Part shown: positions 1-45,026 of the stretch, piece after piece
Layout: each line of letters begins with the position of its first letter
How positions within the stretch are numbered: the stretch's first letter is position 1
Assembly: GCA_903959175.1 (NCBI GenBank)
Contig: CAJBVW010000203.1
Coordinates: forward strand, 1 to 45,026
DNA: 45,026 nt
DNA from: an uncultured Pseudomonadota bacterium
GTDB taxonomy: Bacteria; Myxococcota_A; UBA796; SXON01
Direction: 5' to 3'
Made by a program: the position numbers and the translations under genes
The notes under the pieces: model-generated
Database searches by the model: none
Told to the model about the DNA's origin: nothing
The model's input: the letters and a program-made list of their open reading frames with translations, nothing else

Positions 1-122
1 CGCTCGAGGCCGGCGCGGTCGCCCTCTTTGAAGCCCATCCCTGCGTGCAGGCTGAACCCCGCGAAGCTCCCGCACCGCGGGGGAATCTCCAGCTCCTTCC
101 CCCCGAGCACCTGCACGCGCGC
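1..122 (-). pseudogene. C-terminal fragment resembling IS91-type (Y2) transposase
   Basis: Minus-strand frame reads RVQVLGGKELEIPPRCGSFAGFSLHAGMGFKEGDRAGLER, resembling the 'F.LHA......DR.GLERL' segment of IS91-like transposases; in-frame stop upstream at 123-125; runs off the window edge. Confidence 0.45.
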
Positions 123-518
123 TTACCCGCGCGCTCCCCGAGGGCCGCCTATCCCAGGAGCGAGGTCTGGGAGATCACGGCCTGGACGTCGTCGCTCTCG
201 TCGTCGACACCCTCCTCGCTGGCGCCAAAGCGCGGGTCCGCGAGCATCCCCGCCAGAGCCTGGACGCTGTTGTAGCGCCAAAGTGTGTAGAAGGGTTGCG
301 AACTGCTCCGGGATGACGTCGGGGGTGGTGGACATCTCCCCAACGTCGCCCAAGTATGCCTCGGAGAGTGGGGCATGAACCTCTGCGACAGCTCCCCGTA
401 GAAGAAGTCGTGCAACGCCACGAGTAGGTGGATTAGGAACGAGGCCAGGATTCGCGGGGTCCTGGGGGCAGGCCGACGTTTCGCCCTGCCCCCCCGCCCA
501 GTCCTATCCCGCCACGCA

Positions 519-2001
519 CTGACCTTTGATCACATCGTCTTATTCCAGCCCTGAAGGCGCCGAAGTCGGGAAACGATGGGCACGATTGGGGCGACGCGCT
601 CCCACCCCCGCGCCAGGATGATCATCCCAGGCGGGCCTCCGGACGACTTCCCGACGTAACCGCCAAGATCCGCTATCCAGCGCGTCATCTGTCCGATGGT
701 GGGGACGCGCTTTCCGTTCCAGTCCGTGTCCCGCGCCAAGTGCACGGCGTGGATCTCGTCGAGGGAGAACTCCTCGGTGGCCGGGCGCTCGGGCGTGTGG
801 CGCGACAGGTAGGTGAACCGAAGCAGGCGCATCGCTGCGGCTGCGAGCAGCGTTGCCCACGCGCGAATGCCATCTTCGCTGCGGAGTTGTAGATCTTCAA
901 CGTCGCAAGCGCCAGTCTTCCAGGCCTTGTGGAATTCCTCGACCCGCCACCGCTGGGTGTAGCCGTAGATGGTCAGGTGGGCGTCCTCAAGACCCAGAAC
1001 CGGCCGAGTCGTCAGCAGCAGCCAATGGAGGGGCTTCTCGCCCTCGGGCGTGGTTCCGACCTCCTTCGCCGAGACCGCCCAGACTGGGACACGGTGCACC
1101 TTGGAGCTTCGATCATCCGTCATGTGCAGGGTCACCGGACAGGTCCGGACCTCCATCATCGCCGTGCGCGGCGCGCGCCCGCCCGCACCCGTCACCGGCA
1201 GTCGATACGCGCCGAGGACCGGCGTAGCGCCGATAGTAGCACGTAGATAGCTGCGCTTTTCATCGGGACCGGACTCCAGGCGGCGGTCCGACGAGGAGCG
1301 GATGGTGACCCAGCGCCCGGACCGCTGGGCGTCCGCGAGGACGGCCCAGGCGTCGCCGCCACGGTCCAACTGGAACCACGGGATCGTGTCCTTGTCTCCG
1401 TGGTTCTTGAAGAGCGCGTCTACTTCGCCGGCGAGCTCGTACCAGTGCCGCGTCTCCTTCTCCTCCGCGCGCTTGGCTTTGCCGTTCCGCGTGTCGGCTT
1501 CCTCGGCGCGAGCCCACCACGTCTGGCCGCAGAGCCCGACGGGGACTCCGTCCAGGGTGATGGCGATGGCGTTCATCAGCTGAAAGCCACGCGCGCCCTT
1601 GCCGCGTGCGCCGATGGGGCCGGTTCCCTTCTCCTGTCCGGTGTCGGTGATGTTCAGGCTGGAACCGTCCTCGGCGACGAAGACGACCCTCTCGCCGCGG
1701 CAACGCTCGACGCACGCGACGTGCGAGGCCTTGGCGATCTCCTTCCAGTCGACGTTCTCGTTCGACAGCAACCGGTACGCTCCCTCCCGCTCGGCCGTGG
1801 TGCGGAACACCGCGCTTACCGTCCCAGCCGGCGCTTCAGCCACTCGCGCGGCCATGCGCACGAGCCGCTTCCGCCGCCGAGCGTCCCCCACGTCCGCGTG
1901 TCCAAACTCCTCTACGGCCCAACTTTGTAGGTCCATCGCGTGCTCCGGAGAGCATCGATCACCTGTCGGGGCTGGGGAGGCAAGATGTGACTAGTGGTCA
2001 G
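519..2001 (-). mobile_element. Complete IS4-family (IS50-like group) insertion sequence
   Basis: Terminal inverted repeats CTGACCTTTGATCACATC (519-536) and CTGACCACTAGTCACATC (complement of 1984-2001); 8-bp direct repeat GCCACGCA at 511-518 and 2002-2009; one transposase ORF inside. Confidence 0.9.
530..1936 (-). CDS. IS4-family (Tn5/IS50-like) DDE transposase
   Basis: 468 aa; N-terminal W..EEFGHADVGDARRRKRLV as in Tn5-like transposases; Y(2)R(3)E(6)K signature in YTQRWRVEEFHKAWK. Confidence 0.93.
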   Translation of the reverse strand: MDLQSWAVEEFGHADVGDARRRKRLVRMAARVAEAPAGTVSAVFRTTAEREGAYRLLSNENVDWKEIAKASHVACVERCRGERVVFVAEDGSSLNITDTGQEKGTGPIGARGKGARGFQLMNAIAITLDGVPVGLCGQTWWARAEEADTRNGKAKRAEEKETRHWYELAGEVDALFKNHGDKDTIPWFQLDRGGDAWAVLADAQRSGRWVTIRSSSDRRLESGPDEKRSYLRATIGATPVLGAYRLPVTGAGGRAPRTAMMEVRTCPVTLHMTDDRSSKVHRVPVWAVSAKEVGTTPEGEKPLHWLLLTTRPVLGLEDAHLTIYGYTQRWRVEEFHKAWKTGACDVEDLQLRSEDGIRAWATLLAAAAMRLLRFTYLSRHTPERPATEEFSLDEIHAVHLARDTDWNGKRVPTIGQMTRWIADLGGYVGKSSGGPPGMIILARGWERVAPIVPIVSRLRRLQGWNKTM

Positions 2002-2065
2002 GCCACGCAGCCGCCCCCCGCGGGCACGACGCAGACGACGGAGCGCTGCTTGGTGAGGCCGGGCG

Positions 2066-2659
2066 CTACTCGGTACGAACAAACTCCAATCCAGCGTTGA
2101 CGAGCGCAACCCCTACGAGTCCGTCTCCCGCACAAACCGTCGCCAGCGCCTCGGTCGCTCGTATCCCCATGATATACTTGTAGGTCTTGCAGCCGCTCCA
2201 GGTCCCCCCGGCAGGCTTGTCCATCGTACCCCCCGCTTCCGCCAGTTCGACGCTGAACACGTTGCCCCCCTCGCTCTCGCGCTCGCTGTCCCCCTTCGAG
2301 AGCCCACTGGGCAGCAGTTCCATCTCCCCCTCGAAGGATGTCCCTCGCCCTTCGTCTGTCGCTTCGACGAGCGCCACTTGGCCGCCAGTCCCATAGGCGA
2401 GGAGTAGCCCGTAGTCGCCGTCGTAACCTGACGTGCCTGTAACCGTGGCATCATAAGGACAAAGTCTCTCCCCGGCGTCCACCTCACAGTCGTCGGCGTC
2501 GAGGACAATGGTGGCCCCGGAGGCGCTATCGACGAAGGTCAGCGTCCCGGCGCCGCCGTCGAGAAGATCGCCGAGAGCGGGGGCGCACGCACCAACGGCC
2601 ACCCCAGCGAGCCCGATCCACGAGAGAGGCGAACGAAGCAATTCGCGCAAGCTGAACAT
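2066..2659 (-). CDS. Putative lipoprotein of unknown function
   Basis: 197 aa; hydrophobic N-terminus ending in a lipobox-like VGAC (LAGVAVGAC). Confidence 0.65.
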   Translation of the reverse strand: MFSLRELLRSPLSWIGLAGVAVGACAPALGDLLDGGAGTLTFVDSASGATIVLDADDCEVDAGERLCPYDATVTGTSGYDGDYGLLLAYGTGGQVALVEATDEGRGTSFEGEMELLPSGLSKGDSERESEGGNVFSVELAEAGGTMDKPAGGTWSGCKTYKYIMGIRATEALATVCAGDGLVGVALVNAGLEFVRTE

Positions 2660-2792
2660 TCTTCCTCCAAAGAGCGACTCTACTCGAAGGTCATCGTGTC
2701 GTCAAGGCAGGTAGCGTCCCCGCGCGTGGTGTACGAGGAAGCCAGCACAGCGAACGCTGGTCTCCACTCCACATAGGGCTGGAGAAGGTCAC

Positions 2793-2838
2793 GGGGTCTC
2801 CGGAGGGGCCTTTACACGTCAACCACCCCGGAGACCCC
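2793..2838. repeat. Inverted repeat/hairpin upstream of an IS256-like remnant
   Basis: GGGGTCTCCGG (2793-2803) and CCGGAGACCCC (2828-2838), perfect 11-bp arms, 24-nt loop. Confidence 0.8.
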
Positions 2839-2840
2839 CG

Positions 2841-2976
2841 ATGTCCGATCCGCACGTACAGGCACCCGAACTCTTCCGAAGTTCGCCGAGGGCCTGACCC
2901 AGGACTTCTTCTAACAGACCCTCGTAAAGGCGCTGACGCAGATGATGGAGACCGAGGTCTCCGCACTCTGCGGCTG
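2841..2976 (+). pseudogene. Degenerate 5' fragment of IS256-family transposase
   Basis: MSDPHVQAPELFR then, after a frameshift, KFAEGLTQDFF*QTLVKALTQMMETEVSALCG; internal stop; matches the N-terminal style of IS256 transposases. Confidence 0.6.
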
Positions 2977-3006
2977 GTCCAGTCTCCGCACTCTGCGGTT
3001 GGTCCA
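2957..3006. repeat. 25-bp tandem duplication
   Basis: GTCTCCGCACTCTGCGG(C/T)TGGTCCA at 2957-2981 and 2982-3006, one mismatch. Confidence 0.9.
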
Positions 3007-3205
3007 GCCAAAGATCGGCAGCGTAGTACGTCCCGATCCCCTCGCGCTGGTCCTTGTGGGCTGGCGTATCACCAGCGAAGGAGGAGAAGTCGTGCTCCAC
3101 CATCAGCAGGCGCGAACGGACGAAGGCCAAAAGCAGGGGCGAACCTTCCGACTCATGTCCATTCCCCTATACTCTCGCCATCCCGAACGCCCGGATCTTC
3201 CTACC

Positions 3206-4237
3206 CTACCCCCGCCGATCCACCAACACGAACGCCGTCACCCACCCCCGGCCCGCGCTGTAGTCGCGGATCGGGCTCCCCTCGAGGGGCAGCACCGCGG
3301 AGATCCCCTCGCGGAGTTGCTTGATGTACCAGCGCGCCTTGTCGCTGGCGCCCTCGCCGCTCCAGGTGAGCCGCCCGCCGTTCTTGGCCATCGCGCGGAG
3401 CAGCTTCCACGGCTCGGTCGGAACCGACCCGCTCTTGCGCCCGTCGGTCATGCCGAAGTCGGCCGCGGTGCGGCGCTCGCGGAGGGCGCCGACCACCACG
3501 TCGACGGTGTCGTCGTCGACGAAGCGCACGGTGACCTGCCGCCACGTCGCGCCGGCGGGCACCGAGATGGGCCGCACGGTCGCGCGGGTGGCCTTGCCCT
3601 TCGCAGGTGGCGCGAGCGGCGTGGGGTCGAACGTGAGCGGTCCATCGACGCCGACCACCCGGCGGAGCGGGAACACGGGGACGTCCAGCACCGCGGCCCA
3701 TCGGTCGGGGTGCGTGGCGAGGACGACGGCGTGGGCCTCGGGGACGCAGGCGGGCAGCGGCTCGCGCCCCCGCGCGAGGTACACCGCCCGGCGCGGCGCG
3801 CCCCCGAGCTCGCCGAGACGCCACACGCGGCCGGGGCTGGCCTCGTCCACGTCACCCTCGAGCTGGAGGCCGCGCGCGAGGGCGCGGGCCACGGCGCCGG
3901 CGTCGAGGCGCAGGGTGTCGAGCGCGGAGAGCGGGAAGGTCAGGAGGCCCGCGGCCACACCCTCCTCGCAGGCGCCGACCAGCACGAGGGTGCCGTCGGG
4001 CTGCTCGCGCTCGTCGATGTCGACGGCGCAGTAGCGGTCGCAGCCGCGGCACACCGGCCGGGGGAGCGGCGCTCCCCTCTCCAACACGTCCGCGGCGCGG
4101 AGGCCGTTCGCGAGGCCGGGCGGCCACTCCTCACCGATGAAGGCCTCCGACCAGGTGTCGGCGTCGAGGCCGAGCAGGCGCTCCAGGTTGTACTTCCGGC
4201 GCTGGTCGGCCAGGACCAGCTCGTCCCAGTCGCTCAT
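3206..4237 (-). CDS. Hypothetical protein with CxxCxxxC cluster
   Basis: Starts MSDWDELVLADQRRKYNLERLLGLD; cysteine cluster CRGCDRYC; ATGA overlap (4234-4237) with upstream gene. Confidence 0.75.
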   Translation of the reverse strand: MSDWDELVLADQRRKYNLERLLGLDADTWSEAFIGEEWPPGLANGLRAADVLERGAPLPRPVCRGCDRYCAVDIDEREQPDGTLVLVGACEEGVAAGLLTFPLSALDTLRLDAGAVARALARGLQLEGDVDEASPGRVWRLGELGGAPRRAVYLARGREPLPACVPEAHAVVLATHPDRWAAVLDVPVFPLRRVVGVDGPLTFDPTPLAPPAKGKATRATVRPISVPAGATWRQVTVRFVDDDTVDVVVGALRERRTAADFGMTDGRKSGSVPTEPWKLLRAMAKNGGRLTWSGEGASDKARWYIKQLREGISAVLPLEGSPIRDYSAGRGWVTAFVLVDRRG

Positions 4238-5415
4238 GCCGCGAGCTGCCACCGGGTGAGGTAGCGCCGGATGACCTGGTGCTTCGGGTCGTCGGAGAGG
4301 TCGGTGCCGTCTGGCATGAGCAGCTGGAAGGTCGTCGTGGTGGGCTTCCGGCGCCCGATTCCCCGCCAGATGACGCGGAGCTTCACCCTGGAGATGTCGA
4401 GGCCGCAATCGTAGAGGGCCTCCACATGCACCGCGCGCTCGAGAAAGGCGTGCAGTGTCTCGTTGTCGCCACGCCCGACATCCACATGCGCGCCGCCGCG
4501 GTTCTTCTCGGTGAACCGCACGCCCGCGACCTCGACGTTGAGGATGCCGTCCTTCGCGTCGGTCGGGAAGCGGAAGGCGGGGTCGAGCACCGCGTGGACG
4601 CGGAGGCTGCGGGCGTTGCCGGCAAGCGCGACATCGGGGAGGACGGCCGCCCGGAAGCGCGCCGCGATGGCGTCGATGTCTGAGCGCGCGCCGGGCGCCC
4701 CCACCTCCAGCACGCCCTCCTCCCACCGCCAGATGAACACCACCTCGAAGGCGGGGCTGAAGGACGCGGTGCCGAGGCCGTTCGCGTCGATGGTGAGCGG
4801 CGCCGCCGGGTAGTCCTCAGCGTAGGCGAAGAAGCAGAACCGGTGCGGGTTGAGCCGCTCCTGGACGATCACCTCGCAGTGGCGGGCGCGGCCCTGGGGC
4901 CGGAAGTGCTCGCGCACCGCGTCGGCGAGGCGGCGGCGGGCGAGCTCGTCGACGAGCGGGAGCATGCGCGGGAGGCCGCTGCGCCGACGCAGGCGCGGGA
5001 GCGCCTGGCCGCGCGCATGGGCGAACATCCGCACCGCGTCGAAGGCGCCGCTCGGGACGGCGCCGTGGTCGAGGAAGAGGCGCAGCGCGCGCGCGTGGTC
5101 GCTCCCGAGCGCCCCGATGCGCTCGGCATCGGCGGGGAGGCCTCGCAGCGTGAGCTCGTCCTGGATCGCGGCGGCGCCGGCGCGCCGGGCAACCAGATGG
5201 ACGTCTCTCAGCTCGGTCTCAACCTGCGCCCGCGCGTCGGGAGCCATCCGCCCGATTTCCGCCAGTATCGGCGCCACGTCCCGCGTCCGCAACGCGCCGA
5301 AGGGCACGTCGCGCAGGAGGTCACGCGCGTGGAAGTACTCGGCGAGGAGCGCATTGGGCGCCTGCCGAAGGAAGGTTGAGAACTCGAAGTGGACCGTCGA
5401 CATGCCTTGCTCCAT
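4234..5415 (-). CDS. Hypothetical protein
   Basis: 393-aa ORF (alternative start MSTVH a few codons in); 4-bp ATGA overlap with 3206-4237. Confidence 0.75.
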   Translation of the reverse strand: MEQGMSTVHFEFSTFLRQAPNALLAEYFHARDLLRDVPFGALRTRDVAPILAEIGRMAPDARAQVETELRDVHLVARRAGAAAIQDELTLRGLPADAERIGALGSDHARALRLFLDHGAVPSGAFDAVRMFAHARGQALPRLRRRSGLPRMLPLVDELARRRLADAVREHFRPQGRARHCEVIVQERLNPHRFCFFAYAEDYPAAPLTIDANGLGTASFSPAFEVVFIWRWEEGVLEVGAPGARSDIDAIAARFRAAVLPDVALAGNARSLRVHAVLDPAFRFPTDAKDGILNVEVAGVRFTEKNRGGAHVDVGRGDNETLHAFLERAVHVEALYDCGLDISRVKLRVIWRGIGRRKPTTTTFQLLMPDGTDLSDDPKHQVIRRYLTRWQLAA

Positions 5416-5623
5416 ACCTGAACACCCGTACTGTTACAGGGCCATCGGCATGGAGTCAAGGGGGTCGAAATGGGGGGCGGACAGAAAATGGACGCTCCCC
5501 ATTGGCGCGTCAAGAGCACCGTTCAGACGGCTAAAATCCCATGTCGCCGCGCTGGAATCCTGGCGGGCAAAACCCATCGTCAAGACGACGCGCCAAACGG
5601 ATGCAGGACCCTTCGGGCCAGGG

Positions 5624-6121
5624 CTACGACCCCGCCGCCTCCAGCCCGATCTCCCCCACCCCGCCCAGCGGGATGGCCTTCCGCATCCCCGGAACGAGGC
5701 GCACCGCGAACTCGGCGACGATGGCCCCGCCCGCGCCGTTCGTGAACCGGGGCCCCGCCGCCACCTTCGCGGCGATTTCCGACGCGAACTGCTCGCGGAC
5801 CACCTCGGCCACGGCGGGCGGGAGGATGAGCACGAGGAAGCCCTGGAGGTTGCGGAAGCCGACCTCCCCCAGCATGCGAATGGGGATGGAGAGCCCCTCC
5901 CCCTCGGGGATGGCGAGCGGGTACACGTCGAGGATCGCGCCGCCCGCGCCGGCGCGCTGGTGACGCGCCGAGACCATGAGCGGCGCCAGGATCTCGCCGA
6001 GGTCGGCGCCGACCAGCGCCTTGAGCCCGTCGAAGGCGAAGGGCCCGACACGCACGGTGGTGGTCGGGACGGTCAGGTTCACGCGCAGCGCGAGGCGGTC
6101 CTTCCGCAGCGCCGGGTTCAC
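5624..6121 (-). CDS. Hypothetical protein
   Basis: 165-aa ORF; ATGA overlap with 6118-6735. Confidence 0.7.
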   Translation of the reverse strand: MNPALRKDRLALRVNLTVPTTTVRVGPFAFDGLKALVGADLGEILAPLMVSARHQRAGAGGAILDVYPLAIPEGEGLSIPIRMLGEVGFRNLQGFLVLILPPAVAEVVREQFASEIAAKVAAGPRFTNGAGGAIVAEFAVRLVPGMRKAIPLGGVGEIGLEAAGS

Positions 6122-6735
6122 GCCCCACCCCGGCCGCGCCCGGCGAGTACGTCCTCGGCCGAAGGGCCTCCGCGGCTCCCGCGCTCGACGATCTCGGGCA
6201 CGAGCACCTCGACGTCACCCTGGCCGTGGTCCTCGTTCTCGGCGTCCATCGCGTCCGCGAGGTCCGAGGTGCCGTCGGAGTCGTCGTCCCCTTCCCCAGG
6301 GTCGTCGTCGTCGTCCGCGTCGTCGTCGGCGTCGTCGTTGTCGCCCGCCTCGCCGCGCACCGAACCGCCGCCCTGGCTCTCCAGCATGTCCAGCATCTCC
6401 TGCTGGCCGCGGGCGATGACCACGAGCGCCTTCCGCACGCCGGGGAGGTGCTGGAGCGACGCGATGGCCTTCGGATCGAGGCGGGCGAGGCCGGTCTCGA
6501 TGCCCTTGAGCGTGGTGTGGATGTCCCCCAGCGCCTGGACCTGCCGGAACGCGAGGTGAGCGGAGTGGAAGGCCTGCTCGTCGGGCGAGAGGTCGGCGAA
6601 GGCCTCGGCGGACTCGAGCAGCGCCGCAGGCGAGCGCGCGTCGAAGCTGTTGGCGTAGAAGCGGTCGGTGAGCGCCGCCCAATCGGGTCGGGAGGACGGG
6701 CGGACGCGGGGCAGACGGGCAGTGATCTCCGGCAT
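6118..6735 (-). CDS. Hypothetical protein with acidic C-terminal tract
   Basis: 205 aa; DNDDADDDADDDDDPGEGDDDSDG tract; overlaps the next gene by 4 bp. Confidence 0.7.
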   Translation of the reverse strand: MPEITARLPRVRPSSRPDWAALTDRFYANSFDARSPAALLESAEAFADLSPDEQAFHSAHLAFRQVQALGDIHTTLKGIETGLARLDPKAIASLQHLPGVRKALVVIARGQQEMLDMLESQGGGSVRGEAGDNDDADDDADDDDDPGEGDDDSDGTSDLADAMDAENEDHGQGDVEVLVPEIVERGSRGGPSAEDVLAGRGRGGA

Positions 6736-6770
6736 GGGAGGCTCCTTGTGGGGCGTGGGGGAGGGTCGGT

Positions 6771-7847
6771 TCAGGCGGCGGGCGGGGTGCCCGTCGACGG
6801 AGGGGTCTGGGCCGTTCCACCGGCGGCCTCGTTCAGCATCCCGGCGAGCTCCCTGCGGGTCTTCTCGTTGCGCAGGAGCTTTCGGACGTCCGGGTTGCGG
6901 ATGGCCTCGGTCAGCTCGGGCGAGGCGGCGATGATCTCCGCGAGCTCGGCGAGCTCCGGCGGCATCCCGAACTTGGAGGTGGCGAGGGCGCGGCCCAGCG
7001 TGCCCAGTTCGGCGATGAAGGTCTTGCCGAGCTCCTCGCGGACGCGGGAGTCGTTGCCCTCCTGCCGCTCGAGGTTGCCGGCCTCGGCGAGCCCGACGCG
7101 GAGCTTCACGAGCTCGCCGGTCACCGAGTTGAGCCCGTGCTGGAGGTGCTGGATGCGCTGGTCCTGGTTGGAGAGCGCGGTGTTCTGCAGATGGGCGAGG
7201 TGGGCGTAGGTGGCCTGGAGCAGCCCGACGAAGTTCGTGTAGCCCTCCCCCAGCGCGCGCCAGGTGCGCGACTCGGGGAGGTTCTCGGTGCCCGGCGCGG
7301 GCGCGACGGGCATGACGGTGGGGGCCGGCGGCGGGAAGGGCACGACGGTGCCGCGCGCGGGCTCGCCGCCACGGTCGAGGTCGTTCACGCTGAACCGGCA
7401 GGCGTGCAGCGTGCGGTGGCCCTTGGCCGAGTGGACACGGATCTTGAAGTCTCGCGCCTGCTCCCCGCCCATGTTGGCGGCGACGGTGTAGCGGACCCAG
7501 CGCATCGCCGCGTGGGCGAGCTGTTCGAGCGACGGGAGGGAAGAGTCGGGGAGGCCGAGGTCCGCGAGCCGGGGATCATCCTCGCCGTGCTCGTCGTCCT
7601 CGTCGTGGTCCTCGATCTCCTCTCCCTCCTCGTCGCCCGCGGGCTCCACGCCCCGACCGGCCCGGCTCAGCGGCGGGCGGTCGTCGCGCAGGTACCCGGC
7701 GAGGTGGCCGGTGTTGAAGTCGACCCGAGCCAGCACGCGGTCGTTGTTGCGATCCACGATCTCGCAGAGCGCGATGTACCCGATCTCCGCGCGCAGCTCG
7801 TGGATGCGCCGCTCGGTGTCGGTCAGGTCGTTGAACACCAGATCCAT
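6771..7847 (-). CDS. Hypothetical protein
   Basis: 358 aa; acidic linker EEGEEIEDHDEDDEHGEDD; helical/coiled-coil-like C-terminal half; first gene of the minus-strand operon. Confidence 0.7.
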   Translation of the reverse strand: MDLVFNDLTDTERRIHELRAEIGYIALCEIVDRNNDRVLARVDFNTGHLAGYLRDDRPPLSRAGRGVEPAGDEEGEEIEDHDEDDEHGEDDPRLADLGLPDSSLPSLEQLAHAAMRWVRYTVAANMGGEQARDFKIRVHSAKGHRTLHACRFSVNDLDRGGEPARGTVVPFPPPAPTVMPVAPAPGTENLPESRTWRALGEGYTNFVGLLQATYAHLAHLQNTALSNQDQRIQHLQHGLNSVTGELVKLRVGLAEAGNLERQEGNDSRVREELGKTFIAELGTLGRALATSKFGMPPELAELAEIIAASPELTEAIRNPDVRKLLRNEKTRRELAGMLNEAAGGTAQTPPSTGTPPAA

Positions 7848-7925
7848 GTCGTCCTCGCCGTCCCAACATGGCGAGGGGGATCCGGTGCGACAACCGGTCT
7901 CCGCATGGCGACTCGTGGGCCTGCT

Positions 7926-8143
7926 TTCCCGCTTCCCGCGGTGGAATCACGGCTCGGAAGTGCGCGGAAGCGCCAGCGTGTACCGTCTCCCGCGCGGGAA
8001 GCGATCGGTACGGGGTGTCTCCCGCGAGGGTTGGTGACACCTCCCGCCCGGCCAGGGCCGGTCTCCCGCCCCCGCGTCCAGCCTCTCCCGCGCGCGCGGC
8101 CCGAACCCTCGATCTTCCACGCAGGAAGGCACCCGCCTCCCGC
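7926..8143. repeat. CTCCCGC repeat cluster (iteron/operator-like)
   Basis: CTCCCGC starts at 7987, 8019, 8041, 8063, 8085, 8137; the middle four are exactly 22 bp apart; TTCCCGC at 7926 and 7933. Confidence 0.8.
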
Positions 8144-8385
8144 GGCTGCAAAGTTACCGTCCGCGTGCGGGGCGGGATGCCGTGGGCCACAGAGCAGAGC
8201 CGCTCCTCCATGGGGCGCTGAAATGGCCTTGGAGGCCGTACTGGAAAATCCGTTGGTGGAACGGGCTCCCGACCTCGCAAGCCCCCGGCTCATCTTCAGA
8301 TTGGGCTTTAGCAGCTTTCTTGAGAGTTCTAGCCGCAGCTCGCACAGGTAGTACGCAGCGAGGAGTGGCCAGGAATCGGCAAACC

Positions 8386-8405
8386 GACAATATACTTATA
8401 TTGTC
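8386..8405. repeat. AT-rich palindrome at the nuclease gene 3' end
   Basis: GACAATATA-CT-TATATTGTC, perfect 9-bp arms overlapping the stop codon of 8404-9183. Confidence 0.85.
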
Positions 8406-9183
8406 AAACCATGTTCTTCGGAACGAGATACGGGGTGATTTCTTTAATCTTTTGCTCCCGAATCTCGGTGTGCTCGGCTTCGATGACTTCCACAACTTCG
8501 GTTCCACGCACCAACAAGAGTCCAATGCCGGCGCGTTTGAGCTTCTCGTCGAGAACGTCACCATCCCAGGTCTTAACTCCGCGACCCGTGACGTGAGAAT
8601 TGAGATATTCGACGGCCAATGCCGGCGTACACGCAAGATAGATCTGATGCGTGTAGTCAGCGAACGTAGTCATCTGATCCAAGCCCCGCTTGAGCTGGAC
8701 AAGGTCATTCTTGAGCTCAACGCCGATGAGCCGCTCAGCGCTGAACCAACCAGCCTTCTTGCGCGCCAAAAGGTCTACGCGCGCCTTCCCCATGGGAATC
8801 TCCTTGTACACCTCGAAGCCGTCACCCTCAAAGTACTTCGAGACGGGCTTTAGGAGATCTGCTTCCTGCTTTACCTTGGGCCAAATAGCGTTTTTCACAG
8901 TGACAGGGATATCCAAACCGAACATATGAAAGGCGAGCTGCTCAAGTTCGTCGACGCCATGGAACATGCCCTTCATGCGCTTCTGCGCCGTCAGAGCCGT
9001 TGAGATCGTGTCGAGTTTGTCTTCGACATCCATCTTCTTCAGCACCTCGGGGCGGCCGACCGCGCCGCAGCGCAGCAGGAGAGCGTCGACCACCTTGGGG
9101 TTGTCGAGCGCCCGTCGAAGCGCCTCCGGCGGAGAGTAGCACCAGAGGCTGTCTTCCTCGGCATCCCGGAACCACTTCTTCAT
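8404..9183 (-). CDS. Putative PD-(D/E)XK-type nuclease
   Basis: Starts MKKWFRDAEEDSLWCY; FEVYKEIPMGKARVDLLARKKAGWFSAERLIGVELKNDLVQLKRGLDQM fits E...(V)D...ExK of PD-(D/E)XK nucleases; lower GC than neighbours. Confidence 0.65.
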   Translation of the reverse strand: MKKWFRDAEEDSLWCYSPPEALRRALDNPKVVDALLLRCGAVGRPEVLKKMDVEDKLDTISTALTAQKRMKGMFHGVDELEQLAFHMFGLDIPVTVKNAIWPKVKQEADLLKPVSKYFEGDGFEVYKEIPMGKARVDLLARKKAGWFSAERLIGVELKNDLVQLKRGLDQMTTFADYTHQIYLACTPALAVEYLNSHVTGRGVKTWDGDVLDEKLKRAGIGLLLVRGTEVVEVIEAEHTEIREQKIKEITPYLVPKNMV

Positions 9184-9317
9184 CCACACCTCTTCAGCGC
9201 CGCATCGTAGTGGAGCTGGAGCCGAACCGCAACCAGTGGGGGCGCGACGAACGACCTGACGACTACGCGGGACACCCAAGCCCCCGCGAGCGCGCCACCT
9301 GAGGGCTGGCGCGGCCC

Positions 9318-9420
9318 CTCCCGCATCGCCTCCGCAGCCTCCCGCCGCAGGCCCCCGCCCTCCCGCCTCGGTGCGCGCGTCTCCCGCCTCCAACGTGCCG
9401 AACCGCGGGAGACGCGGGAG
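9318..9420. repeat. Second CTCCCGC array with inverted tandem pair
   Basis: CTCCCGC at 9318, 9339, 9360, 9381 (exact 21-bp period), then GCGGGAGAC in tandem at 9405 and 9414. Confidence 0.85.
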
Positions 9421-9536
9421 ACGAAACCCGCTTCCCAAGCCGGTTCTGCCGCGCAAAGTGGTTGGTGTCCGCCGGGCAGCCCGGCACCGATTCCCGCCGG
9501 CTCGGCCGGTCCCTCCACTCCACAAGGAACAACGCG

Positions 9537-10151
9537 ATGAGCACCGCCCTCCAGAAGGCCATCTCCGGTGAGAAGGTCCCCGAGAGCAAGAAGAACGGCA
9601 TCCTCCACGAGGCCCTCGACAGGGTCAAGAGCCTCGGCGGCCGCATGGCCAAAGCCCGCGAGCTGTCCGAGACGCTCGCCGACTCGGTCATCGCCACCGC
9701 GGAGACCCAGGGCACCGTCTTCGCCTCGAGCTTCGCCGAGGGCTACTTCGGCGAGGAGAAGATGGACGTCGGGCCGGTGGATCTGCGCCTCGGCGGAGGT
9801 CTCCTGCTCGGCGGCTACGGCCTCTACCAGACGATGTCCGGCAAGGGCGGAAGCCACAGCCTCGCCATCGGCAACGGCCTGCTCGCCACGGGCATCGGCC
9901 GCATCGGCCGCCACGCCGGCAAGGCCCTCGCCGACAAGAAGAGCGCTCCCGCAGCGCCCCCCGCGCAGGCCCCGGCCGCCGCCGCGCCCGTCCCGGTCAC
10001 CGCGGGCATTCCCGCCATCGCGGCCGACGACATCGGCGAGATCGCCCGGATGGTCCGCATGACCCCCGGCACCGAAGGCGAGCGCGTCGCCCGCGACCCG
10101 GTCGATGGCCGGCGCCACCGCCGCGGCCGCTTCATCCGCGAACGCGACTGA
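9537..10151 (+). CDS. Putative structural/membrane-associated protein
   Basis: MSTALQKAISGEKVPESKK...; Gly-rich hydrophobic segment LRLGGGLLLGGYGLYQ; preceded by AAGGA RBS; first gene of the plus-strand operon. Confidence 0.65.
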   Translation: MSTALQKAISGEKVPESKKNGILHEALDRVKSLGGRMAKARELSETLADSVIATAETQGTVFASSFAEGYFGEEKMDVGPVDLRLGGGLLLGGYGLYQTMSGKGGSHSLAIGNGLLATGIGRIGRHAGKALADKKSAPAAPPAQAPAAAAPVPVTAGIPAIAADDIGEIARMVRMTPGTEGERVARDPVDGRRHRRGRFIRERD

Positions 10152-10204
10152 TCCCAACTCCCAGCTTCGAACCCACCTATCCGACTGAACAAGGAACAAC
10201 TCCC

Positions 10205-10945
10205 ATGACCGCTCCTCTCTGGGCCCTCGTGACCTTCACCGCCGCCGGGGAATGCCTCGTCGACCGCACCTCGCTCCGCGCCTCCCTCGACGGGTTCCGC
10301 TCCACCAACGCCCCGAGCTTCGGGTCGGACTTCGACGGCGACGACGACGACGACTTCGGGGACGACCTCGGGGACGACCTCGGCAACGACGTCGGCGACG
10401 ACCTGGGCGACGACCTGGGCGACGACCTCGGCGACGACCTCGGCGACGACCTCGGCGACGACCTCGGCGACGACCTCGGCGACGAGATCGGGATGACGCC
10501 CGCGCAGCGCAAGCGCCGCCGCCTCGCGCGCCGGCAGAAGCGGCTCGAGGTCAAGAACCAGCGCCTCCAGCGGCGTCTCCGCAAGGCCAACAAGGGGAAG
10601 GTCGTGCAGCGCAACGTCACCGTGACCGGATCGGTCGCCACCTCCGTCGGCCAGTCCATGAGCGTGACCCTCACGCCCCGGACCAGCCTCCACCTGTCCA
10701 AGATCTTCGCGACCGGCGACACCAGCTCGACGATCAACACGATCATCTCGGGCGACGACCCGGTGGTGCTCGACAACCTCGACGCCGCGCTGCTCGCGCC
10801 GACGGCCTACCACGGCCCCGGCTTCGAGGGCCGCGTGCTCAAGGCAGGCGTCCCGGTCACCATCAACTACACGGCGGGCTCGACGACCACCGCGCTGAAG
10901 CTGTCCTTCTACGGCAAGGCGCGCGTCAAGTCCCCGCGTTGCTGA
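10205..10945 (+). CDS. Putative virion-type protein: acidic GDDL repeat, basic segment, beta-rich C-terminus
   Basis: 246 aa; (GDDL)n then RKRRRLARRQKRLEVKNQRLQRRLRKANKGK then a beta-rich domain; AAGGAACAAC leader. Confidence 0.65.
   Translation: MTAPLWALVTFTAAGECLVDRTSLRASLDGFRSTNAPSFGSDFDGDDDDDFGDDLGDDLGNDVGDDLGDDLGDDLGDDLGDDLGDDLGDDLGDEIGMTPAQRKRRRLARRQKRLEVKNQRLQRRLRKANKGKVVQRNVTVTGSVATSVGQSMSVTLTPRTSLHLSKIFATGDTSSTINTIISGDDPVVLDNLDAALLAPTAYHGPGFEGRVLKAGVPVTINYTAGSTTTALKLSFYGKARVKSPRC
10358..10489 (+). repeat. 12-bp tandem repeat encoding GDDL
   Basis: Eleven consecutive 12-bp units (consensus GGCGACGACCTC): GDDL x2, GNDV, GDDL x7, GDEI. Confidence 0.95.
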
Positions 10946-10962
10946 TCGGACGGGGGTGAGCC

Positions 10963-11589
10963 GTGGGCGCCTGCAAGCTCTCCCGACGCTCCGGCACGGC
11001 GAAGCTCTCCGCTTCGCCGACCGCCGGGGTGGCCGGGACCGAAGGCGAGGTGCTCACGGCCCAGTCCGAGGGCCAGGGCGAGGGTGACTGGCGCATCCTC
11101 GACCTCTGGTCCGACGAGGGTTCCCCCTGGGAGGCCCGCGTCGTCTGGTCCGGTGGCGGGGGTGCGCTCCGCACGGCGCTCGTCAACGTGCCGAAGTGCG
11201 TCCGGGTCTGCGTCCACGCCACGATGATCCAGGTCTTCGGGGCGAACCTCTCGACCTCGGCGAACATCCAGGCGCGCGCGGCGATCGCCGACGGGTACTG
11301 CGACACCGAGAACCAGTGGACCGTTCGCGGCAACGTGCTGGCCCAGGGGCAGACGGTCAGCGCCGCCCCTCCGCCGTGGGCGAAGTTCGCCCGCCTCGAG
11401 CTGTCGGACAACACGCTCCTCGCCACGGCCTTCGTCGAGCTCCTCGACGCGAACGGCACCGCCCGTGGCCGGTACGCCGGCAACGCCCAAACGCAGCCGG
11501 GCGCGCCCATCGGCGATGCCGCCACCGTCCGCCTGGTGCTCCCCGGCGGCACCTACGCCTACCGCCTCGTCTTCCTTCTCCACCTCTGA
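10963..11589 (+). CDS. Hypothetical beta-rich protein (putative structural)
   Basis: 208 aa, GTG start, between other putative structural genes. Confidence 0.6.
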   Translation: MGACKLSRRSGTAKLSASPTAGVAGTEGEVLTAQSEGQGEGDWRILDLWSDEGSPWEARVVWSGGGGALRTALVNVPKCVRVCVHATMIQVFGANLSTSANIQARAAIADGYCDTENQWTVRGNVLAQGQTVSAAPPPWAKFARLELSDNTLLATAFVELLDANGTARGRYAGNAQTQPGAPIGDAATVRLVLPGGTYAYRLVFLLHL

Positions 11590-11607
11590 TTTCCGAGGGC
11601 CTTCGCC

Positions 11608-12021
11608 ATGAAGTGCTACCCCAACCGATTTGGCACCAAGCTCCTGAGCATCCCGTCCACGGCGCAGGTCAACGTCACCACCAACGGGACCGCCTACCGC
11701 GTGTTCCCCGACGAGAACGACGGCCAGTCCAACGCCGCCCAGGACTACAAGGTCGTGGCGACGATGAACGTTGCAGGCGGCACCTCGCCCACCGCGCAGC
11801 TCATCCTCCAGGGCTCCGTCGACGGCAGCACCTGGATGGACATCGCCCCCGGCGCCCAGCGCTCGGCGGCCGGCACCTACAACGAGATCCTCGACCCGGC
11901 GAACGTCGGCGTCCTGCCCTGGGTCCGCGCCCGCCTCGTGCTCGGCGGCACCGCCCCCCCGAACGTGGACCTCACCGTCGAGCTCGTCTCGACCGGCGGC
12001 TTCCAGCTCGCGACCTCCTGA
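11608..12021 (+). CDS. Hypothetical beta-rich protein (putative structural)
   Basis: 137 aa, alternating hydrophobic strands, few charged residues. Confidence 0.65.
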   Translation: MKCYPNRFGTKLLSIPSTAQVNVTTNGTAYRVFPDENDGQSNAAQDYKVVATMNVAGGTSPTAQLILQGSVDGSTWMDIAPGAQRSAAGTYNEILDPANVGVLPWVRARLVLGGTAPPNVDLTVELVSTGGFQLATS

Positions 12022-12055
12022 TCCCCCAACCCTCGCATCCCCCCCGGACGTCGTC

Positions 12056-12637
12056 GTGAACATCACGGTCGCCCTCACCTTCAACGAACGCGACGCGGTG
12101 AGCCTGCTCAACTGGCTCGCCCGCTGCAACGCGCGCCTGCTCCGCGAGCGGCCGTCGCTGCCGTTGCTGTACGCGACGAGCGTTCGCTACGGGCGGGAGG
12201 AGGAGGAGACGTGGTCCGACTTCATCCAGCTGCTCGCGCAGGGCTGGGAGGACTGCGACGCGCTCGCCGCGGCACGCGCGGGTGAGCTCATCGCCCGCGG
12301 ATGGCGCGCCCTCTCCCCGCGCGACCCTGGCTACGCAGCCGCGAAGGCGGCCCGCCTTGAGTCCATCCCCGCCGAGGTCGCGCTGACGACCACGCTCCGC
12401 CCCGGCGAGCACGGCCTCTACCACTGCATCGTCCGCTACACCGTGGCCGGCACCGCCTGGTTCGACGACCCCTCGGCGCGCCTCGGGATGCTCCCCGAGC
12501 GCCTCGACGGGCAGGCGTGCCACGAGCGCATCGTCACCCGCGTCCGCCTCGCCGGCCTGCGCCGCGACCCCGAGCAGGCGCGCCGCCGCCCCCACCGCAC
12601 CCACCACGCGCGCCGCCCGCGGCGCCGGGAGTCCTGA
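12056..12637 (+). CDS. Transglutaminase-like cysteine peptidase-fold protein
   Basis: GTG start; GWEDCDALAAARAGELIARGW resembles the Cys motif of transglutaminase-like proteins, followed by GLYHCIVRYTVAGTAWFDDPS (candidate His and Asp). Confidence 0.55.
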   Translation: MNITVALTFNERDAVSLLNWLARCNARLLRERPSLPLLYATSVRYGREEEETWSDFIQLLAQGWEDCDALAAARAGELIARGWRALSPRDPGYAAAKAARLESIPAEVALTTTLRPGEHGLYHCIVRYTVAGTAWFDDPSARLGMLPERLDGQACHERIVTRVRLAGLRRDPEQARRRPHRTHHARRPRRRES

Positions 12638-13443
12638 TGACCGCCTCCTCTCGCTTCATCCGTGCCCGCGTCGTCGGACGCGTCGAGTTCGCCGGCGACG
12701 GCGACACCTTCGTCGCCGGGCCCCGGCGCAAGCCCTCGAAGAAGGACCGGCAAATCCGCCGCCTCCTGCGGAAGGCGCGCGCCCTGAAGAAGCGCATCGC
12801 CCACCTCCGCATCCGCAAGCCGCTCGGCTGGAAGGGCGCGGTCAAGAGCGCCAAGACCAACCTCCGCGTGGTCATGAGCGACCTCAAGGCGCTCGGCTGG
12901 AAGCCCAAGCGGCCCGCTCGGGCGCGGAAGCCCGGCGAGGACGAGATGGACGCCGCCCTCGAGGAGATCCCCGAGGCCGAGCCCGGCGAGCCGGACGAGG
13001 ACATCGAGGAGCTCCCCGACGCCCCGGAGGAAGGCCCTTCGACCGAGGGCAACTGGCTCGACGGCTACGTCGGCGCCGACCCGGTGAAGAAGCCGAAGAA
13101 GAACCTCTGGCAGGAGGCGGGCAAGCTCCTCGCCGCGAAGTGGAGCGCCCCCGTTCCGCTCGGCGACGGCGCGCGCATCCAGACCCGGCCCGGCCAGCGG
13201 GCGATGGTCGCCACCGTCCGCCCCGGCCTGTTCATCGTGCAGCTCGTGTCCGACGACGCGGCGAAGAAGATCGCCGGGGACAACGTGGGCGTCCTCCCGC
13301 TGCTCCTCTACCCGCTGGTCAAGAACCAGGTGCAGAAGGCGCTGGCCCCGAAGCCCGCGGCCCCCGCCGCGCAGCCCGGCGCAGCCCCGGCCCAACCCGC
13401 CGCCGCGGGCGACCTCGGCTGCGACTACCCGAAGCGGAGCTGA
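12637..13443 (+). CDS. Hypothetical protein, basic N-terminus and acidic linker
   Basis: MTASSRFIRARVVGRVEF...; stop-start overlap with upstream gene; Pro/Ala-rich C-terminus. Confidence 0.65.
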   Translation: MTASSRFIRARVVGRVEFAGDGDTFVAGPRRKPSKKDRQIRRLLRKARALKKRIAHLRIRKPLGWKGAVKSAKTNLRVVMSDLKALGWKPKRPARARKPGEDEMDAALEEIPEAEPGEPDEDIEELPDAPEEGPSTEGNWLDGYVGADPVKKPKKNLWQEAGKLLAAKWSAPVPLGDGARIQTRPGQRAMVATVRPGLFIVQLVSDDAAKKIAGDNVGVLPLLLYPLVKNQVQKALAPKPAAPAAQPGAAPAQPAAAGDLGCDYPKRS

Positions 13444-13445
13444 CC

Positions 13446-14105
13446 GTGGCCACCTTCACCCTCCCGGTCAGCGCCGACGCCGTCCTCGCGCGGATGAACG
13501 ACATGCGGATCACCGCCGAGCAGTCGCTCGCGAGCGTCGAGGCCTACGCCAAGACCAACGTGCAGGCCCTCGCGCGCATCGTGCTCGGCTACCGCACCGT
13601 CGTCGCCGACACCGGCGCGCGGCTCGTGCGCCTGCAAGTCGCGGTCACCCAGGCGCTCGCGGCCAAGCCGGGCGACCCGACGCTCACGGCGCTGCTGAAG
13701 CGCACCGTCGAGATGCTCACCGCATGGAGCGCCCACGCGAAGGGCTACACCCAGTACGAACGGCCCGCGACCGCCGCGGAGAAGGGCGAGGCCGTGTCCG
13801 TCGGGTGGGCGGGCGTCGTCATCGCCGTCGCCGTCGCGGGCGCCGTCATCGCCGTCTCCTTTACCGGCGTGGCGTGGGCCGTCGTCCACTACAAGCACGC
13901 GCAGACCCTCTCGGACGAGGTCGCCATCGTCGAGCGGAACCCGGCGCTGGCGGACGCCCTCGCCCGCATCAACTCCACCGCCCCGAGCGCGCCCACGACC
14001 GACCCCGCCAACCCCGGCGGCGGCGGCGGCTGGGGCTGGCTCCTCGCCGCCCTCGGCGTCGCCGGGGCTGCCGTCTACCTCCTCCCCAAGTGGGGCAAGG
14101 GCTGA
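13446..14105 (+). CDS. Putative membrane protein with two TM segments
   Basis: GTG start; VGWAGVVIAVAVAGAVIAVSFTGVAWAVV and GWGWLLAALGVAGAAVYLLPKW. Confidence 0.65.
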   Translation: MATFTLPVSADAVLARMNDMRITAEQSLASVEAYAKTNVQALARIVLGYRTVVADTGARLVRLQVAVTQALAAKPGDPTLTALLKRTVEMLTAWSAHAKGYTQYERPATAAEKGEAVSVGWAGVVIAVAVAGAVIAVSFTGVAWAVVHYKHAQTLSDEVAIVERNPALADALARINSTAPSAPTTDPANPGGGGGWGWLLAALGVAGAAVYLLPKWGKG

Positions 14106-14109
14106 TCCC

Positions 14110-15636
14110 ATGAGCACGACCACCCACGAGCGTTTCCGCCTCCAGTTCGTCGGCGCCGACGAGGACGTGCCGCGCCTCCTGCTCGCCTACGGGCGCGCGT
14201 GCGGGGGCGAGATCGCCTTCGTCATGCGGCCCCGCGACAACCTCGCGCTGCTCGTCCACCAGGTGAAGAAGCAGCCCGCGAAGGTGTGGCGCACCGACCT
14301 CGGGCTCGCGCCCTCGCACCCGCCGGAGCTCGACATCGACGCGACCGCCGCCGTCGCCGAGATCCGCACGATGAAGGCGAGCCCGTCCCCAGCGGGCCCC
14401 GCCACGCTCAAGGGCAAGTGGGCCGGCGTGCTGGTGTGCGACAACGGCACGCCGCGTGTCACGCTCGAGCGCAAGGTCGCCGCCTACGGCACCCTCCAGC
14501 TCGTGTCGCTCGCGGACGGGCGCTGGCAGGCGCGCTTCGACCGCGCCGCCCGCTGGTTCAGCAAGGCCCGGCAGGAGACCGTCGAGCGGTCGAGCCTCGC
14601 CGACGCCATCACGGCGGGCATGGGCCTCGTCGTCGGGCTCGTGAGCGAGGCGTGCAGCTTCCGCGACACCCGGCGCCGCAACACCGTCGATGCCGAGTAC
14701 GCCACCCAGCACCCCTACACCCCGCCGCGCGAGGCGAAGGACCCCACCGAGCGCTACGCGCCGCGGTCCTCCTTCCGCGCCGTGGCGCAGGCGGACGGCT
14801 GGGTGGTGGTGAACGAGGTCGGCGCCGTCGTCGCGCGGTTCGGCCTCCGCGAGAAGGGCAAGGCCACGAAGCACGCCAGCGCCCTCACCCGCGGGAAGGA
14901 GGACACGCGATCCGTGTCCTCCTCGCCCTCGGCGTCCGTCACGCCGGACATCGCGTCCGCGTTCGGAATGACCGGGATGCCGGGCCTCTCGCTCGTGCCC
15001 GCGCTGGCCGACGTGCCGATGCCCGACTCCCCGGTCGGCGCCCCCGCGCTCGGGCGCGAGGCGACCGCCACCGAGGCCGAGGCCGACGCGCTGGTCGAGG
15101 AGGCCAAGGAGAGCTGGGGCGCCGCCGACGCGCCCGCGCTTCTCGGCCGAGCCGCCAAGCTGCTCCGCCACGCCGAGGCGCTGGTGAAGTCGCCGCGCTG
15201 CATCGGTCCCGAGCAGAAGATGGCGTGGGAGGACCTGCGCCGGGGCGCCGACGCCTACACCCAGGCCCGCGATGCCCTCCTCCGTGGGGAGAAGCCCGAC
15301 ATCGTGACCACGCTGCGGCGCATCGCCGAACGCGTGTCGCTGGCCGCCGCCCGCGCGGCGAAGTCGTGCGCCGCCGGGCAGCAGAAGATCGGGAAGGCGG
15401 CCCGGTCCTCGGCCGACATCGCGGCCGGGATCACCGTCCGCGAAACGCCCTTGGTGACGATGCAGCCCGTATGGCCGCCCGCCGCCGCGCCGCAGTCCGT
15501 GCCGACGACGACGAAGCCACCGCGGACCCGGAAGGCGAAGGCCCCCGAGGTGGACCCGGCGAAGGACCAGGCGCTCGTCAACGCCTTCGCGGACGCCATC
15601 AAGCAGGCCGCGCAGGCGATGGGAGGTGGGGCGTGA
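14110..15636 (+). CDS. Hypothetical protein
   Basis: 508-aa ORF overlapping the next gene by GTGA. Confidence 0.7.
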   Translation: MSTTTHERFRLQFVGADEDVPRLLLAYGRACGGEIAFVMRPRDNLALLVHQVKKQPAKVWRTDLGLAPSHPPELDIDATAAVAEIRTMKASPSPAGPATLKGKWAGVLVCDNGTPRVTLERKVAAYGTLQLVSLADGRWQARFDRAARWFSKARQETVERSSLADAITAGMGLVVGLVSEACSFRDTRRRNTVDAEYATQHPYTPPREAKDPTERYAPRSSFRAVAQADGWVVVNEVGAVVARFGLREKGKATKHASALTRGKEDTRSVSSSPSASVTPDIASAFGMTGMPGLSLVPALADVPMPDSPVGAPALGREATATEAEADALVEEAKESWGAADAPALLGRAAKLLRHAEALVKSPRCIGPEQKMAWEDLRRGADAYTQARDALLRGEKPDIVTTLRRIAERVSLAAARAAKSCAAGQQKIGKAARSSADIAAGITVRETPLVTMQPVWPPAAAPQSVPTTTKPPRTRKAKAPEVDPAKDQALVNAFADAIKQAAQAMGGGA

Positions 15637-15890
15637 GCCGCTGGTTCCTCGTTACCGGCCCGGCGCTGCTGCTCCTGTCGTGCGCGGTCGCGTTCGCCCA
15701 GGATGGGGGACCGGTTCCCGGCCCCGCGAGTTCGATGCCGAGCGCCGACTTCTTGCTCTCGATGGGGCCCTACGGGGCGCTCGTCTGGGGGGCCTACCTG
15801 CTCGGGAAGGGGGTGAAGGTCACGGTGCAGATTGAGCTTTCGGAGCGAGATCGCGAGCTGATCGAGCAACTTGGGAAGGAGGCGGCGTGA
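15633..15890 (+). CDS. Small membrane protein, holin-like
   Basis: 85 aa; hydrophobic N-terminus plus second TM SMGPYGALVWGAYLLGKG and a charged C-terminal tail; GTG start overlapping upstream stop. Confidence 0.5.
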   Translation: MSRWFLVTGPALLLLSCAVAFAQDGGPVPGPASSMPSADFLLSMGPYGALVWGAYLLGKGVKVTVQIELSERDRELIEQLGKEAA

Positions 15891-15919
15891 ACATCGTCAC
15901 CAGCCCGTTCGAACGACGT

Positions 15920-16543
15920 TCACTGCGCGACCAACGTCCAGGAGGCCGTCGCGTATCCGTCGATTCCGTGGAAGACGATGCCCGACCCGTCGCCAGCCAC
16001 CTCCAGTTCGTGCTGCAGGAGGCAATCCGCGGCGCCCCCTTCCTCGGCCTCGACGTAGCTGCTCACGGTGAACGGCGTGTGCGTTTGGACTGCCGACGAA
16101 TTCGCGTTGCCCAGGCTGGCGAGTACTTCTGGCTCGCTCATGACCGTGACATCGCCTGTGCAGTGCAGACGGAAGCGCGCGACGACCGTTTCCTCGGACA
16201 GCGACAGCGACCAAGTCGCGTTCACCGTCGCCTCGTACACGCCCGTCGAACCGGCGTTCAGCGAGAACCCCGCCGCCATCATGGTGCCCTGTCCGAAGAC
16301 GGTGCTGCCGTCTGCGGTGTCCGCGCCGGTGACGTCGGTGAACGTGACAACCGAGGAGTCCGCCAGGGTCAACGCCCCGCCGTCTCGCTCTCCGAGGAAC
16401 TCCAGACCGCTGACGGATCCGTCCGCACCCTCCTCTCCGGCCACGCCCGGAGCACCGTCTTCGCCGTCCTGACCGGCCGGGCCCTCGGGGCCGACGCACC
16501 CCGCGACAGGGGCGAGAATCAGAAAAAGCATCAGTCGGCGCAC
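15920..16543 (-). CDS. Collagen-like (Gly-X-Y) lipoprotein
   Basis: Lipobox-like LAPVAGC followed by GPEGPAGQDGEDGAPGVAGEEGADG; antisense within the plus-strand operon. Confidence 0.75.
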   Translation of the reverse strand: MRRLMLFLILAPVAGCVGPEGPAGQDGEDGAPGVAGEEGADGSVSGLEFLGERDGGALTLADSSVVTFTDVTGADTADGSTVFGQGTMMAAGFSLNAGSTGVYEATVNATWSLSLSEETVVARFRLHCTGDVTVMSEPEVLASLGNANSSAVQTHTPFTVSSYVEAEEGGAADCLLQHELEVAGDGSGIVFHGIDGYATASWTLVAQ

Positions 16544-16671
16544 TGGAACCTCCGGGGGCTCCCCAGACTATCCGACGAGCGTCGCCACCGCACGCCATTC
16601 ACCTCCGCGCCCCTCAGGTTCGCGCGCCCGCTCGCCGAGGGCTCGTGTGCCAACACCCAGGAGATCGCGCC

Positions 16672-19600
16672 ATGAACGCCGCCGCCCAACTCCTCGACGC
16701 CATCGTCCCCATCGTCCGCACGCGCCTTCCGCGCGGCGTCGACGTGGACTACCTCGACGACTTCCTCGACCGGAACCGCTTCGCCCTCGAGGCGGTCATC
16801 GAGCAGAACCTCGGGCCGCTCCTCGCCCGCATGCAGGTGGCGAACCGCCCCTTCGCGCCCGACGAGGACATCCCCGAGCTCTGGACCGCGAGCAAGCGCA
16901 CCGCCGCCAACATCGCCGCGATGGCCACCGCCGCCGCCCTCTACGCGCAGCGCCGCCTCCCCAACGCCGACGAGCGCGCCGTCCTCGCCGGGTACTCCGG
17001 TTGGGGCGGGCTCTCCATCGAGGCGGCCTCCGGCAAGTTCCCGCCGGGCTTCCCCGCGCCTGAAACCCGCGGACTCATTCATGAATTCTACACGCCGAGC
17101 AAGGTGGCGAAGGAAGTCGCGCGCGTCGTCGCCCCGCTCGTCCACGCCCTCCCGCAGGACGGCGAGACGGTCCACGCGCTGGAGCCCTCGGCGGGCATCG
17201 GCCGCTTCCTCCGCGCGTTCGAGGCGGTCCCCGGCCTGACGTGGCACGCCGTCGAGTGGTCCACGCTCTCCTCGCTGATGCTGAAGGCGCTCCGGCCCGA
17301 CCTCGACCTGACCAACGCCCCGTTCGAGCGCTGGGTGCGCGAGAAGGGCGCGGGGGCCGCCGGCCGCCTCGGCCTGGTCGTCTCCAACCCGCCCTACGGC
17401 ATCCGGGGCGCGTCCGTCGCGGAGGACCCGGATCGGGCCTACCGCGAGAAGATGGCGTACCACTACTTCCTCCGCCGCGGGCTCGACCTGCTTGCCCCGG
17501 ACGGGCTGGGCGTCTTCCTCGTCCCCGGCGGCTTCCTCACGAGCCGCACCGCGCAGTTCACCGCGCTCCGAGAGAAGGTGCTGAAGCGCCACCACCTCGC
17601 CGCCGCGTACCGCCTCCCGAGCATCAACGAGAAGGGCCGCGAGGCCATCTTCCCCGGCGCGATGCTGGTCACCGACCTGCTCTTCTTCCGCGCGCGCGGG
17701 GGCGAGCTCGACGCAGTGGACGCCTCCGACGCGGAGATCGTGGCCGGGGGCTACTTCCGGCAGTTCCCGCGCCACATCCTCGGTCGCGAGGTCGGCGAGG
17801 ACCACGGCGAGGACGACCAGACCTCCAAGCCCCGCTGGGGCTACCAGGTCCAGGGCGAGTTCACCCGCCTCCCCGACCTCGTGGAGCGCCCCGTGTGCGG
17901 CGACTGCAAGGTCGTCGCGTTCCCGTCCCGCGGGAAGCAGGCCGCGGACGCGGCGCCAGCCGGTCGCGTGGGCGTCACCCGCGTCACCGAGGCTGACGTC
18001 ACCGACCTCCCGCGCGAGCTCGCCAGTGCGGTCCTGCTCGGCCTCCGGGTAGACCGCTACCTCGCGCTCGTCGCGGCGGAGAACGCCGAGGAGCCGCCCC
18101 TCCTCTGGCCGGAGCTCCACGCGGCGCTGACCTCGTGGCACGCGAGCAACGGCAATCCGCACGCCAACGTCGACCTCGTGAAGCTCGCCCGCGGCGGCAA
18201 CACCGGCGCCGAGCGGTTCCTCTCCGCCTTCGACCGCGCCGGCCACCTGATCGACGGCCTCCGGCGCAAGCCCCCCGTGTTCGAGCCCCGCTACACCGGG
18301 CGCGTCGACGACGTGGTGGCGCAGGCCGAGCACCTCTACCGGACGGCGCGCATGCTCTCCGTGCGCGAGCTGGTGGAGTACCACACGAGCCTCGGCGGGC
18401 CGTTCGCGCCCGACCAGGCGCGGGCGAAGGTCCTCGCCGCAGGCTGGTGCCTCGACGGTGACACCTGGGACGAGCTCTTCCCCGCCGAGGTGTACCTCAC
18501 CGGCGCGCTCTGGCCGAAGATGGACCGGGTGATGGCCCGGCCCGCCGACGCGCAGGCGAAGGCCCAGGTCCAGCGCCTCCTCGACGCGATCAAGCCCGCG
18601 ATCTTCGACGACATCGAGGGCGTGAGCGCCCGGCAGGGCTGGGTGCCGCTCGACCTCGTCGCGGAGTGGGTGAACAGCACCTACACCGGGTACGACGACG
18701 TCACGTTCGTGCGCCAGGGCGGCCTCGTGGCGCCGAAGGGCTGGCAGTACGACCAGATGTCGAAGAAGGGAAACGCCGGGGAGATGCACCCCGAGGTGTT
18801 CCTCATCCTCGGCTGGATCAACCACGACAAGACGATGTTCTCGCCGTCCAAGAAGTTCGACGACGACAACGAGAAGGACATCGACAAGCTCCGCATGAAG
18901 AAGGCGGCCGAGTGGGACGCCAGCTTCAAGGGCTTCGCCGGGGCGACGCCCGAGCGTCGTCTCGCCATCGAGCACGCCTACAACCGGCAGTTCCGCGGCT
19001 ACGTCGCCCCGACGTACACCGCCGAGCCGCTGTCGATCGCGCGCTGGAAGAAGGACGGTCCGCGCCTGCACCCCCACCAGGTCGCCGGCGCCCGACGCGT
19101 CCTCGCCAACCGGGGCGGCCTCCTCGCCTTCGACGTGGGCGTCGGCAAGACGTACACGGGCATCGCGACGCTCGCCCGCGCCCGCCAGGAGGGCTGGTGC
19201 AAGCGGCCGGTCGTGCTCGTCCCCAATTCCATCGTGTGGAAGTGGGAGGCGGACATTCGCCGGGTGCTGCCCGACTACCGCATCGCCGTCATCGGCTCGA
19301 AGAAGAAGGTCATCAGCCGCGGAGAGCGGAAGGGTCTCGCGACGAGCGACACCGACACGCCGCAGGAGCGCGCCGAGAAGTGGACCCGGTTCCAGGCCGG
19401 CGAGTACGACGTGGTGCTGCTGACCTACACCGCGCTCGGGCGCACGCGCATGAACGAGAAGGCCGTCCGCGTCTACGCGGAGCAGTGCGAGGCCATCCAG
19501 CGCGAGGTGGCGCTGCGCCGTCGCAACGCGGCGAAGCGGAAGAAGCTCTCCGAGCGCGACGAGGCCATCCTCCGCGAGGGCATGGCCGCCTGGGTCGCCC

Positions 19601-21822
19601 AGCAGATGGAGCTCGCCGACGGCTGGGAGTACGACCCCGGCATCGCGTGGGACGACATCGGCGTCGACCTCCTCATCGTGGACGAGGCACAGAACTATAA
19701 AAACCTGTATCTACCCGAGGATCGCGAGGGCGGTGTCCCCCGCTTCATGGGCAACCCGGGCGACGGCTCCAAGCGCGCGTGGCAGCTCGACTTCCGGTGT
19801 GCGGCCGTCCGCCGCAAGACCGGCGGCGGCGGCGTGGTGCTCCTCTCCGCCACCCCGGCGAAGAACAGCCCGCTCGAGTTCTACAACCTGATCCAGTACG
19901 TCGACCCCGACGCCTGGCGCCGGATGGGCATCCGCGACCCGGAACAGTTCATCGACCGGTACCTCCGCATCGAGATCAAGCCGGTGGTGACCCCGAGCAT
20001 GGAGGTCGAGGAGCGCGGCGCCGTCGTCGGGTTCCAGAACCTGCACGAGCTGCGCGACACCATCCTCCGCTACGGCGAGTTCAAGACGGCCGAGGACGTC
20101 GGCCTGAAGCTCCCCGAGCCCAAGGTCGAGATGGTCGAGGTCGACATGGACGCCGGCCAGGACGCCAAGTACGACCGCTACGTCCGCGAGATCGAAGCCG
20201 CGCTGAAGTCGGACGACCCCGGCGAGAAGGCGAAGATCCTCGGCCTGCTCGCCCGCATGGCACTGGTGGCCATCCACTCCCAGCTCGACCAGGGCTACGG
20301 GTGGAAGAACGCCGAGCAGGTGAGCGACTCCAACTCGCCCAAGTTCGAGGCCCTCGCCGAGCGGGTGCTGGCGAACCGGACGTGCGGCCACATCGTGTTC
20401 GTCGACAACGTGGCCGCCCACCGCTGGGTCAAGATGGTGCTCGTCAACGCGGGCATCGCGGCCGACCGCATCGGCGTCCTGAACGCCGAGGTCGCGCCCA
20501 ACGCCGCCGACCGCCAGCGCATCGCCAAGGAGTTCAACGGCGAGCCCGAGACGGAGACCGCGCCGAAGTTCGATGTCGTGATCGCCAACGCCATCGCCTA
20601 CGAGGGCATCGACCTCCAGACGCGCACCTGCGCCATCCACCACCTCGACCTCCCGTGGGAGCCGGCCACGCTCCAGCAGCGCAACGGGCGCGGCGTGCGG
20701 CAGGGAAACACCCTCTCCGCCATCGCAATCTACTACTACTTCGCGCGCCGCAGTCAGGACGGGCTCCGCTTCAACCTCATCCAGGGGAAGCGCGGGTGGA
20801 TGACGGAGCTGCTCAAGTCGCAGAACCGGGACACCAACAACCCCGGCGCGCAGATGGACATGGGGCCGGAGGAGATCCTGCTCCTCATCTCGCGCAACCC
20901 CGAGCAGACCCGCGCCCGCCTCGAGGCCGTCCGCGCCCAGCGTGAGGCCGAGGCGAAGAAGAAGATCGCGACCGAGGCGTCGAAGCTCCTCCGCGCCATC
21001 AACGCCCGGTTCCGCAACGCGGAGCGCACCCGCGACGGCGTGGAGGCCGCGCGTCTCCGCGGCGAGGCGGAGGAGCGGCTGAAGCACCTCGCGCGCGTGA
21101 ACGTCGAGGCCTGGCCGTGGGCCGCCGCGAGCGTCGTCGTCCGCGAGACGCCCGTGCTCGTCCCCGAGGGCGGCGGGCCGCTCTACGAGGGGCTCCGGGT
21201 CGGCGTCCCGAGCGCGTGGAACGCGAGCAAGGTCGACTACGTGGAGTTCGGCAAGGTCACCAAGGACGGGCAGATCGCCTTCCGCGCCGCCGGGGAGGCC
21301 GGGTGGAAGCTCCTAAGGGCCGACTCGGCGCAGTTCGCCGCGCTCAAGCCCGAGCACTACGGCGTGACGTTCCCCGCCGACGAAGAGGGCTTCACGCTGA
21401 AGGCCGTGGGACAGGTCGCCGGCGACCGCCTCCGCTACTCCGGCGACTGGCCCGGCCTCGGCTGGCACCACGCCCCCGACGACTGGGTCGAGCGCACCTG
21501 GCCGCAGGTCGCGGACACCGTGGTCGGGGCACTCGCGAAGGTCAGCTACTACAACCAGCAGGCGCAGAAGATCCCCGTCGTGGCGCCCACCGGCATGCGG
21601 ATCGTCAACGCCGGCGCGGCCAACGGTACCGCCGGGGTCACCGTGCTCGCGCCCACCGAGAGCGGCTGGCGGGCGTTCCTCGACGCGGCCCCGTCCAGCG
21701 GCCTGAAGTTCGGCGAGCTCGCCGAGGCCGGGCGCTGGTGGTGGGGGCGGACGATCCCGCGGAACCTGCTCTCGGCCGACGAGGGCGAAGAAGGCGACGA
21801 CGCGTCCCGGGTGGCGTCGTGA
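16672..21822 (+). CDS. DarB-like adenine-specific DNA methylase-SNF2/DEAD helicase fusion
   Basis: 1716 aa; MTase motifs EPSAGIGRF and SNPPYG; helicase motifs FDVGVGKTYT, LIVDEAQNYKNLY, LLSATPAKNSP, QRNGRGVRQGN. Confidence 0.88.
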   Translation: MNAAAQLLDAIVPIVRTRLPRGVDVDYLDDFLDRNRFALEAVIEQNLGPLLARMQVANRPFAPDEDIPELWTASKRTAANIAAMATAAALYAQRRLPNADERAVLAGYSGWGGLSIEAASGKFPPGFPAPETRGLIHEFYTPSKVAKEVARVVAPLVHALPQDGETVHALEPSAGIGRFLRAFEAVPGLTWHAVEWSTLSSLMLKALRPDLDLTNAPFERWVREKGAGAAGRLGLVVSNPPYGIRGASVAEDPDRAYREKMAYHYFLRRGLDLLAPDGLGVFLVPGGFLTSRTAQFTALREKVLKRHHLAAAYRLPSINEKGREAIFPGAMLVTDLLFFRARGGELDAVDASDAEIVAGGYFRQFPRHILGREVGEDHGEDDQTSKPRWGYQVQGEFTRLPDLVERPVCGDCKVVAFPSRGKQAADAAPAGRVGVTRVTEADVTDLPRELASAVLLGLRVDRYLALVAAENAEEPPLLWPELHAALTSWHASNGNPHANVDLVKLARGGNTGAERFLSAFDRAGHLIDGLRRKPPVFEPRYTGRVDDVVAQAEHLYRTARMLSVRELVEYHTSLGGPFAPDQARAKVLAAGWCLDGDTWDELFPAEVYLTGALWPKMDRVMARPADAQAKAQVQRLLDAIKPAIFDDIEGVSARQGWVPLDLVAEWVNSTYTGYDDVTFVRQGGLVAPKGWQYDQMSKKGNAGEMHPEVFLILGWINHDKTMFSPSKKFDDDNEKDIDKLRMKKAAEWDASFKGFAGATPERRLAIEHAYNRQFRGYVAPTYTAEPLSIARWKKDGPRLHPHQVAGARRVLANRGGLLAFDVGVGKTYTGIATLARARQEGWCKRPVVLVPNSIVWKWEADIRRVLPDYRIAVIGSKKKVISRGERKGLATSDTDTPQERAEKWTRFQAGEYDVVLLTYTALGRTRMNEKAVRVYAEQCEAIQREVALRRRNAAKRKKLSERDEAILREGMAAWVAQQMELADGWEYDPGIAWDDIGVDLLIVDEAQNYKNLYLPEDREGGVPRFMGNPGDGSKRAWQLDFRCAAVRRKTGGGGVVLLSATPAKNSPLEFYNLIQYVDPDAWRRMGIRDPEQFIDRYLRIEIKPVVTPSMEVEERGAVVGFQNLHELRDTILRYGEFKTAEDVGLKLPEPKVEMVEVDMDAGQDAKYDRYVREIEAALKSDDPGEKAKILGLLARMALVAIHSQLDQGYGWKNAEQVSDSNSPKFEALAERVLANRTCGHIVFVDNVAAHRWVKMVLVNAGIAADRIGVLNAEVAPNAADRQRIAKEFNGEPETETAPKFDVVIANAIAYEGIDLQTRTCAIHHLDLPWEPATLQQRNGRGVRQGNTLSAIAIYYYFARRSQDGLRFNLIQGKRGWMTELLKSQNRDTNNPGAQMDMGPEEILLLISRNPEQTRARLEAVRAQREAEAKKKIATEASKLLRAINARFRNAERTRDGVEAARLRGEAEERLKHLARVNVEAWPWAAASVVVRETPVLVPEGGGPLYEGLRVGVPSAWNASKVDYVEFGKVTKDGQIAFRAAGEAGWKLLRADSAQFAALKPEHYGVTFPADEEGFTLKAVGQVAGDRLRYSGDWPGLGWHHAPDDWVERTWPQVADTVVGALAKVSYYNQQAQKIPVVAPTGMRIVNAGAANGTAGVTVLAPTESGWRAFLDAAPSSGLKFGELAEAGRWWWGRTIPRNLLSADEGEEGDDASRVAS

Positions 21823-22787
21823 GCCGGGCCAACAACACCCCGCTGCTGCTCGGCGCCGGGGCCATCGGGCTGCTGGTCCTCGCCGCGGCCGCGTCGCCCT
21901 CGGGACGCCGGGCGGCCAAACAACTGGAGGAACGTGTGGAGAGCTTCGTGACCGATTGGATTCCAACCCTGCTCCGCAAGACGAGCCAGCACGAGGGCAA
22001 CTTCTGGTCGGTCCAGGAGAACAAGGACGGCAACGGCGTCAGCTACGGCATCCTTCAGTGGACGCAGAAGTCGGGCTCCCTCGGCGGCCTCCTCCGCGCG
22101 ATGGCCGATGCCGACCCGTCCGAGTTCGCGCGCATCTTCGGGCCGAGCTGGCGGAAAGTGCTCGACGTGACCGCGCGCGCCAGCATGGAGCCGGTGGACG
22201 GCGTGGCGCTCTGGGCCGGGGACTGGGTGGGCCGCTTCGCGAAGGCCGGTCGCCTGCCGATCTTCCAGGAGGTCCAGACCCGCGTCGCCATCGCGTCCGA
22301 CTACATGAGCGGGGCCATCGAGATCGCCCGCCTGCTCGGTGTCCGCTCCGAGCGGGCGATGACCATGTACTACAACCGCACCGTCCACCAGGGCGCGAGC
22401 GGCGCGCTCGGGCCCGCGAAGCGGCTCGCCGCCTGGTACGCCGAGGACCCGACGCGCCGCCCGGCCGAGCCCAAGGACGTGCTCGCGCAGTACGCCTGGA
22501 CCTGCGCCTCGAAGTTCCGCCGCACCACCCCGCCCGCGCGTCGGAACTACAACGACGACGGGAACATCTGGTGGTCCCCGGTGGCGACCGAGTGGAGCGA
22601 GCTCGGCATCGGCAACCACCGCGTCCGCCGCGTGGCCGTCTCCGGCGTGTGGCACGCCCTGACCGGCCCGCCGTCGAAGCCGTGGAGCCTCTACGACCTC
22701 ATCACGAAGCGGTCGAGCGACATCCTCACCGACCCTACCCTCCGCGATGCGCCAGTGGACCTTGGCGTCGCCAAGCTCGCGGGTTGA
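21819..22787 (+). CDS. Membrane-anchored lysozyme/transglycosylase-like protein (putative endolysin)
   Basis: N-terminal TM LLLGAGAIGLLVLAAAA; SQHEGNFWSVQENKDGNGVSYGILQWTQKSGSL resembles the E...SYG..Q region of lysozyme-like peptidoglycan hydrolases; overlaps the upstream stop. Confidence 0.6.
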   Translation: MSRANNTPLLLGAGAIGLLVLAAAASPSGRRAAKQLEERVESFVTDWIPTLLRKTSQHEGNFWSVQENKDGNGVSYGILQWTQKSGSLGGLLRAMADADPSEFARIFGPSWRKVLDVTARASMEPVDGVALWAGDWVGRFAKAGRLPIFQEVQTRVAIASDYMSGAIEIARLLGVRSERAMTMYYNRTVHQGASGALGPAKRLAAWYAEDPTRRPAEPKDVLAQYAWTCASKFRRTTPPARRNYNDDGNIWWSPVATEWSELGIGNHRVRRVAVSGVWHALTGPPSKPWSLYDLITKRSSDILTDPTLRDAPVDLGVAKLAG

Positions 22788-22802
22788 CAGATGCTCGCCG
22801 AC

Positions 22803-23462
22803 CTACGGATGAGTGATCCGCCAAGCCTTGGTGGCTGCGACAGTTTGGTTGACAACGCGCCAGGCTCGTCGGGAGGACCGGAGGTAGTAATCTCCCCCGG
22901 TCTTCGCCTTCTCGAAGAGGTGCACCGCATTCCGCGTGCCACGGAGCCACTGTGCGTCACGACGGAGGTCGTCATCGATGATCGCCTCGTCGGAGGCGAC
23001 AGCGATGTACCAGTAGAACGACCGCTTCGGGAGCACGTCGTCGACGTTTGTTGGCGTAAGGAGCGCCGTCGTTTGTGCATTCTTCGGCGGGTCCTTGAAA
23101 CGGTGCGCCTGCCCCTGGAGGTACCCCTTGATGACGGCGTGGCGCAGGGACTCGCCCAGCAGTGCCTCGACGATCGCGGCGTAGTCGATCAACTGCGTCC
23201 GGATGTGGGCGCTTCGCTCCATCCCATCAACGAGCGTCGCCTTGCTGAGTCCGTATATCCACCGGGCACCGTACAAGGTCGCAGCGAGCGTCGTCCGAAG
23301 CGCAGGGTCACCGACGTGGGCGAATTCCAGTTTTTCAAAGCCCGCGACAGTGCCCGCGTCGCGTCGTGCGAAGCCTCGCACGACCTCCATCAGGCCCTCA
23401 CCCAGGATCTCCTGGACACGCTCCTTAGAAGCCGGAGCGGGAGAGGCAGGTACAGTTGGCAT
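22803..23462 (-). CDS. Hypothetical protein, possible HEPN-like domain
   Basis: 219 aa; RGTRNAVH fits Rx4-6H; surrounding sequence looks helical; antisense single gene. Confidence 0.45.
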   Translation of the reverse strand: MPTVPASPAPASKERVQEILGEGLMEVVRGFARRDAGTVAGFEKLEFAHVGDPALRTTLAATLYGARWIYGLSKATLVDGMERSAHIRTQLIDYAAIVEALLGESLRHAVIKGYLQGQAHRFKDPPKNAQTTALLTPTNVDDVLPKRSFYWYIAVASDEAIIDDDLRRDAQWLRGTRNAVHLFEKAKTGGDYYLRSSRRAWRVVNQTVAATKAWRITHP

Positions 23463-23535
23463 GTAGATCGCATCTCCGCATGGTCGAGGCCGCCACGTAC
23501 ACCGTGTGGCGGAGCGACGCCATCGGGAGGCGGCA

Positions 23536-24555
23536 GTGCGGACCCTTGACCTGTTCGCGGGCGCGGGCGGGGCGGCACTCGGCCTCCACGAGGCCGGCTT
23601 CGAGCACGTCGCCTGCGTCGAGCGCGACCCCTCGGCCGCCGCGACGCTGCGGGCCGCGGGCTTCCCCGCCGTCGAGGCCGACGTGCGCGACCTCGACTAC
23701 GCCGCGCTCGCTGGCACCATCGACGTGCTCTGGGCTTCGCCGCCCTGCCAGGCGTGGTCGCAGGCCAACCAGCACGCTCAGCGGAAGGGCGCGGCCGACG
23801 TAGAGCGCAACGGCTGGCCGTGGACGCTCCAGGTCGTGCGGGTCGTGCGGCCGCGGTGGGCGATCTTCGAGAACGTGCGGAACGCCCGGCCCTACGTCGA
23901 CCGGTACGTCGTCCCCGAGCTGCGGAAGCTCTACTCCCACGTCTCCGTGTGGCTGCTCAACGCCGCCGACCACGGCGTGCCGCAGAGCCGCACCCGGCTC
24001 TTCGTCGTCGCCGGGCCGCGCCCGGTCGCGGCGCCGCCCATCGCCCCGCGGCGGACGATGCGCGACGCCATCGCCGTGCCGTGGGACCGGCCCGCGCCGT
24101 GCGTGATGACGAACGAGTGGAAGGGCCGCCCGACCGACCCGTCGTGGTGGAAGAAGCTGAACAACGCGAGCGACGCGCTCGCCATCGCCACGAAGGGCGC
24201 CCGGCGCAAGCTGACCCTCGGGGAGTGCGCGGCGCTCCAGACCTTTCCCGCCGGCTACCCCTTCGCGGGCGCCGTCGAGGACCGGTACCGGCAGGTCGGC
24301 AACGCCGTCCCGCCCACCCTCGCCGCCGCCGTGGCCCGTGCGATCCGGGTCGCCGAGGAGGGCGCCGCCACCATCCGCGAGAGCCTGCCGGCCCTCGGCG
24401 CGTTCGCCGACCGGGTGCTCGCTCGAGCGGTGGCGCTTCTGCGCGCCCATCCGCCCTATGGGATCGACCCCGAGGACGTGGACGGGTTCGTCGCGCGCCA
24501 CGGGGACCGGCTCCGCGACCTCGTCACCACCACCCTGAACCGGAGGGCCCCATGA
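23536..24555 (+). CDS. DNA (cytosine-5) methyltransferase
   Basis: RTLDLFAGAGGAALGLHEAGF, SPPCQAWS, IFENVRN, QVGNAVPP; GTG start assumed (ORF opens at 23506). Confidence 0.88.
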   Translation: MRTLDLFAGAGGAALGLHEAGFEHVACVERDPSAAATLRAAGFPAVEADVRDLDYAALAGTIDVLWASPPCQAWSQANQHAQRKGAADVERNGWPWTLQVVRVVRPRWAIFENVRNARPYVDRYVVPELRKLYSHVSVWLLNAADHGVPQSRTRLFVVAGPRPVAAPPIAPRRTMRDAIAVPWDRPAPCVMTNEWKGRPTDPSWWKKLNNASDALAIATKGARRKLTLGECAALQTFPAGYPFAGAVEDRYRQVGNAVPPTLAAAVARAIRVAEEGAATIRESLPALGAFADRVLARAVALLRAHPPYGIDPEDVDGFVARHGDRLRDLVTTTLNRRAP

Positions 24556-27317
24556 CCTGCCCCTGCCAACACGCCCTGCCCGTCCCCGGCGCCTTCCCCA
24601 AGGCCGCCGGCCGCCTCTCCATCGACCGCGCCGCGCTCCGCCGCGAGCTCGCCGACGACGCCAGTATTCGCGAGGCGATGACCGCCAAGGCGACGGGCCG
24701 CCCGTCCGCGAATGTGTCGGTCCTCTGGGGATACTTCACAAAGGCCGTTTACAAGTCGGGCGACCTCCCGTGGCTCGCCACCCGCGAGGCCCTCCAGAAC
24801 AGCATCGACGCCGTGAAGGCCGCCGTCCGCGCCCGGAAGATCAAGTCCGAAGATGGCTTCTTCGGCGTCCGGTGGAACGAGGAGGAGCGCTCCCTCTCCT
24901 TCGAGGACAACGGGATCGGCATGGACGCGGACACCGTACTCACCAAGTTCCTGTCCATCGGCGAGAGCGGGAAGCGCGACGCCGCCGACTCGAGCGAGGC
25001 CGCGGGCGGCTTCGGCGTCGCGAAGGCCGTGATCCTCGGCGTGTCCCGGTCGTTCCGCTGGCGGATGCACACCCGCGACAACCTCGCCGTCGCCGATGGC
25101 GCCGACGCCGAGGTCCGCATCTTCGACGCCGAGCCGCGCGCCGGGACGGTCCTGACCGTCTACGACGTCGACCCCGACTTCATCCGCTACTGGGACCGCG
25201 CCCGCGGCGTGTACGTCGGCGTCGAGGACCGCCTCCGCGAGCTCCTCGCTGCCAACGACCTCCCCGGCATCCGCCTCTACTTCGGCGACGAAGAGGTGAA
25301 GCCGATGTTCAGCCGCCGGGGCGGCTCGCGCGTGTCGGTCGAAGGCTCCTGGGGCGAGGGCACCACCGCAACCGTCAAGGCGTACCGGCGCGCGCCTGGC
25401 GACCGCGGAGGCGCCTACTACCTGCGGCTCGGAGGCCTCTTCCAGTTCAAGGTGCCCGCCCAGCGGAACGGGCTGAAGGCCGACGTCGTGGTCGACCTCA
25501 CCACGACCGTGCGCCCTGGCCAGCGCGGCTACCCGATGAACGCCGCCCGCGACGGCCTGCAGGACCAGGCGCAGTGGACCTTCTCCGACCTCGTGGACGA
25601 AGTGGAGCGGGAGAACGAGTCCGTCGGACGGAGCGAGGACGACGAGTTCCTCGACGCCGACGACGACGACGCCGACGGCGGGCAGGAGCTCGCCGACCAG
25701 ATGGCGGAGGCCTTCGCCGACCAGGACGTGCGGAAGGCCATCGCCGCTGCAGCGGGCGGCATCGCCGATTTCTACGGCGAGCAGGCGAAGTACGCAGGAG
25801 TCGAGGAGCCGGTGGCCTCGCTCGCCCCGCGCGGGAGCAAGGCGGTGCAGGACGGCGACGCCCCCGAGCGCGCCTGGGTGCTCCCCGCCGGAATGACCGT
25901 CGCCGCCGGCACCACCCCGGTGGAGGCCGACGCCGAGGCCCCGTCCAACGTCCAGGCCGCCAAGGTGCTCCGCGCCGTGCTCACCGAGGCCGACGAGGCG
26001 GGGCGCGCCGCTGGCGGCATCCGCACGGTCATGGTCACCGAGCAGGTGGACCAGGCGCTCCGCCGCGCCGAGGTCGGGCAGGACCTCGACGGCTGGCAGG
26101 CGCAGGCGGTCGAGGCCGCCATTGAGCGCGCGGCCGAAGCCGCCCTCGCCCCCGGCGGCGGCGGGCTGATCCAGGCCGTCTCGGTGTCGAGGGCCACCGG
26201 CGCGCTGGACGCCCTCGTGCCGAAGTGGGCGAAGGCGCTCGACCGCGCCGAGGGCCGCAAGGTGCGGAACCCCTTCGGGAAGTTCGCCGGCATGCGGATC
26301 AGCAAGAAGACCTACGACCGCCAGCGCGCCTACCGCTTCCGCAAGGGCTACGCGAAGTGGCTGCCGCACCTGCTCGCCTGGGACGGCACGCTCCGGCTCG
26401 TCGCCGCCGAGGCCCGCATCCGCCGCACCTTCCGCCCGGGCTTCGTGCTCGACGACAACGTCGTCGCCGAGGCCGTCGAGCGTCCCGGCGGCAAGCGCTT
26501 CCTCTTCATCCACCCCGACCGTTTCGCGCAGGTGGTGAAGGCCCACAAGGAGCGGCCGCTCGCGGTCGCGGCGTTCCTCCACGGCGTCGCCGTCCACGAG
26601 CTCACGCACCTCGATGGACTTATGGGCGAGGGCCACTCGGAAGAATTCGTGGCGCGCCGTGAGGATCTCGGCGCGGCGACGGCCCACCTCCTGCCCGCGA
26701 TCGCGGTCCTCGTCGGGAAGCTCCTCGGCGTGGGCGAGCGCGAGAGCGAGGAGGCGAAGCGGGTCGCGCGGCTGGAGCGGGAGCTGGAGAAGGCGCGGGC
26801 GACGGTGAAGGAGCAGCGGGCGCGGATCGTGGAGATGGAGCGAGGCGCTGCCCCCACGCGCACCGAGGGCACGCGGCTCGTGTGGTCGAACCTGCGCGAG
26901 TGGCTCGACGCCTGGGCGGAGCTCCACCGACGGCGCATCAGCGGCGCCCGCATCGCGGCGACGCGGCAGCACGTCAACGCACTGACCGCCGCGGTCGTCG
27001 AGGGGGGCAGCGTCGACGAACTCGACGAGTTCGAGGGGGTGCTCGGGAGCGCGAACGTCACGCCGCCGCGGGGGCAGCGGGCGGGGCACCATACGACGCA
27101 GCTGAGGGACGCGATCGACCGGGCGCGGGTGCGGCAGCGCGGGCGGGGGCGGGTGGACCCGGAGCGGCTGCTCGAGGCCGCCGTCGGGGCGCTGCGAGCT
27201 CGGCCGCCGGCGGGGGTTAGCGCGGCGTATGTCGCGGGGTTCGTCGCGAGGAACAGGGCGGCGCTGCTGGGAATTGTGCGGGGGGCGTTCAACGCGGCAT
27301 GCCGGGCAGCCCCCTAA
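24552..27317 (+). CDS. GHKL (Hsp90/MutL-type) ATPase fused to HExxH metallopeptidase-like domain
   Basis: N-box REALQNSID, DNGIGM, GGFGVAKAV; C-terminal HELTHLDGLMGEGHSEEF; ATGA overlap with the C5 MTase gene. Confidence 0.8.
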   Translation: MTCPCQHALPVPGAFPKAAGRLSIDRAALRRELADDASIREAMTAKATGRPSANVSVLWGYFTKAVYKSGDLPWLATREALQNSIDAVKAAVRARKIKSEDGFFGVRWNEEERSLSFEDNGIGMDADTVLTKFLSIGESGKRDAADSSEAAGGFGVAKAVILGVSRSFRWRMHTRDNLAVADGADAEVRIFDAEPRAGTVLTVYDVDPDFIRYWDRARGVYVGVEDRLRELLAANDLPGIRLYFGDEEVKPMFSRRGGSRVSVEGSWGEGTTATVKAYRRAPGDRGGAYYLRLGGLFQFKVPAQRNGLKADVVVDLTTTVRPGQRGYPMNAARDGLQDQAQWTFSDLVDEVERENESVGRSEDDEFLDADDDDADGGQELADQMAEAFADQDVRKAIAAAAGGIADFYGEQAKYAGVEEPVASLAPRGSKAVQDGDAPERAWVLPAGMTVAAGTTPVEADAEAPSNVQAAKVLRAVLTEADEAGRAAGGIRTVMVTEQVDQALRRAEVGQDLDGWQAQAVEAAIERAAEAALAPGGGGLIQAVSVSRATGALDALVPKWAKALDRAEGRKVRNPFGKFAGMRISKKTYDRQRAYRFRKGYAKWLPHLLAWDGTLRLVAAEARIRRTFRPGFVLDDNVVAEAVERPGGKRFLFIHPDRFAQVVKAHKERPLAVAAFLHGVAVHELTHLDGLMGEGHSEEFVARREDLGAATAHLLPAIAVLVGKLLGVGERESEEAKRVARLERELEKARATVKEQRARIVEMERGAAPTRTEGTRLVWSNLREWLDAWAELHRRRISGARIAATRQHVNALTAAVVEGGSVDELDEFEGVLGSANVTPPRGQRAGHHTTQLRDAIDRARVRQRGRGRVDPERLLEAAVGALRARPPAGVSAAYVAGFVARNRAALLGIVRGAFNAACRAAP

Positions 27318-27326
27318 GCCCGCTAA

Positions 27327-28933
27327 CCCAAAAAGTGCGTGAGCACGCCCGTTTCTGACGTGCTCACCTAGACAAAAGACCGGTTCTTCCATAGAAGTGC
27401 GTTGTGAACACAGCCACTTTCAAAGGAGGACCCGGTGGGTCGGACTAACACAACGAGGCGCGGGCCGCTCCCGGCGCCGGACGTGCGCTTCAGCGAGACG
27501 ACGCTCAGCCGGTACGCGGGGGCGATCCCGATGCTCCGGTACTTCCACGAGGTGCTCGAGCTCCCGCAACGACTGGCAGTGGCGGTGCCCGCCGAGGGGC
27601 GCAGGCGTCGGCACCCCGTGCCACACGTGCTCTACGCCTTCCTCGTCGGTGCGCTCCTCGGCATCGAGAAGCTCGCGCACCTCGAGTGGCTCCGCGGCGA
27701 CTGCGTGGTGGAGAAGTTCCTCCGGCTCGCGGCGTGGCCGGTGCGGAAGGTGTTCTCCGAAGCGCTCGCGTCCGTGTCCGAGGCCGGCGTCGCCGCGCTC
27801 TCGGAGCTCCTCACCGCGCTCGGGCTCTGGTCGATCGCGCGACGCGAGACAGCCGTGCTCGACTTCGACAGCACCGCGCTGGTCTGCTTCGGCACGCAGG
27901 AGGGCGCCGAGTTCGGCTACTGCGGGAAGGGCCGGAACCGCCGCCGCCACCACCCGCTCGTGGCGTCCGTGGCGGAGACGCGCGCGGTGGTCCACGCCAC
28001 CTACCGGAACGGCTCGGCCATCGACGAGGAGGAGGCGATGGCCTTCATGCAGGAGGCCGTGGCCCGCGTGCGCAAGAGAGTGGGTGGAGCCATCTCGATC
28101 CGCGCCGACGCCGGCTTCTGGTCGAGGGCGATGGGCACCTGGCTGCTGGAGGCCGGAATCCCGTTCACGTTCGCGATGCCGCTCTACAGCGCACTAAAGC
28201 TGCACCTGATGACAGTCCCCTTCAAGGTCGTTGCCGACGACGACGACGACATCGAGGTGGGCGTGCTTCCCGGTACGGCGATGGGCTACGCCCCGCGCCT
28301 CCGCATCGTCGTCATCCGCCGCCGCGTCCACGACGCCAGCGCGCCGCCGCCGGGCAAGGTCGTGTCGTGGGATCCGGATTGGCGCTACCAGGCCATCGTG
28401 ACGAACACGACGTGGGAACCGCTGGACGTCTGGCGCTTCTACAACGACCGCGGCGATGCCGAGCGCGTGTTCAAGACCGGAAAGCAGGCCCTCGGCCTCG
28501 GCTGGCTCGTAAGCCACGAGCTGCGCGCCAACTCGGTCGCCTTCCTGCTCCGCCTGATCGCCTACAACGCGGACCTGCTCTTCCAGCAGGACGCCGAAAG
28601 GCGAGCACGCACCGACGAGCGGCCCATCCGCCGCCTCGGCCTCCAGGCACGCCAGCACTACTTCTACCAGCTCGCCGGGCGGCTCCTGCGCGTCCACAAC
28701 CGGTGGGTCCTCAGCCTGCCGGTGAACAGGCAGGTCGAGGCCATGTGGGCCTACTACGACCGAGGGCCGGCGACCGGCTGACTCTCCACATCGCTGACGC
28801 CTCGCCCCCGGATGGGGGAAGGGGGTTGTGTGACCCGGTCCGTCGGCGTGCCCGTCGGCGGCCCCCTGACGGGGCCCAAGGCGCGCGGTCGCAGGCTCAC
28901 GACGCGTTTACGCCGCTTCGCGCACATTTTGGG
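27327..28933 (+). mobile_element. Complete IS1380-family-like insertion sequence
   Basis: Left end CCCAAAAAGTGCGTGAGC; right end (complement) CCCAAAATGTGCGCGAAGC; 4-bp direct repeat CTAA at 27323-27326 and 28934-28937. Confidence 0.88.
27435..28781 (+). CDS. IS1380-family DDE transposase
   Basis: LDFDSTALVCFG...GYCGKG, RADAGFWS, and YNDRGDAERVFKTGK fitting Y(2)R(3)E(6)K. Confidence 0.88.
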   Translation: MGRTNTTRRGPLPAPDVRFSETTLSRYAGAIPMLRYFHEVLELPQRLAVAVPAEGRRRRHPVPHVLYAFLVGALLGIEKLAHLEWLRGDCVVEKFLRLAAWPVRKVFSEALASVSEAGVAALSELLTALGLWSIARRETAVLDFDSTALVCFGTQEGAEFGYCGKGRNRRRHHPLVASVAETRAVVHATYRNGSAIDEEEAMAFMQEAVARVRKRVGGAISIRADAGFWSRAMGTWLLEAGIPFTFAMPLYSALKLHLMTVPFKVVADDDDDIEVGVLPGTAMGYAPRLRIVVIRRRVHDASAPPPGKVVSWDPDWRYQAIVTNTTWEPLDVWRFYNDRGDAERVFKTGKQALGLGWLVSHELRANSVAFLLRLIAYNADLLFQQDAERRARTDERPIRRLGLQARQHYFYQLAGRLLRVHNRWVLSLPVNRQVEAMWAYYDRGPATG

Positions 28934-29080
28934 CTAAGGGCGCAGCCGCGGTACTGCGGGCGGGACGTTCGTCCGTAGCCCCGACGGTAGTGCGAGCACA
29001 ACGAAGTGCGGTGGGGCCAGCTTCCATCGCGGTCAGGTCATGATACCCTCGCGCGAACAACTCGGCCCGGAGGCCACGGC

Positions 29081-30259
29081 ATGCACTCCATCGAACTCTT
29101 CACCGGCGCTGGAGGGCTGGCGCTCGGGACGCACAAGGCAGGCTTCCGCCATCGGGCGTTGTACGAATGGAACAAACAGGCCTGCGAGACGATTCAGGAG
29201 AACGCAAGGCGGGCGGCAGTTCCCGGAACGGAGTCGTGGGCCCCCGTCGAGGGAGACGTGCGCGGGGTGAACTTCGCGAAGCTGGGGCCCGTAGATCTCG
29301 TCGCAGGCGGTCCGCCCTGCCAGCCGTTCAGTATCGGAGGAAAGCATCACGGGGAAGCCGATGTCCGGAACATGATCCCGGAGTTCGCCCGCGCGGTGAG
29401 TGAACTCGAGCCGCGCGCCTTCCTTATGGAGAACGTCAAGGGCCTACTTCGCGAGACCTTTCGAGACTACTTCGAGTATTCCGTCCTTCAACTCTCGTTC
29501 CCGAAGGTAACCCCGAAGGAAGGCGAGGACTGGCGCGATCATCTTCGGCGATTGGAGGAAGAGAAGGAGAAGGCCGCCAAAGGTTCCCTCGACCCAAAGC
29601 ACTATTACGAGGTTGTCTTCAAGAATGTGGTGAACGCCGCCGATTACGGAATTCCGCAGACTCGAGAGCGCGTCTTCGTCGTGGGCTTCCGCGCGGATCT
29701 CAAGGTGGCGTGGCAGCCCCCGGAGAAGAAGTACAGCAAACTTGCCCTCGTACGGGACCAGTGGGTGACGGACGAATACTGGCGCCGATACGACATGGAC
29801 AGACCGTCCGGCGCGCGCCCCCCATCCGCTGGCGTCCTCCGTTTGGCAGCTGCGGGCGACGGTTGCAAACCGTGGCGCACCGTCCGAGACGTTATTCACG
29901 ACCTTCCGAAGCCCAAACCAGACACCGACCCTCCTGGCTTAACGAACCACCGCCTGACCCTCGGCGCGAAGACCTACGCTGGCCATACCGGCAGCCCGAT
30001 TGACCTCCCCGCAAAGACGCTCAAGGCCGGAGTTCACGGCGTACCCGGGGGAGAAAACATGCTGGCGTTTCCTGACGGTACTGTCAGATACTTTACGGTA
30101 CGGGAAGCGGCTCGGCTCCAGACCTTCCCCGACGAATGGGAATTCGCCGGAGCGTGGTCCGAGGCCATGCGGCAGCTCGGCAACGCGGTGCCAATGGAGT
30201 TGGCGCAAGAGTTCGCCCTCAGCATCGCGAAGGCGTTGGGAGCGCTGGATGCCAGTTGA
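29081..30259 (+). CDS. C5-cytosine DNA methyltransferase (M.Eco29kI-like by context)
   Basis: MHSIELFTGAGGLALGTHKAGF, GGPPCQPFS, MENVKGL, QLGNAVP; overlaps an Eco29kI-like REase gene. Confidence 0.88.
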   Translation: MHSIELFTGAGGLALGTHKAGFRHRALYEWNKQACETIQENARRAAVPGTESWAPVEGDVRGVNFAKLGPVDLVAGGPPCQPFSIGGKHHGEADVRNMIPEFARAVSELEPRAFLMENVKGLLRETFRDYFEYSVLQLSFPKVTPKEGEDWRDHLRRLEEEKEKAAKGSLDPKHYYEVVFKNVVNAADYGIPQTRERVFVVGFRADLKVAWQPPEKKYSKLALVRDQWVTDEYWRRYDMDRPSGARPPSAGVLRLAAAGDGCKPWRTVRDVIHDLPKPKPDTDPPGLTNHRLTLGAKTYAGHTGSPIDLPAKTLKAGVHGVPGGENMLAFPDGTVRYFTVREAARLQTFPDEWEFAGAWSEAMRQLGNAVPMELAQEFALSIAKALGALDAS

Positions 30260-30908
30260 GCAGTACAACCCCCTTGACTACGCAAACCTTACCAAAGACT
30301 GCGTCCGGGAGCTGATGGCCCGGGGACCGTGGCCTCTCGCAACGATCCCGGGCGCGCCGTTTCAAGGCTCGGGCGTCTATGCGCTCTTCTACTCGGGTGA
30401 CCTGCCGGTGTACCACGAGGTCAAATCACCGCAAGCGGACTGGCCGATCTACGTCGGAAAAGCGGAACCGGCCGGACGGCGGAAGGGAAAGTCGCGAGGC
30501 ATGGAGCCCAGCGCCTTGCATGGTAGACTCAAGGAGCACCACGGCTCCATCTTGGCGGCCAGCGGGACGTTGTCGCCTGACGACTTCTTCTGCCGGTACC
30601 TTGTGGTCACTCCCCTGTGGATCACGATGGCCGAGCGCTTCCTCATCGAGCACTACCAGCCGCTCTGGAACGTCTGCGTGGAGGGCTTCGGGGGCCACAA
30701 TCCCGGGCGCGGACGACACGCAGGGCGGATCTCTTGGTGGGATGTGCTTCACCCTGGGCGGCCGTGGGCGCAAAGCTTGGATCAAGGGCGGGCAAGCTCT
30801 GAGGCGGTTGAGATGGTTACGGCGTTCCTGCAGGCACGACCCCCACGGCAGGCGCCGAAGCCACTACCTGGGAACGCAGCGAACTACATGGACGACAACG
30901 AGGACTAA
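30249..30908 (+). CDS. Eco29kI-like GIY-YIG type II restriction endonuclease
   Basis: WPIYVGKAEPAGRRKG, LHGRLKEHHGSI, FFCRYLVVTPLWITMAERFLIEHYQPLWNVCVEGFGGHNPGRGR, WDVLHPGRPWA match the Eco29kI-type pattern as I know it. Confidence 0.82.
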   Translation: MPVEQYNPLDYANLTKDCVRELMARGPWPLATIPGAPFQGSGVYALFYSGDLPVYHEVKSPQADWPIYVGKAEPAGRRKGKSRGMEPSALHGRLKEHHGSILAASGTLSPDDFFCRYLVVTPLWITMAERFLIEHYQPLWNVCVEGFGGHNPGRGRHAGRISWWDVLHPGRPWAQSLDQGRASSEAVEMVTAFLQARPPRQAPKPLPGNAANYMDDNED

Positions 30909-33235
30909 TGGACACCCCTACCACTCTCAGCATCAAGCCGTCGCCGCGCATCCTCCGCGTCCTTGGAGATATCGAGTTCGAGCCCTGGCAGTGCATCGCG
31001 GAGTTGATCGACAATGCCTTCGATGACTTCCTGGAGGTTCACCGCCGGGGTCACCACTGGCCCGACGGTTTCACGGTTTCGGTGTCGTTGCCGGCCCAGG
31101 CGAGCGCCGACGCAGTGCTCGTGGTGGAAGACACAGGCCGAGGAATGAGCCTTGATGTTCTGAACAACGCCGTCCGCGCCGGGTGGTCGAGCAACGACCG
31201 TTTCAGCAAGCTCGGTCTCTTCGGCATGGGGTTCAACATCGCCACCGCCCGCTTGGGTCGGGTCACGCGGCTGTTAACCGCCCGGGTAGAGGACTCCGAG
31301 TGGGTGGGGGTTGAGATCGACCTCGACCGCGTCGGGGACGACTTCGATGTTCCCGTGATCAGATATCCGAAGCAGGCGTTGTTTGAGCACGGCACCCGCG
31401 TGGAGGTCACCCGCCTGGAGCCCTCTCGTGCTGGCTGGTTAGGCAAGAACGCCGCGAAGATTCGGGCAACCCTCGGCGACGTCTACTCCTACCTGTTGAG
31501 CGAATGGCCGTTCAGCCTCTACGTCGACGGCGTCCGGGTGGCTCCCCGTCGTCCATGCATCTGGGGTGACAACAGGTCAGTCATCTACGGCTCTGGCCCT
31601 ACCGCCGAGGTCATCCCCGCGATCGTGCGCCTCGACCGGGCGCTCCCGGACGCCGAGGCGTGCTTGACGTGCGGCAATTGGCAGCCACCGGGCATCAGCG
31701 CATGTTCGGAGTGCGGCTCGACCACTCTCGAGTCGCGTGCCCGCCGCATCCACGGTTGGATCGGCATCCAGCGCCACCTACACAAGTCCGAGTTCGGAAT
31801 CGACTTCCTTCGAAACGGTCGAAAGATCCTCCGCTCCGACAAGCGTCTTTTTTCTTGGTTGGACCCGAATGATCCGCTCGCCGCAGCGGAGGTGGAGTAC
31901 CCGGTCGAGCTCGGGCAGGGGGGCCGGATCGTCGGCGAGATTCACCTTGACCATGTGCCGGTCAACTACCAGAAAAACGCCTTCGAGTGGAGCGACCGCG
32001 GCTGGATCGCCGCAGCGCGATTCCTGCGCGGGGACGGTCCGTTGCTCCCGAAGCGCGCCAAGGAACTTGGCTATCCGCCGAACGACTCGCCTCTCTCCCG
32101 GCTGCATCGGGGCTACCGGCGGAACGACCCGGGGTATCGATGCCTCGTCCCTGGCAATGGCGCCGGCCCAATCCACGGCGACACACTGGAGTGGAAGGAA
32201 AAGTTTCACAAGGGCGCGCCCGAGTGCCTGACCGACCAGAAGTGGTGGGACGCCGTTGTCTACCACGAGAACAAGGTGGCTCAGTCGAACGGCGGCGGCG
32301 CCCCAGGTGGCTCCGGCGACATCCTCGGGTACCTCGGGCTAGGCCCTACGACCAGCGGCAGCTCGACCACGGGGGGCGGCACGCCTTCCAAACCCAAGGC
32401 GCCCCAGGCTGTCCCCGAGACCGAGAAGGAGCGTGCCGAGCGTTTGAAGTCAGGCGGAGAGGCAGTGCCATCACTCTCGAAGGAGTATGGTGTCTCTGAC
32501 CTCGGCCCGGCCATCGAGGTCACTGCGATTGCGATCAAGGGCGAACCCTTGATCGATGCGAACGGGTCACGAACCCCTGTGTTGTTGTGGCGAGAATCCG
32601 GCAAGAGGTACCTTGCTTTCATTGACGTAGGGCACACGATTTTTCAGTCGTTCCCGGTGGACCCGGGGGTGCTTCTCGCAGTGGAGATCGCCAACCTCCT
32701 TCGGGTGCGGCAGGAGTCCAAGCTTGCCCTGGCGGAGGTCGCGGCGCAACTCGTCGCGACCCGCCTGCCTGACCTCCGCGTGGAACAGAGCTACCTCGCC
32801 GGTCAGGCACGCGACCTCCTGGACTACGTTCGGCAGCGAATGGCGGACGCGGTCGCCGGCAATCCAGAACGCGCGTGGCAGCACCTGTCTCTCGAGGAGC
32901 GTGGCGCGACCGAAACCCGGTTGGTCGTAGCGGGAGCGACGGGCTCGCTGGACGATGTTCAGAAGACTGGCGAGTTTCTTCTGTACGTGCCCGGCACCTT
33001 TCTGGCGCGCCTGATCGAAGCTTGGCCTGAAGCGTTTTTCGATGGGAAGGTCTTCCGGGGTGGACACGGATCGGTGACGACTGCGGCGGGTCGGCACGTC
33101 ATGGTGGGGCGCATCGTCTCCTACATTTACGACGTGGCCGTAGTCGCTGAGGTGAACGCCATCTCCATGGCCTCGCTCTCTCGCTCGGCGCTCAGCATTC
33201 AGCTCCTCCGTGGCGAACTCGCCGGAGGGCAGTAG
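30908..33235 (+). CDS. MORC-like GHKL ATPase with zinc ribbon
   Basis: IAELIDNAFD, EDTGRGM, KLGLFGMGFN; zinc-ribbon CLTCGNWQPPGISACSECGS; 1-bp overlap with REase stop. Confidence 0.82.
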   Translation: MDTPTTLSIKPSPRILRVLGDIEFEPWQCIAELIDNAFDDFLEVHRRGHHWPDGFTVSVSLPAQASADAVLVVEDTGRGMSLDVLNNAVRAGWSSNDRFSKLGLFGMGFNIATARLGRVTRLLTARVEDSEWVGVEIDLDRVGDDFDVPVIRYPKQALFEHGTRVEVTRLEPSRAGWLGKNAAKIRATLGDVYSYLLSEWPFSLYVDGVRVAPRRPCIWGDNRSVIYGSGPTAEVIPAIVRLDRALPDAEACLTCGNWQPPGISACSECGSTTLESRARRIHGWIGIQRHLHKSEFGIDFLRNGRKILRSDKRLFSWLDPNDPLAAAEVEYPVELGQGGRIVGEIHLDHVPVNYQKNAFEWSDRGWIAAARFLRGDGPLLPKRAKELGYPPNDSPLSRLHRGYRRNDPGYRCLVPGNGAGPIHGDTLEWKEKFHKGAPECLTDQKWWDAVVYHENKVAQSNGGGAPGGSGDILGYLGLGPTTSGSSTTGGGTPSKPKAPQAVPETEKERAERLKSGGEAVPSLSKEYGVSDLGPAIEVTAIAIKGEPLIDANGSRTPVLLWRESGKRYLAFIDVGHTIFQSFPVDPGVLLAVEIANLLRVRQESKLALAEVAAQLVATRLPDLRVEQSYLAGQARDLLDYVRQRMADAVAGNPERAWQHLSLEERGATETRLVVAGATGSLDDVQKTGEFLLYVPGTFLARLIEAWPEAFFDGKVFRGGHGSVTTAAGRHVMVGRIVSYIYDVAVVAEVNAISMASLSRSALSIQLLRGELAGGQ

Positions 33236-34907
33236 TTTGACCGCCGCTTTTCTCGCGCCGGAGGTGTTGCTCGCCGGTGGTCCCAGACGGTTCAATCTGG
33301 CCGTGGAGCGCTTGCTCCTGCACCTTGGGTTTGATGATGTGAGGATTATTGACGGCGCGGGCGACGGCGGTGGCGATATCCTCGTGCATCGGACTAACGA
33401 GTCGTTCGTATTCCAGTGCAAGTGGACAACTTCAAGGAGTATCTCACGGGATGCCGTCGACGAGGTAGAACGAGCCCGGACGCTCTATGGGGTGGATCGC
33501 GCGGTGGTGGTGACGAACGCGACCCCTGACGCGGGCGCGCAGAAGCGCGCGGAAGCTCTCGGGCGGATCGGGTCTCGCATCGAGTTCTGGACGGGTATGC
33601 ATCTTCGGCGTCTTGCCGAGGCAATTCCAACACACGTACCGTCGCTGTTTACGCCCCGCCCGTACCAAAGTGAGGCTATCGAAGCGCTCGAAGCCGACCT
33701 CGCCAGACGCAGGCGCGCACTGCTGATTTTAGCGACGGGCCTCGGGAAGACCGTGGTGGGAGGCGAGGTCGTTCGTCGTTATCTGGAGCGGCAGCCACAG
33801 GATCGCGTGCTGGTGGTCGCGACCATGAAAGACCTCGTCCAGCAGCTTGAGCGAGCGTTCTGGCGGCATCTTCCAAAGTCGACCCCGACGCAGGTTCTCA
33901 CAGGAGACCAGAAGCCGAATCGACTCGAAGGGGTGACGTTCGCCACGGTCGAGTCTGCCGTGAACATCGCAGTGGATGGGTATCGTCCCGCGCTCATCAT
34001 GGTGGATGAAACACATCATCTGGGCGAGGGTGGTGACTGTCAAGAGCTTCTGCGGTTGTGCTCCGGAGCAGCGCAGTTCGGCGTTACTGCGACGCCGTGG
34101 CGAGGAGACGGGTTCGACATCTCGACTCACTTTGGGGAGCCGAGCTATCGTATGGGCATCGCGCCGGGGATGGCGAAAGGGTACCTCGCACAGGTCGACT
34201 ACCAAGTATTCGTCGATAACGTGGACTGGGATGTTGTACGCGGCGCCAGCAGGGAGGGCTACTCCCTTAAGGAACTGAACTCGAAACTGTTCATGCCCCA
34301 GCGCGACGAGGCGGTTCTAGAGGAGTTGTGGGCCGCCTGGACTGCCACTCCCGAACCCCGAGCCATCGTGTTCTGTAAGACGATCGAACATGCCGAGCGC
34401 ATGGCGATGATGCTCTCTCGGTGGGTGCCAAACTGGGCAAATGCGACGTTTCTGCACACTGGCTTAGGGAAACGCGAGCGCGAGGTCGCTTTGAGCGCCT
34501 TTCGCTCTGGACGAATCCCGATCCTGACCGCAGTGGACATCCTGAACGAGGGAGTCGATGTCCCCGACGTCAACATCATCGCGTTCCTGCGGGTGACGCA
34601 CAGCCGGCGCATCTTCGTTCAGCAACTCGGCCGTGGCCTCCGCATCAAACAGGGCGTGAAGGAGCGGGTGCGAGTACTTGACTTCGTCACGGACATCAGG
34701 CGGATCGCTGCGGTCGTCGGACTCAGGCGTGACCTCGATGCGGCGCGTTCGCCGGCGGAGACGCTCATGCTCGGGACTGCGGCGAACATCTCCTTCTCCG
34801 ACCAGAATGTCGGGACTCTGATGGACGCGTGGCTGAAGGACGCCGCGAGTGTCGAGACGGCGCTCGACGAGGCAAAGTTGCAGTTTCCCGAGCCCGGAGG
34901 TCCTTGA
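33210..34907 (+). CDS. Mrr-like (PD-(D/E)XK) nuclease-SF2 helicase fusion
   Basis: GAGDGGGDILVHRTNESFVFQCKW; helicase motifs LATGLGKTVV, MVDETHHL, GVTATPWR, QQLGRGLR. Start GTG 33210 or TTG 33237. Confidence 0.85.
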   Translation: MANSPEGSSLTAAFLAPEVLLAGGPRRFNLAVERLLLHLGFDDVRIIDGAGDGGGDILVHRTNESFVFQCKWTTSRSISRDAVDEVERARTLYGVDRAVVVTNATPDAGAQKRAEALGRIGSRIEFWTGMHLRRLAEAIPTHVPSLFTPRPYQSEAIEALEADLARRRRALLILATGLGKTVVGGEVVRRYLERQPQDRVLVVATMKDLVQQLERAFWRHLPKSTPTQVLTGDQKPNRLEGVTFATVESAVNIAVDGYRPALIMVDETHHLGEGGDCQELLRLCSGAAQFGVTATPWRGDGFDISTHFGEPSYRMGIAPGMAKGYLAQVDYQVFVDNVDWDVVRGASREGYSLKELNSKLFMPQRDEAVLEELWAAWTATPEPRAIVFCKTIEHAERMAMMLSRWVPNWANATFLHTGLGKREREVALSAFRSGRIPILTAVDILNEGVDVPDVNIIAFLRVTHSRRIFVQQLGRGLRIKQGVKERVRVLDFVTDIRRIAAVVGLRRDLDAARSPAETLMLGTAANISFSDQNVGTLMDAWLKDAASVETALDEAKLQFPEPGGP

Positions 34908-35491
34908 TGGCACGGAAGGTCACGAACGACGACCACGTTCAGAGTGTGGTCCGCAAGGTCTACGCGGACGCGTTGCGGGTCGACTGGGAGTACCTGACGC
35001 AGCGGGAGCACACGGAGCAGTACGCGCGCTGGCTCACCGATCCCGAGGTTGGTGGCGTCTTGGCGCCGTGGATGAGTCCGGAGGAGCAGCGCGTCTGGCT
35101 CAAGGACGGACCGCTCAAGGAGTTCGCCCGGGCGCTGGCGGGAATGGGAGATTACGCCGTGTACCTGGACGAGCACCCGCGAAGCCCGCAGGTGGTGGTG
35201 AAGCGCTTGCTCGGTGAGGGCTGGAGTCCAGTGCCGCAGAGCGGCAACACGAAGCCTTTGAGGTGTCGCGCCTCGGACGGCGCAAGATCCGTCACGCTGC
35301 TCTGGGGGCCAGCGAGAGACTTCAAGCATCTGCTCTGGGCTGCGCTTGAGGGGCTGGACCAGAGCCCGGAGATGCAGCTCCGGATTGCGGTTTTCGACAC
35401 GATCTCGAGGCCCTTCGCGTCGGGCGAGAGGGATAAGCTCGCCAGGATTGCTTCACGATGCGGCATCGAAGTGAGCTTCATCCGGCTCTGA
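34907..35491 (+). CDS. Hypothetical protein of the defence operon
   Basis: MARKVTNDDHVQSVVRKVYAD...; stop-start overlap with the helicase gene. Confidence 0.75.
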   Translation: MARKVTNDDHVQSVVRKVYADALRVDWEYLTQREHTEQYARWLTDPEVGGVLAPWMSPEEQRVWLKDGPLKEFARALAGMGDYAVYLDEHPRSPQVVVKRLLGEGWSPVPQSGNTKPLRCRASDGARSVTLLWGPARDFKHLLWAALEGLDQSPEMQLRIAVFDTISRPFASGERDKLARIASRCGIEVSFIRL

Positions 35492-35953
35492 AGGAGGTTT
35501 GGCCACGCGCGGTCCGGCAGCACCCCGCCCTTCTCGACCAGGCGGGCCCAATGCACCCCGGAGTTGTTGGCTGACAGCAGTGGGGTCCTTGAGTTGGCAC
35601 TCCCAGACCACCACGACCCGCCACCCAGCGAGCGCAAGGGCCTCGCGCTGAGCATCATCTCGCGCCCTGTTGGCTTCGAGCTTTGGCAGCCAGAAATCAA
35701 GCCGAGATTTCGGCAATCGCGCAAGTCGGCAAAGGGGCTCCATGTGGCGGTGCCAGAAGCATCCGTGCACGAAGATTGCTGTGCGCCGACCACTGATAAC
35801 GATGTCCGGCTTTCCCGGCAGACCGCGCGAGTGCAGCCGATAACCGTACCCCATCGTCCGCAGCAGCTTCCTCACGGTGAGCTCGGGTGCAGTGTTCTTG
35901 GACCTCACGCGCGCCATCCGCTGACTGCGCTGCTTGGGGGAAAGACTGTCCAT
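35453..35953 (-). CDS. vsr: Vsr-type very-short-patch repair endonuclease
   Basis: MDSLSPKQRSQRMARVRSKNTAPELTVRKLL...GLPGKPDIVISGRRTAIFVHGCFWHRH is the Vsr signature; convergent 39-bp overlap with 34907-35491. Confidence 0.92.
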   Translation of the reverse strand: MDSLSPKQRSQRMARVRSKNTAPELTVRKLLRTMGYGYRLHSRGLPGKPDIVISGRRTAIFVHGCFWHRHMEPLCRLARLPKSRLDFWLPKLEANRARDDAQREALALAGWRVVVVWECQLKDPTAVSQQLRGALGPPGREGRGAAGPRVAKPPSEPDEAHFDAAS

Positions 35954-36063
35954 GGCTGAAGTTATATCCGTGCCCCCCGCGAACGTCGCCGCGGCGCGCT
36001 GCGACGGCCTCGGGGGACTGCAAGCGCCAGTAGAACTTGCGCTTGGGCGGCGGGCGCCCACTC

Positions 36064-36361
36064 GTCCCCGCCGTCCCCACCCCGTCCCCGCCCCGGCGGG
36101 TCTCGCCATCACCAGCGGCAATCAGCCCTTTTCCAACCCGTCCCCGAAGTCCCAGCCCCCGCGACAGCCTCCCCCACGCGCGCGAACCTCGCGCTCACGT
36201 TCAGCCACCGGCGTGATCGCGTCCTCCCCCAGAGCAGGCATGCGGGGCGCCCCAAACCGGGGACTTCGGGGACCACCCGCGAAAGCCGGCCCCACACGCG
36301 CACTTCCTCGTCCCCGTCGAGGCGGGAAACGACCGGGGCCGCCGGGCTCGCAGGCGGGGAC
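36064..36361. repeat. GTCCCCG/CGGGGAC cluster in intergenic region
   Basis: GTCCCCG at 36064, 36084, 36140, 36310 (and GTCCCCA at 36073); CGGGGAC at 36258, 36267, 36355. Confidence 0.7.
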
Positions 36362-36381
36362 CGTCACCGCCCGCCCGGCCA

Positions 36382-38547
36382 TCACGGAGCCGGATCAGCC
36401 TCAACCGGCTCCCCGCTCACCGCGTCCGCCCCGGCGCGCGCGACGACGAAGCACCGCTCCTTCCGTTCGCCGATCGTGGCCTTCCGCGTGCGGTGGCCCT
36501 CGTCGCGGAGGAGCCAGCCGCGCTGCTCCCACACCCGGAGCACGGCCTCGGCGTCGTACTTCTGCCGCTCCAGGAAGCCGCGCAGCTCGGTCGGGAGCAC
36601 GGCGAGGGCGCGCCAGTCGGCCCGGCTCGCCCATGCGCCGAGCCAGCCCCCGGTGGGCGCATCGTTGCCGCTCGGCTCGCCCTCCAGGCGCCCGTAGAAG
36701 CGGTGCTGCTGGCTCGTGGCCCAGGAGAGCACGTCGCGGAGCGCGTCGGAGGCCCGGTCGGCCTCGGCCGAGGCCTTGATGACGGCCTCCCACGCCACGA
36801 GCACCGGGTCGGAGGTCGGCGCCGGCACCCCAAGCGCCTCGTGCAGGAGCCACTTCGCCACGTCGAGCGCCGCGACGTACTGCGCGGCCCGGCCCGCCAC
36901 CGGGTTGCCGTTGCAGAGCTTCGTCCACTCCTCCACGCGCCAGGCGTAGAGGCGGCGGAGGCCCGCGCCCGCGTCGGCGAGTCCGAGCAGGTACTGGAGC
37001 AGGCGCGGCCCGGCGTGCCCGTGGTGGTCGAGCACGCCCGCCGTGATGCGCTGGACGGCGACCAGCGTGTCGGCGCTGCACCCGCCGAAGGGCGAGCCCC
37101 AGATGCAGAGCGTCCGCGCGCGCGTGCCGCCGTCGTTGGTGAAGCTCGTCGCCGGGGCCTCGCCCGTGGAGAGGAGCACGCCGTGGGCGCGCGAGGTGCG
37201 CTGGATGCCCTGGAGCGAGCCGCGCCCGCGCCCGACGCCCGAGGCGAAGTCGTAGAGGGTGCGCCCCACGTCCTCGGACTTCCGGGCGCGCTTGGTGTCG
37301 TCGAGGAAGGTCGGGAGGTAGTCGGTGAGCGCCGCCGCCCGCTCGACGTAGACGCGGGTGTTGTCCCACGACACGACGATGCCGCCGCCGCGCTCGTCGG
37401 GGTTCCCCCACACCGACGCCGCGAGCCGCAGCGTGGTCGTCTTGCCGCGGCTCGTCTCACCGCAGAAGTCCACGATGAAGTTGGCGAGCGTGGGGAAGAA
37501 CGCCATGAGCGGCGGCACCAGCGAGGCGTAGAGCGCCACCATCGCGGCCGGGTAGGGCAGCGCCGCGTTCACGGCGTCGAGCCAGCCCTCCCAGGTGCCG
37601 GTGACGCGGAAGCCGTCGGCCAGGGCGCGCACGCCCGGCTCGGTCACGAGGAGGTGGAGCTGGCGGGGCACCCAGCGCGCCGGGGGCAGGTCCTCGACGG
37701 CGCCCGCGCTCACCGTGCCGCCCGCGCGCACCACGGAGCGGCCCCACAGGAAGCACCGCTCGTCGCCGGTGCCGTGCCAGCCCATCTGCGAGGTCACGCG
37801 GGCCTCGGGGATGGCGTCGAGGTTTGCCGCTTCGAAATCGTCCAGGTAGGCCACGAGGTCGGACGCGGAGTTCGAGGTCACCGGCGCGTCATGCGCGGCG
37901 TAGGCGACGAGGCCTCGCGCGTCGGCGGCCTTCGCACGGGGCACGGGGTGGAGGTGCCAGCCGCCGCCCGCGCCCGCCCAGGCCAGCGCGTAGGTGACGC
38001 TGTTGTCGTGGACGTCGCGGTACCGGCCCTCGATGAGGAGCGGGCGGTGGGCCACGTCCACGGCGTTCACGTTGCCGCTGTCGGGGCTCACGCGCAGCTT
38101 CGCCACGCCGCGGGGCGACACCTCCCAGCCGGGCGGGGAGCGCAGGCCCACGGGCAGGACGTGGGCGCCGAGCACCGGCGCCAACGCCTCGGCGAGCGGC
38201 AGCGCCGTGCTCCGCTCCATCGCCACCTGGAGCCGCCCCTCGGCCTCCGCGCGGGACTGGCGTAGGGCGGCCTCGCGGATTGCTCGCTCCAGCCGACCCG
38301 CGCGCTGCCGCATCCCCTTCTTCGCGCCGAGCCGCATCACCAGCGCCGCCACGCGGTCGGGGGAGCTCCGCCACGCGGCGGCGAGCGCGTCCATGCCCTC
38401 GGCGTCCTCGAGGAGCGCCGCGAGCTGGACGGTCGCCTCCGCCGGGTCGTCCGTCTCCACGAGCTTCGTGAGGCGGGCGAGCCCGACGTTGGCGTCTGGG
38501 GGCGTCGTCGGCGTGGTCGCCGTCACTGCGGGCATCCAGTCATGCAT
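36382..38547 (-). CDS. DUF927-type helicase/ATPase of mobile elements
   Basis: FIVDFCGETSRGKTTTLRLAASVWGNP (Walker A region typical of DUF927), LPTFLDDTKRA; start could be 38568. Confidence 0.75.
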   Translation of the reverse strand: MHDWMPAVTATTPTTPPDANVGLARLTKLVETDDPAEATVQLAALLEDAEGMDALAAAWRSSPDRVAALVMRLGAKKGMRQRAGRLERAIREAALRQSRAEAEGRLQVAMERSTALPLAEALAPVLGAHVLPVGLRSPPGWEVSPRGVAKLRVSPDSGNVNAVDVAHRPLLIEGRYRDVHDNSVTYALAWAGAGGGWHLHPVPRAKAADARGLVAYAAHDAPVTSNSASDLVAYLDDFEAANLDAIPEARVTSQMGWHGTGDERCFLWGRSVVRAGGTVSAGAVEDLPPARWVPRQLHLLVTEPGVRALADGFRVTGTWEGWLDAVNAALPYPAAMVALYASLVPPLMAFFPTLANFIVDFCGETSRGKTTTLRLAASVWGNPDERGGGIVVSWDNTRVYVERAAALTDYLPTFLDDTKRARKSEDVGRTLYDFASGVGRGRGSLQGIQRTSRAHGVLLSTGEAPATSFTNDGGTRARTLCIWGSPFGGCSADTLVAVQRITAGVLDHHGHAGPRLLQYLLGLADAGAGLRRLYAWRVEEWTKLCNGNPVAGRAAQYVAALDVAKWLLHEALGVPAPTSDPVLVAWEAVIKASAEADRASDALRDVLSWATSQQHRFYGRLEGEPSGNDAPTGGWLGAWASRADWRALAVLPTELRGFLERQKYDAEAVLRVWEQRGWLLRDEGHRTRKATIGERKERCFVVARAGADAVSGEPVEADPAP

Positions 38548-39445
38548 GGGCGAGGCCCTCACGAGCATCGAGGAGCAGGTCGAGCGGCCCGTACCAGCCG
38601 CAGGAGTTGCGGTGGCTGCAGCGGGCCGAGCTCATTCGGCCGGGCTCCAGCCAGAACCACACCGACGACCGGGCACAGGCGGGGCAGCAGATGGCGTCGG
38701 CGCGGCGGCCTGACACGCGCGCCCCGAGGTACTCGGCGGCACGGTGGCGGGCCTCAGGCTCCTGGGCGAGCCGCAGGCGCGCGAGGCGCCGCGCGGCGTC
38801 CATCGGCAGAGTCAGCGGGGTGAGCGGGCGGCGCGGCCGGGGCGGCGCGTCGGGCGGCACCAGGGCGAGGGCCTCGGTGAGCACCGCGTCGGGGTCGAGC
38901 AGCGGCGCCTCCGCCCACGCCTTCGCCAGCGCGCGGCCCCCGTCCGGCCGGAGGGCCGGGAGGAACAGCGCGCGGGCGAGGTCCTTCGTCTGCGGGTCGG
39001 CACCGCTCCCCAGCCGCCGGGCGAGGATGACCCAGAGGAGCTTGTACTCCCGCGCGTCCACGTCGCGCCCGAGCGGCAGCACGAGGCGGAAGCGCTGCTC
39101 CGCCGTCGTGTGCCGCCAGGTGGTGTAGATGACGTGGTGGGCGCCCACGAAGCGCGCGTGCGCCTCGCGGGTGCTCACGCCGTTCTCCACGTCGAGCGCC
39201 ACCACCGACGCGCGCTCGAAGCCCGCATTGTGGCGCCGGTCGCCTGCGAAGGCCCCGACCAGAAAGAAGGGGCACGCGAACTTGCCCGCACCCGGGACGG
39301 GCGCGGTGAGGAGCGCGTCGAGGGCCCCGAGGTCGCCCGTCCAGCGCCGCCCGACGACCGGCCACACCACGCCCTCGGCCGCATCGGGGGATGCGTCGGG
39401 GCGGGGCGTGGGCGGGTCGAACAGGGTGAGGGTGAAGGTCCTCAC
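38540..39445 (-). CDS. AEP-like primase with C-terminal zinc finger
   Basis: ALDVENGVSTREAHARFVGAHHVIYTTWRHTTAEQRFRLVLPLGRDVDAREY; CCPAC...C...C cluster; paired with a DUF927 gene. Confidence 0.65.
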   Translation of the reverse strand: MRTFTLTLFDPPTPRPDASPDAAEGVVWPVVGRRWTGDLGALDALLTAPVPGAGKFACPFFLVGAFAGDRRHNAGFERASVVALDVENGVSTREAHARFVGAHHVIYTTWRHTTAEQRFRLVLPLGRDVDAREYKLLWVILARRLGSGADPQTKDLARALFLPALRPDGGRALAKAWAEAPLLDPDAVLTEALALVPPDAPPRPRRPLTPLTLPMDAARRLARLRLAQEPEARHRAAEYLGARVSGRRADAICCPACARSSVWFWLEPGRMSSARCSHRNSCGWYGPLDLLLDAREGLAHA

Positions 39446-39606
39446 GCGCGCCTCCGAAAGGCCTGGCGGCGAGGGTCGCTGACGGCCCGCGAGGCCTGCT
39501 TCCAGCGGGCTTCGTAGGGGTCGCGCCGGGGAGCGACGGGCGGCGCCACCGGCGGGCGGACGGGGTGCTGCCCGGCCGGCAGCGGCGGCGCGGCCGGCGG
39601 GGTCAC
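39442..39606 (-). CDS. Small proline-rich hypothetical protein
   Basis: VTPPAAPPLPAGQHPVRPPVAPPVAPRRDPYEARWKQASRAVSDPRRQAFRRRA; GTG start overlapping upstream stop. Confidence 0.4.
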   Translation of the reverse strand: MTPPAAPPLPAGQHPVRPPVAPPVAPRRDPYEARWKQASRAVSDPRRQAFRRRA

Positions 39607-40319
39607 GCGGCCTCCGCGTGCAGCGTGTCGAGCACGAAGGCGAGGTCCACGGGGATCTTCGCCAGCGGCATCACCCCGGCGGGCGCGCGGGACAGCGCGA
39701 TCTGGGCGGAGGCCACTTCGAAGCGCACCAGCGCGTCGGTGTCGATGCGCCCTAGGCTGTGCAGCCAGAGGCCGATGCTGCTCACGGCGGCCGAGCGGAA
39801 GCGCCGGTCGGCGAGGTCGGCCTGGTTCCACAGGCGCAGCTCGCGGAGCTCCTTGAGGTCGATCATCGTGCCCTCGGGCGCCTTGGCCGTGGCCTCCGCC
39901 TTCTCCGTGCCGGGGGCCGGGATGCCCTCGCCGCGACGAAGCCGCGGCAGGATCTCGTCCACCAGGAAGCGGCGCAGCCGGCGACCGATCGCCTTGCTCG
40001 TCTTCAGGAGCACGAGGTCGAGGCCCGGCTCCAGCAGCACGATGACCTTGTTGGCGTAGGGCGACACCGCCTCGCGGGTGCCGTTCACCGCGGCCTTCAC
40101 CGCGGCGAGCTCCTTGCCGGTGATGACCACGTAGTCGTGGTTCTCGATGAACTCCGCGGCCCACTCGCCGGTGATGGCGTTCACGAGGCGGCGGCCGCCA
40201 TGGGCGTAGCCGAGCAGCTCGCCGATCTCGTGGGCGGGCCAGCCGGCGACCCCGCCGAGGGCGATGGTGGTGAGGGGGCGGCCCTCGAAGGTGAGGGTGA
40301 GGTGCGCGAGCGTGGACAT
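39603..40319 (-). CDS. Phage antirepressor/BRO-N-like protein
   Basis: HEIGELLGYAHGGRRLVNAI...LVLLKTSKAIGRRLRRFLVDEILPRLRRGE. Confidence 0.65.
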   Translation of the reverse strand: MSTLAHLTLTFEGRPLTTIALGGVAGWPAHEIGELLGYAHGGRRLVNAITGEWAAEFIENHDYVVITGKELAAVKAAVNGTREAVSPYANKVIVLLEPGLDLVLLKTSKAIGRRLRRFLVDEILPRLRRGEGIPAPGTEKAEATAKAPEGTMIDLKELRELRLWNQADLADRRFRSAAVSSIGLWLHSLGRIDTDALVRFEVASAQIALSRAPAGVMPLAKIPVDLAFVLDTLHAEAA

Positions 40320-40380
40320 GGGAAACTCTCCAGTTGGATGGCGGGACAAGCCGCCGGCCTCGCTGACCGGCGGGGAGCGG

Positions 40381-40605
40381 TCAGGAGCGAGGAGCCGGGG
40401 GCGGGCGGAGCGCGCCCACGCGTCGGCAGAAGCGGGCGACCGCGGCGCGGTCGGGGAACGAGAGGGACACGTCGACGGCGCCCTCGACGAGGCGCAGCAC
40501 GCCGGGCGCGTCGGGCTCCCAGCGCACGTCCGGGTCCTGGACCTCGGCGGCCACGCTGAGCGACCCCATCTCGAGGGTGGGGAGGATGCGGAGGGCGGTG
40601 CTCAC
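40381..40605 (-). CDS. Small hypothetical protein
   Basis: 74-aa ORF; ATGA-type overlap with 40602-40853. Confidence 0.55.
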   Translation of the reverse strand: MSTALRILPTLEMGSLSVAAEVQDPDVRWEPDAPGVLRLVEGAVDVSLSFPDRAAVARFCRRVGALRPPPAPRS

Positions 40606-40853
40606 GACAGCGCCTCCAGCAGCCCGCCTCCGTCCGAGGCGAACGGCGACACGCGGTCGCGCTCGCGGTCGATGGCGTCGGCGTCGACGCCGAGCTCGGC
40701 GGCCACCTCGGCGCGCGCGTTGGCGATGAGGCGGTCGGCCATCGCCTCGGCGAAGGCGTCCAGCGCCTCCTCCCAGGCGCGCTGGGCGTCCTCGGTGGGG
40801 ATGGGCTTGACCACCACGCGCAGGCGGGGCGTCTTGCGGGGGAAGGTCGGCAT
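40602..40853 (-). CDS. Small hypothetical protein
   Basis: 83-aa ORF at the head of the replication operon. Confidence 0.55.
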   Translation of the reverse strand: MPTFPRKTPRLRVVVKPIPTEDAQRAWEEALDAFAEAMADRLIANARAEVAAELGVDADAIDRERDRVSPFASDGGGLLEALS

Positions 40854-40969
40854 CGGTCGTTCTCCTGGGCTGCCGAGAGGCGGCGACCGAGGAGAGAGCA
40901 GGAGGCGTGCCGAGGCCTTAGATGCAGGTATACCCTATGTTTCGGTGATACATCGGGGGTGATGTTTCA

Positions 40970-41129
40970 GGGGTTGGGGCGCCTCGCGGAGGGGACGGGG
41001 CGGCTGGCCGGTGGCGCGGGGGCGGTGGCGCGTTGGGGGGGGCGCGCGGGGGGGCTGATGGGGTGCGACGGGGGTGGGATGGGGCCGGCGGGGCGCGTTG
41101 GGCTCTTGGCGGGCGCGTTGGCCAGAGCG
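40970..41129 (+). other. G-tract-rich, C-poor intergenic segment (G-quadruplex potential) with GGCGCGTTGG repeats
   Basis: Many GGG/GGGG tracts on the plus strand; GGCGCGTTGG at 41027, 41092, 41112. Confidence 0.7.
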
Positions 41130-41146
41130 GGGCCGACGATACGTGC

Positions 41147-42376
41147 CTACCCGCCCTCGAGCTCCGTCCCCTCGCGAAGCCGGCGCAGGTACGCGTCGTA
41201 GGCGAACGTTCGGTCCCGGCGCTTGCCGGTCGTCTCGACGAGGATGCCCGCCTCCACCAGCGCGTCCAGCGAGCGCGCCGCCGTCGGCCGGGCCACGCCG
41301 AGCAGGCGCATGACGCTTGCCGTCGTGAGCATCGGGTTGCGCGGGAGGAGCTCGAAGAGGCGGACGGTCGCGACCGTGGCGTCGGGGTGGGCGAGCAGCC
41401 GGGTGCGGTCGGTGGCGACGAGCGTGAACAGCTCCTTCGCCGCGGCGACCGCCTCCTCGGCGATAGTGCCGACGCCGTCGAGGAAGAAGTCCAGCCACCC
41501 CTCCCAGTCCCCGTCCACGCGCACGGCGTTGAGCCTCCGGTAGTACTCGGCCCGGTGCCGCTTGAAGAAGAGCGACAGGTAGAGGAGGGGCTGGGTGAGC
41601 AGCCCCCAGTGCTCCAGGAGCAGGCTCACCAGGAGGCGCCCGATGCGCCCGTTGCCGTCGAGGTAGGGGTGGATCGTCTCGAACTGGACGTGCAGCAGTC
41701 CCGCGCGCACGAGCGGGTGCAGCCCCTCGCCGTCGGCGTGGATGCACCGCTCCAGCTCGGAGAGCGCCTCGCCGAGCCGGTGGGGAGGAGCCGGGACGAA
41801 CGCAGCGTTGCCGGGGCGCGAACCGCCGATCCAGTTCTGGCTCCGGCGGACTTCCCCCGGCAGCTTCGACGCGCCGCGCACCCCGCGCATGAGCCGGGCG
41901 TGGGTCGCGTTGAGGAGCCGCATTGAGAGCGGCGGCCCCTGAGGATCAGCCAGCTGCGCCCGCGCGAAGTGCAGCGCGTCGACGTAGTTGCACACCTCCT
42001 CCACGTCGGCGGTCGCCGGCGCGGGCGCCGTGTCCCCCTCAGTGGCCTCGAAGGTCAGGAGGTCCACCAGCGTGGCCTGCGTCCCCTCGATCTGCGAGGA
42101 GATGACGGCCTCCTTGCGGACGAAGGCGTAGATGAACCAGTCCATCGAGGGCACCATCGCCCCCGCGAGCTCCAGCCGTACCAGCGCCTGCTCCGCGACC
42201 CGGAGGCGCTCGTGCAGCGGCCCCCCGAGCTCCAGGGGAGGGTCCCGCGGCGGCAGCGGGAAGGGCACGAAGGCGCGCACGGTCTCGCCGCCGGCGATGG
42301 TGGTGTCGTAGTCTCCGGTCGCTCGATGCACGGGGGCTCCCTGCCTGGGAACGGCGTCGTTCTCCGGGCTCGCCAC
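41147..42376 (-). CDS. Fic-family protein with N-terminal inhibitory motif and C-terminal winged helix
   Basis: HPYLDGNGRIGR catalytic motif; SSQIEGTQATL inhibitory-helix motif; C-terminal HTH SVMRLLGVARPTAARSLDALVEAGILVETTGKRRDR; GTG start. Confidence 0.93.
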   Translation of the reverse strand: MASPENDAVPRQGAPVHRATGDYDTTIAGGETVRAFVPFPLPPRDPPLELGGPLHERLRVAEQALVRLELAGAMVPSMDWFIYAFVRKEAVISSQIEGTQATLVDLLTFEATEGDTAPAPATADVEEVCNYVDALHFARAQLADPQGPPLSMRLLNATHARLMRGVRGASKLPGEVRRSQNWIGGSRPGNAAFVPAPPHRLGEALSELERCIHADGEGLHPLVRAGLLHVQFETIHPYLDGNGRIGRLLVSLLLEHWGLLTQPLLYLSLFFKRHRAEYYRRLNAVRVDGDWEGWLDFFLDGVGTIAEEAVAAAKELFTLVATDRTRLLAHPDATVATVRLFELLPRNPMLTTASVMRLLGVARPTAARSLDALVEAGILVETTGKRRDRTFAYDAYLRRLREGTELEGG

Positions 42377-42400
42377 TAATAACGCACTCGTTATTAGTGG
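42373..42400. promoter_or_regulatory. Perfect palindrome over the fic start (candidate operator)
   Basis: CCACTAATAACG-CACT-CGTTATTAGTGG, 12-bp arms; contains the GTG start (42374-42376). Confidence 0.75.
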
Positions 42401-42405
42401 GGCTG

Positions 42406-42600
42406 GCGAGGAACGCGCGCGTTCGTTGAGGGCTGCCGGGACGTGGGCGCCGTCGCCGGTGGGGTTGAGGCGATGCCTCCGAACGGTGCCAGCGCCTCGG
42501 CCACCGCGCCAAGGTCGCCCCGCGCGACCAGCCCGCGGCGCAGGGCCCGACGGGCAGCTTGGCTGAGCAGCTCCGATCGTACCGAGTTCTGCCCGAACTC
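42406..42600 (-). pseudogene. C-terminal remnant of an AbiEi-like gene
   Basis: SELLSQAARRALRRGLVARGDLGAVAEALAPFGGIASTPPATAPTSRQPSTNARVPRQPH closely matches the C-terminus of 43610-44269. Confidence 0.8.
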
Positions 42601-42824
42601 GTCCCGCGCTCGCTCCAAGGCCACCGCCGAAGATTGCCCCTCCGAGGATGTCCTACTGGCGTCGAGCTGGTCGCGTCGGTGGTGTTGGACGCCAACCGCT
42701 ATGGCGGTCGCCACAACACTGTGCGCGGAGCGAGAATCTCGGTCCACGCCGTGCCTACGGTGCGTGCATGCTCGCCACCGCGCCGCTCGTGGTGCGGCGG
42801 TACGGTACCAGGGCGGGCTGGCCT

Positions 42825-43262
42825 CTACCGAGTAGCCGTAACGGACCACATTGTCGCGCAGATGGGATGCACGTACCCGCCGCCCTCCACCTTCTGGCTC
42901 TCGGCCACGCTTGTCGAAAGGTAGCTGCCGGTCAGCTTCCCGTCGGCGAGCCTGAGCTGGGCGCTGCGAATGAGCACGAGCGCGTCGTGTCCCGGGACCT
43001 CCTTAGTGGCGCCGCCGAACAACGTAAGAGAGCCGTCTTTCGCGGGCCCTTTGAGCGAGGTCAACCCCGAGGTGTCACCGATGACCTGGACCGTGTAGTT
43101 CCCGTCTGAGCCTGTGGAAACGAGCCACTGAACGGCGCGTTCACCACCTTCGCCGGCGACCTTAGGACATGTGATGGACTCCGACTTCAACCTGACGTTC
43201 CATGTGCCCACGATCGAGGGGGGGTCGGCGGCGAGGCCGATTGCAACAAGAGCGATCATCAT
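42825..43262 (-). CDS. Putative secreted protein
   Basis: 145 aa with N-terminal hydrophobic signal MMIALVAIGLAADPP. Confidence 0.55.
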   Translation of the reverse strand: MMIALVAIGLAADPPSIVGTWNVRLKSESITCPKVAGEGGERAVQWLVSTGSDGNYTVQVIGDTSGLTSLKGPAKDGSLTLFGGATKEVPGHDALVLIRSAQLRLADGKLTGSYLSTSVAESQKVEGGGYVHPICATMWSVTATR

Positions 43263-43339
43263 GGCGACTTTGGCGTTCCCTTTGAGTTAGAAACCGAGGA
43301 AATAGAGATAACCGAATCATCTGAATCCGCAACCTCCTC

Positions 43340-43605
43340 GTAGCAGACGTGAAATGCGCGCCCTGGACGAGCCTCCACCCGTCGAAGATCTTTGCCACCG
43401 GCGACACGAGAGCGACGAACACCGGGATCATGTCCGGCGACAACCCCGTGGTGCTCGACGACCTCGATGCCGCGCCGACCGCGGGCCCGGGTCCTCCGGC
43501 CGCGTGCTTAGGCCCGGCGTGCCCGTAACCATTCAACTACGCGACCGGGTCGACCACCACAGCGTGAACCTCTCCTTCTACGGCAAGGTGCAGGTCCACC
43601 GCGTC
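43340..43605 (+). pseudogene. Decayed paralogue of the putative structural gene at 10205-10945
   Basis: TSLHPSKIFATGDTRATNTGIMSGDNPVVLDDLDAA (one frame) and GRVLRPGVPVTIQ...NLSFYGKVQV (another) match TSLHLSKIFATGDTSSTINTIISGDDPVVLDNLDAA and GRVLKAGVPVTIN...KLSFYGKARV. Confidence 0.85.
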
Positions 43606-43609
43606 CTTA

Positions 43610-44269
43610 TCAGCGCGGCGAGCGAGGAACGCGCGCGTTCGTTGAGAGCCGCCGAGACGTGAGCGCCGTCGCCGGTGGGGTTGAGCCGATGCCTCCGAAC
43701 GGAGCGAGGGCGTCGGCCACCGCCCCCAGGTCGCCCCGTGCGGCAAGCCCGCGCCGAAGCGCCTGCCGGGACGCCTCACCGAGTAGCTCGGGCGAGAGAC
43801 CGCCGGTGGCGCAGTCGTTCAGCGTTCGGGCCACCGTCGTCGTGGGTACGGCGCCGAACCAGATGCGCGCCTCGTGCGGTACGTCATCGTGGTGGAGCAC
43901 GCCCCCTCCTGGGACGCGCAGGCGTCGCCTCGCCCATCCTGCGGGAACGGTCAGGTGGGCCGACGCCAGGAGCATGTCCGAGAGGCCGTGGAGGGCGAGC
44001 ACGGTTTCGTGCGAGAGCACCCCCGCGCCCCCTGACCACAGCCACGCCGCGACGAGGTCCTCGTTCTCGCCCGCGGGGAAGTGGACGAGCCGGTAGATGC
44101 CGTGTCGCACCCGGATCACGCGCCCTGCGTGTACATGCTGCACGAGCAGCTGGGCCGAGTACCCCGCCTCCGCCGCCTGCTTCGCCGTGAAGAGTCCCTC
44201 CTGCGCCGAGGCCACCTCGAAGAGGCGGTCCCAGTCGGGCCGGGGCGGACGGCCGGACTCCAGGCACAA
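43610..44269 (-). CDS. AbiEi-like type IV antitoxin/transcriptional regulator
   Basis: LFEVASAQEGLFTAKQAAEAGYSAQLLVQHVHAGRVIRVRHGIYRLVHFP...LSHETVLALHGLSD typical of AbiEi-like proteins; start codon uncertain (TTG). Confidence 0.78.
   Translation of the reverse strand: MCLESGRPPRPDWDRLFEVASAQEGLFTAKQAAEAGYSAQLLVQHVHAGRVIRVRHGIYRLVHFPAGENEDLVAAWLWSGGAGVLSHETVLALHGLSDMLLASAHLTVPAGWARRRLRVPGGGVLHHDDVPHEARIWFGAVPTTTVARTLNDCATGGLSPELLGEASRQALRRGLAARGDLGAVADALAPFGGIGSTPPATALTSRRLSTNARVPRSPR
43622..43789. repeat. Direct repeat copy 2 (copy 1 at 42406-42573)
   Basis: 168-bp imperfect direct repeat, constant offset 1216 bp, both containing AACGCGCGCGTT (42412-42423; 43628-43639). Confidence 0.85.
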
Positions 44270-44426
44270 ACATTAAGTCTGGCTTTAGGTTCGTGCAACA
44301 GGTGGGCGCCGGCGCGACCCGCGGCCCAGCCGGCGCGCTCCCCCACCCCGACGCGGCGCTCCTCCCCCCGGATGGCGCGCGACGCCCCCCGAGCGCGGCG
44401 CCCCCGCCCGCCGATGAGGCAGCGGC

Positions 44427-44457
44427 GGCGCGTTGACTTGGGTGCGCGGCGCGTTGG
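44427..44457. repeat. GGCGCGTTG pair upstream of recombinase
   Basis: GGCGCGTTG at 44427 and 44448 (21-bp spacing), as at 41092/41112 (20-bp spacing). Confidence 0.65.
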
Positions 44458-44634
44458 CAGAACGTCGCTCCGGCGGCGAAAGCCGACGACCAAGCGCATG
44501 GAAAACTCGCCTTTCCTGGTGTTTTCGACGACCCGCGATCCAGGCCTTGACAGCCGGGGGTCGCTGGCATCCCTTTTGCAGTCAGGGTCGCGGCCGGGGC
44601 CAAGCCCGAACGTTTCCCCCCTCGGAGAGCTCTC

Positions 44635-45026
44635 ATGAACGTCGTCACCTACTGCCGCGTCTCCTCGGACGAGCAGGCCCTCAAGGACATCTCCATCCCC
44701 GCCCAGCGCAAGCTGCTGACGCGCTGGGTCGAGGAGCGGCCCGACCACCGCATCCTGCGCGAGTTCGTGGACGAGGGAGAGTCCGCCTACGCCCCCGCGA
44801 ACAAGCGGCCCGGCTTCTGCGAGATGATCGCCTACTGCAAGAAGGCCGACGTGAAGGCCATCGTCGTCCACAAGCTCGACCGCTTCTCCCGCGACCGGGA
44901 GGAGTCGATCCTCTTCAAGAGCCTGCTCCGCAAGCACGGCGTCCTCGTGAAGAGCATCACCGAGACCTACGACCCCGACACCCCGCAGGGCTTCCTCTAC
45001 GAGGGCATGATCGAGGTCATCAACCA
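44635..45026 (+). CDS. Serine recombinase (truncated by window end)
   Basis: MNVVTYCRVSSDEQALKDISIPAQRKLLTRWVEE...VVHKLDRFSRD: resolvase-type catalytic domain with YCRVSS serine; open to window end. Confidence 0.92.
   Translation, partial: MNVVTYCRVSSDEQALKDISIPAQRKLLTRWVEERPDHRILREFVDEGESAYAPANKRPGFCEMIAYCKKADVKAIVVHKLDRFSRDREESILFKSLLRKHGVLVKSITETYDPDTPQGFLYEGMIEVIN

Follow-up and report, generated by a model that had tools for sequence, protein, structure and literature searches.

DarB of phage P1 is a head protein that is delivered together with the DNA (PMC5512222, PMC12810830, PMC9024508), and its N-terminal 30 residues are enough to bring a reporter into the capsid (PMC9024508). The authors of the P1 work had expected the Dar proteins to have a capsid address in common, but BLAST revealed none (PMC9024508). 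The window analysed here, a stretch of 45,026 nucleotides from an uncultured bacterium (assembly GCA_903959175.1), encodes a DarB-like protein, a C5 cytosine methyltransferase and a GHKL-type ATPase that each carry a copy of the same small terminal module (Table 1). An earlier note on this DNA had pointed out the three segments, suggested that such a common tag might stand for one complex or one address, and named as an analogy the Dar proteins, which travel in the virion. This analogy is stronger than its author knew, because a short N-terminal stretch of P1 DarB suffices for packaging (PMC9024508).

Table 1 Module copies, carrier proteins and neighbouring genes of the element in the window
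Feature	Position	Strand	Remarks
Divergent left arm, three genes	5624..7847	-	Same order in C61, C270, G007:C3, G002:C70, G002:C93
Conserved block 9537, 10205, 10963, 11608, 12056, 12637, 13446, 14110	9537..15636	+	Synteny in dozens of loci; candidate particle proteins
Small membrane protein, resembling a holin only in position and size	15633..15890	+	Homologues at the same place in G007:C3, G002:C93
DarB-like N6-methylase/SNF2 helicase, 1716 aa	16672..21822	+	Pfam and PHROG
Module copy 1	16690..16815	+	N-terminal residues 7-48 of the DarB-like protein
Membrane-anchored lysozyme-like enzyme	21819..22787	+	PF01374 1e-4 (under cut-off); N-terminal hydrophobic helix
C5 cytosine DNA methyltransferase, 349 aa	23506..24555	+	PF00145 2e-44
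Module copy 2	24415..24540	+	C-terminus of the C5 cytosine methyltransferase
GHKL-type ATPase with HELTH (HExxH, zincin) motif, 921 aa	24552..27317	+	PF13589 4e-4, under curated cut-off
Module copy 3	27168..27293	+	C-terminus of the GHKL/HExxH protein

Translation of the window at the positions in Table 1 reproduces the 42-residue segments quoted in the note, whose start at 16687 lies one codon ahead of the homologous part. The module is strictly terminal in all three proteins: it starts at residue 7 of the DarB protein, stops 4 residues short of the stop codon in the methyltransferase, and is followed by 7 residues before the stop in the GHKL protein. With an HMM built from the three segments, as had been proposed, they were recovered from the six frames of the window at 79-83, 81-83 and 74 bits, the next best match reaching 6 bits, and eight more copies were found elsewhere in the 7.2 Mb genome, on five further contigs. 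The trio is found again, in unchanged order, on contig C61 of this genome, and a search of the genome with the DarB segment alone recovers the GHKL segment and vice versa. By comparing per-family profiles (43 DarB, 14 methyltransferase and 32 GHKL non-redundant sequences; 41 columns aligned), we found significant similarity for all three pairs: DarB/methyltransferase (P 97.6%, E 2.7e-12, score 51), DarB/GHKL (P 99.0%, E 7.6e-18, score 72) and methyltransferase/GHKL (P 98.7%, E 3.7e-16, score 66). In 100 column shuffles per pair, 300 in total, the maxima were 14-17 against the real 51-72, a margin too large to be explained by the mild bias of taking profile members at the positions of the joint HMM. 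The claim of three ungapped homologous terminal segments is thus borne out, and the module is real and conserved. Since it is short and rich in alanine, leucine and arginine, and the genome is GC-rich, one could also think of chance or of generic helical filler, but the E-values of 1e-12 to 1e-18, the far lower shuffles, its retention over ~30 genomes and its near-absence outside the class make this vanishingly improbable; chance similarity is ruled out by the HMM search and the profile comparisons with their shuffles.

Across 46 diverse copies, P14, G16, F25, R28 and L33 are near-invariant, and hydrophobic residues occupy positions 1, 2, 5, 6 and 9 as well as 22, 25, 26, 33, 36, 37 and 41. 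For the C-terminus of the methyltransferase, AlphaFold2 gives a helix (270-314), a turn or loop, and a second helix (322-345) with a pLDDT of about 80, and the module is accordingly predicted to be a helix-PxG-helix hairpin of ~42 residues; Foldseek, queried with this model, returned ordinary C5 methylases. Searches with the module yielded no significant match in Pfam (best E 0.059), which includes the families built from work on polyvalent proteins (PMC5512222), in PHROGs (best E 0.01, one member, a holin) or among PDB sequences (best E 0.61), and nothing meaningful matched in known phages and plasmids. The author of the note had not recognised a named domain either; an already known domain was not found in these three libraries, where the family appears to be undescribed.

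A first profile, made from the 11 copies of the genome itself, matched in 31 of 56 relatives; a refined profile matched 31 of 63 genomes at the level of the order and 32 of 71 at that of the class. Outside the class, it matched 2 of the 306 other sampled genomes of the phylum, both weakly (E about 1e-7). The same trio, with the module at the N-terminus of DarB and at the C-termini of the C5 methylase and the GHKL/HExxH protein, recurs in an element of ~22 kb (32/71 class genomes), a length measured at about 22 kb in G007:C3. One genome (G012) has 23 module copies spread over many contigs, which would represent many diverged copies of the element.

Carriage was also counted in a set of loci defined independently of the module, by a scan of GTDB genomes for the GHKL core. 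This gave 39 loci, mostly from metagenome-assembled genomes labelled proteobacterium or Myxococcota, two of them with implausible Klebsiella labels; the single isolate among them is Nannocystis pusilla DSM 53165, whose element is a divergent one (L177). Among proteins with the relevant end intact, the module is present on 23 of 24 GHKL proteins (the exception is without the usual protein end), on 13 of 14 DarBs (the exception, from Nannocystis, has a recognisable divergent copy) and on 11 of 27 methylases. A second C5 methylase subfamily, 36-44% identical, occupies the same gene position and is without the module. The two subfamilies alternate between the lysozyme-like gene and the GHKL gene in many loci, and the module-less one ends in a short tail of another kind, ...ALRRNRLTVPAHLGAAP. 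Module identity is 0.59 within a family as compared with 0.30-0.41 between families, even inside one element, and sharing an element does not bring the lineages closer to one another. Judged by these identities, the module is inherited along with each protein family and not recently copied; the pattern, seen in few same-element pairs, stands against recent gene conversion among the three copies.

In the DarB-like protein, Pfam finds SNF2-rel (6e-17), Eco57I (6e-9) and Helicase_C (9e-9), and PHROGs the DarB-like antirestriction family (1e-72), so that an N6-adenine methylase and an SNF2-type helicase stand in one large chain, as is characteristic of this family; among the phage matches listed for its N-terminal 509 residues, none starts before residue 93. 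The motifs QNS.DA, DNGIGM, GGFGVAK and HELTH of the GHKL protein are invariant or nearly so in 12 homologues, a coiled-coil-like stretch lies ahead of its module (noise matches to Pfam Med21/Trimer_CC), and no relatives were found when sought in phages. Using a profile made from the trio alone, we detected further carriers, again with the matches at protein termini: a PAPS-reductase-like protein with an N-terminal module in two genomes (PHROG match 5e-17), a DpdA with a C-terminal module (PF23859 2e-14), a Mom-like DNA modification protein with an N-terminal module (PHROG 3e-11) and, by a weak module match, a protein with a JAB-like HNH..S..D motif. The DpdA, JAB-like and Mom-like proteins adjoin in one contig (G038:C7, L103), 3' of a module-less methylase. 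In Nannocystis pusilla, a divergent form of the module is visible by eye N-terminally in DarB and in a DUF3560 protein (PF12083 8e-27), and C-terminally in the GHKL protein. Nearly all identified carriers are DNA-modification or anti-restriction enzymes, with the module N-terminal in DarB, the PAPS-reductase-like and the Mom-like proteins and C-terminal in the methyltransferase, the GHKL protein and DpdA. Two further frames are of note: at L089 5846-8665 (G012:C84), the module of a GHKL protein runs on in frame into a hemerythrin-like HHE stretch, and at L098 13733-14584 a second PP-loop-like frame (ILVGFSGG), apparently frameshifted, has a weak N-terminal module.

In dozens of loci the genes follow one order: left arm, 9537-14110 block, small membrane protein, DarB, lysozyme-like gene, methylase and GHKL. 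The lysozyme-like gene is conserved in 55 loci; the small membrane protein had no match in a Pfam search. The spaces ahead of DarB and of the methylase vary in length between elements and are filled, in the window, by genes of unlike composition at 15920-16543 and 22803-23462, both on the minus strand. The protein of gene 10963 is modelled as an all-beta structure of 16 strands (pLDDT 87), for which Foldseek lists jelly-roll capsid or turret proteins at low TM-scores, PM2 P2 (E 3e-4, TM 0.30) and a turret protein of an archaeal virus (E 2.5e-4), among many beta-sandwich proteins, non-viral ones scoring similarly. Protein 10205-10945 contains a series of acidic DDLG repeats and is rich in beta structure at its C-terminus, and a fragment resembling its C-terminal part is found at 43349-43528. 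No relatives of gene 12056 were found in phages and plasmids, and no terminase, portal or known major capsid protein was recognised in the element. In the conserved genes other than that of the DarB helicase there is no Walker A motif, and so no sign of the packaging ATPase that a tailless jelly-roll phage would have. On these grounds we consider the element a candidate virus-like element only. Beyond it, at 29006-36121, lies a restriction island with a C5 methylase, an Eco29kI-type endonuclease (PF09517 3e-50), a GHKL ATPase, an Mrr-helicase fusion and Vsr, and in G002:C93 the element is flanked on its GHKL side by a comparable methylase/GHKL/nuclease-helicase set. Transposase genes are located directly after the GHKL gene (27435-28778) and at the left of the window (530-1936).

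One unit found at either end of unrelated enzymes, with each lineage inherited with its own enzyme, looks like a docking domain. The reading that we favour, and to which we give an even chance, is that the module gathers DNA-modification and anti-restriction enzymes at a common site, most likely the particle or the DNA that it delivers. The amphipathic module would pair into a helical bundle, either with a second copy of itself or with a single anchor protein, and the tagged enzymes, nearly all of them DNA-acting, would thereby assemble at one place in this Myxococcota mobile element, the most likely destination being its particle and the DNA that the particle delivers. The DarB methylase-helicase, the cytosine methylase and the GHKL/zincin protein would be loaded together, joined in relatives by the PAPS-reductase-like, DpdA and Mom-like proteins, and would then shield the DNA from restriction as it enters, like the P1 Dar proteins. 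This reading is supported by the mutual homology, by the near-universal carriage on DarB (13/14) and GHKL (23/24), by the detachable terminal nature of the unit, by carriers that differ chemically and mostly share DNA as their substrate, by the two predicted helices with their near-fixed positions, by the lysozyme-like gene and the conserved small beta-rich and membrane proteins of the element, and by the precedent of P1 DarB. The element may nevertheless not make particles, because the searches recognised neither a terminase or portal nor a packaging ATPase or capsid protein, and co-recruitment of the methylase would not be obligatory, because the second subfamily stands at the same position without the module. 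The suggestion of one complex or address made in the note is therefore the best reading of family-wise inheritance, near-universal presence on DarB and GHKL and the further DNA-modifying carriers, while the interpretation in the note as a whole, travel in a virion included, is supported in part.

While a particle is the destination we prefer, docking could also operate without packaging, if the enzymes were gathered in the producing cell on the replicating DNA of the element, or on a replication protein, and the progeny DNA were modified there. The carriers are DNA-modifying enzymes, a particle is unproven for the element, and C5-methylases and Mom-like proteins act on DNA inside the producing cell, which counts in favour of such a scheme. 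We nevertheless judge it rather unlikely, if a serious contender, given that the DarB-type proteins studied are components of the virion (PMC5512222) and that no replication protein was identified in the element as a possible hub. One could further speculate that DarB, methyltransferase and GHKL protein form one multi-enzyme machine by homotypic pairing of module with module, with no outside anchor; the presence of the same short amphipathic hairpin on all three proteins and the coiled-coil-like stretch before the module of the GHKL protein would agree with this, but module lineages that are family-specific and no closer within one element than between elements, together with a dispensable methylase copy, make it improbable.

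That nearly all identified carriers act on DNA could also mean that the module is a small DNA-binding domain, which raises the affinity of these enzymes for their substrate. The net charge of the module, however, averages almost zero and can be of either sign (DarB +0.2, range -3 to +5; methyltransferase +1.5; GHKL +1.8), and R28, the sole fully invariant basic residue, lies outside any basic patch. DNA binding is disfavoured by this charge pattern, to the point of being very improbable, and the amphipathic two-helix pattern combined with near-neutral charge fits protein-protein packing better.

Returning to docking at a particle, we can tentatively go one step further, with the balance somewhat against us, and propose that an undescribed virus-like element of Myxococcota uses the portable docking domain as a plug-in address, such that any DNA-modifying enzyme acquiring it, be it an adenine or cytosine methylase or a PAPS-reductase-like, DpdA or Mom-like enzyme, would be loaded with the DNA into the particle, and the anti-restriction payload could be exchanged by swapping tagged enzymes. 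With a single conserved module present on DarB and on several DNA-modification enzymes, a common address for an anti-restriction payload can be tested directly. If this holds, the module would be a small genetic tag with which enzymes are loaded alongside DNA, and also a signature by which new DNA-modification enzymes may be recognised; it has already led to the PAPS-reductase-like, DpdA and Mom-like carriers and, in its divergent form, to the DUF3560 protein.

Among known docking systems, the RIIa/Dpy-30 dimerisation-docking domains (PKA-RII, DPY-30) are alike by eye, with ~42 residues in a helix-turn-helix and an LL...R.PP...[FY]L..[FY]L.[RK]N[RK]-like pattern, and the likeness would suggest a four-helix docking bundle, a hairpin being predicted for the module. 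The Pfam models PF02197 and PF05186 matched no copy of the module, and hhalign gave a probability of 5.7%, with 2 of 200 shuffles scoring as high; homology is thus unsupported and we regard this as a resemblance only. In PKS/NRPS docking domains and in encapsulin cargo peptides, too, small helical elements at protein ends bring different enzymes into one assembly; the likeness to the module is one of general description, and they serve other enzymes in another biological setting. The capsid targeting sequence of P1 DarB, as also that of T4 internal proteins, is a short terminal address, as is proposed for the module, and on the DarB methylase-helicase both are N-terminal, but the P1 sequence and the module show no sequence similarity: P1 DarB has no module match, and the weak matches elsewhere in DdrB and Ulx are non-significant. 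Since P1 DarB is without a detectable module and the listed phage DarBs align only from residue 93, the address would be analogous, not homologous. Virion incorporation and protection of DNA in cis are known only for P1 (PMC5512222, PMC9024508), and for the present element virion incorporation is a proposal. No common signal can be recognised in the P1 Dar proteins; in the present element many proteins carry one and the same module, at either end. A parallel in enzymatic content is provided by the polyvalent proteins of phages and conjugative elements (Iyer et al. 2017, PMC5512222), which likewise comprise the DarB-type methylase-helicase dyad, zincin-type peptidases and anti-restriction activities of a mobile element. 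In polyvalent proteins these activities are fused in one chain, whereas in the present element they are distributed over separate chains, DarB with methylase and helicase, the GHKL protein with ATPase and HExxH, and the methylase with its one enzymatic domain, which share one small domain.
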